NCBI GenBank assembly: GCA_002077065.1
Contig: NAJO01000030.1
Span: 1-64,000, forward strand
DNA from: Cryoendolithus antarcticus
Taxonomy: Eukaryota > Ascomycota > Dothideomycetes > Cladosporiales > Cladosporiaceae
Direction of reading: 5' to 3'
DNA length: 64,000 bases
The notes under the pieces are model-generated. The model worked only from the letters and a program-made list of their open reading frames with translations, had not been told where the DNA came from and did no database searches. A program made the translations under genes and the position numbers. Positions 1 to 64,000 of the stretch are shown piece after piece (the first letter of the stretch is position 1; each line of letters begins with the position of its first letter).

Positions 1-103
1 ACCCTAACCCTAACCCTAACCCTAACCCTAACCCTAACCCTAACCCTAACCCTAACCCTAACCCTAACCCTAACCCTAACCCTAACCCTAACCCTAACCC
101 TAA
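1..103. repeat. Telomeric repeat tract, (CCCTAA)17
   Basis: Seventeen perfect tandem CCCTAA units begin at the first base. Read on the minus strand they are TTAGGG, the usual filamentous-fungal telomere repeat. The C-rich strand reading inward places the chromosome end at base 1. There are no degenerate units at the inner edge; the tract stops abruptly and AT-rich DNA begins. Confidence 0.98.
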
Positions 104-1374
104 AACTAGAAAAGAAGGAAAGAAGAATAATATTTATTAGTAGTAATACTAGGATTTAGATTTATTTAGTATAGAGTATATATAATTTTATAGGGTTAGT
201 AACTATTTTTTCTAGACTATAATAGACCTAGAGGACTTTCTAAAAATACTAGCTATTTAATAGAAATAGTATAGAGAGAGAGAAAATTAATAGTAGGTTA
301 TAGTAGTAGCTAGACTTTAAGAAATAGAATCTAGGAGGAAGTAAATTCCTAGGAACTAGCGATTATTATACCTTAACTATATATTAGCTAGAGATTACGT
401 TTTATATACTTATTAGTCTCTAGAAGTAATAGCTAGTAGTAGAAATTTCTAGCTTATAATTACTAGTAAGTAGATACTTATATATTTTTAAGTAGTTTAT
501 ACTAATTATTCTACGCTCCTAGTTATTTTTCCTAGACTATATACTACCTCTAGAATATAGGAAAATTACTCGCTAGGATCTAGATATTACGTATAGTAGC
601 TATAAAAATACTAGTAGTATATAACTTATAGTAATTTAATACTAGTAAGAACTAATTAGTAGAGGCTTAGTAGTATTTTCTATATAGTCCCTAGATTCCC
701 TAGAGTCTCCAAAAAATAGTCTCTAATCTATAGGAAATAGCTACGTTAAGTAATAATTACCTTCTACCTAGTAGTATTTTTACTCCTACTCCTATTTATT
801 CCGGCCTAGTTACTTACTATTAGACTAAGTTTTATATATGAAACCTACGCTCTAGACCTCGTAGAGTCTATAAAAAATGCCCGATATAGTATAGGAAGCT
901 TTACTAGAGCGCTAGATTTAATTTTCGAGATTTCCCTCGATTTCGGAAATTTAGAGTTTTTTCGGGGCTACTAGTTCTACTAGAAACCCGTCTTATAGGA
1001 CTTAGGATATAGCGGAGAGTAAATAGATAGTATATTAATAGATACTACTAACTCCTACTCCTTATATATAACGTATATAACTACTAGTATAGTAACTAGC
1101 TATATATACGTACTATATATCCTACGTAACTAACTCTACGTAACTAATCCTAATATAGCCGCTCTTACCTCGTTAGTTCTAAATCGCGATCTATACGACT
1201 ATACTATACTAAAGACGATATACCTCGCAAATAATCTTATAGAGTAGTACGTAAGCGCTCTATATAGTACGACTAGGCTAGGCCTACGCTCTCTTATATA
1301 GGCGAGATCGATTGCATTAACTCTACGCCTAAGTAGAGCGCGATCGAGTAGGTCGCTACGTAAGAGAAAGACGA
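104..1374. repeat. RIP-mutated subtelomeric block
   Basis: This stretch has almost no CpA or TpG. I count only four such steps between 104 and 1310 (near 710, 839, 878 and 1228), while TpA, CTAG and TAGTA words are everywhere and CpG is retained. That is the signature of C-to-T mutation in CpA context on both strands, which is classical RIP. All frames are broken by stops. The inner edge is sharp: the last clean RIP-like segment ends near 1375, where CTGCAAAGC resumes normal composition. The original element cannot be recognised by eye; a telomere-linked repeat or transposon is likely. Confidence 0.88.
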
Positions 1375-2547
1375 GCTGCAAAGCATCGTTAAAGAGCTTG
1401 GACGTAGTAGATTGTACAGCGGAGCGAACACTATCGATGGACTGTAGGAGACAGGATTCGCGACCCACGTTAGCAACGAGTTTGGCTGCTAGGGTGATGG
1501 AGGCATCGACACTGAACCCGATCGAGTCGCCGCATCAGTTCCCGCATGGCAACATCACGCACTTCGAGCCGCGCGACCTACGGCTGACATCATGACGGCT
1601 GAGAGTCTCTTCATCGAGAGCCACGCCATAGCATGCAGTCTGCGTCTCTAACACTCGCGACAGTGAAGTGGCAGCGTCAATCGCAGGTCCGCTCGGCATG
1701 GTCGGACAAGACGCGTCGCCCTGCGACGACATCGGCCTCAAGCGCACAGTAGCAGCATGGACTTCACATAATGTACCACGCCCAGTGTCAGAGTGCCATA
1801 CAGCTGGTCTCTCTCGCGAAAGTAGACACAGCGCCGCGCCACTGACCGATCAACACGGCCAGACTCGAACACGGAGCAAGACACTAGATCGAGCACATAC
1901 AACGAGGACGTTGCAAAAGGACGTTGCGAGTTCCGAAGGCATGCGAACCGTGTTCGGTGCTGCCACCATCATGACGTTGCGGAACTCATCAAGGCACACA
2001 TCTGCGACGGCAGTACCCTAGTGCTCTATACCAACGGAGGCAAGGCCGCCCGACTTGATGCATCAGCGACTCTGAAGGCTGTGTTTTGCGACCAGGCCGC
2101 TCTGAATTCGTCAGCAGCGTCTCGATCAACAGAGCTCGAAAGTATTGCCCGAGTCCTGCCCGAGTTTCTGCTCCCGTCCTTCAACCAACTGCAGAATTGA
2201 TGTACCGGAGCCTGCGCGAAAGGCATATCACTCTGTGTAGTCTGACGTCTCTCAACTGGTTTGTCATCTGCTACGTAAGATCTCGTTGCGTGCGTAAGGA
2301 AGTCATAGTGCCGATTGAATTGGCTCCTAGTTTTCTCCGAAACGTACATTTGTGTGCACAAATACTCCGAACTTCGTGACGCCGAAAAGTTGTCCCGGAT
2401 CCAGGCACGCTCGCCGGGAATACTGACGCTGTTCCCGACCCGTACACTCTGATGTGATCACGGCTCCGTTCATTGCATATATATCGTAATGAAGACGAAC
2501 AATTTACTAGACGCACATCTTGCGATTAACTGTATACTGTCAGCTGA
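1375..2547. other. Intergenic, no supported gene
   Basis: Composition is normal but no open frame resembles a known protein or shows convincing codon structure. The first 80 bases, which continue out of the RIP block, can be read on the plus strand as a short charged coiled-coil-like peptide interrupted by stops. They could be the unmutated edge of whatever was RIPed. The final part is the promoter of the epimerase gene. Confidence 0.5.
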
Positions 2548-3789
2548 ATGGCACCAAATATCTTGATCACCGGCGGCTCGGGCTACCTGGGAGGGAGTCT
2601 TCTTGAACATCTCAAGAGCAGTAACAACACTGTCTCTACTTACGGCCATGTCTACGCCCTCGTGCGAACCGACGAACAAGCAAAGCAAGTCAAGGCGCTC
2701 TACAATGCCACACCGATAACCATCAATCTTTCGAATCAAGCGGAGATCACTGAGAAGCTGATCGACAACAAGATCTCCATTGTCTTCTACCTTATCGATG
2801 CTTACAAGCCCGACACCCAGCTCCTCTTCATCAATGCTCTGGAAGCTGTGGGCAAGAAGCTCAACGTCACGACACATGTCCTGCACACGAGTGGCGCGAA
2901 GCTCTTCAGCGGCTTCGTTGGCCACCCTACCGACCGCACATTCAGCGACGCTGATGAGGATCTGTTTGAGTTGCAGAAACATCGACAGTCCAAGTTCGAG
3001 CCCATGGCAAAGGTAAGCTGGCTTGCTATGGACCAGGTCCTTCGTCCGAGCAAGCTTACGCAACGTCGCTGACATCTTTCCTCAGGCTACAGATGCCAAT
3101 TCGACGATCATTGAGGCTGCTGAAGCCAAAGGTGTCCGGAGTTACATCTTCATCCCTTGCATAGTATATGGCAAAGGGACGGGATTTGGCAATAAGATCT
3201 CAATCCAAACGACCGATATCGTGCGTGCAGCGAAAGCGATCCGCCGAGTTCGCAAGGTCGATGACCTGAACGGAGTGAGTGCGATCCTAGACTGGTAATC
3301 TCTGTGTCGGTGCTAATCCCTGTTCCTTCCATCAGGTCTGGCCTGTCAGCTCTCTTCATGATACAGTAACACTCTACGCTCACCTCTTGAGCAGGATGGC
3401 CACCGGCAAAGATATCGGATACAATAAGAACGGATACTATATGGCAGCCGCTGGATCGCTCCCCTGGGTCGACATCTATGCAGCAATGGCGAAAGCGCTC
3501 GCGAAGCGCAGCGTTGTCGACAGTCCCGAAGTGGGAGATGTCAGCGACGATGCGCTCGAGAAGGTGGCGCAGGCTATGAAATGTCCAAAGGTTTTCGTGC
3601 CCGTGTCCATGGGTGGAGTGTAAGTGTGCGAACATCACAGGGCGCGGTTCTTGACTGATCAGCTCGTGTTGCAGATGCAGTTTGCAAGCCGACCATGGGA
3701 AGGCGATCGGCTGGACGCCGAGAGACCCAGCCGAGCATATCTTGGCCGCTGCAGACGACGAGGTGGACCTCATCCTACAGAGCCTTTGA
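2548..3789 (+). CDS. NAD-dependent epimerase/dehydratase family protein
   Basis: Predicted oxidoreductase of the extended SDR fold, 350 residues. Exons are 2548-3012, 3086-3274, 3336-3619 and 3675-3789; the three introns have GTAAGC, GTGAGT and GTAAGT donors and CAG acceptors, and all phases match. The N-terminus carries the Rossmann dinucleotide motif (ITGGSGYLGG, residues 7-16). After intron 1 comes the family's FIPCIVYGKGTGFGN block, typical of fungal epimerase-like proteins. The C-terminus has the substrate-domain motif GWTPRDPAEHIL. The substrate is unknown: this subgroup acts on sugars, flavonoid-like or other secondary metabolites. It is the first gene from the telomere and lies head to tail with the sulfatase. 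The family call is secure, the reaction is not. Confidence 0.88.
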
Positions 3790-4239
3790 TCTTCGAGTAT
3801 ATGAGAAGAGCCTGCGTCCTTAGGGCCGGAGGTTGAGCTCTTCTCGATAAATAGCTGTTCGTGTCTAGCTGTGCTGCGGTCGAGCAGGAGCGAGTTGTGT
3901 CAAATGTGGCAGAGGTAGTATCTGCCTCGAGGTGGGAAAGGATAGGTGTAGAATATAGAACTTGCTGTCAAGTACGACACGCGCGCATCTTGGATCGAGT
4001 CATCTGCTACACTGGTCGAGCCTGACATCAGTTCAGGTTCCTTGTGTTCATGCGTCTGCGCCGACTTCGAGAGCGCATACTGCGCATTGATGCGTCCTTA
4101 GCCGATGGCGTGCTTTCCACCATGCCGTCTTTTTCTCCAGCACTCGTACCGATATCGCTGCTGTACCCTCAAGTGTCCACATCGCGATACTGACTTAGCT
4201 GATCCTCATGCGGCATACAAAAGCGACTGAGTAGCAATT
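3790..4239. other. Intergenic, promoter region of sulfatase
   Basis: No coding signal is seen on either strand. It holds the 3' end of the epimerase transcript and the 5' region of the sulfatase gene. Confidence 0.5.
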
Positions 4240-6098
4240 ATGAGACCACTCGTTGGCATTGTTTTGGCGTGGCTGTGTCGCTTGGCCGCGGCGAAGAGCT
4301 CCAAGCAGCCGAACATCCTCATCGTGCTAACCGACGATCAAGATTGGCACATGAACTCGCTAGACTACATGCCACTGCTCAACGAACACATCATCAAGCA
4401 AGGTACTCTCTTCGACAAGCACTATTGTACAGTCTCGGTCTGTTGTCCAAGCCGCGTGAACCTCTGGACAGGTCTCGCGGCACACAACAGCAATGTCACC
4501 GATCTCTTCCCACCATATGGCGGCTTCCCCAAGTTCGTTGCCGAAGGGCTGAACGAGAATTGGCTGCCCGTTTGGCTACAGAAGCTGGGCTATCAGACGT
4601 ACTACACGGGGAAGCTATTCAACTCGCACAGTGTTGATAACTACGACGATCCGCCTGTCAATGGCTTCAATGGCTCTGACTTCCTGCTTGATCCGTATGT
4701 CATGACCTCGTGCTTGATCCCTACCGTACTGACATGCACAGATTCACATACCAATACTACCATTCTCGCATGACTCGCGATGCAGGCAAGCCGGTCAGCT
4801 ATGAGGGGCAGTACTCACCAGATGTGGTCGCACACAAAGCCCTAGGCTTTCTCGATGATGCCGCTCAGCATGACCAACCCTTCTTCCTCGTAGCCGCCCC
4901 AGTAGCTCCTCATTCAGACGTCAAATTCGTCGGACGAGCGCAGTTCGACATGGCCAAGTATGCACCCCGACATGCGCATCTGTTCAAGGACTACAAGATT
5001 CCCAGAGAAGAGAATTTCAATCCAGACGTACCCAGTGGTGTGTCGTGGGTCCACAATCTGCCTCAGCTGAACGAGACAGTGATCGAGTATCATGACGAGT
5101 TTCAGAGATCTCGACTCCGCGCCCTGCAGAGTGTCGATGAACTGATTGAGCGATTGACTGCATCGCTGGAGGCCAATGGTCTGCTTGACAACACTTACAT
5201 CTTCTTCACCACCGACAACGGCTATCATATCTCTCAACATCGGCTCCCACCAGGCAAGGAATGTCCTTTCGAGACCGACATACATATCCCGCTTGCCGTG
5301 CGAGGGCCTGGAGTACCCAGCGGTAAGACTGCGAACGTCATCAGCTCACACACGGACATTGCGCCCACAGTGCTCAAGCTAGCCGGTGGCGACTTCTCAA
5401 ATCGCGATGGCTTTCCAATTCCTCTCACTTCGGAGGAGCTGACGCATCCAGAATCTGGCGAGCACGTCAATGTCGAGTTTTGGGGCCGAGCCATTCCCGA
5501 GGGCAAGTACGGTTGGATCGGCAATGACACTTTCCCGGCAGTTGGCGATACTGGACCCATAGCAGCTCGGTACAACACCTACAAGGCACTTCGCTTGATC
5601 GGTAACTCGTACAATCTGCTGTACACTGTATGGTGTACAGGCGAGAGGGAGTTCTACGACGTGGAGCGCGATCCGAGCCAGATGCGCAATTTGCTGCATG
5701 CGGATCATGTGGCAGGTCAGGCGTCGTACCAGCTTTTCGGTCGGCAATTCGAGCAAGTGGTTGCACGACTTGACAGCCTGCTGATGGTTACCAAGTCTTG
5801 CAAGGCAGCCACTTGCCACAAACCATGGTTAGTCCTGCATCCAGAGAAGCCAGTAAAGACACTCGGAGATGCACTGCGGCCGAAGTTTGACGACTTCTAT
5901 GCCAATCAGGCGCGCGTGAGCTTCTCAAGCTGTCCGCTTGGTCATCTCGTCGCGGAGGAGGGACCGCAGGATGTGAAGCCGTGGGACGAGGTGCTTCATG
6001 GGCAAGACAGCGGAGGAGATTCGCAGATTCCGTTGATGACGGAGCGGGCGAAGCGTCGTACCTTCGAGTACGGTGGGCCCATTGGTTGGTGGACATAA
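4240..6098 (+). CDS. Arylsulfatase, probably secreted
   Basis: Type I sulfatase of 603 residues that would hydrolyse sulfate esters. Exons are 4240-4694 and 4742-6098, with a 47-nt intron (GTATGT...ACAG, phase 2). The N-terminus looks like a short signal peptide (about residues 1-18, hydrophobic then AAAKS). NILIVLTDDQD supplies metal ligands. CCPSRVNLWTG contains the C-x-P-S-R motif, so Cys68 is the residue converted to formylglycine, and Arg72 is present. The second signature appears as FTTDNGYH, with a metal-binding Asp-Asn pair. The C-terminal part (ending near GGPIGWWT) is as in other fungal arylsulfatases. The active site is complete, so it should be functional; it probably scavenges sulfur or attacks sulfated polysaccharides or phenols. 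The physiological substrate is unknown. Confidence 0.93.
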
Positions 6099-6420
6099 GC
6101 GTTCCAAGTGACATGAGATTGCTGTGCCAATTCCGATCGGAGTCCTGTATAACACAGTGACTCCATATTACTCGGGCTTGGGAATCTTGCCTCCCTTGCT
6201 GAACGTCGCAAAGATCAATGCTATCGATGCACAGACTATGCTGAAAACTGTGCACTATTAGCTCCTGTCTTTCTCGTGCAGCGCCAAACACCCACAATTG
6301 ACCGAGTGGAATGCAGCGACGTAACAGGGTATCAGCAGCTTTCTGATGCGCCCAGTAGTATGCTGCACATAGCTGATGTCTTTCAGTGCTTGCCGTATGA
6401 TCTAGTCGAGGTCAGTAAGC
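6099..6420. other. Intergenic between convergent genes
   Basis: The 3' regions of the sulfatase (plus strand) and the first MFS gene (minus strand) meet here. No further gene is visible. Confidence 0.5.
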
Positions 6421-8129
6421 TCATGCAGGAACGAAAGTAGATAGGCTACGGACCTCTTCTCCGCCCTGCACACCATCGAATGTGCTCCTCAAAGTCGACC
6501 GCAACGTTGTCTGAAACGCAGCACTGCCACCGCTGACAGCTGCAATTGCGCCGATATTGGAGAACATGTACATGCCCGAGGCTGCAACCGCGACATCATC
6601 TTCATCCACTCCGGCTGCAAGACCCACAAAAGAGGAGCTTGCCACCATTCCATTTGCGAACCCGCCAGGGAAGATAGCCAGAGATCCAGCGGTGAATGTA
6701 TGGCCCTGCCACGTGAAGAGTAGCAGCACCATACATAGCAACGAGATTATGGGTCCCGCCACTGTGGAGGGTTTGAATCGGCCAGTATACTTGATCGAGT
6801 ATCCGGCAATGAGACCGCCAAGTGTGTTACCTACGAACGCCGGGATCAGATATGCGCCAGCCTGCCCAGTAGAAGCGTTTGTAGTTGTTTGGAAGTACAG
6901 CGGAACGGAGAGCATGAGCGACATCTGCGTCATGATGAGTAAAGTGAGTATGGCGTAGTTGACGACAACTGCATAGTTCCGTAGCAGTCGTAAAAGAAAG
7001 ATGGGCTCGTGCACATAAAGAGCCGATACTGTGAAGGCGATGGCAGACACGGCTGTTGTACCTGCGAGTAGATATATCCACTTCGACGACCATGCCAACT
7101 TGTCACCTCCAAGATCGAGTATGAGGCACGCGGTGACAATTGTTGTGCTCAGGAAGAACGCGCCGGCGAAGTCAATACGTCGAAGCTTCACCCACGTCGA
7201 CTGATGCGCTGCTTCGGTATCACGGATTGGGATGTGTAACGTCCAGGTTACCATTGCAATGGCTATGAGGGTGGGTGGTACTTGAGCTAGGAATGCCCTG
7301 TAATCGTGTAAGCATACGGCACGACAGTGACTTTCAAGATACACTCACCATCGCCAGCCGAATGCTTGCGTGAGCACGCCTCCGAGTACGCCTCCACAGC
7401 TCCTTCCCGTAGTTGCACTGATGTTAACGTAGCTTCGCATCACTGCGACCTCTTGCATTGGGACTATATCAGTGATGATGATGGATACCATGGACGCCAT
7501 GCCCGCGCCGCCAGCTCCTCTTCGCAAGGTCAGCAGCTCGCCCTCTTTCTCAGCGGATGAGTACTTACTGCACTGCGCGCCACATGATGACCTCCCACAA
7601 TGAACGTCCGAGTCCAGCACCTGCTGTGCCAATGGCAAAAAGGACGTAGGCAACAATGATAGCGGGCTTGCGTCCATATATGTCACTCAGCTTGCCATAA
7701 AGCGGCTGTACAGCACACTGAGCTAGCACATACGCCGACACCAACCAGGAACCTGAGTCCAGATCGTGGAACTCGGAAGAGACTCTGCCGTATGTCGCGA
7801 GCACCAGACTTGCATCTGCGTTCGCGACGAAGACGCCCAGCAGTAGCACTGACAGCGAGCCCCATGCGCTCTTGCGTACGCCTCCAAGGGATTCTCGACG
7901 GACGTGCTCAACATCGTCGTCGTCTTGAGGTAGGAAGTCAGCATCGCTGCGACGCTGGGAGGACCTATCAGCTCGTGATCCATATGAGGCATGATGAACA
8001 TACACTCAGGCGGCGATAGAGTGACGGGTAGTCAGGTTTGGTCAGTAATGCTGTGTGCTCATCGAGCGTCTCCTCGAATGGATCGTCATCGTCATAGACG
8101 ACTGTACCAGGCAATACGGCCTCGGTCAT
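6421..8129 (-). CDS. MFS transporter, Fnx1/VBA (vacuolar amino acid)-like
   Basis: Membrane transporter of 519 residues, assembled from exons 8129-8004, 7954-7569, 7519-7349 and 7297-6421; donors are GTATGT, GTAAGT, GTGAGT and all phases agree. The start at 8129 gives an acidic cytosolic N-terminus with a DEHTALL di-leucine-type sorting signal. Transmembrane helices start near residue 65. The MFS loop 2-3 signature appears as YGKLSDIYGRKPAI. Later segments include VGNTLGGLIAGYSIKYTGR and SGMYMFSNIGAIAAV. The pattern matches the fungal DHA2-like group that includes S. pombe Fnx1 and yeast Vba proteins, which load basic amino acids into the vacuole; some relatives export drugs. Family is confident, substrate inferred. 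Confidence 0.85.
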
Positions 8130-8767
8130 GACTGTGCGAGCCCAGTAGTAGAAGTAGTCGCGAGTGGTATCGGTATGGAGAGGAAGACACGCTTTGCCTA
8201 CGCATAGTCGTGCATTGCTAGACCAAATCTCGCGATAACGAAGTGCCACCGGAACTCACAGCCAGTGACTCAACATCGAAAAGACTGAATAAGGTAGCTA
8301 AGCAATCTCTGATAGCGATGCGTTTAGCCGGGATGCATTGCGTGCATGGCGATGGAATCACGACATCGCCGAGCATCGCACGACGTCGATGACTCCGATG
8401 CCGGGCTGGCATCGTAGCCAGAGCTGGCTGAGAGCCTTGAGTAACAAGTGTGCATTCACCATGTGTGCTATCGTCTTAACGCGGTAGTGTATGTGATGGC
8501 AGCAACAGAACACGAGATCTCAGTCCACGTTATGGTCTTTGGAACGCGAACACCACGACGAAGGCGAGGGGATGACCTGCCAAGAGCTCGCATTGGCCTA
8601 CGCGAGATGCATTCTACACGACACTGCCACGGTGCACGTACTGGAGTCAAGACAGCACGAGCTTGCAGCATAAGAATTGGTGGTCGAAATGTGTACATCG
8701 TGCTGCGTTTCAATCTGCCGTAAGATTCATCAAAGCTACCATACGCCCATCGACCCCCGTGAGTGTC
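8130..8767. other. Intergenic, promoter of MFS gene and 3' flank of DUF2235 gene
   Basis: No supportable coding region. Several short open frames occur on both strands but overlap each other and show no recognisable protein. Confidence 0.5.
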
Positions 8768-10874
8768 TTAAAGGCCACCAGCGAAGCTGTCGAAGTAGTC
8801 CGACGCCTCGCCGCGAGATGATGGCCGCGGCGACTTCGAACGAATCGTTACCGTCTCCCGCTCAACATAGTCTGACCCGTACTTCACTCCTCCCGAGTAG
8901 CCCGAATCGGTGCGGGAGATTGTAGGCGAGAGATAATTGCGGTCATAGCCTTCGTCTCGACTTGATCCACTTCCGCTCGTCACGAGGCGAGGTCGGCCAC
9001 GGACGATCCCATTCGCATCGTCAAGCTTACGGAGATAGTCTGGCGGTGCAATACGCGCCTCGAGACTGCCACTCCAGTGCGCCATACTCGAGTCGACGCG
9101 AGGCAGGTACGGGATCTTATACTCGGGGATGCTGACTTGAATGTATCCGCTCTTGCTAGCTTTGATCCACTCATAGCCAGAGCCAGCGCTGTCCGAGACT
9201 CTACGACGCTTCCACTGATTCAACGGCATACATTTGGGCTCATAGTTCCGAGTCTGAATGCGATGCCAGACCGTGGGATGGACAGTCTCTTTGAAGTCCG
9301 CAGTCTCGAGCTCCTGCTTAGTCTTGTCGTCGAAGGCATGATACTGACCCGGCTTGCGCACGTAGTCCCATCGATGCGTTGCGATCTCGGAGGCAATATG
9401 ATAGAATAGAGTCTGTGACTCAACAAGCCTACCATCAGACCAGTCGATGCGCCGCTCATGAGCTTCCTGCGGTGTTTGCGGCGGCACAGGGTCGTGTCCG
9501 TTCGGTGGCAGCTTCATCGAGAGGCGATTGAGAATCGGGTACTCAAGTGCCTTCGCATTGATCTGCAGCAAGTTGTAAGTTGTGAGCTGATCGATCATCC
9601 AGGCGAACGTAATCTCATCGACGCTGTTGACGTCGTACTTGGAGCTGCTCTCGCCACCAACGCAGGAATGGTAGCCTGGAAACCAGCATTGTCGCAGCTT
9701 CACCCCGGCGTCTCGGCATGCCTGATCAAGATAGAACATCGTAGGTGGGAAGTTGCCACGATGCTCATCTAATGCCAGAGCATGGAACGCATACTCGATC
9801 TCTGCCCGTTTGTCAGCCATCATCTTCATTGTCAACTGGTACTGACAGACTTACTCGGATGCAATCTGGTAGCATGCCAGTCAGCGTCCTCTCCCGGCTG
9901 TGGCATCCAACCGGGCATCCCGATACTGCCGACAGTGTCATACACGCCAACTACCTTCACCTTCGGGTGCTGATGACTCCATCGGCATATCCACTCGTAG
10001 CGTGTAAGACGCTCTCGAGACCCTGTTTCGAAGCCGAGTTCGCCAGGTCGCACGTAGTGTCTCGCCCACTCCATATCACGGAAGCCGCGTTCACCACCTC
10101 TGCGATCACGGTGCTTGTAGGCACTGAAGATCTCATTGAAGTAGTCCATCATACCGGGGCTGAGTAGACCGATCTGACAGATGAAGCTGGCGAGCGATCG
10201 AGCAGCGTAAGCGCCTGCCGAGTCAAGTCAGCAGTCGAGAATTAATACACCGAATGCGAACACGGACCTCGAGAGAATCCGAAGACAAATATTTCATCCC
10301 CGGGCCCATAGTTGTTGACAATGAAGCTATAGCCTTCGCAGACCTTCTCGTTGAGGCCTTGGCCCATTCCACCTGTCTATCGTCAGCAGCGTATCCTCAG
10401 ATTTGTCGAGTGAGAATGCGCACCTTGCGCAGCTTTGGTCAGCATGCTGAGCTTCCCCGTTCCCACGCCAGACACATAGTTTACCACCTGCATGATCGGC
10501 AGGCCTCGTTCGTCGCGCCCGACATTCGCAATGGCGCGGGTCAGTCGCGCGATGTTGGTGGGATTGTTCTCCTTGCCCTGGTCCGCGGCGCAGAATGTTC
10601 CATCGAAGCACACGATCAGTCGCTTGCGTAAGGTACTCGCTGGCGCAACATAGCTGCATGGTATGCACTGAATGCCTCCTCCATTCTCTCCGGGCCTGGA
10701 TCTGGACTTGCTCCTTGAGCGCGTGGTAGTCAAGTCATATCGCTCGTCTGTCTCGGTTGTTCTGTTGCGCGAGCGACTTCGTGCGCGTCCGTTGTCGTCT
10801 GAAGTCGTGACGATCTTGTATCGCGTGACCTCGTCGTAGCTGCCGACGCGGGAGTGACTCCTGTTGCTTGACAT
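8768..10874 (-). CDS. DUF2235 alpha/beta-hydrolase (T6SS phospholipase-like)
   Basis: Predicted serine hydrolase of 649 residues. Exons are 10874-10424, 10372-10268, 10214-9855 and 9801-8768; phases match throughout. An in-frame ATG at 10922 would add 16 residues. After a Ser/Arg-rich, probably disordered N-terminus (about 1-80) comes the DUF2235 opening RLIVCFDGTFCAADQG. The nucleophile elbow GFSRGAYAARSLA is formed across the second intron (GxSxG) and is followed by VYDTVGSIGMP, which carries a conserved Asp, and by YAFHALALDEHR with a candidate catalytic His. In bacteria the domain includes Tle1 phospholipase effectors; in fungi it is widespread with unknown substrate. The long Ser/Arg-rich C-terminus is also likely disordered. 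It could be a lipase; I see no signal peptide. Confidence 0.88.
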
Positions 10875-11537
10875 CTTGAGTGGTAGATGCCCGAGCCTTG
10901 GCGATGAGATGGCTAAGTTCACCAGCAGCGTTTTAAGAAAGGAAGCAAAGAAAAGAGAAGCGCACGACTTATCTGAGCCCCTCTTCGGGCAACTGGATTC
11001 GACAACAATGCAAGTCTTGCTCTCCGAGACGTATCATGGAGTGGATGGCGAGCAACGACAAAGCTCAAGACGATCGCCAATAGGAAGCCAGGGATGCGCA
11101 TCAGGCGACTTTGGCGTCCAATGACTGATGTCGCCAGCCCTGCGAGATTACCGAGTCCTTGGTGGCTAGACCGTTCTTGCGTGGGATATGCCATTGCAAA
11201 AGATTTGTGGCTGGCTGCCTGTCACGTGTCGCGCGCTGCGAAGCGAAGTTGCATGAAGCACGCGAGCAATGCCGGTAGTGAAATGCGCATGGCCATCGGT
11301 CTGGCCGTGAGGCACGCGGTGGGGTGATCTTGGCATGCATCTTGTTGCTGGTCGAGCTGCAAGCCACAAGTAGGGAGTGAGAAGTCTGCAGTGGAAAGCT
11401 ACATCTGGATCTGGTACAGTCAGCACGACAGCCCCGCTCTTGCTGACAAGCTTCCCCACCCCACGTGGCGTTCACACCCAAGCATGTTCAAGCCGCCAGT
11501 GAAGCACTTCGTAGAGTCTGCTGCGCGATGCACTGGC
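10875..11537. other. Intergenic between DUF2235 and GH3 genes
   Basis: Holds the promoter of the DUF2235 gene and the 3' region of the GH3 gene. Small opposing open frames are present without any recognised product. Confidence 0.5.
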
Positions 11538-14500
11538 TTAAGCCTGGGGATGGACTGGCACCGTGTAGTTGTAAGAAGCGCGCTGTCTTGGCAGTGGGTC
11601 AATGATCGTGGGACGACCTCGCAGCGAGAAGCTAAACGATGCTTGACCATCGTAGTCGAGAGCCAGTTGGTAGTCACCAGGGTAGATGGTAAGATCGCCA
11701 TTGACGTCTGCACGTGCGATGGAGCCTAGCGTGAGTGGGAGCGAAACTTGCTGCTGTCCGCGGGGAGCGATGTTGTGCGCCCGACTGTAAGAGACGAGTG
11801 ACTTCTTCGGGCGAGGCGTGGGACCAGCATTGTTGGACGATAAGAACAGTAGCGCTACGTAGTCAGATGCGACTCTGCCCGTGTTCCGGACCAAGGCGGT
11901 GGCAGTTGCAAATGACGAGGCATCATTTTTAGTGGACTTGCCGTAGCCGCCATGTCCCGAAGAGACCAGGTCTGCGATGTTGTACTGTCGCTGAAGCTTC
12001 TTCGACCAGCTAGCTTTGAACGAAGTGTAGTGCAACCCATATCCAAAAGGCAGCACGGCTTTGGTCGTGAGCCACTTGTATGTGCGTCCGACGTTGTTCG
12101 GACCAGGTCGTAGGTTGGGATCGAACTTGCTGACCTGATTGATGTAGTTGCCGGCGTACTGCGTGATTGCAAGCCGACCAGCAGGAGCCTTTTTGCCGAC
12201 CAAGACGTCCACTAAAGCTGCGCCACCGGCTTGACCAGGATAGCCGCCCCAGATGAGCGCGTGCACATTGCGGTTCTGCAGCAATGCAGTGTCGTCGACT
12301 TGACCTCCACCGAATTGCGCGATAACCAGAGGCTTCCGGAGCTGTGACAGCTGAGCCACGAGATCCAATTGATTGCCAGGCCAGTCAATGTTGGTCCGAT
12401 CATGGCCTTCTGACTCGATCGAGGTGTCGATGCCGCCAAGGAAGATGATCAAGTCCACTGACTTGGCAGCAGTGAGTGCCGCTGCGAAGCCAGTGGTGTT
12501 GGTGCTATCGATCGCGGTGCCCTGCGCGTATACGACGTTCCCGGCACCCCACTGTGCCTGAGCGGCTTGCAGTGGCGAGATGAGGTACGGAGCGATGCCC
12601 TGGTAGTTGCCTGCATTCGAGTCAGTACAGCTTACTACGAAAATGCTTCTGAAGACATACCCTGCATCTGACCCGTCGCATTCGCCCAGGGCCCAATCAT
12701 AGCCACCTTGTTGTACTTCTTGAGCGGCAGCACTCCATTGTTCTTCAACAAAGTCATCCCCTCCCACGCAGAAGTGTATGCCAGGCTCTGCGCAGCTCCA
12801 GTCGAGACGTCAGAGAACGAAAGTTGGTCATACTTTGGCTGTCCATCAAAGTAGCCAACGGTGAAGAGTGCCGTGTACAGTCGCGTCAATGCGCGGTCGA
12901 GCGTCGCATTGGTCGTGAAGCCTCTCGCCACAGAGGTGTTGAGCTGGAGGTAAGTGCTTCCGCAATTGGTGTCCGTCCTATAGCGGTGTCAGTGAAGATC
13001 GTGAATCATCGCATTGGTCCTCGTACCCTGCATTGATGGCCACAGCTGCCGCGGCGGCGAAGCTATCTGTGAAGTTGTGCTGGTTGTAGATGTCATCGAC
13101 CGCGCCACAATCAGAAGTGACTAGCATTGTGGTCAGTATAACTGGGCAGGGTGACTTGCGATCGGCGTACCATAGCGGTAAGGCTCATTGTCGAAGCCGT
13201 ATGCACCTCTCAGCACGTCCTGCAGCAGGTACTCGCTAGCACAAGCTGGCACGCCGTCAACTGCATTGTAGCTGCACATGACCGAGCCGACGTCTGCGTT
13301 GCGTATCAGCTCACGATCGTAACGCATCATACCCACAGGGTGGCGTACCAACATCACGAACACAGGTCTTGAACGGTGTCAAGTAATACTCGCCCAGATC
13401 CTGCTGCGTAGGATTGTAGTTCTGAGAGTTGCGTAGCTCTTCGACGTCGTACACCTGGATGATCATTAGCCTAATGAACCGCGATGTTAGAAGGACATGT
13501 AGGGGCTTACTGCATAGTGTTTGCAAGTCGCAATGATCTGCTTCGATGGGCCGGCTGTCAAGCCACCTTGTAGGCCGGGAATGAGCTGCGATACGTAACT
13601 CTGTGCATGAAAAGAGTCTTCAGTGGGCACTTCCAGGCCACGTCCCCAGCGCTGTTGACAGTCAGCAATGTTCTCGAAGGCGCTGAGATCCATCGACGTA
13701 CCGGATCGAGGAATGTGTTGATGTTCGGAGTCCAGAAATCGAAGCCGGACTGCATGTAGTTGCCAAACGCCCGAGCTTCCTTGCCGACAGTACTTGCGAT
13801 CTGGTAAATGAGAGGATCATCGAATGCTGCGCCTAGCAAGATCGGAGTAGGGAAACTTGTGGCATAGGAGAAGTTGGATCCGTTGGGTGAGTTGAAGGTT
13901 ACACCTGGTGAGCTAGCGACACCGTGCAAAGCCTGTAGTTGTCAGTTGCGTAGATCATCCGTCAAGCTGCACAGGCTGTACTGACCTCCGACCACCACTC
14001 GTAGGAAGGGAGTCCAATTCTCTCAACTCCGTTTGCAGCATCGACAAGATTTTGTGCCTTCTCGATGAGAGTCATGTTACCAATGAGCGCAGCAACGCGG
14101 GCAGCAATGCTCAGACTCGTATCACAAGCCTTCTGAGAGCAGAAAGGGTTGGTCAAGCAAGCCGGCTGAAACTTGGTCTGGCGAGGTGGTGGATTGGGGT
14201 TCGGGTTGTTGATCTTGTACAGGTTCATGCTTGGGTCTTTTCAGTACCATATAAGCGAGTTGGTGCAGAAGACTTACAGGTAAGTGCCACCGCATTTCGC
14301 ACTAGTATCGCCCGGGCAGATGTACGTGCAAGCGCTCTCGTTCGTCTGGCTGGCAACTGGATTGATGGCCGTACCGCAGAAGCATTGACTGACAAGGCAC
14401 GTCAGCGCCAGAGAGACGAAACGGTCCGCAACACTCACGTTGTGTACTCAACTCCACTGTAGATGTATCCAGCGTTACCGCAGCGATTGGCACAATACTG

Positions 14501-14704
14501 AGGTGAGAGCTGTGCATTATTGATCTGAGGTCCATCAAGCGTGCGGATTGTGGCATCGGTCCAGCAACCCAAATAGGTAGTCGAAGCATTGTACTGCGTT
14601 GCGTTCGGTGCACTTGCAGTACAGACGAAGTCAGAACCGTGAGCAAGTGCTCCGGAGACAGCCAAGAGTGTAAGGCTCTTCATGATCATCTTCGTAGGCG
14701 CCAT
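11538..14704 (-). CDS. WSC-domain plus GH3 beta-xylosidase-like glycosidase
   Basis: Secreted glycoside hydrolase of 901 residues, ten exons: 14704-14439, 14388-14278, 14229-13986, 13932-13702, 13651-13511, 13454-13349, 13293-13171, 13120-13027, 12977-12661, 12610-11538. Each splice keeps frame. A signal peptide (KSLTLLAVSGALAHG) is followed by a WSC domain (about 43-125, starting YLGCWTD, with Cys pairs ending AKCGGTY) that is expected to bind glycan. A Pro/Asn linker leads to the GH3 catalytic part: TSDCGAVDD carries the nucleophile Asp (about 411), and SIESEGHDR holds the likely acid/base Glu. The fibronectin-III-like C-terminus ends near PVHPQA. Sequence blocks (SYEWWSEALHGVA, TCKHYAVYD) match fungal beta-xylosidases. 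The WSC fusion would anchor the enzyme to a wall polysaccharide. Confidence 0.92.
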
Positions 14705-14763
14705 CTTGGTGTTCCGATGCTCGTGGGCAAGGCAACTTCTTCGCCAGAACGTCGTAGATCAAC

Positions 14764-14773
14764 GTATATATAC
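14764..14773 (-). promoter_or_regulatory. TATA-like box upstream of the GH3 gene
   Basis: The palindromic GTATATATAC lies about 60 bases upstream of the GH3 start codon at 14704, a plausible TATA position. Seen in sequence; function is inferred. Confidence 0.4.
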
Positions 14774-14814
14774 CAGCTGGATCCAGTCGCTCCCAGTATA
14801 GGTCATCGGCTCCG

Positions 14815-14820
14815 CCCCAC
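14815..14820 (-). promoter_or_regulatory. Possible CreA/Mig1 site (GTGGGG)
   Basis: Minus-strand GTGGGG fits the SYGGRG consensus of the carbon catabolite repressor CreA and lies about 110 bases upstream of the GH3 start. A six-base match alone is weak evidence. Confidence 0.3.
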
Positions 14821-15080
14821 TGCTGAGAGGGGCAGCTCATTTTCACAATGCCCAAATGCTGGTCCTGGTCAACGCGGGTCAATCGCGTTGCATCGTACGC
14901 AACGTAGCTTTGATCGGAGTGGAGACACCAAGTGCACTGGTAGTGCTCGACTGCATTCACGTACTGCTATCCCCGCTCACATTGGACCAGTGTGCGTGAC
15001 ATCGGTGTCTGAATGCAATGCAATGTCGTGCAGACGTGAGCCTGACCTGTGAGTGAGCCGGGCTGCAGGTACCAGGCACC

Positions 15081-15087
15081 GGCTAAA
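15081..15087 (+). promoter_or_regulatory. Possible XlnR/XYR1 site (GGCTAAA)
   Basis: GGCTAAA, the known xylanolytic-activator consensus, lies about 380 bases upstream of the GH3 start. This agrees with the xylosidase assignment but could be chance. Confidence 0.35.
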
Positions 15088-15425
15088 AGCAAATATCGCG
15101 CAGCGAGCTCCAGGAAACTTCGATCGAAGGTGATCATAGTCAGCATCAAGAGTTGGAAGCTTTTGCCTGAAGTGTGTATAGTGCATATGTAGTATACAAG
15201 CTGCAGGACGCAGATATTGCGGGGAAATAATACTGCGGGGTGCCAGAAAGTGACCAGAGTTCTTTTCACGGCACCAGCAACATTGGGTTCCAAGTCACCT
15301 CGATGGGTATGCGGCACCAGTTCGTTGCGGGGATGTTACATTGCGAGGACTGAAGCCAACGCATGAGCCCACTTGCCCAACCCGAGCTGGATCTCCGTCG
15401 AATCAATTAGTACTTGAGTCATTGC

Positions 15426-17247
15426 TCAAGTATCATGCGACTGTGATCCGCCGATATCTGCTGTGGACAAGCCCTCGCGTCTTGCAGTAGTCGACTCGGC
15501 CGGGTCGTCCTTCTTGAGAGATCGCCACTCCGCGCCAAACCCACCAAACGCCATTAGACAAGCCAGAGCGACGACCAGATACCAAGTATGCGTAATGCTC
15601 CTGTCAATGCCTTCTAAGACATCGTGTTGCTGAGACGCTGGCGCCTGTGTGAGTAATTGTGTCAAGCCACTGCTCTCTATCGATGTACCGTTCACGCTCA
15701 ACCCCAAGCCACCCAGGTTCTTCGACAATTCACTCGTGAAGATGACCTGTGCCATGGCGATCGTGATGGCGGGTCCAAGACTTGATCCGAACATGAGTAC
15801 GGCTATACCTAGCGTCGCATCGGCGTCTGGCAGGACTGTCTGCACAGCTACTGTAGGACCGACAGAGCCGACGCCGTAGCCAAGCCCAATGAGTGCAGTG
15901 TAAAAGATCAGCTTCGCCAGACTCGTGTCGATCTGGAGCGTAGTGATGAGTCCAGCTGCGATAGGCATCGTAACGGAGGCGAAGACCATGAATGGTGCAT
16001 AGTAGCCGACCACGGACATTAGAGTACCAGAGCCGATTGCGCCAATGGTGGCTGCGATGAGGATCGGTAACATCAGTAGACCGCTCTGTGCTGGCGTGTA
16101 TCCGTGTACGACCTGGTAGTACGTTGGCAGGTACCACTCCAGAACGTTTTCAGCACTGTTGAATAACACGACGAACAGCAGACTGGTCAGCACGACACGA
16201 GACTTCAGTATGCGAGGAGCGAGGACTGCCTTTTCGCCTTGTTGGAACTGACGATAGCCGAAGAATGCAGCAAGCACAACCGATGTGACCAATAACCCGA
16301 TGATCGTGCCGCTGTTCCAGGCATATTTTGCACCTGCCCAGTTGAGCGCGAAGAAAAGGCTAATCAAGCTCGAGACCAAGATGACATTACTCATTGGGTC
16401 CAGCTGTTTCAGCTTGGCTTTGGTCGTCAGTCGAGCCACATCGTCCGCCTTGGGAGCCTCGGAGAAGAGAACATATGTCAGTAACAGGGTAGCACCACCG
16501 AGCGGAAGGGATATGTAGAAACACCACCGCCAGCCCGCTGACTGAGTCAAAGCGCCGCCGAGTAATGGCGCAAGTACTGCGGAGGTGCCTTCCACTGCTG
16601 CCCAGAGACCGAGGAACGTGGGCCGCCTGCGCAGTGGCACAGATTGAATGAGCATTGCGTTCGACCCAGCCCCAAGACCAGCTGTGCCAATACCGGCAAT
16701 GGCGCGCCCAGCTACAAGCATAGAAGAGGACGTTGCTGCGCCGCACAGCAGTGATCCAATAAACGAGAACGCGTTGGCGATTAGGAAGACGTTCTTGATG
16801 GGGAACAGCTTGTATGCCTTTCCGTAGCTGTCGTATGTCAGTCAGTCCAATCAATGAGTACTAATGTTGGAGTGCTTACACAAATTGAAAGCCGCACTGC
16901 GACAGTCTGAACGCAACAGAATACCAGCCAATATCAGCTACGGTATGAAAGTGATCGGTGATCGCGGGCACCGCAGTGGCGACTATAGCCATGTCAATCG
17001 CATACAGCATTATCACTGCCGCCAAGTTCAGCATCAACAGCCAGAACTTGACGCCACTCGGATAGCGAGACTCGTCGGTCGCAATGGCAGAGTCGGGGCG
17101 AACATCGCGAGATCCATAGGCGAGCCCCTCAGCGGGAGTGCGTCTTGCATCGATGGCAGCGTCTATTCTCTGTGCGCTGCTAGTGCTCTGCTGTACCGAC
17201 GGTAACACGTCGAGCTCAACAATCTGCGTGATTGTGGTGGTTGCCAT
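15426..17247 (-). CDS. MFS DHA2-family (14-TM) efflux transporter
   Basis: Integral membrane exporter of 589 residues from exons 17247-16880 and 16827-15426 (donor GTAAGC, acceptor ACAG, phase 2). An in-frame ATG at 17352 would add 35 residues; the start at 17247 gives MATTTITQ and a usual family N-terminus. The first helix has NLAAVIMLYAIDMAIVATAV, a variant of the DHA2 motif D1 (LDxTIVxxALP). GIGTAGLGAGSNAML and GWRWCFYISLPLGG are typical of TOXA/aflT-type pumps that export drugs or secondary metabolites. About 14 hydrophobic segments are visible. No secondary-metabolite synthase lies nearby, so the substrate is open. Confidence 0.88.
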
Positions 17248-17610
17248 GTTGTCGATTTCTAGCACTGAGAGGAACCCGATACAACGGGCGGAAAGGGACG
17301 AGATGAAGGGATTGCGTAAGAGGGAAAAAAAAATCTTCCTTGGCTGGCTCACCTCAGAGTGTCAAATATACGCTTCCCGTACGACGAGGGGCAGATTTAC
17401 ATATCGACATGATGTAGAACAGTCCTTTGTGGAGGTCAGTTCGCAGGGGGAGATGAGATGATCTCGCTAAGCTTTCTGTACCGTGCGCCAGCCGGAAGCT
17501 TGGCTGAGCCTTGTCAGTGCTCAAGATGAACGAGGAGGGCAAGAGGCAGCGGCTACAGCAGTACTGGTCAGTGTGCAACACATACTATCTGTAAGTTTAT
17601 ACGAGGCCCC
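17248..17610. other. Intergenic
   Basis: Promoter of the DHA2 transporter and 3' flank of the proline-rich gene. No coding signal. Confidence 0.5.
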
Positions 17611-19364
17611 TCATCCCGTTCCCCTCTCCTGCGCGACTCTCAACGCATCGACCTCAGCCTGCAGCCTTTCCAGCTCAGCAAGCATGTCAGCTTTGCCCAC
17701 TGCATCTCGTGGCGATGCTTCCGCCACTCCAGCACTCTCATCCACCTCCTGTAAACTCCCCACCTCCGACCCAACACTCTGCTCACTAGTCCTCCGCACT
17801 TCCTGTCCGCTCCAGCGTCGCGTGTTTGGTGCTCCGTCCATACTATTTCGCGCCGAGCCAGACGTCCGTCGCGGTGGCGGTGCAGGAGGCGCGACAGTGT
17901 GCTCGGATCGAGCGATGCTAGTGTGGGAGCTGTTCGATGGAGTGCGTGTGAGGTTAACAGAAGATCGTGAATACTGACGTCGCGGTGGTGGCGGGACTGG
18001 CCGATTTTCATCCGAGGGTGTACGGTGTGGTGGCGTGGGTACTGTTGGCGGGTCAAGAGTACCTGACGTGTGCGCAGCTCTCCGTGTGGGAGGCGGGGGT
18101 GGTGCCATCTTCGTGCTTGATGGAGGCACACTCGACGATGGTTCAGCGAGTGCAATCTCTTCCTGCGTTGAGCCTTGTGTAAGATTCGAGCTACTTCGGG
18201 GGCGCCCATGCGTTATCTGTGCCTGTCTTCGCGCAGCCGGAGGTGGAGGCGGTGGCTTCTTGACTTGCGTATCTGCGTCACTCGAACTTGACATTGGAGG
18301 CTTAGCTGCAGTTGAGTCTCGTCGATCGTCCATCTGCGGACTCGGCTGAGGTACTGCCATCACTTCTGGTGGCGGAGGGAGAGGTTTGTTGAGGTTTCCA
18401 GGCGATCGTGGACTCGACGGCCGCAGTATGCTTGTCAACGGGCTGCTCGAAGGTGGTGTCCTCGGACGTGTGGGTGGCCTCCAGTCGTTCGGGATCGACT
18501 GATCGAAGTCCGCGAATGAGACTGTCTGTGGTCCCTTAGTGCGTGCTGCTCGACCATGTGCATGCTTGGGAGGTAGTGGTGGTCCCTCGGCTTCCGGTCT
18601 TGTTTCACTTGGACCCATGAGGCTTGACTTCTCGGTCTGCTCATCGTCCTCCGATGAGTCGGCGTGATCATACGACGTCCTAGGTGATTCGGAGTGTAGT
18701 TCGTGCGTGTGATCGAATATCGATTGACGTGATATCGAGGATGTGTCCGTCCCACTGCTGCTATCTTGTGGCCGCGCGGTTTGGCCAACTGGTGGCGATG
18801 GGCTCGGACTACCATGCAACAGAATATTCTTGAACATGTCCACATTGATCTTAGATGGTCCTGGCTCCCGCCTCGTAGTCAATACATCTTCATGCTCCCT
18901 CTGCAGGCCAAATGCTGCCTCGCCGGTGGCTAGTGTCCGCGCAAATGGGTTGTAAGGCGCCCGAGTCGCTGCTCCAGCTTCCATACTGAGTGCTGAAGCC
19001 GAGTCTGACTGATACGACGGCTGCGATAAGTTCGAGTCCCCGAGTAGTGAGGCGCTCACTCTGCCAGATCCATCTGCCTGCTCAAGTGGGACACTCGAGA
19101 ACGTCGATGTCGGCCAGCCGTCTGGCTTATCATTCGCACCATCATATGTATCGAGAGGCGACTGCGGAGGCGATACAATCTGTACTCTCTTCTTCGGCTT
19201 CTTTGTCTTGGGCGGCGCTGCAGCATTCCGGCTTAGCTCGCGCGACGAACCCGGCTGCTGGGCGATTGCTTACACGCTCTACCCGGGTCTGCGTCGGTAT
19301 GCACATCAGACACCTCATCAGGGAGGCGCTCGATCCGAGACCGGCGGAAGGGGTTGCCGGACAT
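17611..19364 (-). CDS. Proline-rich, largely disordered protein
   Basis: Unrecognised protein of 565 residues. Exons 19364-19274 and 19217-17611 are joined across a 56-nt intron (GTAAGC...CTGCAG, with a CTAAG branch site). The start gives MSGNPFRRSRIERLP; many fungal regulators of unknown function begin MSGNPFR. A basic KKPKKR stretch could be a nuclear signal. Residues about 90-140 hold a conserved-looking block (YNPFARTLATGEAAFG, then INVDMFKNILLHG). The middle and C-terminal parts carry many PPPPP runs and PxxP motifs that could bind SH3 or WW domains. The last about 25 residues (LAELERLQAEVDALR) form a short coiled coil. It may be a cytoskeletal or polarity adaptor, but I cannot assign a function. 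Confidence 0.75.
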
Positions 19365-19844
19365 ATTGGCTCGAAAGGGAGGTCATGGGTAGGCTGCTGC
19401 TCTTGCACGCCAGAGGTTTCGAAGGGTATCTTGAAGTGCGAAGTCTACACAACCATGATGTGCAACATGCGCCTTGCTCCGATGTACCCAGCCAGGTTGA
19501 TGCTCATACAATAATATATAAGTATGTCCTCGAGGGCTGACGATAGGAGGGAGCTGACGAAGATAACCCCACGCTGCGCTTCCACCAAGCCTTTCCCCGC
19601 GGCACTCCGCCGAAGGACGATGCTTGTCCTGTTTCGACCACTCCACTTAGTATAGATGCCCCAGACAGACATCATCATCGAGCATATCTAGGAAGTGCTG
19701 GGCTATATAATCCACGAAACCATCTTGGAAGCATCTCTAGCGCGTTATAGCTGATATCAAAACGCGGACTACGACATACCTTATACACGCAGATGGAAGG
19801 CTCTAGGAACTCGTCGAACCTGCACATCGTTCTTAGGAGTCAAT
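19365..19844. other. Intergenic, divergent promoter region
   Basis: Lies between the divergent proline-rich and coiled-coil genes. No other gene seen. Confidence 0.5.
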
Positions 19845-20846
19845 ATGTCAGGCATTGGGAAGCGAGAAGTTCGCCGCAAGCCGCGCAGTAGACGCAACAT
19901 CGCGTAGGATAGTTCGATGCTTCCTACTCATCATGACACCCTGTGTCTAACGCGCCACGGTAGGCAACTCCGCAGCGACAGATACGAGGCCAAGTTTCCA
20001 ACTGTATCCCCCGAAAGACTTCCCGAATTGAAGGCAAGAATTAATGACGTGCGACAGCGACTTGCCGAAAATTGAGATGGCAATGCTGCGTTGGAGCAAC
20101 AGATCGCCGCCGCTGACGCACGCATGGCGGCGCAAGATCGACAAACGGAAGCCTTAGAAGAGAAACTCGCCGCGCACATCCGCGAGAGGAAAGCAGCGTC
20201 TGGGGTCGTTTCCCTAGAAAGAGAAGCCTTGTTTGAACGTAGCGATGAGCTTTCTCGTGGAACTGATGACCTTCCATCCCGCATCGACACTCTCGAACAA
20301 TCTACGCTTGCTCATGGCACAGCGGCCTACGAACGCGCCCTCCGAATCTGCGACTCCATCAAGCGCGTTGTAGAGAGCACGAACAAAGCAGCCGACTTCG
20401 TCGCAGCTTGCGATGTCGCGTCGCCATCTGCAGAGATCCTGCAAGAGCTGCGCGAGAAAGCACTTGCAAGCAAAGAGGGACCCGACGCGCACCTCGTGAG
20501 CCTGAAAGCCCCCATTGCGGCAGCGCGCGAGAAGCAAATTTCTGCCGCGAAAGCGTTCGCGCATAACGTGAAGGCATGGCAGGTAGTGCGAGCAACAAAA
20601 GTGGAGGAGATGCCAGACGAGTCGCAACAGGTAGACTTTGAGCATTCGAAACCATTGCATGCAACGCGGATGGCACGTCAGCTGAAAATGCCTGATGAGC
20701 TGGGGCAGGCGGTGTTGGATTTCAATGCGCTTGTGCCGGGTGTGCTAAAGTTGGGTGTTAAGCAAGAGAGCAGTGGCGAGAGGGAGCTCGAGGAGACTGG
20801 GCTTGTCAACGACGTAAAACGTCCAAGAACAGACTACAGTCCATAA
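19845..20846 (+). CDS. Coiled-coil protein with an in-frame TGA (possible pseudogene)
   Basis: Not a family I recognise. The best model has exon 1 at 19845-19903 (MSGIGKREVRRKPRSRRNIA), an intron 19904-19963 with donor GTAGGA, branch CTAAC and acceptor GGTAG, then a long exon to 20846 ending RPRTDYSP. The exon reads through 42 plausible residues, hits TGA at 20073-20075, and continues in the same frame as a charged coiled coil (DARMAAQDRQTEALEEKL). A weak second intron (donor GTGCGA near 20049 to GCAACAG at about 20102) could remove the stop in frame. Otherwise the gene is broken by a single nonsense change. The protein would be about 290-310 residues with a basic N-terminus, hinting at a nuclear location. 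Confidence 0.5.
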
Positions 20847-20944
20847 ATTATATCGTCAACGCTCCCGGAACCTCGATGTCTTGAGCGCCACGTACTTCCC
20901 GATGCTTCATCACTCATGTCATTCGTCAGCTAAGCAGCCATATT

Positions 20945-21811
20945 TCAGAGTTTCGCCTTCACACTCCCCTCAAAACTTTCGATCAATCCTTCCTCTTCAA
21001 TCAACACCCCAAATCCATCAACACCCTCACTCACTACCTCAACCTCCTGACAGTCCTCCACCCCAACTCCATTAGCAAACTGCACGACCACGAATTCCAC
21101 CTCCCTCTGTCCGAGCACCACCATAGGCGCATGCCACGTTCCCGGCCCATAAGTCACAGCCTGATCCCCTCTGGCAACGAAAGCACGCAAGCTCGCCAGG
21201 TCCGGAAGTCCGGGACCCTTGGGCTTGAGTGAAGGCGAGAGATCGACTGTGATAGGGGGTGTGGTAGATGGAGCGTAGTCGTTCGTGAATGGATTCGGTC
21301 TCGCACCCAGTAGACGTTCTTTGAGACTGCGTTTCCGTCGAGGAACTGGGGCAGGGTATGGAGGCGAAAGTTTGGCTGCTTCGCGAGAGCGAGGTGAGAG
21401 TGGAAGGGTGGGCGCGACAATGACGAGGTAGGCCGTACTCTTACTGGTCTTGTCCAGACCCATGGCGATGAAGGTCTGGGGTGTGAAGGGGTGGCGTTCT
21501 AGGATCTCGACTGGGAAGACTGATTGAGCAGATGAGAGCTTTCTGAGCTTCCGGGGCTTGCAGATGAACATGTTCACCACTGGACGAGCGGGCTTCTGGG
21601 ATGAGGCGAGGTGGTAGTAATTGAGCATCTGTGTGACATCGAGGACTTTGGTGGCAGAGCCTTGATTCGCTTCGACGACTGTGTGAGGTGTAGTGTCATT
21701 GTGGGTGCTGGGGTTTTCGATTACTTGTCCGAAGTCCTGAAATGCTTTGCCTGTGAGGGCAGCGACGGGGATGCGTCGGGACGGCGCCGTGATCTGGAGA
21801 GGCATTGCCAC
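20945..21811 (-). CDS. DAL3: Ureidoglycolate lyase
   Basis: Single-exon gene, 288 residues. The enzyme splits ureidoglycolate to glyoxylate and urea, the last step of allantoin (purine) use as a nitrogen source. The N-terminus IPVAALTGKAFQDFGQVIENP and the cupin-like block with FPVEILERHPFTPQTFIAMG match the family. The C-terminus has the conserved YGPGTWHAPMVVLG with the metal-binding or catalytic His, and FVVVQFANGV. A Ser/Pro/Arg-rich insert (about residues 140-195) is longer than in yeast Dal3. It is divergent from ECO1, with 281 bases between start codons. Confident on family. Confidence 0.93.
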   Translation of the reverse strand: MAMPLQITAPSRRIPVAALTGKAFQDFGQVIENPSTHNDTTPHTVVEANQGSATKVLDVTQMLNYYHLASSQKPARPVVNMFICKPRKLRKLSSAQSVFPVEILERHPFTPQTFIAMGLDKTSKSTAYLVIVAPTLPLSPRSREAAKLSPPYPAPVPRRKRSLKERLLGARPNPFTNDYAPSTTPPITVDLSPSLKPKGPGLPDLASLRAFVARGDQAVTYGPGTWHAPMVVLGQREVEFVVVQFANGVGVEDCQEVEVVSEGVDGFGVLIEEEGLIESFEGSVKAKL

Positions 21812-22092
21812 TGGTTAAGACCTTGTTGTTGCAGCCTATCCTGATAGCTTAGCAGCAAAGCTCTTACCATCGACCTTGACTTCACACTTCAAGAATGTGA
21901 GATGTCGAAATTGAACTGACATGTGAATGCGGGACCATACCGTAAGGCTGAGCCGGAAGCGACAAGGGAGCGGTCGCTCTTGCTTCCGACGCCACGTGTT
22001 GCGGGGTAAACTCGACGCGTCTCTGCACCTCCATTGACGCGTTTCCTGAATCGAAATCATATATATACGTTGTTGTTGATGACCAGGCAGAT

Positions 22093-23217
22093 ATGGCTCT
22101 CCCAGCATTCGCCCTCTCATCGGAGCCCGCCGCGCCATCAACGCCACCTACAAGCGACGATGCCATCTTCTCCGACGCCGCTCACAATGAGCCTAGTCTG
22201 CCTTCGTCTCCACCTGGCTTTCCATGGGAGCAGCAGACGCGAGTATCACCCCCAAAGACTGCGACAAGGTCAATGAATGCATTCACTGTGCTAGGCAAGA
22301 GGCAAGTCCTAGACACAATCATCGAGAACGAGCGACCTGCGAAGAGAGTGGTATTGGCAGCGAAGCCACAACGACATGCCCTCACGCAGATGCAGATCAG
22401 TCTCGGCCAGGAGACGCAGAAACGATGCAGGGATTGCGGCATGGAGTACATCGCATCGTCAGCCGAGGATAGACAATTGCACGATAAGTACCACAGGCAG
22501 CATGCAGAGGGATGTGATGTAGGGAAGGACTTCATCACAAAGGCAAGGGAAGGAAGTGTGTTCAGCGGTGCGATCGATGGAGATGCGATCGTGGCAGTAG
22601 ACTCACGCGACACTGTGTGGCGGCGTAAGCGAGTGAGGACTGCATTGGACGTGGTGCAAAGGGAGCTGGGAGCGGTAGAGATACCGGGCGAGAAGTTGTG
22701 GGAGCCGGGAAGGCATGTTGCGTATTTCTATGTACGAGGCACCAAGTGTGTTGGTTTCCTGCTTGCCGAGCGCATCGCGGAGGCCAGGGAAGTCGTGGCG
22801 CCTGCAAGACCGCCACCGACAAGCCGAAGGACGATCGTAATCGAGGCAACGCGACCATTGTCGTCGCTCGCGGCTTTGAAGGCACGCCGAACGGCCTCTC
22901 AAGCGTCGGAGGAGGCGGCACTCGACTCTGCAGAACCTCTCGAATTCGAAACCACAACAAGACCAGCCAAACTGGGCATCTCGCGGATCTGGACATCGCC
23001 GACACATCGCAGCCAGGGGATTGCTGTGTCCCTGCTCGACCGAGCTCTTTCACATCACGACAGCCAAATAGCTGTGAACGTGATGTCTTTGGCCCAGCAG
23101 ACGAATCCGGTACTTAGCAAGGCGGACGTCGCGTTCAGCCAACCAACGCAGATGGGCACTAGGCTTGCTAGGAAGTGGCATGGGCGAGCCCACGGGTGGC
23201 TGGTGTATGCCGACTGA
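22093..23217 (+). CDS. ECO1: Sister-chromatid cohesion acetyltransferase Eco1
   Basis: Single exon, 374 residues. Eco1 acetylates the Smc3 head in S phase to lock cohesin on chromatin. The disordered N-terminus is followed by a PCNA-binding-like motif (QMQISL, about 99-104) and a C2H2 zinc finger with Cys112, Cys115, His130 and His134 (CRDCGMEY...HDKYH). The GNAT acetyltransferase part includes YFYVRGTKCVGFLLAER and the acetyl-CoA loop ISRIWTSPTHRSQGIAVSLL. The C-terminus FSQPTQMGTRLARKW matches the family's conserved end. All expected parts are present, with a low-complexity insert before the CoA loop. Start chosen at the first ATG (MALPAFAL). Confidence 0.95.
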   Translation: MALPAFALSSEPAAPSTPPTSDDAIFSDAAHNEPSLPSSPPGFPWEQQTRVSPPKTATRSMNAFTVLGKRQVLDTIIENERPAKRVVLAAKPQRHALTQMQISLGQETQKRCRDCGMEYIASSAEDRQLHDKYHRQHAEGCDVGKDFITKAREGSVFSGAIDGDAIVAVDSRDTVWRRKRVRTALDVVQRELGAVEIPGEKLWEPGRHVAYFYVRGTKCVGFLLAERIAEAREVVAPARPPPTSRRTIVIEATRPLSSLAALKARRTASQASEEAALDSAEPLEFETTTRPAKLGISRIWTSPTHRSQGIAVSLLDRALSHHDSQIAVNVMSLAQQTNPVLSKADVAFSQPTQMGTRLARKWHGRAHGWLVYAD

Positions 23218-23335
23218 ATGGAATGCAGTCCATCTGGGCAGTCGAGACTCACCTCTTGGAGCGAGCGAAGTGGAACATCGCGCGTGGGCGCGTAAGTCCG
23301 GTCAGGTCGAGGATACAAGTAGCTCAAAACATCCC

Positions 23336-24661
23336 TCAAGTCGCTGTCTGGCCAATCGGCATTGCTCGCAATACCGCTGCTGCTCCAGTTTTCCCATCCT
23401 GTACCAGACTGTCCACCAGTATCTCGAGCTTCTGATGATCACTAGCAGATCCGGTGATCATGAATCGAGCATAGCGAACGATGCTGGCCTCCAGGACTTG
23501 TTGTACACCCTCATCGAGCTCACCATCGTACTGCAGGCATGTCGCAAGGTATTGTACAGCTCGTTGACCAAGCCTGGCGTGCTCCGCAGTTGGTATTTGC
23601 GTAGCACCTCGCTTCAAAGTCGCTAGGCTTGCGCTCAGCGCTGCAGGGAACTCTGCCGAAGTTTTCTCGATGCCAAACGTCTGCAGCGTCGCCTCGCAAA
23701 CCACAAGCTCTGCAGATCCCGATCCAACGCTCTGCATGCAATCGCAGATATGCTCGAGCACTGTCTTTGCAGCAGGCACACTCTCGTACATCGCCACCAG
23801 CTCGAAGAACTCAGTCGCGAACCCAGTATCGTCCGCAAATTGCTTCATGCCCGCGTCAAAGATAGCCATGGGTATCGCTCCAGTGTACGCCGGCGCATCC
23901 TTCAACCTGACCAGCGCATTGACATCCACCTCTTCCACACCCTTCATCTCATCGCCTTGCATATCCTCCGCCGAGATCTCCGGCAGCGCGATGACGTCCT
24001 CACTCTCCTGCTCTCCCTTTCCCTCCACCTTCTCTTCCCTGCCCTCCAATCCCAAGATCCTCCGCCTCGCAGCCAACTTCCCAAGATACCCCATCTCCAA
24101 CCTCGCATACTCAATCCATAGCCTCCGCTCCTCGGGACAAAATCTCAACCCTCTCTGCAAATAACTCCTCGCAGTCCCCATATCCCCCTGCACCTCAGCG
24201 TAGTACTTCGCAGCGCGGACCCACATCCCCCAGTCCCTCGGCCGCAGTCTTAGCACAGCCGTGAAAACTTTCGCCAGCTTTTTATTCGCTCTTGCTTGCG
24301 TGCAGAAAGTAATATACTCATTCCACAACCCCTTCTCGCCAGGAAACTTCTTCACGCCCCTCTCGAAGATAAAGAACACAGTCCTCTGCCCACTCCACTG
24401 CTGCTCCCCTACCCGCCCCTTAACTCCAAGCCGTTTACACCGTTTCTTGCGCAGCGCATCGAGATTCATTTCGTAGGTCGCATAGCGGATGTAGTCCCGC
24501 GGCGTAGAGCCGTTGGAGTTTAGCACATGTTCGAAATCGCTTCGCTTGCGGGCTATGGCTGTGATTTCTGCGGGGGTGAAGAGGGCGAGGCGGGAGAAGA
24601 GCTGGAGTTCGGGGACGGAGCGTTCGAGGTAGTAGCGTGCGCGGTCGCTGGCGGCGGACAT
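23336..24661 (-). CDS. UTP6: U3 snoRNP / small-subunit processome protein Utp6
   Basis: Single exon, 441 residues from the ATG at 24661 (MSAASDRARYYLERSVPEL); an upstream in-frame ATG adds 33 unlikely residues. Utp6 is a HAT-repeat scaffold of the UtpB complex needed for 18S rRNA processing in the nucleolus. The N-terminus (ARYYLERSVPELQLF) and the block FTPAEITAIARKRSDFEHVL are family hallmarks. HAT repeats follow, for example DWGMWVRAAKYYAEVQGD and RRLWIEYARLEMGYL. An acidic insert (about 230-265) separates N- and C-terminal repeats. Convergent with ECO1, with about 120 bases between stop codons. Confidence 0.93.
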   Translation of the reverse strand: MSAASDRARYYLERSVPELQLFSRLALFTPAEITAIARKRSDFEHVLNSNGSTPRDYIRYATYEMNLDALRKKRCKRLGVKGRVGEQQWSGQRTVFFIFERGVKKFPGEKGLWNEYITFCTQARANKKLAKVFTAVLRLRPRDWGMWVRAAKYYAEVQGDMGTARSYLQRGLRFCPEERRLWIEYARLEMGYLGKLAARRRILGLEGREEKVEGKGEQESEDVIALPEISAEDMQGDEMKGVEEVDVNALVRLKDAPAYTGAIPMAIFDAGMKQFADDTGFATEFFELVAMYESVPAAKTVLEHICDCMQSVGSGSAELVVCEATLQTFGIEKTSAEFPAALSASLATLKRGATQIPTAEHARLGQRAVQYLATCLQYDGELDEGVQQVLEASIVRYARFMITGSASDHQKLEILVDSLVQDGKTGAAAVLRAMPIGQTAT

Positions 24662-24962
24662 GATCGCAGTGGTAGCTGGGTGGTGTGTGGGAGAGGATGA
24701 TGCGGTGGTGGAATTTGCATGTGAAGTTCGAAGGTGGATTTCTGTGGCGGGCACGTGCACTCTACATCACACGTAGAACAGCAGACGTTGGCGGCGGTTC
24801 TGGTTCTCGAATATGTACGAGTTCGTACGGCAGGTGCGTTGTTCGTGTATTCTCAGTTGCCGACTGGTCGTTCTTTCCTCATGGCAGCACCAGATTTGAC
24901 ACAGACGAATTCACGCTATGATATATAATGACTGTGACTGAAACATAGCACATACCACACCT
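24662..24962. other. Intergenic, UTP6 promoter and tRNA 5' flank
   Basis: No coding signal. The sequence just before the tRNA includes AT-rich TATATAATG at about 24920-24930. Confidence 0.5.
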
Positions 24963-25049
24963 GTTTCGGTAGCTCAGTGGTAGAGCGTGGGATTGCAGCG
25001 CCTCGCAGCAATCATCCTAAGGTCAGGCGTTCGACCCGCCTTCGGAACT
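24963..25049 (+). tRNA. tRNA-Cys (GCA) with a short intron
   Basis: A full cloverleaf can be drawn: acceptor GTTTCGG pairs with TCGGAAC (two G-U pairs), D-arm GCTC/GAGC, anticodon stem TGGGA/TCCTA, T-arm AGGCG/CGCCT with TTCGACC loop. The anticodon loop TTGCAG reads GCA (Cys), with an intron of about 15 bases after position 37 before loop base A38. The discriminator is U73, a tRNA-Cys identity element, which supports the anticodon reading. Internal A and B boxes are present (TAGCTCAGTGG, GCGTTCGACCC). Confidence 0.88.
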
Positions 25050-25060
25050 TTTGTCCTTTT
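25049..25060 (+). terminator. RNA polymerase III terminator T-runs
   Basis: TTTT directly after the acceptor stem, with a second TTTT at 25057-25060 as back-up. Confidence 0.7.
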
Positions 25061-25530
25061 GCTGTACTTGATAGCATCCCTTGCGTCGACGAGGGACTCT
25101 ACACTAGTGCAACATGCGCTCTAATGCAATATGCGCTGACGAACACGAAGCGATAGCTATACTCTGATCTGAATTTACGTAGCCACGCGCTGCACAGTAA
25201 CGCTAAGCCCGAACACTACCTGCACAACCGAGAGTCATTGGACGTGTTCTGCGTGCGCTCCGACATGTGGATGTCCACCTCATGCATGTGTCTGAGTGAG
25301 ATGCGGCACGGCTTGACTGGGCCAGCACATGAAGCTTGTGGGCACTGCCTCACGCTCAGGGTCGTAGCTAGACGGAGTCACGCTTCGAGGCTGCTGGCTG
25401 GCGTCCGTGAATATGCGCGAATTCATAACCCCCGGACGGAGGCGCTTGTTTAAGTCAGCATTCGATCTTGATGGACCTTAACGCCACGACGAATCATACT
25501 TTCATCGTCATGTCGGCAGGCTGATCTACT
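25061..25530. other. Intergenic
   Basis: No supported gene; only short open frames with no recognisable product. Confidence 0.5.
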
Positions 25531-27699
25531 TCATACGAGCGTGATGCGTTCAAGCTCCATGCCACGCGCTCGCAGAGCGTCTGGTTCTAATCTCGGATCG
25601 CCGTTGATCTCTTCTCTCGTCTCCGTATTGAGGTACCAGGATACGTTGTATGGATCAGCAGACGTAAGAGGCCGGTCCAGCCTCACCCATGGAAGTGGGA
25701 GTGGAGGTAGCCGTGGGTCCTCGTCGGTGACGAAACCTGTCGGTAGGTTATGATACTGCATCCCGGAGCGCGAACCGTTCGTCTTCTCGCATATAAAAGT
25801 CCAGTCTTTGGACAAGTCTCCAAGCAGCGCGTCTGCGTCCATTAATCCAGCAACGTAGCAAGGACCGACGACTTCATAAGATGCAGATGGTAAATCATTG
25901 GCTCGGATGATGACTGGGGTCGGGCAGCCAAGTACGACGCACAGAATGTCACAGGCCTTTGGGCTCCCATCCATCAATCCGACAAGGCCACATGCTGTTC
26001 GAAACATCCTCATTCCTTCTATGGGAAAAACTCGGAACGGCCGTCGAAAGGGGGTCGGACTAGCTTTCGTGAGGTCCGGCGGCATAGCGACTTCAGGATC
26101 GAGGGCGACAAGTTCGTTCATCAGCTCCCTAGCGTCCGCAAGTGTGCTGTATCCATGACCGGGCAAACGATCTTGCAGGACGCCGAAGGCCATGGTCTTG
26201 ACGAACATGTCCAGATCAAAACCTGTCCCTGACTGCAATGCAGCATCTGCGCATGCATTGTGCCACTGCCGCAGCGTCGCGGGCGCTTTCGCAGAGTCCC
26301 GGGTCGCGGTGCCGCCGACAATGCCGACGACACCGCAGCGCATCGCGTGGACCACCATGGTGCACAAGGGCCATTCGGAGAATTCCGCTCTTGATCTCGA
26401 CATACCTGCAGCTTGCTGGACATATGTCATGTACGTGAAGTTGGTATCAGACCAGTCAACAACCCAACTAGGTAGGCCATGTCGCCTGTTCGCGGGCCGA
26501 CAATGCATCAGGACGTCAGCGCGATTCGTACAGCGTGTAATTGCAACGCTCGCGTCGTGATAGACTTGTTCCACAGAGACCTCGTAATTTGGCTTGATCA
26601 TATCTCTGATGCTTAGCGGTGCAATACCCAGCGTGCCGTATACCTTGTCCCTCAGATCGTTGCAGTCTTGAAAGTTGATTCTAGCCAGCTCGCGGATGAA
26701 AGGGCAGTGACGCAGGGGTGTTATATTTGTATTGACGTAGGATGTCCGCATTTTCCAGCCGTCTGGCATTGAGTCCCTCTCCTCCAGAGCGCCTGTAGCG
26801 ACCACAAAGTCCGGCACGAGTATTTCATCAGATCCACATAACATGACACTGCGGACATTTGCAAGCTTGACTTCCTGGACGACCCATAGCCGGTCGAACC
26901 ATGGTCGGAGCAATAACGCTGCAATAGAATCTACCGTGCGTTCGTCGTACGGCAGCGGGACACTAGGGTGATACCATGTAGGCTCAACACAGTCCGGTGC
27001 GGGAAACGAACGATAGTCGGGCACGGCAACTTCGACTTGTGCGGCCAGATAACGAAGAGTGGAGATAGCATGTGCGCTATCGTCTGCTGCCACTCCAAGC
27101 CAGATGATGACCTGATCGGCGAGCTGGAAAATGTGGTGCATATGCTGAACCTGCTGTCCACGCTCAGCAGAGTTACTCTGGTCTATGCATAGCGCATCAA
27201 TCCATAGGTCTCGTGGTACGCCAGCCCGTCTCACATGTCGCAGAGCGATGGCCAGATTCTCGCGGATCGATAATGTCTTGATCCCAGCACCCGTCTCGAC
27301 GGCAACACACTCTTCATCTGGATCCTCACCCCAAGTGTAGGACAGAGCTTTGTACTTGGTCCCCACATTTCGGACGTGTGATGTATACATTTCTTCTCCG
27401 GTGACCGGATGCTGCCATTGTCGCTCGAGGCTGCCACCGAGAAATAGTACCCGACCGCCGAGGGTCTCATTCGCGGACCAGCCGTCGATCAGTCCGTCAC
27501 GCACGTGATCGATAGTCGCACGCACAGTCTCGACATCTGTGGGTCTCGGTCGCTGACGGTGATGAATGTTGACATGGATCTCATCATCGAAAGCCCCAGG
27601 CAGTAGCGTGACCAGCCTGATCTCATCCGGGGCTACTGGGGAGTACTGATACGCAGGCCAGGACTCAAGTTTGGGCTGACTATCAGCCTCTGTAGCCAT
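25531..27699 (-). CDS. HET-domain (heterokaryon incompatibility) protein
   Basis: Single exon, 722 residues. HET-domain proteins trigger cell death or arrest on non-self recognition during hyphal fusion. The three HET blocks are clear: YKALSYTWG (116-124), LWIDALCIDQSNSAERG (165-181) and, after an insert, DRLWVVQEVKLA. The domain sits after about 110 N-terminal residues and is followed by a long C-terminal region with no NACHT, WD or ankyrin repeats, so this is a stand-alone HET protein and any partner locus is unknown. No signal peptide or membrane helix. It lies next to a tRNA gene, a common neighbourhood for variable fungal genes. Confidence 0.93.
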   Translation of the reverse strand: MATEADSQPKLESWPAYQYSPVAPDEIRLVTLLPGAFDDEIHVNIHHRQRPRPTDVETVRATIDHVRDGLIDGWSANETLGGRVLFLGGSLERQWQHPVTGEEMYTSHVRNVGTKYKALSYTWGEDPDEECVAVETGAGIKTLSIRENLAIALRHVRRAGVPRDLWIDALCIDQSNSAERGQQVQHMHHIFQLADQVIIWLGVAADDSAHAISTLRYLAAQVEVAVPDYRSFPAPDCVEPTWYHPSVPLPYDERTVDSIAALLLRPWFDRLWVVQEVKLANVRSVMLCGSDEILVPDFVVATGALEERDSMPDGWKMRTSYVNTNITPLRHCPFIRELARINFQDCNDLRDKVYGTLGIAPLSIRDMIKPNYEVSVEQVYHDASVAITRCTNRADVLMHCRPANRRHGLPSWVVDWSDTNFTYMTYVQQAAGMSRSRAEFSEWPLCTMVVHAMRCGVVGIVGGTATRDSAKAPATLRQWHNACADAALQSGTGFDLDMFVKTMAFGVLQDRLPGHGYSTLADARELMNELVALDPEVAMPPDLTKASPTPFRRPFRVFPIEGMRMFRTACGLVGLMDGSPKACDILCVVLGCPTPVIIRANDLPSASYEVVGPCYVAGLMDADALLGDLSKDWTFICEKTNGSRSGMQYHNLPTGFVTDEDPRLPPLPLPWVRLDRPLTSADPYNVSWYLNTETREEINGDPRLEPDALRARGMELERITLV

Positions 27700-28293
27700 G
27701 CTTGCTCAAATCATGCTGCCCCTGATTTGGCGCTGGCGCTTCGCTGATGGTGTCGATCAAGGTTCCAATGCGGAAACATTGCTACGACTAATGCTAGCCG
27801 TCTATCGAGTCACAGAGTGGAAGAGAAGCAATAGAGGTGCCTATGTAGCTAGTGCGGGTACACCAATCTACCTGCATGTGTGCACTCCGCTGCAGTGCCC
27901 GGAGGGGCCGTGTATGCTGGTCTCATTGGGCTTCCGCGACAACGGGATGGGTCGGCAATGGTCCAATCGCCACCTGGCAGCTCCTACAGGTAATGTAGAT
28001 CAATGCTGACGATATTGATGAGACGGGAAGTAACAATGGAGGCACTCGGACTGAGTTCAGGGTGAGAGACAGGGTTGGATTTGCCGCCCGCCCCCACGTG
28101 GCACCCCACATCCCAGCTCCTCTGCTTACTCCATGCCCAGACAGTTGACTTCAGTCAGCTTGACTCCATACCGTTCCACGAGCGTTGCCAGCGCAGTATC
28201 GATAGCACAGTCAATTCCTGCTCCCACGCTCGTTAGCTCCTCCCGCGCCTATTCCCATAGCTTCTCCCAACAACACCACATCTCAAGCCCAGC
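27700..28293. other. Intergenic, divergent promoter of HET and kinase genes
   Basis: No supported gene. It includes a long pyrimidine-rich tract upstream of the kinase start (about 28200-28290), typical of fungal 5' leaders. Confidence 0.5.
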
Positions 28294-29484
28294 ATGGCTG
28301 CTGCTCAACCCCAAGCTTCAGTCCAACCGTGCCGCTACAAGACCGGCAAGACCCTCGGTGCGGGCTCTTACAGCGTAGTGAAAGAATGCGTGCACATCGA
28401 CACAGGCCGCTACTACGCCGCCAAAGTGATCAACAAGCGGCTGATGTCCGGTCGGGAACACATGGTGCGGAATGAGATCGCAGTACTGAAGCGCGTCTCG
28501 ATGGGACACCAGAATATCCTAACCCTGGTGGACTACTTTGAGACGATGAACAATCTGTATTTAGTCACAGATTTGGCGTTGGGAGGTGAGCTGTTCGATC
28601 GGATTTGTAGAAAGGGGAGCTATTTCGAGAGCGATGCTGCGGATTTGATCAGAGCGACACTGAGCGCCGTGGCATATCTGCATGATCATGGGATTGTACA
28701 CCGGGACCTGAAGCCAGAGAACCTCCTCTTCCGCACACCTGAAGACAACGCCGACCTGCTGATCGCAGACTTCGGCCTGAGTAGGATCATGGAGCCAAAC
28801 CAGTTCCACGTCCTAACCACAACCTGCGGTACGCCAGGCTACATGGCGCCCGAAATCTTCAAGAAGAGCGGCCACGGTAAGCCCGTAGACGTCTGGGCGA
28901 TAGGCGTGATCACTTACTTCCTGCTTTGCGGTTACACGCCGTTTGACAGGGATAGTAATCTGGAAGAGATGCAAGCAATCCTCGTGGCGGATTATTCGTT
29001 CACCCCGTTGGAGTACTGGCGCGGTGTCAGCATACAAGCGCGACAGTTCATCAAGAGGTGTCTAACAATTGATCCGACGAAACGCATGACCTCCCACGAA
29101 GCCCTCTCCCACGCCTGGATAGCCGGGCCCAGCGAAGACCGCGGCGGCGAGGACCTCCTGCCAGTAGTGAAGAAGAATTTCAACGCGCGTAGAACGCTGC
29201 ACAAAGCCATCGACACGGTGCGGGCTATCAACCAGCTGCGAGCAGGCGGGCTTGGAATGATGGACGGCGCGCAGAGCACGAATCCGGAGCGGTTTTCAGG
29301 AAGGGAAGGTGAGGACGGAGATGGAGATGTGGGGATGCAGGATGCGCCGCAGGGGGTAGATCCGAGGGGGCATGGGAGGGGACAGACGGAGGAGCAGATT
29401 CGGGAGCAGCAGAGGCGGATTGAGGAGACTACTAGGGGGTTGTGGGATGGGAGACAGCAACAGGGGCAGGGGCAGGCTGCGTGA
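28294..29484 (+). CDS. Calcium/calmodulin-dependent protein kinase (CMK type)
   Basis: Single exon, 396 residues. The Ser/Thr kinase domain (about 15-275) has the glycine loop LGAGSYSVV (21-29), Lys44, catalytic HRDLKPEN (136-143), DFG (159-161) and APE (185-187), so it should be active. Thr residues in the activation loop (LTTTCGTPGYM) are targets of a CaMKK-like activator. The following VKKNFNARRTLHKAIDTVRA (about 290-310) fits the autoinhibitory/calmodulin-binding helix of fungal CmkA/Cmk2. The C-terminal tail is Gly/Gln-rich and disordered. It acts in calcium signalling, stress tolerance and cell cycle. Most relatives have introns; none is seen here. Confidence 0.93.
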   Translation: MAAAQPQASVQPCRYKTGKTLGAGSYSVVKECVHIDTGRYYAAKVINKRLMSGREHMVRNEIAVLKRVSMGHQNILTLVDYFETMNNLYLVTDLALGGELFDRICRKGSYFESDAADLIRATLSAVAYLHDHGIVHRDLKPENLLFRTPEDNADLLIADFGLSRIMEPNQFHVLTTTCGTPGYMAPEIFKKSGHGKPVDVWAIGVITYFLLCGYTPFDRDSNLEEMQAILVADYSFTPLEYWRGVSIQARQFIKRCLTIDPTKRMTSHEALSHAWIAGPSEDRGGEDLLPVVKKNFNARRTLHKAIDTVRAINQLRAGGLGMMDGAQSTNPERFSGREGEDGDGDVGMQDAPQGVDPRGHGRGQTEEQIREQQRRIEETTRGLWDGRQQQGQGQAA

Positions 29485-29926
29485 ACTTGATGAGGGTGGG
29501 AGTGTGCGGTGTTTTCATTGTGTGATACCCTCGTGCGGAGGCTTGTTTGGATGACATGAGCCACGAGTAGCGTCTGTTTGCAGCGAGCGTGGGATATTTT
29601 CGGGAGGTATATACGTGAACAGACTTCATGATCAGCTCTCTTTGCAGCCAGTTGTGTGACTAGCATCCACATGCTGCGTATACTCTACAGCTCTCATCGT
29701 CCTCATCTCAGCATGCATACTCTGGCTGAAGCGCAGTCGGATGCGCATTGAAGCCTCAGACTAGCAGGACTCTCTGCCAAGCAAAGCCTTAAGCCGTGGA
29801 TCTTGCTGTAAGAGCCCTCGCCAGCCACATGGGGACGCGATTCGCCTCATGACACTGGCCCTCCGCTTCACAGCTCGTATGAGCGCCGAATGTAACTCTG
29901 CAAAGTGTCGCAATTTCAACACATGT
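29485..29926. other. Intergenic between convergent CaMK and CCT7 genes
   Basis: 3' flanks only; no coding signal found. Confidence 0.5.
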
Positions 29927-31652
29927 CTATCGTCTCGGCATCCCTCTCCCTCTCCCTCTGATCGCTCTCTGCGCCGCACCGGCCGGCAAACCTCTCTGTG
30001 GTCCCTGAGGCGCCTGTGACTCCTGATTCCGGATCGTCTCGTCCACTGACAGAATCAGACAAGTAGCCTCAACAGCAGCCTGTATAGCATTGATCTTGAC
30101 AAGCGCAGGCTCCCACACGAATGCCTCCAAGTTGTCCCTGACGCCCTCATGGTCAAAGTCCACGCCAGCCCAGGTGTTGCCCTTGCGGTGCTCGACTCTC
30201 AACCGATTCAGGATGTCTGTGGCGTCGAAGCCGGCGTTATCGCAGAGTTGGCGCGGGATGACTTCGAGCGCTTTGGCGAAAGCTTTGATGATTCCTTGCT
30301 GTTTGTGCGGGATGTTCTTGTCTGCAAAGTTGTGCAGGTAAGCTGAGACTTCCATTTCGCAGGCCCCGCCGCCCGCTACAATGGTCGTGTTCTTGATCGC
30401 GCGACGAACGATCATGATAGCGTCGTGGAGCGAGCGCTCGACTTCCGCAATGAACTGCTCTGCGCCGCCTCGGAGGACGAGCGTGCAAGTCTTCGCGGCA
30501 GGGCAGCCTTCAAAGAAATTGTAGCGTTCGCTACCGATCTGGCGTTCTTCGAACTTCGCGCAGGTGCCGAGATGGGACGGGTGGATGTCAGAGCATGTGG
30601 ATTGTATGGCGGCGCCCGTGGCTTGGCAGACGCGCTCAAGGTCTTCGGAGGCGACGCGGCCGGCGCAGAAGACGTCGCGGTCGGCGAAGTATTGTGTTGC
30701 GAGATCTCCTATAGGGAGTTTGGAGAGCACGACCTTGGCGCCAGTCTTGTACAGTGCCTCCATCTTGTCGTAGATGATCTTCCACTCTGCGTCAACGATC
30801 GCTTGGTACTCCGAGACTTGCTCCACGCGGACTTCGGCATTGTCTTTCTCGCTCTTCAGCTCCAGCTCAACGTTCAGACATACGATCTTCGGGTCTTTGA
30901 ATGATTTTGGCTGTTGCTCGAATCCAGCGTATGCGAAGGTCTTTTTGAATGCCACGCCGTTCACGAACAGCGAGTCCTGCAACGCACCACCAGTAATTTT
31001 CTTGATCCCGATTAGCTTTTCGTTCAGATCGTCCTGATCCAGCGACAGGACAGCATCCACGACCATCTTTGTGAAGAAGTCCGAGTTCCTGTGAATGAGC
31101 TTGCTCGACATGGCCGTCGCAGCCAGTTTTCTTAGCGTATCCCGCTGATTCGTCTCCTTCGTATTCACAGCAATTTCCTTGATCTTATTCGTAGCCATCA
31201 GACTTGCTCTCCGCAGCGCCTTGATTATCGTCTGACTGCTCACGCCCGCCTCGACATGCTCCTTCACTTCCTTCAGCACTTCGCCTGCCAGTACCACTAC
31301 TGATGTTGTGCCATCCCCAACTTCTGCATCCTGTGACCGCGCGATGTCTGTTAGTATGCGAGCTGCGGGGTGTACGATGTCTAGCAGCTTCATCACTGTG
31401 GCGCCGTCGTTCGTGATTGTTTGCCGGCCATTCTCATCCACCAGCATAAGATCTCCGCCATATGGACCGAGTGTGGATTTTATGGTTGTTTGGACGGCTA
31501 TGCAGGCGTTGATGTTAGAGACGATCTGGCCTCGGCCTTGTGACTGATCAGTGCCTGTGTGCTGTTAGTACATGTGTCGCCGTATAGAGCGATATGAGAG
31601 ACTTGCCCTCCTTCAGGACCACGATCGTCGGCGTTTGCCCGCCGAAGGACAT
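29927..31652 (-). CDS. CCT7: T-complex chaperonin subunit eta (CCT7)
   Basis: Group II chaperonin subunit of 557 residues, part of the cytosolic TRiC ring that folds actin and tubulin. Exon 1 (31652-31607) encodes [16 protein letters not shown], then a 52-nt GC-AG intron (GCAAGT...CTAAC...CACAG), then exon 2 (31554-29927). [13 protein letters not shown] and [13 protein letters not shown] (95-107) are nucleotide-site motifs; the apical domain carries [12 protein letters not shown], which is eta-specific; [11 protein letters not shown] is the C-terminal ATPase signature. It ends in a Gly/Arg tail ([13 protein letters not shown]), also seen in eta subunits. The minor-type donor is unusual, but the frame and the eta N-terminus require this splice. 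Confidence 0.95.
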
Positions 31653-32127
31653 TGTGAGTGGTTAAGCCTATATATGTAGGGCTCGGAGAATTTGTGCTGG
31701 TGACTCGAGATCGCTGGAGAGGTATGGAACGAGAGAGTAGCAGTTTACGGGGCAATATATGTGAATCTCTTCCTACTGCCTCTATACTGAAGCTGTTCGC
31801 GTCGCGCTACAAAAAGTTCGCGTAGGCTCCGGAGCTAATTCCGCCATTTCTGCTGCCTGAACTGCTGCCTCAGCACCCATCTCTTCGCTGCCTTGTGTTG
31901 ATCTCACTCCTCACGACTCACTGCAGGAATGCCAAGTGCATTGGCGCTGCGGAACACTCGGAAGCGGTGGATGCTGTGTAATGTCTACTTTCGATAAGTG
32001 TTGAGCACATATCGAGCAACTCTCACCGTTCGATGCGGCTGTAGGGAACGCCTGCGGTGATTCCCTGTTGTAACCGCCATATCGAAAGGAGCGGACGACA
32101 AGTCTTTGGTGTGGAGAGCTACAAGTC
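31653..32127. other. Intergenic, divergent promoter of CCT7 and SRO7
   Basis: No gene visible. TATATATG and related AT-rich words at about 31670 and 31755 are candidate core promoter elements of CCT7. Confidence 0.5.
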
Positions 32128-35100
32128 ATGGCTCATCTACTTCGTGGCAAGCAGGCGGGCATCGCCAACGACCTCTCAGCCGGTCTGACCTCGGATCTCT
32201 TCGCTCTCGATGACCTGGCTCGCTTTGGCGTCAACTCACAGGTTTCCACACTTGCATACGATCCAGTGCAAGCACTCCTAGCAGTCGGCACTCGGGAAAG
32301 CAAGTTCGGACCAGGCCAGATCTCCATCTATGGACGCGGCAGAGTACAGGTGACGCTGCCCTCGCATGCCCGAGGAGCCTCCATTCGGACGTTGCAATTC
32401 AGTGCGGACAAGCTGGTCTGCCTAGACAGCAAGCACAATGTAGCTGTGTACTCACTTGATACCAAGAGGTTACTGGCCAGCTACTCCCCGCCAGGTGTGG
32501 TGACTGTACTCTGCACAGATCCAACCCTTGACTATGCTCTCCTTGGCATGCAGTCGGGCGATGTCCTGGCTTATGATCTTGATCGCGAAGTGCTCACACC
32601 ATTCAAGATCCCCAACTTATGGCTAGACATGGACCCACGGTCTCGTGTTGCACCAGTCGTCAGCCTGCAATTCCATCCGCGTGACGTTGGTACACTGCTC
32701 ATCGGCTATGCTCAAGGCGCAGTCACATACAGCTTCAAGCTTGCGAAGGTGATGAAGTACTACAGCTACGAGATTCCTCGAGGAGCACCTGGTGGAGATG
32801 GCCTGCCAACTCAAGCCAGTGCGGTACGCAAGCCGAGATTGACCCAGGCTGTATGGCATCCCACTGGCACCTTCATGATGACTGGCTACGAGGACTCTTC
32901 TATCGTATTCTGGGACGTGAACAAGGACGGTCGCATGCTCGTTGCTCGCACCCGGACTGACATTGACGTCGCAACACCTGGCACGGCGCCAAGCATCGCA
33001 GCTAGCGCTGGCGGCAGCGTCGGTGTGAAGGAGCCGATCTTCAAGCTGTCTTGGTGTGCGAACGGACAGGATCCGGACGATACTGGCGTTCTGATCGCGG
33101 GCGGCGCATCGACGCAGACGCCTACGAAAGGACTTTGCTTCCTGGAGCTCGGCAGGACGCCTGTGTATGCGACGAGCAGCTGGGATGTTCTGACCAACCA
33201 CTTTCGAGACCCGAAAAGACAGCGCATCTTGCCGACACCTCCTGGAGCCGAGGTAGTTGACTTCTGCTTGATCCCACGAACTTCGCCTCACTTTGCTGGT
33301 GCTCATGACCCGATCGCTGTACTTGCACTGTTGTCATCTGGCGAGCTGCTGACCCTCAGCTTCCCATCTGGCATGCCAATCACACCTACAAATCAATTGC
33401 ACCCTTCCCTGACCTTTGTCACACCATTCATGAAGAAGATTGAAGTCGCATCAGTCGACCGCGAGAGATGGCTCGGTATGACGGAAACCAGAGCACAAGG
33501 TCCAGCCATGCTCAAAGGTGGTGTTGAGTCCCCACTGCGGGTTCGCAGATCAGAACGGCGTAGCATAGTCCAGACCTCGCACGCAGATGCCACGATACGA
33601 CTATGGGACATCGGCCATGGTGACGAGATCGAGAACGACAAGGTATTGCAAGTCGATGTTGCGCGTGCTGTTGGACGCTTTGACAATTTGGACATTTCCG
33701 GTACTTCCCTTGCTGGTGCAACAGGAGAACTGGCTGTTGGACTTCGTAGTGGTGAGCTTGTTGTGTTCAGGTGGGGACGCAATCGCAATGCTGGTCGGGA
33801 GCCCCCCACGAGCAAGCCAAACATGCCTGGCCAGCTCACCAATGTCATGGAGCGCACTGAGCCTTCACTGACAGAAGGACTCATTCCTCTAACTCTGCTG
33901 GACCAGCAGAACGGACCCGTCACGGCGCTGAAGATGAGCGACGTTGGCTTTGTTGCCGCCGGGTTTGAGGGCGGCCGCGTTGTAGTCATCGACCTGCGCG
34001 GACCTGCAATCATCTACAACGCCTCAGTCACGGACTTCAAACGGAGCGAGAAGGGTGGCTCACTGCGACGAAGAGGCAGTAGCGGTGTCTCGAAGTCAGA
34101 GTGGGCGACACAAATGGACTTTAGTGTGATGACGCTCGAGCACGAAGACTGGAGCAGCATACTCTTGCACGTTGGCACCAATCTTGGTAACGTTGCTACT
34201 TTCAAGATCGTGCCCGATCAGAGCGGACGGTATAGTGTGCAGTACGTTGGCAGTGTGCATCTCGACAGCAAGATATCTCACCTCTTCCCCATCCACGCAG
34301 ACAACGGACGCTCAGCGCACGCAACGCCAAACGCACTCGCAAGTCTGAGGACCGGCGCCAAGACGAATGGCGTCCTCATCGCGGTGACGCCGGTCGGTGT
34401 ACACGTCTTCCGTCCAGCGTCGAGCAAAGGCTCGCACAAGTCCTTCGACGGGTACTTCTGCGATACTGCCGGAATGGTGAGGTTTCTAGACCAAGGCTAC
34501 GCCCTGTTGACTCTCAATGGCGACGGCAGCGCGCGAGCATACTCTTTGCCGGCCCTTCGAGAGATCGCATCGATTCCACTGGGCAACACTCTGGACGTAC
34601 GGCGGTTCAGCGATGCGCGAATCACGCCATCAGGCCACATCATCGGTTTCACTGGACCCAGTGAACTGGCACTGCTCAGCGTCTTCGGTACTGGACAGCC
34701 GCTACCTCGATCTTTGGATAAGCTGTTCAATCCCGAAGCGCTCATCCCGCCTCGCCCAACAATCTCAACGGTGCAGTGGGTCACAGGCACACAGTACATT
34801 ACACCCTCCGATCTCGATCTACTTATCGGCGGACCCGGTCGCCCACCAAGCAAGCGTATGGTCGCGCAAGCCAAGGCCGACGAAGTACAACGCTTGACTG
34901 CTGGCAGAGCTGGTGCCAGCTCGAGTGCCAACGCCTCACAGCAGGACGAAGGCTACTGGGCGTACATGCAACGGCAGGTTCAGGAGCGTACCGAACGGCT
35001 TGGACTGGTTGGTGACAGCATGAATAACCTTGAAGAGAGCAGTAGTAATTGGTTGGAAGATGTGAATAAGTTTGTAGGGAAGCAGAAGAGGAGTGCTGCT

Positions 35101-35188
35101 ACTGGACGTGAGTGTTGCGTCCCCATTCAAACGTCGGCGATCGAAGAGCTAACTAGAGTCAGTGATCAAGGCACGCTTCGGCCTATGA
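32128..35188 (+). CDS. SRO7: Lethal giant larvae / Sro7 family exocytosis regulator
   Basis: Protein of 1001 residues, exons 32128-35107 and 35163-35188. The last intron (GTGAGT, branch CTAAC, acceptor GTCAG) gives the conserved family ending LIKARFGL, not the unspliced extension to 35232. Two seven-bladed WD40 propellers are expected: the N-terminal one includes VSTLAYDPVQALLAVGT and VVSLQFHPRDVGTLLIGY, the second starts near SHADATIRLWDIGHGD. The C-terminal about 60 residues form the R-SNARE-like tail (GYWAYMQRQVQERTERLG). Sro7 binds the t-SNARE Sec9 and Sec4 to drive exocytosis at growth sites, that is, hyphal tips. Start MAHLLRGKQAG matches orthologues. Confidence 0.94.
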
Positions 35189-35260
35189 GGCCTGCATTGC
35201 GATCGTCTTCTGCACGTCCGAGACTCATATGATATGATCCTATACACAATCAGCCACGTC

Positions 35261-36964
35261 TCACTCTGAACACATAACGACGCGACTTACTGGTCCCTTA
35301 GGTATCCGCAGATTCTTGAAGTAGTCCTCTGGGTAGTCTTGGACACCTGTTGCATTCCTCGCCGCTGCATCAGTCGGTGTTGGTCTCACAGTCACAGTGA
35401 CGCTCTCGATGATCACTCTCATCGGTCCATACGGGACGCCTGATGTGGCACTTGGCCCCGGTTGCGTGCCAGTCGTCGTCGTTGGGTATAACTGGGCGAT
35501 CCTTGCGATATCTCCGGGTGAGGGTCCTTAACAAAGAGTCGGGTTCTCCACTCCACACTCGTATGCTGGCTCCCCGTTGGCTTTCCGGTAGACCCAGTCC
35601 TTAGGCTGACCCGCTGGTGCCCTAGGACATGCTCATCAGTCTTGCACCCTGCTTGCATGAATGACGCTCCATTGGACTCACTCGACGCCTGCAGTGCCGC
35701 TATACAACATGACACTATCGAAGTCGAAGTCCTTTCCTGCTTGTAGGCTTTCTCCATCGGGGAGGTTCGCGTGGTCCTCGACTCCCCAATCTCCGGCCGC
35801 TGGCGCTAGTCAGCTAGGCGTATGTGGAGGATGAGGAAGATATACGCCGTACCCTTCCAATACTTGTTCACCAGCCGCTGATCTGCAAGCCTGTGAGTTG
35901 TGTGAGCTATGTGAGCTGCGGTGTCAGGCACGGCTGAGCTTTCACTCACACTTTGAGCAATCTAGCCGCCGGGTTGAGGCCACGGAAGACCGCGTCACCC
36001 TTGCCATCAACCGCCTTGAGAGCTTCGGAATATCCTGGGATAAGCCATGGACGCAGTTCTAAAGGCGCACCCTTGCCTGCAATCTTATCGTACGAACCCG
36101 GCCTTTGGTGTTCGTGGTATAGGCCAATCGCATGCCCAAGTTCGTGTGTCAAGTTCACCTTGTTGACCTTTTCATACCACTCTGTTCTGGCTGCGACTTG
36201 CGGACCAGTGTATGGATCGCGACCTTCCGGCCAGAATGCCAATCGATTCAGCCAAGGCTTTGCCTCATTGGAGTAGAAGCCCACGTTGCAGTTGCTGTCC
36301 TCGTCTTCGTCGTCCAATGCAATCAGTGCTATCTTGAGTGTGCGTGTAGGATCCACACCCGGAGCGGTGCACAGACATTTGTATCCTACACATGGTGGCG
36401 CAGCGGAGATCATCAATGCTGAGCCCTTCCCTGCGCGCAGTGCGGGCGTCCCTGGACATCGGTCAGCGCCTTCCTCGCCGTCCTGGGTAGTAAGTATAGA
36501 CGTCAGAAACGACATACAGAATCCAATTGCTTGGAGCGTCATCTCGAAAAGGACGTCCATGGCTTCCTGGTTCTCGAAACAGATCGGAAGGGTGTGTACA
36601 TCGGATCCAGGTGAACAGGCTGGCGAAGGGTCAGCACCAATCTACCGACAGCCCGACAGAGAACGTCTCGCCACTCACGTGGCCACACTGATTGATACCT
36701 CACCCCCTTTACAGCACCTCCGGGCTTACCGACCGCTGCGTCCCACTCTGGTGATGTCATGATGCTCGAGAAACGCTTGTCCTGCGCTCGCCCTGCGGAG
36801 CGTATGTGTTGCATCAGACGTGCATGCCATGGCGAGGCACTAGGTGTTGGAGAGGGGATGGAGGCAAGGTTGACGTCGTGGCCATAGAACTTCCGTGCCA
36901 CGGCTACGAGAAGCACGACGCTGCCGAGAGTTGCGAGCACCAGATGGTCGCGACTGAAGCGCAT
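35261..36964 (-). pseudogene. Astacin-like metzincin copy 1, nonsense-truncated
   Basis: Exons 36964-36679, 36619-36518, 36451-35950, 35890-35853, 35799-35682 and 35621-35528 all splice in phase, but the last exon meets TAA at 35528-35530. The frame then continues for about 89 codons to 35261 with clear family sequence (GPSPGDIARIAQLYP), so the stop is a lesion where the other copies have R, S or T. Residues before it include an N-terminal membrane segment (VLATLGSVVLLVAVA), zinc site HELGHAIGLYHEHQRPG and Met-turn DSVMLYSG. A 379-residue product could still contain the active site but lacks the C-terminal block. Either a recent pseudogene or a truncated but expressed protease. Confidence 0.8.
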
Positions 36965-37456
36965 ATTGAGTGGTCTCGAGGACTGTGGGCTGGGCTGCGC
37001 CAGTCGATTGGTGTTTCTATGAGGTTCAATTACCGCATATCTCGACAGCATCCCGACAGCTTTGGCTTGCGCAAACGAAGCTAGCTAAGCACACTCGCCG
37101 CATTGAATGACGAGAGGCATGGTACCGCTTGCTGACAATGACAACGACGAACCTTGCACGCAAAACGCACGGAATGACTGCTTCACATGAACTCATTCGT
37201 GCCACGCTACAGTGAGCTACTTGGAATCGACTACAGACATGCAGGATTATGGGAACGGGGCAGTGGTCAGAGCGTCCCGTCGACCTTGTTTGAGCCAGCA
37301 CAATCTATCTGGATCTAGGTCGTCGATCGACTCTAACGCATCCTCAATCTGCGGTCTTGACCTGGACATCTGGTCTTCTCCACCGGGAGCACCGGTTTCG
37401 GACAGTCGATTCTGCCCTAGGTCTTCTTGTCTCGGAGGAGATAGTCCTGGTCACTG
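36965..37456. other. Intergenic between metzincin copies 1 and 2
   Basis: Upstream region of copy 1 and 3' flank of copy 2. No other gene visible. Confidence 0.5.
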
Positions 37457-39186
37457 TCAGTCAATGCATGCTTGTGGGACGGTATATCCTAGATTCCTCA
37501 CACTAGAAATCTGCAACTCCCGGAGGGCCCCTCTGAACTCCTCGAAGTCTGCCGCATCCTCCGCCTTTGGGCCAGATGGCACAGTCGTCGGTGTCGGTCT
37601 TATAGTCACCGTGATACTGTCGATTATCACTCTCATTGGTCTATAAGATCCGCTCGATGTGGCACTCGGTATCGTCGACGGCGACGTGGCGCTTGCTTTC
37701 GGATACAGCATGCCCACTCTCGAGACGTCTCCTGGCGATGGACCTCGACATTGAGTAAGGTCCTTGACACCACACTGATACACCCAATCGCCATTGGCCC
37801 TCTCGACGATTTGATGTTGAGGAGGGTCGCTTTTCCTATTATGAATGTGCATCAGCATCATGTCCTACGCGCGGCCTAAGGGCCAAGGGTGCTGAACGAT
37901 CGACCGACTCGGCTCCTGCGTCTCCGTTGTACAGCATGATGCTGTTGAGATCGAAGTCCCCTCCATCGATGACCCCAAGATCGTGGGATGGGGAGTCCAG
38001 GCCTTCGACCTCCCTGCCAGAGGCACCTATTGGTAAATGAGCTCTTCTGACTTCTCGTCAAGAGGGACACTGGGTCGTACTTCGCCAATAGTCCCACACG
38101 AGGTTGCCATCGGCAATACTGTGGAATATGTCAGCCACCTTAAAAAGGGACTGGGAATGATCAGCCTACACTTTGGACATCCTGGCCAACGGGTCAAGAC
38201 CCTGAAACTCAGGCGCATCGGAATCTGCAACTTTCTTCCGCGCTTCAGCGTAACCTCGAATGTACTTCAGGTTGATGTGCAGAGGTGCATCCTTGCCCGC
38301 AATCTCAATGTATGCACCCTTCCTCTGATGGTCGTGCATCAAACCGAATACATGTCCAAGTTCGTGTGCGAATGCGGATATGTCTACGAGTCTGGCCCAT
38401 CGCTGGAACTTCTCCCCCTTGAGTCCAGCCGTAAGCTCGAACCTTTTTTCACGGCCGATGGGTGAGTAATAGAGGACATTCGGCCACTCATCCTTGCTAG
38501 ACGTCGCCATGGCTAATGTGGCTCTGCTGAAATCAGGATCACCCACGGCGTTCAGGACTATCTTCAATGTCCTTGACCCCTCTACACCCTTAGTGCTACA
38601 CAAGCACCTGTAGTTCGTGCAGGGCGGTGCGCCCACGATGTCTAATGCCGATGTACCCGAGACGCGCAGGGCGGGAGTCCTTGTCATATGTTCAGTCGCA
38701 TCCTTCAAGCATCATCGTGGCATGCGTCCTACGCACAGAAGGCCACTGCGTTCATGAAGATGTCGAAGAGCGCATCCATTGCTTTCTGATTCTCGAAACA
38801 GATAGGAACGTCGTAGCGATCGGATCCTGGAGCGCATGCTACCGAAGCGATAGTGTGAGCGACGAACATGTAAAGCGGAAATGCGGGTTATACTAACGCG
38901 GCCACGATACCGTATCCCTGACTTTCCCTGCTGGAGCACCACCCGGCTTGCCGATAGTTGCGTCCCACTCAGACTGCGTCATAAGACTCGCCCAGCGTTT
39001 GTCAGGCGCATGACTGGAGAGCAGAGTGCGTCCGACTGTAGCCCAACGCCATAGTGGGCTTCCGTTGCCGCGAGTGGCAGAAAGACTGGAGCTGGAGTAT
39101 TGACCGTACTCTCCGCCCGTCACAAAGAAAAGGAGCAATGCGGTGCAGATGACGATCACTGACAAGCGCTTCCGTCTTGATGTCAT
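37457..39186 (-). CDS. Astacin-like metzincin copy 2, intact, membrane-anchored
   Basis: Predicted zinc endopeptidase of 479 residues. Exons 39186-38898, 38838-38733, 38679-38170, 38118-38081, 38026-37909 and 37835-37457 keep frame. The short basic N-terminus (MTSRRKR) and hydrophobic segment VIVICTALLLFFV suggest a type II signal anchor with the protease outside or in the secretory lumen. Zinc ligands His237, His241, His247 and general base Glu238 lie in HELGHVFGLMHDHQRKG; the Met-turn is SIMLY (Met345). Cys-rich segments (PPCTNYRCLC) suggest disulfides. The C-terminal block CRGPSPGDVSRVGMLYP is complete. The second-to-third exon donor is GTAGGA and exon 5 ends at GTCGGT, both weaker than usual. 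Substrate unknown. Confidence 0.85.
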
Positions 39187-39610
39187 GACGAATAGACTGC
39201 AATTGTATCGAAGCGTTTCAGAGAAGATGACTTGACGCAGTATAGACTACACAGAGGAGGCTTTCAGAGGAACTGTCGATTGCTACCGACATACATTGCC
39301 AGCGAGACCTCCCATGCACGCACGGAAGTCTCAGTCTCAACACATGATCGCCTTCAACGCCCGCTGCCAGCCTCGATAACCTGCGACTGCCCTTCGAGCA
39401 AGCAAGCTCTGAAGAGGAACTTGATCCGTTGGCGTTGTGGAGGGCGGTTTGGCAAAGTCCCGATAGTCTAGATTTCTCCAACGGGAATGCTGAGCCAAGA
39501 GACTCTTCAAGTCGACAGCTGATCTGTGAGCTACTGCTCTTCATCAACGCTCGACGCCCCGAGAGCGTCTTCGATGTAATCCTGCGGTCTCCAAGTCAGC
39601 CTCACGAGCC
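39187..39610. other. Intergenic between metzincin copies 2 and 3
   Basis: Contains the copy 2 promoter and copy 3 3' flank. Read from copy 3, a GTAAGA donor at its end could extend it into this region, but I cannot support an extra exon. Confidence 0.4.
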
Positions 39611-41130
39611 CTACTTTCTTTGCGAGTGCACTCTTACCACTTGGTCTGAAAAAACGAGGGTGTCAAAGAAGCCGTCTGGATAGCCCTCGAATGCACTTCC
39701 GTTGCCGGTACCTGATTCTGGCGATGTTGTTGCAAGTGGATGAGGCCGTACAGTGACGGTCACATCTCCGACTACGACCCTCATCGGTCTGAAATCCGAC
39801 CTCGAAGTCGGAGCAGGCAATACAGTTGTCGCGCTTGACCTAGGGTATAGCGCTGCGATTCTGGCTATGTCTCCCGGTGAAGGCCCAGAACAATCTGGCC
39901 TTTCTCTAACTCCGCACATGTAGACGGGACTTCCATCAGCCTTTTGCATAATCTCATCGTGAGGAAGTCCTTCTATGGGTCTAACAGACAATTCTGTCAG
40001 TGTGTCACTTAGGAGGAGCTCACTTGCACGGCGGCCGACTCACTTCACACCCTGCCAACCGCTGTATAGCATGACACTGTTGAAGTCGAAATCGCCTCCC
40101 CACTGTGAGTTCATGCCTGGCAGGGTAGTGGTGTGCTGTTCTACTATCCAGGGTCGTGCATCTGGAATGATCAGTCTGACTCAATTGCTGCGCTTGATGT
40201 CATGCCTTACCTTTCCAGTACTTCTTCATCATGTCTCTGTCTTGGAATCTTCGCGGATGTCAGTGTCCAAGCTACTCGCGGTGCAGAAGTAGCCTACAAT
40301 TTCATACCCGTGCTACCTGCAGCAATCCCTGGAAAGCTGCATCGCTCGCACCGGTAACTTTGTTCATCACGTCGAAGTATCCGGGTATATGTTCCGGATG
40401 GAACTGCAGTGGTGCAGTAGCACCTGCGAGAAGATCATGCGAGCCAGGTCTTTGATGCTCGTGCTTGAGGCCCATTGCATGACCCAGCTCATGTGCGAAC
40501 GCCACTCTGTCATATCCCCTGTACCACTCTTTGTCGGCATTGCTAGACGACGCAGCTTTCCAGGTCATACTCTGTGGCCGGAAATGAAGCTTGTTCATCC
40601 ACTCCTTTTGGCCGCCGGACTGGAACCCTATTGTACAACGACTGTTGACTGGAGGTCCGTTGGGTTTGCGAACTTTCGGCCCGTTGGGATCAATGTATAT
40701 GATTTTGAGAGTCTTCATGCTGTCGATGCCCGGCCTGTTGCAGAGACACTTGAAGTCCTGGCAAGGGGGGGCTGCAGAGATTTCCAGTGCCGACCCTCCG
40801 GCAGCGCGCAGCGCTGGTGTCCCTTCGATAGTTGTCAGTAACAAGCTCGTCGTCGCATACTGATGTTGATGGTCCACTCTGCCCATGGAGCTGACTCACA
40901 GAACGCTACCGCTTCAGCAAAAGTTTCGGACAACAGAAGGGTTTAATGGCCGCGTTGCGTGTGGACAGCAGTCGAGAAGGGAGAGTCGTAGGTATCGCCA
41001 TGAGTTTTGCATTTGCAACCTCCAGAGGGCTTCCAATCTCGACTTTACTGGCTCCCATGTGTCGCAGCAGGAGCAAGAAGGCGATGACTGCAAGCACGAA
41101 GAAACTCTAGCGACGACAGTTGAAGAGCAT
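39611..41130 (-). pseudogene. Astacin-like metzincin copy 3, multiple lesions
   Basis: The zinc site HELGHAMGLKHEHQRPG (around 40461-40493), Met-turn NSVMLYSG and C-terminal block CSGPSPGDIARIAALYP are intact, and exon 4 is again 38 bases. However, the first exon (ATG at 41128-41130) meets TAG at 41107-41109 just before the membrane segment FFVLAVIAFLLLL. Part of the region between the anchor and the first conserved Cys block is missing. One base is also missing at the end of exon 3 (about 40302-40335), which puts a TGA before the donor that copy 2 conserves. I therefore call it a pseudogene. If transcribed from an internal start it would still need a frame correction. Confidence 0.72.
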
Positions 41131-41984
41131 TCTGACCGATTGAAATGCCCCCAGCTGATCGTGATCTGCTTACGCCTGGATGAATTACGAAAGCCATCAA
41201 CACAGCTTCTGCCTAATCGTTGTAGCAAACATCGCTAGCGGGCGTCACACAAGCCAGATGCCCGAAGAAAGCCGCTTTCCGTTCGACATGTCGACAGGCA
41301 GGAAATAGCCGTGTTGGCGGATTTTGCGGGACCGTGCAACGAGCTATCACGCACAGGCATACGTGACTGTTGTCCAGGCCATGGACTATCTAGGACACCA
41401 AACGTAAAGCCAAATCCAAACGTCTCGTGTCTGCATGCATAAGGTCGTCTTCGAACCCACGCATCAGCTGCGGCTTATGCTATAGTCGGAGTCCCGACGC
41501 TAAGAACTTGAACACCTTGTCAAGAACAGCAGTATAATAGGTCTTTAAGAGGAGCAGGTGTAAACTCTCAATCACTTCCACAGTATATTTAGGAGGTGTG
41601 GAGTGTGGACAAGTCTGCATGCGAAAGTATCTCTCAAAGGATTGTCGGTCTGTTGACGGAGTCGATTTAACACTAGCCGACGCACTTTCGTCCGTTCTCG
41701 GGTCCGGCATGCAGTTGAGCCGAATCGTACGGTGCGGTGAACAAGATCAAAGGCGAATCTGGCCATCGCTTGGGAGAACCAGATCCGTTCCGTCTAAGTA
41801 GGAGGCCGGACGAGCCATTGCATATCAGCTTGGCTGACAAACGTTCTACGTGCTGCTCCGGTGGCGGTTCGATCTCAGAGATTACAAGTGTAATGTGGAA
41901 GCACGATCTCGTGAGTAAGCTCTCCAACACCGCCCTTACCCGGGGAACCATACTTCGCACAGTCTTCAAGCTATCGGAAGCGAG
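41131..41984. other. Intergenic at left edge of the inserted gene block
   Basis: No gene supported. Small open frames on both strands overlap and match nothing. Border between the metzincin array and the SDR gene. Confidence 0.5.
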
Positions 41985-43029
41985 ATGTCATTGCGCTCAG
42001 ATATAGGCGCCACGGCGGATGTCACGGTCCCTACCAAGGTGTACTTCACAAGTCATATACACCACGAGGCTTATGATAGGATTTCACCTTCTCGGCCTGC
42101 GCTCTCTGCTAATGGCAAGAACGTCGTCGTGACTGGAGGAGGCACAGGTGAGAATTCCGTATTCTCAACGGGGAAGATCCGCATCGTGCTATGGCACCTT
42201 GAAGCAGCTAGCTGACTCCGCCCTGCATGAGTGTAGGGATTGGAAAAGCAATCGCAACAGGTTTTGCTCAAGCTGGCGCACAGTCAGTATCGATTCTCGG
42301 ACGTCGCGAAGGTCGTCTTATAGCCGCTGTGGCCGACATCAGAGCCGCCGCTATAAATGCCGCCTCCGTTGTAGGTTACGAGGTGGCCGATCTGCTCAAG
42401 CGTGAGGAGGTCGACAGAGCGTTCCAGTCCATTCTGGCCCAAACTGGGAACATCGAAATCCTGGTGTGTAATGCAGCTGTCCTACCAGCTGTTGGCCCGC
42501 TCTCAGGCTACGACGCCGACCAGTTCATGAACAATTTCAGCATCAACGTGCTCTCGACCTTCAACACCCTCCAGGCGTTCCTTCCACTAGCTCCACCGAA
42601 TGCTACGATCATCAACATAACGGCTGCTGCGGCACACATTGTTCCTATGCCGGGTGCGAGCGCCTACGCAGTTGGGAAGGCTGCAAGTTTGAAAATGGTG
42701 GACTACTTCGCGGCGGAGAATCCGAATCTCCACATCGTGAGCATGCAGCCTGGCACCGTTGCTACGGACATGAGTGCGCAGATCGGAGTCAAAGCGCCAG
42801 ACTCAGGCGAGTCGTTTCCAACTAGATGGCCAGTATGAGAGCTCGCTGATGACAACGAACAGCTGACTTGCCTGGTCACTTCTGTGTCTGGTTGGCATCG
42901 CCGGAGGCCAGGTTCCTCAAGAATAAGATAATCTGGGCGAACTGGGATGTAGACGAGCTGGTCGCAAGATCGGGTGAGATCGAGAACTTGAGGTTGCTCA
43001 CTTGTGGATTGAATGGAGTGCCAATGTGA
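41985..43029 (+). CDS. Short-chain dehydrogenase/reductase
   Basis: NAD(P)-dependent oxidoreductase of 299 residues, exons 41985-42147, 42237-42806 and 42863-43029. The cofactor motif TGGGTGIGKAIA spans intron 1 (GTGAGA donor). NAAVL is a variant of the NAG motif, and ITAAAAHIVPMPGASAYAVGKAA provides Ser/Thr-like and YxxxK residues (Tyr-Ala-Val-Gly-Lys), so the catalytic Lys and Tyr are present although the usual catalytic Ser position reads Ala/Thr. Intron 2 appears to use a GC donor (GCGAGT); splicing it gives the usual fungal ending PGHFCVWLASPEARFLKN and IIWANWDVDEL. Possibly a secondary-metabolite or detoxification enzyme; a cupin and a regulator are neighbours. Confidence 0.87.
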
Positions 43030-43447
43030 AACAGGTCTGACATTGGAGATGCGGAAGTTGAAGATGTGCATGTAGAAGCACATGGTTGGAGTATGCTCGA
43101 GTGATTGGACGGAGAAGCAGACTTCGCTCACTGCCTGCGGCGTGGCTGTAGCAACTCGACGACTTGTGGCAGAAGCGCTTGATGCAGAGCTTCGGGAGTG
43201 TCAAATGTACCCTTGCCTACGATGTGCCTAGATGCTGCAGTATGGGGTAGATGGGTTATTGTTGGGAGACCTAATTAAAGTATCCTGGTTGCTAAGAGAT
43301 TGCCACGAATTGATCGCTGGCAAGGGTATTTGACTGTCAGAGACACATCTCGGTACTAAGATTTAACACATCATCTCAAGCCGATTTCCAGTGACATTCC
43401 ACTGCCTGGAGACCAGAGCAACTATTGACGCATACTCTGACAAGACA
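43030..43447. other. Intergenic between convergent SDR and cupin genes
   Basis: No coding signal beyond the SDR end. Confidence 0.5.
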
Positions 43448-44014
43448 TCACTTATGCCCCGAGGTTGACTCGACCGACGTTGTCATCGCGAGCACCTTAC
43501 CACCCACCACCACCGGGTCTGCCGCCACCACGAAGAAGGCCATGCGGGTCCATTCCGTCTCACTCGGGTTCCGCCACAGATGGTTCGTGCCTCGCTGAAT
43601 GAAGACATCCCCAGGCTTGCCCACTCGAACATCGCCGTCATCCACTTGGTTCTCGATGGTCCCGAGAAGGACGATACTGTAGTCGACGCTATTCGTACGG
43701 TGCATCTCGCTCTTGAAGCCAGGCGCAAAGTCGAAAAGGCGCAAGTTGGTCCCATTCTTCGTGACTATGTCAGAGGGATTGAGCGTTCCCGACGTGAACG
43801 CCACCACGTCCGCATCATCGTTCATCTTCGCCGGCGACGTGACCGTGCCCCACAGTAGGGTACCGAATATGTGCGGCGAAAATTTCCCCCATGAAGGGTT
43901 CGCCGAGATGACATCGTGGGGTAGAAATGTAGAGAGTCCTCTCTCGTCGTGTGTGGTGATGTGCCGGCTTGGTGCTGGGAACCCAGACTTATCGTCGGGG
44001 TACAAGGCTGCCAT
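43448..44014 (-). CDS. Cupin-domain protein
   Basis: Single-exon protein of 188 residues with a cupin_2 barrel. The first motif is seen as APGFKSEMHRTNSVDYSIVLLG, with a metal-binding His and Glu, and the second as GDVFIQRGTNHLWRNPSE with the second His. Small fungal cupins of this type act as isomerases, dioxygenases or decarboxylases in secondary metabolism, and many are found next to SDR genes. No signal peptide. The exact reaction cannot be inferred. It is convergent with the SDR. Confidence 0.85.
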   Translation of the reverse strand: MAALYPDDKSGFPAPSRHITTHDERGLSTFLPHDVISANPSWGKFSPHIFGTLLWGTVTSPAKMNDDADVVAFTSGTLNPSDIVTKNGTNLRLFDFAPGFKSEMHRTNSVDYSIVLLGTIENQVDDGDVRVGKPGDVFIQRGTNHLWRNPSETEWTRMAFFVVAADPVVVGGKVLAMTTSVESTSGHK

Positions 44015-44600
44015 GTCGTTGTTTCGTGGTGGACCTAATTCTTCCGCTCTGGAATGAGACTCTTGACTTTCACTCGATCCGAAGCAGTACTACTGCATAT
44101 ATAATGAAGCATCCTCACTCTAACGCCGGGGTCTATGATCGATGTGTTTGTAAGCCACCGCGTGCTATTAGCAATCAACGACGGAGAAGTGCGTGCACTT
44201 GGTCTGATGAGCTACCTGGACCGTCCGTCGAGCCTTGAACATTCAACTTTCGTCCATTCTCGGCTCCGCGCGGCAGAGTCTCGGAGAAATACACTGTCAC
44301 ATGGAGGACTCCGTCTCTGTCTTCTGCCATGCTCATCACCTCACGGTACTCCATCAGCGTTACGTCGCTACATGACATGCTGAACCACGTATCTGGATAT
44401 TTCCTATCGGCAATTTCACACCTGAAATCGATTGCACATACAGTGCAGTCTTCGCTGTAGGACACCGTTCGAGCGATGAGTCTGCCATATCACACACGTC
44501 AACATCGCCGACGATGGCCGTGGCAGTGCAACCTGCTTGGAGACTCTGCGGATGCAGTGCACGTTGCTCAGTTTTTATGTCGTGCTCGTTTTCTTTCACC
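44015..44600. other. Intergenic; possible small ORF at 44175-44465 (-)
   Basis: A 96-codon minus-strand open frame (MSYSEDCTVCAIDFRC...) looks vaguely protein-like with several Cys, but has no signal peptide, no recognised family and no clear splice partner. I do not call it a gene. The rest is the cupin promoter. Confidence 0.3.
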
Positions 44601-45650
44601 TCATCCCGACACCCCCGACTGACAGGACTCTATGAAATCGTTCTGCGCCTCTAGACCTTTGAGCTGACTGTAGCAGTGAGTTTTGCTGCTGTCACCGGGC
44701 ACTATGAACAGCAAGTCTACGCGCGCGATGACAAATAGTAGCAGGACCAGGACTTCCGGCACGAAGTCGAAGCAGTAGAAGGAGGCTTTGGAGTCGTACC
44801 TGAGCCGATCGAATGGTCAATATACGTCAGCACGCAATGAATTTGCCTACGTACCATGCCAGGCTCGTTATCGACATAGGTGTCATGTATGTGGTGCCAG
44901 CTCGAAACCCAGCAATGGTGATACCAAGAGAGCTCGTTACAACCAGGATCAGTGTCTTGAGCTCGGTAGTTCCATCGCCGAACTGCTCGGCGTTCGGAGA
45001 GCGCTTAGGCAGATAGGCGGGTAGCAACAGTGCGATCGGTAAGACTGCGATGAACAGAAGATAGCTGGTCCCGAAAAGGTAGATGTCTCGACAGACGCTG
45101 CGAGTGTGCTGATCGAGCGTATAGAAACTCAGAACGATGGTCGAAATGGTCATGACGAGAACGACTCCGATCACAGCGTATAGGCTCTTGAGTGCAACGC
45201 TCAACCAACGCTCCCAGCCGATCCCTGGTTGCTTCGCCCTCAGGATACGTTGTGCGAAGACCACATTGACGAAATAGATGAGAAGAGTTCCAGCGTTCAA
45301 GAGGATCTCCGCTGCGATCACAAGACTGACATTGTCGAGATTGTATGCCCAAGCGATACGCAGAGAGCAGGTGATCGTCCGTACGTTGCAAAACCCACCG
45401 AGCAGTCCAGAGATGATGAACTTGTGGTTCCTGCGTCGATTGAGTCGGAAGATCGTTATGTTCGTGGCCGCAAGGCAAACGTATATGAAGAGGAAGACTG
45501 CCGTCACGGGGACATCGAGGGTCTTGCTGGGTACTCCACCAACGCTGGCTGTATCTGGCGCATACGGTGGCTGTCTGGCAGTCAGTGTGATTGAACAGGA
45601 TTTGAATGGTGCATACTGACACCTTGGGGGGAGCGTGAAGGGCTCGCCAT
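44601..45650 (-). CDS. DUF3112-family seven-TM membrane protein
   Basis: Multi-pass membrane protein of 314 residues. Exons 45650-45621, 45570-44855 and 44799-44601. The start ATG at 45650 gives MASPSRSPQG, spliced (GTCAGT donor) to PPYAPDTASVGGVPSKTLD, the usual N-terminus of this fungal family. Six to seven hydrophobic segments are visible, with motifs FIISGLLGGFCNVRTITCSL, RIAWA and FVNVVFAQRILRA. The last splice restores the family end YDSKASFYCFDFVPEVLVLL. No function is established; the layout resembles Rta1/7TM receptor-like fungal proteins. It is co-located with the regulator gene that diverges from it. Confidence 0.82.
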
Positions 45651-46103
45651 CGGTGATGAGGTGCTGAGGCCACTTGATCAATAGAACTTGGGAGCAGCGA
45701 GTCTGCAGCGCTTATGAACACGAAACGGGTTGTGTTGTTTTGGCGAGCGGCGTTTTTGACTTCTGGGCGCTATTGTTCCACCGTTCTTGGACGGAACCTT
45801 TGGAGTAGGCATCATTGGAGCCTCCTGGTGACCTGCCACCTTATTCCTGTCATGCGCCTGCCATTCAGATAGCATTACCAATCAATCTGGTCCCAGAAGT
45901 TGCTCTTCTCCCCCAATCTGCCTCGACTTATAATCCCGTCCGCTTACGCCCCGACTCTGGTCCGTTCTCGTGCCGAGATACCCGTAGCGTTCGGCTGGCC
46001 GATTATTATGTTCCACCTGACCTTCGAACATGTTCTTGAGTCTGACATTGCACATTCAGTGTTCGGACCGCGCGCGCCCCAAGACGTGAACTTCGGATCA
46101 ACG
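45651..46103. other. Intergenic, divergent promoter of membrane-protein and regulator genes
   Basis: No supported gene. Probable shared regulatory region. Confidence 0.45.
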
Positions 46104-48438
46104 ATGCAAGATAACACACCGCACAAATTCCGTCGCGGAACGCAGAGGCGTGTATACCGTAGACCAGTGTTTGCAACAAGATATCATGAAGCTGACATCT
46201 TATCAGCTGTATCGAATGTCAGCATGGCTTACTACCATTTCTGTGCGCTGCTGAACAGTCACAGGCCGGCAACGGAAAATTCGCTGCTTGTGGCCATCCG
46301 CAGATGCACAGTCGTGTCGAAATTGTTCTGAGCGCAATCGAGCATGCGAGCTACAGACAGTTGCAGCCCGAAATGTCGATTCGCTGAGACTAGGCTCTCG
46401 GGAGCGTATTGCACGGCTGGAAGAGCGCATTGCGCGGCTCGAGGGGAAGCACACAAGCCTTTCGAAATATGTGAAGGCTCAGCAGCCCAACGCAGCACCT
46501 GCTGCACTTGAGCCTGTCTTTGACGAGGTGACTGAAGGTAGGCATGGCGAGCATATCGAGATCGACTCGGAATCTGAGATGTCGGATCAAGTAGCGAGCA
46601 CGGTAAGCGACTGACAGCTACAGAATTTCGACATGTCTGTTCCCCTCACTAAATTCTATGGTCAATACTCTTAGCCATCACACCTTCGGCTACTTTTCAA
46701 CCACAGTCTGCTCAGCGTCCGAGAGCATGCTCCACGACACTCACGCCATCACAAACCCTCCGAGGGGCGGCTGTCTCGAGCGAGGAGTGCGCTCCAGGCT
46801 TTGATGGTCTCTAAAGAGAACGCCAATGTCCTGGTAGCACAAGCTATGGAGTGGCTGACATGGGCGAACTCAATCGCACAACTGGTATTCATTGCTAGGA
46901 TAGAGGTCGATCTCATTCTGGATTGGGATCAAGCAAGGGGACCCCATGCACAACCGGCAGCAATCGCCGCCATTCTTTTGATCACAGCACAAGCGATTCA
47001 CCTTACGCCACAAAGCTCTCTGCATGGCCAGCTTATCGATGCATCAGCATACTCGCAAGCCGTCTCAGACGCAATTGAGACTTACATAGTGAATGACGAT
47101 GTGTTTGCAGGAACGCTGGAGGGCATCGAAGTCTCCTTGCTCTTTCAACGGTTGTAGGTATAGTCCTAGAATCCTGGACATCCGCTTACTGACTTCGAGA
47201 GGCATTTTGCGCATGCCAGATTCCAAAAAGTCTGGCTCGGTCTCCGCCGTACAATCGCTCTCGCAGAGATCATTGGATTGCCTCGTGCTTCTGACACGTC
47301 CGTCACGAATCGATCCGAGGAGTCTGGCCGGGCTCGAAATGGACAGACCCGCGAGGAGGCCGGTGCCTTGCTTTGGCAATCGGCATGCACAATGGAACGT
47401 CTTGCGGGCTGCATGTTCGGTCTCCCCATAACCGCTAGGATGGCTCCGTTCCCAATAGATCGACCGGTCTTCGTAGGCATGCATCTTGTCCCCCAGGCGT
47501 ACTTCTGCCGCTTGGCAGATATCGCTGGCAAGATCCCAGCGTTGGACGATCTCTCCATCAAAGGACGGTCATCCCGTCAAGCCTGTGACATGGTGTTGAG
47601 CATAGATCAAGAGTTTCGAGAGTTGACAAGCCTCGCACCCATGTCTTGGTGGGACGTGCGTCCGAATGAGAAGAAAGTTACACTGGATCTGGTTCTCCAG
47701 TATTTCCAGCAATACTTCACAGCGAGGGCGCACATGCAGCTGGCCCTCCACAACGATCGAAGCAACACATACGCCTATAGTCACATGGTCTGCACCGAAG
47801 CTTGTCGGGATCTGGCTGTTCGTTACGCTGCATTGCGCCCTCTAGTATTAGGCGGGTTCTTTCCGGTACGATTGTTTGATGTGCAAGCACTCACCGCTGC
47901 AATCTTCCTCCTTCATACGTGTTACAGTCCAGGCAGCTCACAAGGAATGGACTCAACCCGAACACCACCTTCTCTGGTGCTGATACAGCAAGTCGTAGAC
48001 AGCATGGACTTGGCCTCGAAGGCAATTGGGGGCGGGCACTTCGCTCAAGAGGCTGCACGTACTATCCGATCACTGTCGGCACTTCTGAGTAACAATCACT
48101 CGACAGATTCACGATACGTCAGCTTGAGGGTTCCTCTGCTGGGGAGGATACATATTAGGCGCCAGGACCCGAACCTGACGTCAGAGGAATTCTCGACTGG
48201 CAGCTCTGCTCTACCACCTCAGATGCAAGAACCCGAAAGTGCAGCGTCTATGCAGGTCCTGGAAACTGGTGCACTTGCCAACGCGATGCCGCTGGATGGG
48301 ATGACGACTGATCCAAACAGCTGGCTCATGGAAATCTCTGGAGTACTGCCATTCCTATCGCACGATGCTCATGCTCCAGATCAATCGCAGATGCTTGGTG
48401 ATTTCGACACAGAAAGCTTTGGCTTCGATCAGGTGTGA
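46104..48438 (+). CDS. Zn(II)2Cys6 transcription factor with microexon
   Basis: Fungal-specific regulator of 709 residues. Exons 46104-46168, 46207-46217, 46265-46602, 46675-47153 and 47202-48438. Splicing of the 11-nt second exon builds the zinc cluster CIECRQRKIRC...SCRNCSERNRAC with all six Cys (CxxC-x6-C and CxxC-x6-C), preceded by the typical lead FRRGTQRRVYRRP. A coiled coil for dimerisation follows (RERIARLEERIARLEGK). The middle domain (fungal_trans-like) includes QALMVSKENANVLVAQAMEWL and CMFGLPITARMAPFPID. Introns 1 and 2 are only 38 and 47 nt with GTTTGC and GTCAGC donors. It probably regulates neighbouring SDR, cupin and membrane-protein genes (inference from location). Confidence 0.83.
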
Positions 48439-48911
48439 GCATGTGATGCCAAAGTCAGCTGCTAGAAGCTTTTTTAAGGACAGCGGACCTTTATTGCGAT
48501 CCACGAGGCAGTAGTGTCATATGAGCTTCTGGTGTTGGCACGTGGCGCCCTAAGTGAATCTTGAGCAGGCATCAATCGTTGCGTAGGAATTTTACAGCGA
48601 AGAAGAGCCCAACATTGCGTCTACATCGCTGTATTATTGGCGAGGAGAACGGCGTCCTGGCCTTGCCCTAGACTCGCGAGTAATCCGGATGGCATCGCTT
48701 CCATAGCTTCGATTCCTCAGCGCTTCCGTTCATGATCGGAACGCTTGACGCAACTGGGCGTAGCGTCATTGTCAGACCCTCCATGATCACTCGCATGGGC
48801 CTGAACGCTGGCTCCTCTCCGGCCTGCTGTAGGGCTTGTTTTGTAGCAGCCGGACTGACTTGTATTGTACTCGACTTCGATCACTTTCGTGCTCCGCAAC
48901 GTTCTTGTCAC
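48439..48911. other. Intergenic at right edge of the inserted gene block
   Basis: 3' flanks of the regulator and metzincin copy 4. No gene visible. Confidence 0.5.
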
Positions 48912-50702
48912 TTAGCTTCTAGCTGCGATACCCATGTGGTCCATTCTGCACGAGACCTGCTATTTGATGCATTAGCGAGCTTTCACATGTTACCAAAGGG
49001 CTTCTCACCGTATCGTAGTCCAGATCTGCGCTTTTCTGTGCAAGGAATCCAGGAGGATACGCATTATAGTCACCTTTGGACGGCGTCTGCGGTGCCACTG
49101 GTCGTACGGTCCTCGTGACGTCGCCTCTGATTACGACCATTGGCTTATATGCTGGTCCCACAGCGACCTGCTGCAGCGCTCGACCCTCAAGCAAGTCCCT
49201 GGGAGTCGTCGGACTCCTAGCGGGATACAGCGCGAGCCTCCGAGCAATATCGCCATCGGATGGTCCGGTACATTTTCGGGGATTCGGGTTGCCACACGGA
49301 TGAATCTGATTATATCGGCGACCCTGAGGCCAATCGAGGTCATCCTCCCAGATCTTGAGATCGCGGATGATAGAGCCCCTGGCTTCGCCCTTACCATCCA
49401 CGCTGAATAGATTAGCGCAAGTATGGGACATCTTTTCAGCGACGTGACTACCTACGATACGCCTGTTGTAGAACTGTAGATCATGACACTCTTGAGATCT
49501 ACAGGTCCGCCGCTAGCATAGAATAGGTGTTCCATCTCGCCGTTGCCGATGGGTGCCCACGCTCCAGCTTCTGTGTCTGGGTCAGCGGGCCGTAAAGACC
49601 TTTGCGCCATTGAATATCTCACCTGGCCAATGCTTGTCGACCAAAGACAGGTTACGTAGCCTGCGTTGTCGGTTAGTATCCAGTGCGTTTTCTAACACTC
49701 GTCCTGCTTACAGAGCCCAGATCCGCTCGGGTCCAACGAGGCCAGCAAAGCCCAGCTCATCCGTCATGTTCTTGATCTTCTTGAACGTAACATTATAGCT
49801 GCGGATGTACTGAGGTCGGAAGATTATACTTGGGTCCCTCGCACCCCACGCATCGTACACCCCTGGACGTTGGTGCTCGTGCAGCAAGCCGGAACAGTGG
49901 CCAAGCTCATGTGCAACAGTGAGATTGTTATCTGCTGCAAACCAATCGTGAAAGTCTTGGTCATCGTCCGTCTCGATCGGCTCTGCAAGTTGCTTGAGGA
50001 AACGACGGACAAAGAATAACCTGTTTGGCCAAGGATCATGAGGGGAACTGGAGTTTGTGTTGAAACCAAGTGTACAATTCGAGATTAGCGTCGCATTTTC
50101 GCTGTACATGAGCTTCAACACTCGTTTTTTGTTGATTCCGGGGATCGAACATAGACAGTCCGTCGTCGCTCCGCACTCCCTTGCTGGCGCTATCCTGATC
50201 GAAGACGAGGTGTTGTTGTCTGCAAGTACTGGTTGCCCTATCAGGTTCGTCAGAGATCGGCGGGCGTCCTACTGTGTGCGGAATTCTATACAAAAAGCCC
50301 AGGCACCGATGAATTCGACTCGCATCTGTGGAATGGTGTACTCGTCTTCGAAGCAGTACCGTAGGACATGCTTTCCAGAGTGTGGCGCACATTCTTGGAA
50401 AAGCACTGTTAGCGCGCGATGTGATTAGTAGCTTTCATCGGGTTGTGGCAGAACCCACCTGGCCAAAGCTGCTCTTTTCGGACCCTCTCGCCTTGCAGTC
50501 GAATAGCCGCTGTGTACTCGTCGTCGGTCATTATACTGATGTAGCGCTTCCGGAACTGCTTATCGAGATAGGCGGCGCCTGCCATGACGTGGCGTGTAAC
50601 TTGTCGAAGTCTCGCTACCAAGTCATTTTGAGAGTGTCGTCGGTAGGTAGACAGAGCAGTGAGTATCAGGACAGCAAGTCTCAACACCGTGAGGAGACGC
50701 AT
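48912..50702 (-). CDS. Astacin-like metzincin copy 4, intact
   Basis: Predicted protease of 492 residues; exons 50702-50459, 50405-50292, 50237-49712, 49660-49623, 49570-49456, 49402-49009 and 48959-48912. The N-terminus (LLTVLRLAVLILTALS) can be a signal peptide or anchor. The zinc site is HELGHCSGLLHEHQRPG, with all three His and the Glu, and the Met-turn is KSVMIYSS. The end block CTGPSDGDIARRLALYP is intact. The last small exon (GTGAGA donor, CTAATG branch, ATAG acceptor) replaces a read-through end at 48919; either is possible. This copy is the most diverged at its C-terminus, with basic MVVIRGDVTRTVRP. Confidence 0.83.
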
Positions 50703-51030
50703 AGTTCAAACTCGTCCTGTGCGTGGAGTATCGACGAGACCGAATATGGTAATATAGAGGAGCTACAGATGGTGCATCAGCACGTGAATGTGGTTTGCTG
50801 GCTATGTGTGGTGGACGTGATAGTCGGTCCGTCTAGTATGCGCCCGTGCAATCACATACTCCGATGTTGCCGACTGCTATACTTGGTGCCATGGAGCAGA
50901 CGTACCCACATGAAGTTGTGCCTCTACAGCGCACCACCTGCCGAAGTCTGGTGACTGTCATTGCCGGTGATCTCGATGTCCTGGCACTGTCAGTAGACTG
51001 CCCGTCCTAGCGATCATCGGGTCCCAGCAT
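50703..51030. other. Intergenic between metzincin copies 4 and 5
   Basis: Promoter of copy 4 and 3' flank of copy 5. Nothing else seen. Confidence 0.5.
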
Positions 51031-52756
51031 TCACAAACGCACCAACGATGTCAGCGAGCTCATCTGTTTTGCAAAAACTGGGGGTATTGAAGCCTTCAGC
51101 TTCTTGTAAGCCTCACTGCCGAAGTGTAGCGGAGTTGACGACGGCAGCGGTCGAAGAGTAGCATTGTGTTTGCCAAGACTGACACGCATGGGCCGCCAAT
51201 GCGTGGCATTGGACGAAGGAGCCTTCAAGCCCTGCAATTGATTCGCTTCTCGCCTACGCCGAGCGAAGAAATCGCGAGGGTATAACTGAGCGATGCGAGC
51301 CATGTCACCCGCTGAAGGCATACATGCCGCAGGGTCCAGTGTGCCACATATGTAGACCGGGCTGTAGACCCATCCACCAGGCTCGTCTTCGTCGGGGTAT
51401 CCGCCGCCACCATGTGCTTGTGAAAGGACAGCGGAAGATTTGCCATGGTCATCAAACCTGTGCAGTACACAACTGTCAGTCCGATACCACAGTGCCTGCG
51501 TTGGCTGATGTAATACTCGGTACCGACGGCGGTGCCATAGATTATGATGCTATCGTAATCGATCAGTCCACCGTTGACTATGTCAAGGTGGGTAAGGTCC
51601 GCGTCGCTATACGGCACCCAATCAACCACTTCTATCTCGGAGTCAGGCCGATACTCATAATCGAATGGCGCAAGTCCAAGTCATACCTGGCCAGTGCTTT
51701 TGTGCAAGAAACCTGTTTGAGAGTCTGAGATATGTCAGCGAAGTGCTTACAGCGCTTTGAACTTGCTGAACTCACATTGCCATGAATCGGGCGCCCAGGT
51801 CCAGACCCTTCACCCAAGGCGCCTCATTCTCGGTGAGTGTGTAAAGTGTGACTGCTGCGTTTGAGTAGCCCGCGAGGTATTGGGGTCGGAATATGAGCGA
51901 CGGGTTCACACTGTTGAAGATGTCATACGCTCCGGGTCGCTGATGCTCGTGATGGAGACCCATTACATGGTCAAGCTCGTGTGCAATCACTTGCGTGTTG
52001 TATGCTCGCCAATACTGCCTCCATTGCTCGTCAAGAGCATCGACTAGAGGTTTACGAAGTAATGTCATGTCTGGTGCGGTGATTTGTACATTCATCTGAT
52101 TCGCCCACTTTTTTGAAAAGTCGCTCATGAATCCTACGGTTGCCGATGAAGTCGGCGCAGTAGTCTCGTTGATCCGCAGAGTACTAAAGGAGTCGATTCC
52201 AGGTGTACCGCAGATGCATCCGTAGTCATCGGGTGCGCAGGGCGGGGCGGGGCGAATATGGAGGCCGGAGTCGATCAAGGCAGGCACCCCTTCGCCATCA
52301 GTATGTGTTTCCATCCCGCCTCTCATCGGAACTCACACTTCAGCCATGCCTGCATCCACAGGTCTTCGAGCCTTTGCGCTGTGGTCTCGTTCGCGAAGCA
52401 GTAAGCGAGCATGTAGTCTCCATTGACGCTACCGCAAGCAGTCGCTGTGACTATCGTCAGACCTGTTTCGTAAACCGTGAAAGCAGTGGTGACTGACTTG
52501 GCCATTGCCCACCCTTTGGAAAGATCTGTCCCGTTCGGGCACTGTACTCGAGTTCTGATTCCACACTCATGAACCTTTTCAACCGAGCACTCGGCCGTGT
52601 ACCACTGGGCGCAGCGAGGAACTGCCACAATTGCGATCCAATGGCATAAAGTATCCAGAGCAATGCTAGTATGCCGATCCATGCGGCGAATTTGATCGCA
52701 ACCGACTTGATCCGCAGACCGTCGAGCATCGATGATCGCCAACGGCCATGCTTCAT
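51031..52756 (-). CDS. Astacin-like metzincin copy 5, Met-turn variant
   Basis: Predicted protease of 486 residues; exons 52756-52498, 52444-52337, 52289-51776, 51724-51687, 51631-51517 and 51457-51031. The membrane anchor FAAWIGILALLWILYAIG lies about 20-25 residues from the start MKHGRW (a second ATG at 52729 would shorten the cytosolic part). The zinc site HELDHVMGLHHEHQRPG keeps all ligands, but the Met-turn position reads DSIIIYGT, with Ile replacing Met. The end block is CMPSAGDMARIAQLYP. The Met is near-universal in metzincins but not always essential, so activity is uncertain. Confidence 0.82.
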
Positions 52757-53406
52757 GCTTTTAAGGGTCGTGGTCGGCTTGTGTAGCAGCTTGATGGAGT
52801 CCTGCTGAGATTGTAGAAGGATATATTGCGAGAAAGAGATTCGCGAATGCATGCCGCGTTGTTCGCATGCGTGCATGAGGTGTTGACGTCTAAGGGTCGA
52901 CACTTTGCCATGATACCACGAGAAACATGTAGAGCTTTTCAAGTACGGGATGGGATGGAGCTTGTAGAATTTCGCTCTGCAGTAGTCTGGTAGGGAGAGG
53001 AGAATACCTATGCTTAATACGAATGCCTATCGGGACCAGAAGGCAGCGCGCACAATCCAATGAGACATCGCCAGGCCCAGAACGAGGGTAAGTGGCTGTA
53101 TGACCAGTGCATATACGTGCATCTAGAGTTGGCATGTTGAACGATGTGTTTGGCGCGCAACAAATATTGAAGTGGTGAAGTGGGAGAGCAGTGTCAGAAT
53201 ACTTTGACAGCAGATGGAGCTGATGCATCTGCTCTCAACGGAGCGCGACTAGCTCGGCGGCGCGCGGACTATAAGAAAGACGGGTGACTTCACGGACTGA
53301 GAGACGAACGGGAAGGGGAGGTCAGCCGTACTTGCCGGAACCAGTCAAGATTGACAAGGGAGTATATAGAGCCTCGGCGAGATCATCACCGTCGCTCCTT
53401 CCTCGA
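52757..53406. other. Intergenic between metzincin copies 5 and 6
   Basis: No gene supported; upstream region of copy 5. Confidence 0.5.
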
Positions 53407-54260
53407 TCAGACGACATTCATCGTCTGGTAGAATTCGCCAGCACCCTCATCCTCGAACCCAGCATTCACAGCAGCCAGCAATACATGCGACAAGCGGCAC
53501 TCGACCTGAGTACTACCGGTATTGGATCCGACGGAGAGTGTCCGAGCCGGAAGAGGACGGATCGTGGTGGCATAGTTCTGAACGATCATTCTGATGGGCG
53601 AAAGCGCCGACTCACCAACGGTGTCGCGCTTTCAACGCGGACGATCGAGCGGCATACTGAGACCCTTCCCGGGGTCATTCGTACGTGGGTACAGCTCGAC
53701 CACGCGCTTGATATCGCCAGAGGAAGGACCGGTACAGTGCCTCGGATCCTGATCCAGACACGAGGGCGCCCGATGCCGCGCGGACTGTGGGAGTTCAGCC
53801 CGGAGATGGAGGCGTGGCTGAGAGATAATCAGCTTATGCCACTTGTGTCAAGCACTAGGATGTCTAACCCGGCCACGGCGCATTTGGCCTTCGCGTCAGT
53901 TCGGCCACTGGTATATTGTGAGCCTGACTGTACTCGTCTTCACTTTGTTTGCTGAAGAAGCGCTTCATTATCCTTGTAGCATCCTCATTGCTGTACTCCG
54001 CGATGCTTCAAATGATGATACCCGAAAGTGCCGCGAAACTGCAGTTGAGCACCATCCGGCGCACCCGCGATGCCAGAGCCAGCATCCTCGACCTCCGTAG
54101 CGTGCTCATTGAGGTCGCCGTGTCGAGCTATGATAGATACGGCGGCGGCTTCAGGCCCATGCAAGCTCGATAGCGACATGCGTGACCCACCCTCAACCAT
54201 CTTGACCGCTTGCTCATTCTGTCGAGACACGGGAACCGTTGGCATGCATTCGTGCAGAAA
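53407..54260 (-). pseudogene. Astacin-like metzincin copy 6, decayed relic
   Basis: The terminal exon (53784-53407, after a CTGAAC branch and CACAG acceptor) is clear: it encodes CTGPSSGDIKRVVELYP and then RMIVQNYATTIRPLP like copies 2-5, but carries TGA at 53632-53634. Upstream, around 54190-54250, a stretch aligns with the ends of exon 2 of the other copies (GTTCC...TCGA...GAAT.AG.AAGC). The zinc-site exon is largely gone; only a weak trace (GYHHLKHRG) remains near 54015. No start or full frame survives. Confidence 0.62.
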
Positions 54261-54423
54261 ACCTATGCCAGGCGGTTTGGTGTCTTAGGCTTCCGCGTGC
54301 TGTTCATTATTGCAGGCCATGATCGAATCAGGTCTTTAGCATGCAGCGCGATTGGGTACGGCTTTCGTATGAGAGTCCCGTTAGGCCGAGAGCGATTTGC
54401 TGCTCCGTCACAGGGTACTGAGT

Positions 54424-55182
54424 TCACTGTTTTTCGAGCACAGCCAGACAATCTGCCCTCACCTTCGCGGATCCTTCGACGTGTCCCCAGCGATCTAGCA
54501 ACCCGGAGATCACGGTCCACTGCTGCACAGCATCATCTCGACGCCCATCTCGCACAAGCTGCTGGAGTCGAGCGGGTGCGTGCAAGACCCACTTCACTGT
54601 CTCCTGTTGCTTCCGCCGCTGCCCTGCATTGCCGGCGCCGCTGCCGCTGACACCATGCTGCTTCCTCAGGTGTTCGGACAGCACTTTTGCGCTCTCTGCA
54701 ATCTTGCCCACGTCCTCTTCCAACGAGCCAGTCATCGGAGTGAGCGGATCCATATTCATCCTCATCTTCCGAATCGTGTCCGTCGCCGCAATCAGCTTGG
54801 AGTAATTGTCGTACACCAACGCCTTCTTCTCCCCATCCAGCGTTCTGACCTCGCCAATCAACGCAGCTTCCACACGAAGCACGCCCTCCAAGCTCTCCTT
54901 GGCGAGGATGCCTCGGACATATTCGTCCGCATCAAAGCCAGCTGTATCCAACTCAGACTCAGTCTGCACGTCTAGCGTTGGCGTAGGTGGCACATCTCCG
55001 TCACCGGCTTTGAGATTGTAGTAGTCACGTAGCGCTGAGCGATCTGCGCGATTGCGGCGAAGGCTCCCTGTCGCTGGACCTGGCCCGCCTTGGCGTGAGG
55101 TGGAGGCGGAGCGGTCGGTGGAGGCGGAACCGCGGCGGGACGACAAGCTGATTGAAGGGCGTGGCGAGGCGATGGTGGACAT
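54424..55182 (-). CDS. VPS51: GARP tethering complex subunit Vps51
   Basis: Single exon, 252 residues from ATG 55182 (MSTIASPRPS). Vps51 is part of the Golgi-associated retrograde protein complex that tethers endosome-derived vesicles at the trans-Golgi. The family core is evident: ALRDYYNLK, then FDADEYVRGILAKESLEGVL, RVEAALIGEVRTLDGEKKALVYDNYSKLIAATDTIRKMR and the coiled coil after it. The length fits fungal Vps51, which is shorter than animal Ang2. The N-terminus is Ser-rich. Confidence 0.93.
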   Translation of the reverse strand: MSTIASPRPSISLSSRRGSASTDRSASTSRQGGPGPATGSLRRNRADRSALRDYYNLKAGDGDVPPTPTLDVQTESELDTAGFDADEYVRGILAKESLEGVLRVEAALIGEVRTLDGEKKALVYDNYSKLIAATDTIRKMRMNMDPLTPMTGSLEEDVGKIAESAKVLSEHLRKQHGVSGSGAGNAGQRRKQQETVKWVLHAPARLQQLVRDGRRDDAVQQWTVISGLLDRWGHVEGSAKVRADCLAVLEKQ

Positions 55183-55804
55183 AGTACACGAGCAGTGCAC
55201 GTAGCTATGTCTATTGTCGTGGAGCGATGTACTTTGTCTTCGTCGCGTCAAGGCAGGTCGCGTTCATACTACGCTCATTCGGGTATGGCGTGGAAGGTGC
55301 TTCCGACTTCCTCACTTCATTGCACATCAATTGCATCCATCACTTTGCCGTTGTGCTATACAACTTCGGGTACCATGTGCAGTTACTTCTTCGACATGCT
55401 CGAGAGGATGCGCTGAGTCGGGTGAGATGGTCGATCCGCTGACTGCGGTCAGATGACCTGTACGCTCGTCCATGTTGGTCGCGGTTTAGACGCGACAGAG
55501 CAGCATACTGTCGGCCCATTCAACATATGCCGGCACAGTCCTTCCCTTCACACCTATCCATCCACCACTACCTACTTATGAAACCAGGACGATCCATTCG
55601 ATTAATCGAACGCCCATGTTAGCTGCGTCCGACTGGCAAGGAAGGCACGACGGACCCAATGTTACACGACTGCCTGCAGCGCAGCGGCAGCGTCCGCCAC
55701 GCCAAGTCGAGCGTTTCTGTTTATCATGATACTCATTTCCCCTGTAGTATATTCCAACTCACCCTCAAACTCTGATCTCTCGGATCGCGCACAAGTTGTC
55801 CACC
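55183..55804. other. Intergenic, divergent promoter of VPS51 and RdRP
   Basis: No coding region supported; several short open frames overlap one another. Confidence 0.5.
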
Positions 55805-58702
55805 ATGGACGTCTTCGTGCGCAACGTCCCGGCGAACGTCAGCGTACGGCAACTGAAGGCAGTTTTCGCTGCGCCTCTTGCGGACTGCGGCATACACGAC
55901 TATCACTGCGAACCGTTTCGCAACCATCCACTCGCCAAGATCACTCTCCTGGACTCAGCAGCTGGCGACCGCTTCCTGAGTCAGTACGGTGTCCCACCGC
56001 GGTCCCCTGCCAACGCTCGTCCACGCAGATCGATCAACTGTGGCGGACGCACTCTTCGCTGCGAGCGAAGCAAAGATGATCCCAGTGACTGGAGTCTCAA
56101 GGCGCTTCGACACGAGGCTGCAGAGCGAGCAGCGGAGGCGCTGGCTCGACCAGTGGCCAACAGAGGTGAGCAGCAAAGTCAGAGACGGCGTTTTGAGGTC
56201 ACGGGCGTGCATTGCGGCACATGGGACTACGATGGAATTGATCTTGTCTTCACTTCGGAGGCTGCTCACCGACAAGCAGGCACGATCTACTTCGGATCGC
56301 GAGAAGCAGTCATTTTGTTTGGGCGTGCAGGCAGTGACCAACTGCGCATCGACTTCGATTACTGGGCTTGCGAGAATGTCGTGCTGGGTGGAGATCACAC
56401 TCCAAGTGTCACGTTCACACTCCGGCAATCTCCAAAATTCTATCAAGTTGGTGGTGCTGATATGCTGGCTGCTGGACTCGAATCGTTGATGCTAGGCAGA
56501 GCAGCGGCGAGGCAGCCTACGCCCACGAAGAAGAGACTGCTCGGTTTTCCGAATGATCCCCACACAGTAACAGGCACCTGCAAAGTGTATCGCATCAATG
56601 TCGCCAGCAGTGACGACCTTGGACACATACGACGGCTCGTTCAACGAACCCCGAAGATGCCGACAAATATTGCAAAGCCAACCAGGATGGTCTTCCCTGC
56701 CCAACCCCGCCACGTCATAACGCGAAAGCTGCAGAACGACATCACCGACGTCAAATTGTACGGCGCATTGTCGTTTCACGTGCGCTACCAGCTCGATCGT
56801 CTGGCAAGGAACGGCCGACTCTCTCCATTGGCAGTCATAGCGTTGCTTCCTGCAGTGCAGAGGCTATGTGACTTTAAAAGCAGCCAAAGTGTCGCGTACG
56901 CCATCAGCCGACTGTACTTGAAGCTTCCCTCTGCAGGGCCATTCGTGGAATCTAAGATCTTCTCCGAGACAGGCCTTGTGGACCAACTTGAGGACCTCTG
57001 CAAGACGTCGGACCGCTATCATCACCATTTGAACCCATACGAGCTGGTCAAGCGACATCAGCACATCAAGCTCATACACAAGATGATCATCACCCCTACA
57101 GGTACGTTCCTCCACGGTCCTGAACCAGAGCCTGTCAATCGAGTGCTTCGCAAGTACCCTTCTCACACCGACAACTTCATCCGGTTGATCTTCCAGGATG
57201 AGGATGGAGGCTCGGTCAGATACGATTCGCAAGCCACGCAAGAGCTTGTGTACCATGGTCGTTTCAAGTCCGTCTTAGACGGCTCAATCATCATCGCTGG
57301 TCAGGGCTTCACATTCCTGGGGTTCTCGCACTCTTCACTACGAGCCCAGTCATGCTGGTTCATGTCGCCACTCATTCTCAACAGCGTCATGATGTACCCT
57401 CCGATGGTACTCAAGGAGCTTGGATCGTTCGACTCCATTCGTGTGCCTGCCAAATGTGTAGCTCGAATTGGGCAGAACTTCACCGACACCAATGCTACTA
57501 TTGATGTTGAAGAGGACCAGCTTTTCGGCGTGGAAGACATTACGCGGAACAACTACGAATTCAGCGATGGTGTTGGCACAATCTCATTGGCGCTGCTGCA
57601 GAAGATTTGGCGGGTGTATGGGACTCGACGCACGCTAAAGCCAACAGCACTGCAGATTCGTTGCGCTGGTGCCAAAGGCATGGTGTCATTAGACACTCGA
57701 CTGGCAGGCAATCAACTGTGCCTGCGACCCAGCATGGTCAAGTTTGAGGCGCCCAACTCCCGCAACCTTGAGATCTGCGGTGCAGCCTTTCGCCCACTGC
57801 CCATGGTCCTGAACCGGCAATTCATCAAGATCATGGAGGATCTAAACGTGCCGAACGACAGCTTTATCCAGCTACAGCAGGCAGCAGTCAAGGCATTGCG
57901 GTGCATGACTGCCGATTCTGTGAACACCGAGACGTTCTTGGAGGAGGCCTCCGTTTCGAAGGTCACGCAGATGCCTGATCTGATCGGCAAAATGGGTTGG
58001 ATTGGGATAGACTATCGCACGGACGACTTCCTGTACAGCGTTGTGGAGATGGCGGTCGTTTCAAAGTTGCGAGACGTCAAGTACAGAGGCCGCATTCCAG
58101 TGCCCAAAGGTAAGCGGTGTGCACGAGTCTTTGTCTGAGGCTCATACTAACACATGTTAGGTTTCACTCTATACGGCATAATGGACGAGACTGGCTACCT
58201 GCAGGAAGGTCAGATCTTCGTTGTCACTGAGACTCAGGGATCGAATCCTAGCGCATCTGCTACCACTCTGATGCTCCCGTCAACAAGCGGAGGCAAGCGT
58301 GTGCTCGTGAAAGACAGAGTAGTCATCACACGCTCACCGGCCATGCACCCAGGAGATGTCCAACTCGTCGACGCTGTCGACGTACCACAGGACTCGCCCT
58401 TGCAGTTGCTCCGCAACGTTGTGGTCTTCTCTCAGCACGGCAGGCGAGACTTAGCCAGCCAGCTCGGTGGTGCCGACCTTGACGGCGATCTATACAATGT
58501 CATCTACGATGACTGCCTCATCCCGCCGATCACCTACCAGCCAGCAGAATATCCTCAAGTTGAAGAGCTTCCAATACATTGCCACGGCTGTGTGTTTGCA
58601 GGAGCTGCTTCGGTATCGCATCACTACGTTCGGGATGTACACCTTGCCCAAGCTTGGCTGAGGCAGCTGAGGGGCCGCCAGTTCCCCGTTGCTTTCCACT
58701 GA
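55805..58702 (+). CDS. RNA-dependent RNA polymerase, C-terminally truncated
   Basis: Cellular RdRP of the eukaryotic RNA-silencing family, 948 residues; exons 55805-58109 and 58161-58702 (GTAAGC, branch CTAAC, TTAG). ATG at 55805 in CACCATGG context. The N-terminus (DVFVRNVPANVSVRQLKAVF) is RRM-like. Core motifs: GFSHSSLRAQSCWFM, FSDGVGTISLALLQKIW, RCAGAKGMVSLDT, NQLCLRPSMVKFEAP and the catalytic loop GGADLDGDLYNVIYD (Asp at about 874-878). Relatives continue for several hundred residues after the loop; here only about 70 remain and they do not look like the family, so the C-terminal part is lost. It may be an inactive copy or a shortened polymerase. Confidence 0.85.
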
Positions 58703-58918
58703 CGGCGGAAACAGTGACGTCAACCAAGAGCTCAGGCTCACGCTGCTCCTCGGAGGTCGAAGATGCTCGCGGTGGTGTCGCCGATTCGTTTGTTTCAGGT
58801 GTGGCTTGAGCAGCTGCGTTCTTCGCTATTGTGTGCTCTTTGCTGGGGCACGGTCTGCAAGAGCAACAATCTCCGAAGTCAAGATGTTGATATTGCACGG
58901 CGAATCATCGCAACACTC

Positions 58919-59638
58919 TCACCCGTCCAGCCCAACCCCAGCCTGCTGCTTCAACACCTCCTTCCTCTCTTCCCTCCACTTCTTGTCCCAAGCCTCGACC
59001 TTTCCACCCAACACCTCCACACCCCCCGGCTCCAACATGACCACACCTCTCGCCACGGTGACACCCCTCAATACCATTTTCGCCCCAATCCCCATCCCCA
59101 CATTCACCGCACCCACATCCCTCATCTCAAATCCATAAACTTTCGTCCCCTTCCCATCCTGCAGCAGCAGCTTATGCGGCCCAGCAGAAGCATTCACAGG
59201 TGCAGGCACATTCCCCTCCTCGGGGATCACGCGAATGACTTCATGCCCTCGCCTCGTCTCACCACGTTTCTGAGCTTCGAGGGCTTCGAACTGCGACCAG
59301 CGACTGTGACCGATGTCTTCGATATCGAGGACTTGGACTACAATTGGGCCTGGGAGACGGAGTTCTTTGACTGCTGCATTGGCGATGTTTGCTGGGAGAC
59401 TTGTGGCTGGGATGGTGGCGAGGGTGGTCGTGATGTCTGTTGCTAGGATGCGGAAGAGGGCTGTTTTCTGGAGGGCTTGGAGAGGTGTTGATGTGCGAAT
59501 ACTGGGGAGGAATGAGGCAAGCCAGGCTGGAGTTGGTGGGACGTTCTTTGATGCCAGATGGGTGGCGATTGAGGTTCTGATGTCGTTCATGGCGGTGTTG
59601 TTGGCTGGTATTGCCGCAGCTGGGCGCTGAGTGGTCAT
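58919..59638 (-). CDS. RMI1: RecQ-mediated genome instability protein 1
   Basis: Single exon, 239 residues. Rmi1 forms the Sgs1-Top3-Rmi1 complex that dissolves double Holliday junctions. The N-terminal helical region (PAWLASFLPSI, then LQALQKTALFRILATDI) is followed by the OB-fold block GPIVVQVLDIEDIGHSRWSQ and LQDGKGTKVYGFEMRDVGA. The OB1 end GMGIGAKMVLRGVTVARGVVM matches fungal orthologues. The length is typical. The RdRP gene ends 217 bases away, convergent. Confidence 0.93.
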   Translation of the reverse strand: MTTQRPAAAIPANNTAMNDIRTSIATHLASKNVPPTPAWLASFLPSIRTSTPLQALQKTALFRILATDITTTLATIPATSLPANIANAAVKELRLPGPIVVQVLDIEDIGHSRWSQFEALEAQKRGETRRGHEVIRVIPEEGNVPAPVNASAGPHKLLLQDGKGTKVYGFEMRDVGAVNVGMGIGAKMVLRGVTVARGVVMLEPGGVEVLGGKVEAWDKKWREERKEVLKQQAGVGLDG

Positions 59639-59891
59639 GGTCTAGGCAAGATCGATCATCGTCTTCAACGCCCACCACATCTCAGCCTAACCTCCTTGTC
59701 TACAAATCTCGCACGTGCGTGCCATGGCTGAGTATTCGATATCGCTGTTCGCGAACGAAGTCGTGAAAACAAGGTGAAGGTTAAAGTAGCCGGCCCGCGG
59801 CGGGCGACGCCGCACCACGAAGTGACCAACTTTTGGTTATGGGTCATGGACATTTACGTACGGTTTGTATTGGAACTACCAGTCTCTAGCG

Positions 59892-62456
59892 ATGGACGGC
59901 CGAGTACTAGACTGGATAGATGACAAGATCGCCACAACGTCCGACTTCCAGGAGCTTGACACGCTGCTTGAGAGCGTCAAAACGCAACAAGATCTGCTAA
60001 AGCAGCAAGTCAGTGAACGAGGGGACTGTAAGAATTGGAGAGTCTGTACTGACTGACGCTCAGCTTGCGGACGCGCGCCTAGAACATGAGAATGGAGAAC
60101 ATGAGGCAGAGGAACACGCAATATCACTACGAAAGAAGGCACACGCATTCCAGAAGGAGCAGGCCAACATCGACATACGACTGCTGGTAGTGACACAGTC
60201 CGAGACTAGCGATGAGGCTGCAGAGAAGTTTCAAGAGAGCATGGATAGACTGGGAAAGCTGGAGGTAGCTGCCGGCTATGTGGAACTGCTGGGCGAAGTG
60301 GACAGGCTGAGGTATGATGAGTGCCACTTATTGAGACGGCACAGGATACTGATGACTTCGATAGCTCAGAATGTGTAACACAACTCGGAAAGTCAGATGA
60401 GGCGGCGCTCGAGCCATACAGGAAGCTACAGAAGCTGACATTCGCATTACAACCTCTCCACCAGACAGCCGAGGGCGCTGCGCCACATCTCTTGGATCAT
60501 GTGAATGGCGAAGCACAGAGACTGCGCACGACCATACAACAGCACTTCTCTGATGATCTTGAAAAGACACTGAAGAAGATGCAGTGGCCGAAGGCTACTA
60601 GCATGGTCCCGATGGCTTTGCACAGCGAGTGGGAGAAGAATGTTAACAGGCTTCTCGATCTGCAGCGCCCTGATCTGGAGGCACTCGATGCGAACATGAT
60701 GTCCAAGGCATCACAGGACGAGCCGCCTGTCTTGCTACCGCTCGAGGTCCTCGTACGCCCACTCGAACAACGCTTTGCTTACCACTTCTCTGGCAATCGA
60801 CAGACGAACCGACTTGATAAGCCCGAGTACTTTCTGTCGCACGCTGCAGATCTGATAGCACAATACTCGGACTTTGTCGAGAACGCAGTGCAGCCGCTTC
60901 TCTCTCAGCACTTCCGAGATTCCGATCTCGCCATGATGCCTGCATACATGGACGCTACATGCGCCCTGATAACAGCTATCTTACCGATGCTCCAGCGAAA
61001 GCTTGCGAGTATAGCGCAGCAAGTCACTGCTCAGCCGAACTTGCTCAGTCATCTCGTGCACGAAGTGATGGCATTCGACACAAACATCCAGGAGACACAC
61101 GGGTATGCTCCGGTCTCGCCATCGATGACCTGGCGTGGACTGGCATACTACCTGCTTGACACGCTCGGCTACTCGAAGCAGTGGCTTCACGTTGAGCGTG
61201 AGTTCGCCCTAAGCCGGTACAGAGCCATTATCGACGATCCGAAGGCTGGCGAGCTGGACTACGACTCCGTTGCTGCTGATGCTACGAAACCGACGAAGGC
61301 GGCGATCAGAGTAAACGACCTCCTTGAGACAATCACTGACCGCTATAAGCCACTCGTCAGCTTCAGTCAGAAGCTGAAGTTCCTCATTGACATCCAGATC
61401 GCTATCTTCGACCAATTCCACGTTAGACTGCACTCCAGTCTTGAGGCGTACCTGACCATGACTTCGACACTTGCACGTACAGTTCACGGCGTAAGTCGTG
61501 AAGAGCAGAGCGAGCTGCAAGGCATCAAGGGTCTGGACAGGCTGTGCCGCGTTTTCGGCTCAGCAGAGTATCTCGAGCGAGCTATGCGGGACTGGAGTGA
61601 CGATGTCTTCTTTCTTGAGCTTTGGCAAGAACTGCAGGATCGAGCCAACAACCGTGATAGCTTCTCGAGCAAGCTTGGCAGCCTGCAAGAGCTTCAGCGG
61701 CAGACATCCGGCGCTGTAGGTAACGATGACGGTGGTGTGCAAGGTGCGCTGTTTGACGAGACAGCCGAAGCGTACCGTCGCCTGCGAGTCCGCAGTGAAA
61801 GCATCATCGTCGAGACGTTTGCCTACAACGTTCGCGAAGCGCTTCGACCCTACACCCGCATCACTAGCTGGGCATCCCTGTCGTCAAGCACGGCCGGCGG
61901 TGCTGTATCAGCCGAGCTTGATCCACTCCTCCGCGTACTTGCCGATTACTTCGGCTTCCTCTCACGAGCACTGGGCAAAGTGCCAATGCGACGAGTGACG
62001 CGACAGCTCTGCCTCGGTATTCAGACATCGATCTGGGACAGCGTCCTGCTCCGTCAGACTTTCTCGACCGCAGGCGCCACGCAGCTCACGGCTGATGTCA
62101 AAGCTATCATCTCCGCCATCGATCAGTACAGCGATCACAGTCTGGCTCAGCGCGTCATGGTGCGGCTGATGGATGGTGTACGACTACTGAGTCTCCCTAT
62201 CAGAGGTGAGATCCCAATCGCGCAGGACGGCGCGGATGACGAGGCTGCTGCTTGGGACGAGGCGGATGACGATGATGACGTTAAGGAGGATGAGGCACCG
62301 AAGCAGATGGGATTATTCGAAGCTGAGAGACTGATATTCATGGACAACGAGAGTGCGCGACATGCACTCGAGAGACTCGGTCTGGAGAATCTGAGTGAAG
62401 CAGATGCGAGGAGCGTGCTAGAGAGACGGGTCGAGCTTGCGAGCTCGCTGTACTAG
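59892..62456 (+). CDS. COG3: Conserved oligomeric Golgi complex subunit 3
   Basis: Subunit of the COG tether for intra-Golgi retrograde traffic, 818 residues. Exons 59892-60008, 60064-60311 and 60365-62456. The first coiled coil (FQELDTLLESVKTQQDLLKQQ) splices to RLEHENGEHEAEEHAI and LLVVTQSETSDEAAEKFQES, then AAGYVELLGEVDRL, a Sec34 hallmark. The C-terminal helical bundle is full length, with an acidic insert (DDEAAAWDEADDDDDVKEDE) before MGLFEAERLIFMDNESARHA. The N-terminus is shorter than in many fungi; an ATG at 59846 in another frame could belong to an extra exon. Confidence 0.94.
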
Positions 62457-62520
62457 GCAACCCGACTACACTTCTATCAATCTCAATACACGACGCTGGA
62501 CGCTCACAGACAGAACCATA

Positions 62521-64000
62521 CTACTCTCCCTCAAAGCTCTTCACCCGACTCCACCAGTACGCCCGATCATTCCTCAGCCCAAACTCAGCCCAATCATCCG
62601 TCAGCCGGTTCCAGCTCCAGAAGCCCTTCCACACGAGCTTGTTGTTCCTCGCGCTTTTACCGGCGTGAGTAAGCCCAAGCTGCATCCGGTATGTGTACTT
62701 CGGCGTCACGCCTTGCGTCTCGATGTGGATGTCGCCTTCGACTTCTGCCTCCCCAGTGGAAGGGTCGGTCATCGAGGAAAGCGGGCCAGACAGTCGCCAT
62801 CGCCCGCGGAGAGCATCGCGCATCACTGCTGATGGTAATGCGGAAGTCGCGGAGTGATGCGTATGCATGTTCTCCTTGGTCAGATGGTGCACCACATCCG
62901 CCGGCTCTACTGTCGTCAAGAGCGAGATCGCCGTGCCATCCCGGAAGAAGCGAAGGTAGCGAAAGTACGTCACGACGTGCACAGGCGTGCTGCCCCAGGA
63001 GAGGCTATTTGCACTGTTTGCACCGGCACGAGTATAGTTCACTGTGCTTATGTAGCAGCCGTTGAAGCGGAGGCGGGGTCGAGAACGCAGGAGTTGGCGA
63101 TAGGAGTGGTTATAGGTTGTGTGGAGGAGCTGTGATGTGTGGTGGTGAATGAGTGAGGCAGGTGATTCCGGCGTCTCCTCGTCCACTTCAAGTTCGTCTT
63201 CGAAGTCTAGGTAGCGGGCTATGGAGTCGTTGGCTTGGATCGAGAAGCCCTCCACATCACAGGCAAAGTCGTAGTGCATTGCTTCGAAGCCGATCTCCGA
63301 GCCGAGAGCTACACGCTTCCAGATGCTCTCCTCTGTTAGTACAAGGTACGCGAGTCGCTTACACACTTGCGCTGTGCGTGCGAAGGACGCGAGATCTTTG
63401 ACTGCAAGCTCGCCGAGCACTTGCGTCAGAATCTCCTCCGGCAGCTCTGCAAGCGGGCTGGGCTCCTGGGGTGAAGCGTCGGTTGCTGGCGGTGCTGGCC
63501 CAATCGCAAGAGTGGCGAACGAGTCGACAAGCTGCTTCAGTGACTGTGGCAGCGCGGCACTACCATGTAGGGAGTGGTGGGCGGTACCGGGCACTGTGAC
63601 AGCCGCATTGGATGATTTTGGGTTGGAAGGTTTGGGCTTGGAAGAGGTTGGCTGAGGGAAGTGCTTCTTGCTGTACGTATCTTGCACTTTGGCATCGATC
63701 TGCGACCTATCTTAGTTGATCGCTCGACTGGCATGACAAAGAACGAGACCCACTCTGAATGCTTGGCGGTAGTGCTTAAGGCTGTCTCCTAGCATGCCAG
63801 ATGACTCGCGCTCAACTGCTCGTTCGAAATGCTCGAGCGCTGAAGAAGGCTCGGCCGGATTGGCATCTCTGTCATGGTTCTGACCTTCTGTGCCAAGCTT
63901 CAGACGATCCTCTTTGTCTGGGAGGTCGTGGTACGCTACCGGGGCGAAGTCAACCTCGTGAGTCTCATCTCTCCGCCGAGCATTAGAAGGGACTGGTACT
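62521..64000 (-). CDS. HRT3: F-box protein, Hrt3/Pof7-like (5' end outside window)
   Basis: Substrate receptor of an SCF ubiquitin ligase. Exon 2 (63699-62521, 392 residues) carries the F-box LPEEILTQVLGELAVKDLASF...TEESIWKRV and the conserved C-terminal domain of the FBXO9/Hrt3 group (LRFNGCYISTVNYTRAG, VVTYFRYLRFFRDGT, KLVWKGFWSWNRLTDDWAEF). Exon 1 (to 63754, GTGGGT donor, TCGCAG acceptor) encodes the TPR-like lead-in ALEHFERAVERESSGMLGD, SLKHYRQAFR. The frame is open to the window edge, so the true start lies beyond 64000 or in another exon. Confidence 0.9.

What the first reader, a model, noticed from the sequence alone, without database searches (positions are those of the whole stretch)
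35261..54260. Expanded array of membrane-anchored astacin-like metzincins
Six paralogues in 19 kb on one strand share exon phases, an exon 4 of exactly 38 bases, an HExxHxxGxxHEHQRP zinc site and a Met-turn. I see these parts directly; M12A-like metzincin is family knowledge. Each active copy also has an N-terminal hydrophobic anchor and conserved Cys blocks, a layout unlike secreted fungal fungalysins. A tandem set near a telomere with intact, truncated and decayed members suggests birth-and-death evolution under changing selection, for example against host or competitor proteins. I cannot tell whether the family is described.
Basis: partly seen in the sequence, partly recalled or inferred. 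Interest (0 to 1): 0.82.

Follow-up and report, generated by a model that had tools for sequence, protein, structure and literature searches.

The report
Decaying array of fungal astacin-like proteases
Near one chromosome end of an Antarctic rock fungus sits a row of related genes for astacin-like zinc proteases, most of them broken and a few intact; the enzymes are probably secreted rather than membrane-bound, and the row is a divergent branch of a known fungal enzyme family.

Summary
Exon phases 1,1,2,1,2 and a 38-base exon 4 recur; c4 reads HDHQRK and c1 lacks the Met-turn Met. The host is Cryoendolithus antarcticus, an Antarctic rock fungus with a doubled genome. Profile links and a fold model of a relative (P0005) place the proteins in the astacin (M12A) branch of metzincins; the window's own low-confidence model says only 'metzincin', and Pfam's astacin cut-off is reached by spliced c6 but not by c1 or c2. 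FxGD and DRD motifs are absent. A dibasic Kex2-type site behind the N-terminal hydrophobic stretch (18 of 21 sequences) argues for secretion, not anchoring. A collinear counterpart lies at the telomeric end of contig C35. c2 is intact on both and constrained (dN/dS 0.20); position c4 is held by non-orthologous copies; c0, c2.5, c3 and c6 are damaged on both; c1 is damaged there and lacks its Met here. So: birth-and-death, mostly death, without evidence of positive selection. A variant of a known kind, of modest interest.

The parts
53524..54007 (-). c0, relic: N-terminal exon piece with dibasic motif (54007-53867) and C-terminal tail (53790-53524, one stop); catalytic exon missing
   Evidence: the counterpart on C35 (about 1034.3-1035.4 kb) keeps a damaged catalytic part, HEIGHAIALQH
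51031..52756 (-). c1, open gene, six exons (52756-52498, 52450-52337, 52289-51776, 51724-51687, 51631-51517, 51457-51031), 488 aa; HELDHVMGLHHEHQRP; Met-turn Met replaced (SIIIY)
   Evidence: exons 3-5 agree with deposited P0001
48912..50702 (-). c2, intact gene, seven exons (50702-50459, 50393-50292, 50237-49712, 49660-49623, 49570-49456, 49402-49009, 48959-48912); full zinc site, Met-turn and C-terminal helix motif
   Evidence: dN/dS 0.20 against its C35 counterpart
48668..48838 (-). c2.5, relic: only the C-terminal tail motif is left
   Evidence: counterpart on C35 at 1041.1-1042.7 kb keeps a zinc site but has an in-frame stop
39611..41130 (-). c3, pseudogene: stop in exon 1, about 215 bases missing relative to its counterpart across exons 1-2, stop at the end of exon 3; zinc site, exon 4 (40248-40211, 38 nt) and Met-turn still readable
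37517..39186 (-). c4, open in its modelled part (39186-38898, 38838-38733, 38679-38170, 38118-38081, 38026-37909, 37835-37517; 3' end not settled); HDHQRK in place of HEHQRP
35264..36964 (-). c6, truncated gene (36964-36679, 36619-36518, 36451-35950, 35890-35853, 35805-35682, 35621-35531); an in-frame stop cuts it after 381 codons, before the C-terminal helix motif and tail (tail still readable to 35264)
1..103 (.). telomere repeat (ACCCTA)17

Best explanation
The array encodes a divergent fungal branch of astacin-like (M12A-type) zinc endopeptidases. Each full copy would be made as a pre-pro-enzyme: an N-terminal hydrophobic stretch sends it to the ER, a dibasic [KR]R site 37-63 residues in is cut by a Kex2-type protease, and the mature enzyme leaves the cell as a soluble endopeptidase (three His, catalytic Glu, the astacin Glu after the third His, Met-turn and Tyr ligand). 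Shown here: sequence, exon pattern, motifs, profile links to astacins, purifying selection on c2. Inferred: secretion, Kex2 cutting, catalytic activity, and use on extracellular protein such as dead cells or neighbours in the rock community. The array is shared by both halves of a doubled genome and evolves by duplication, replacement and loss; few positions still look able to give an active enzyme (c2 on both contigs; c4 here with a changed site; its counterpart on C35).
Confidence: 0.7

Rival explanations
1. Type II membrane-anchored ectoproteases: the N-terminal hydrophobic stretch stays as an anchor.
For: The seven window and C35 copies examined have a hydrophobic stretch near the N-terminus (best 17-residue mean hydropathy 1.95-2.59); c1 has 22 residues, several basic, before it and a 31-residue uncharged run.
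Against: [KR]R site behind the stretch in 18 of 21 sequences; missing in c6h, which is otherwise broken, and in P0011 and P0015. PF01400 relatives P0008, P0009, P0014 look secreted by eye.
Confidence: 0.15
2. A dying array: the genes are relics or inactive and no copy matters to the fungus now.
For: c0, c2.5, c3 and c6 are damaged on both contigs; c1 has lost the Met-turn Met here, and its counterpart on C35 has HKPGH for HExxH and split frames; c6 and c6h carry different stops three codons apart. dN/dS behind those stops is 0.58 (89 codons, few changes).
Against: c2 open on both contigs with dN/dS 0.20 (Fisher p 7e-20); c4 here and c4h on C35 still open in the modelled part.
Confidence: 0.25
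3. Another metzincin family (reprolysin, matrixin, serralysin or snapalysin type) rather than astacin.
For: c3 and c4 exons score best with Reprolysin models, c4 above the Reprolysin_4 cut-off; window model matches are tied across metzincins; ADAMTS chains rank high in Foldseek.
Against: P0005 model ranks 18 astacin rows first; Glu directly after the third His (Asp in c4), S-x-M-x-Y and the C-terminal GD-x-x-R motif fit astacins; PF01400 is the best Pfam match of spliced c1, c2 and c6; link to PF01400 proteins.
Confidence: 0.1

Closest known systems
Fungal PF01400/M12A proteins (P0008, P0009, P0011-P0015; named sources include Meristemomyces, Karstenula, Paraphaeosphaeria; some unnamed)
   Same: Zinc site with Glu, Met-turn with Tyr and WP start in 7 of 7; dibasic site in 5 of 7; C-terminal GD-x-x-R motif in 4 of 7; 22-29% identity to P0005 in A5
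   Different: Window family has G-x-[YH]-D (or, in c4, G-A-Y-I) where three of these seven have D-R-D, and a C-terminal tail with T-[VIL]-R-P that these relatives have at most in part
Animal astacins (crayfish astacin, BMP1/tolloid, hatching enzymes)
   Same: HExxHxxGxxHE, S-x-M-x-Y, predicted fold of P0005
   Different: No FxGD pro-motif, no DRD, 98 residues between third His and Met-turn Met in c2 (about 45 in astacin, recalled), other Cys pattern
Myroilysin (bacterial M12A)
   Same: Best Foldseek hit of the P0005 model (5zjk, E 6.7e-4); also has a latency unlike that of the animal forms (PMC9848320, section 7)
   Different: No Cys in the c2 or c6 pro-stretch, so its Cys latency (recalled) does not apply; dibasic site instead
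Astacin families retained or expanded in plant-pathogenic Pezizomycotina (PMC3087541, passages)
   Same: Fungal astacin families with expansion, e.g. in Mycosphaerella fijiensis
   Different: Here in a rock-dwelling fungus; that study reports ancestral astacin families lost in all non-pathogens it sampled. Whether its families are this branch was not tested

Membership tests
Astacin (M12A) | HExxHxxGxxH zinc site | tested here: met
   present in the five copies that keep a catalytic exon; relics c0 and c2.5 have none
Astacin (M12A) | family-specific Glu right after the third His | tested here: met
   4 of 5 zinc-site copies; Asp in c4
Astacin (M12A) | xxRxDRD behind that Glu (criterion in PMC9848320) | tested here: not met
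   Arg present in 5 of 5, DRD in 0 of 5; among 14 fetched proteins with an intact site by regex other than bacterial P0021, P0009, P0011 and P0015 have DRD
Astacin (M12A) | SxMxY Met-turn with Tyr zinc ligand | tested here: met
   c2, c3, c4, c6 met; c1 keeps Ser and Tyr but has Ile for Met
Astacin (M12A) | FxGD Asp latency motif in the pro-segment (shared by animal forms) | tested here: not met
   0 of 6 spliced models and 0 of 21 fetched proteins, several of them incomplete; none by eye in c1
Astacin (M12A) | curated Pfam score PF01400 (22.5 bits) | tested here: inconclusive
   single window exons 0 of 5, best 22.3; spliced c6 26.8, c1 20.0, c2 16.9, deposited c1+c2 fusion 35.1; c3 and c4 not tested in full
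Astacin (M12A) | catalytic-domain fold | tested here: inconclusive
Astacin (M12A) | zinc-dependent endopeptidase activity | not testable with these tools
   no assay
Membrane-anchored protease | hydrophobic stretch retained in the mature protein | tested here: inconclusive
   stretch present, but dibasic site behind it in 18 of 21; no predictor or protein data
Fungalysin (M36) | M36 domain | tested here: not met
   no M36 model among the Pfam matches at E <= 1 of 5 window exons or at E <= 0.1 of spliced c1, c2, c6

The most novel reading that the evidence does not exclude
A fungal branch of astacins that replaced the animal Asp-switch latency by Kex2 release, kept and multiplied at well over ten places in the genome of a rock-dwelling fungus, so that neither animal contact nor pathogenic life explains astacins in fungi; the arrays near chromosome ends act as a supply of changing extracellular proteases for contests inside the endolithic community.
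Probability: 0.25. Interest if true: 0.5.

Novelty: new variant of a known kind. Interest (0 to 1): 0.32.

Why it matters
A 2023 review counts fewer than 400 astacin sequences outside Holozoa and suggests horizontal transfer (PMC9848320, section 7), and a 2010 study ties fungal astacin families to pathogens (PMC3087541, passages). A branch that scores around or below the Pfam cut-off, with pieces on eleven contigs of one rock fungus, suggests that fungal astacins are under-counted and not confined to pathogens. The paired arrays in a doubled genome also give a clean comparison of gene turnover at a chromosome end.

Tried and rejected
Positive selection: two comparable pairs give dN/dS 0.20 and 0.25, so not supported; no site test was run (too few sequences). 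The non-orthologous pair c4/c4h (dS 1.40, 46% aa identity, dN/dS 0.34) was kept out of that argument. Point-mutation decay of repeats (RIP): TA/AT and (CA+TG)/(AC+GT) of c1, c2, c3, c4, c6 are 0.57-0.76 and 1.09-1.29, against 0.67 and 1.23 for the window, so no signature. Further copies between 42.4 and 48.6 kb: none found by tblastn with three models at E <= 0.01; a cupin and a DUF3112 gene lie there. Wider taxon spread: three protein searches, all used; the first gave 6 hits, from Cryoendolithus, Rachicladosporium sp. CCFEE 5018 and Oleoguttula sp. CCFEE 5521; the next two gave 11 each; each scored only about 8000 candidates sharing most words, so breadth is a lower bound. First guess of host (Hortaea werneckii) was wrong. 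My first reading of c3 (lost donor of intron 3) was replaced by a stop before the donor after comparison with c3h. The PDB profile search with mixed alignment A5 (E 4e-17) is not used as main evidence because A5 holds a bacterial astacin (P0021); A6 and A7 were made instead. In the structural comparisons, families not listed are not excluded. Blocks under 200 bases were dropped from the synteny table. Paper listings (none found) showed, by title and abstract, no paper on this array; most listed papers were not opened.

Full report
Host and setting. The window starts with a telomere, (ACCCTA)17, and is contig C74:1-64000 of a 46.97-Mb genome in 149 contigs. The contig length given for deposited protein P0003 (1,085,139) equals that of contig C35, and P0001 carries c1 and c2 sequence; both are named Cryoendolithus antarcticus, a Dothideomycete of the Cladosporiales. 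A later paper lists it among rock fungi with over 18,000 genes and suggests genome duplication (PMC12560822, passages).

What is in the array. Five HExxHxxGxxH sites lie on the minus strand between 52 and 36 kb. Gene models with GT..AG introns share phases 1,1,2,1,2 and a 38-nt exon 4. c1 is open over 488 codons but reads SIIIY at the Met-turn. c2 is open with all motifs. c3 is a pseudogene. c4 is open in its modelled part, with HDHQRK, one shifted and one weak donor. c6 stops after 381 codons, behind the Met-turn and before the C-terminal helix motif. c0 is an N-terminal exon and a tail without catalytic exon; c2.5 is a tail only. The deposited annotation joins c1 and c2 into one 789-aa protein.

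Secreted or anchored. The N-terminal hydrophobic stretch is real, but 18 of 21 sequences have [KR]R 37-63 residues from the start, followed in 16 of these 18 by an aromatic residue or Ser and often by Ser-[Val/Ile/Leu], upstream of the WP that opens the catalytic domain (missing in c6h, P0011, P0015; in P0012 directly before WP). That is the pattern of a fungal pro-site (Kex2 specificity recalled). I therefore favour a signal peptide plus short pro-stretch. c1, with 22 residues before the stretch, is the least clear.

How the array evolves. Window 8776-64000 is collinear with C35 1,082,096-1,023,647 (11 blocks of 200 bases or more; 7 of 11 at 85-88% identity, the others 63-77%, one of them c6 against c4h), and C35 ends in TTAGGG repeats. 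The two arrays are therefore counterparts in a doubled or hybrid genome. c2, c3 and c6 pair with their counterparts in the tree (support 88/92, 99/98, 98/95). At position c4 the counterparts are not sisters: dS is 1.40 against 0.29 and 0.36 for c2 and c6, and c4h groups with c6 (90/87); c4 is a long branch whose place is unsure. No block covers 51315-53205 (most of c1) or 37146-39526 (c4). So two of seven positions turned over while their flanks stayed collinear. Damage on C35: stops in c0h, c2.5h, c3h; HKPGH and split frames in c1h; a stop and a lost acceptor in c6h; c2h and c4h open. c2/c2h dN/dS is 0.20 (473 codons); c6/c6h is 0.25 before (381 codons) and 0.58 behind the stops (89 codons, few changes). 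Seven neighbouring genes: dN/dS 0.01-0.26, dS 0.29-1.43. Constraint on c2 is clear but looser than on most neighbours; changing or positive selection is not shown.

Genome-wide. Pieces of the family at E <= 1e-3 lie on eleven contigs: C74, C35, C110 (three places within 6 kb), C62 (about three), C71, C57, C1, C59, C61, C65 and C70. Zinc sites were read on six of them (C74, C35, C110, C57, C62, C1); C59, C61, C65 and C70 rest on weak matches alone. The searches work exon by exon and are lower bounds. With the PF01400 model itself two pieces came up, on C62 and C35, both over the cut-off.

Function. Most likely an extracellular zinc endopeptidase for protein scavenging or for contests with neighbours in the rock community; the substrate is inference. 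PMC3087541 (passages) reports astacin families ancestral to Pezizomycotina, lost in all its sampled non-pathogens and expanded in a banana pathogen; the present array in a rock fungus does not fit a pathogen-only reading, provided the families are the same, which I did not test.

Noticed in passing
25531-27699 (-): HET-domain gene only 54% identical (dS 1.43) to its counterpart on C35, while the six other neighbours tested are 76-99% identical: fast turnover of what may be an allorecognition gene.
   Followed up: partly
104-1600: Stretch next to the telomere with GC 0.35 and TA/AT 1.81, against 0.54 and 0.67 for the whole window: AT-rich, RIP-like composition by that index.
   Followed up: no
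48912-52756: Deposited protein B0A48_12563 joins c1 and c2 into one 789-aa protein, and B0A48_06982 on C35 joins c2h with c2.5h: probable gene-calling artefacts.
   Followed up: yes
35530-35528 and C35 about 1,056,166: c6 and c6h carry different stop codons three codons apart, at the junction between catalytic domain and tail, with low dN/dS upstream; a coincidence of decay or a shared release from constraint on the tail.
   Followed up: partly
55796-58138 (+), 48912-50702 (-): dS between the two genome halves is 0.29 for the RdRP gene and c2 but 0.55-0.94 for Lgl, Cpn60, RINT1, MFS and ESCO genes; uneven divergence could mean exchange between the halves.
   Followed up: no
G000:C110:70086-75709: A further tandem set of three family pieces outside the window, one with an uninterrupted 285-aa open frame.
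   Followed up: no
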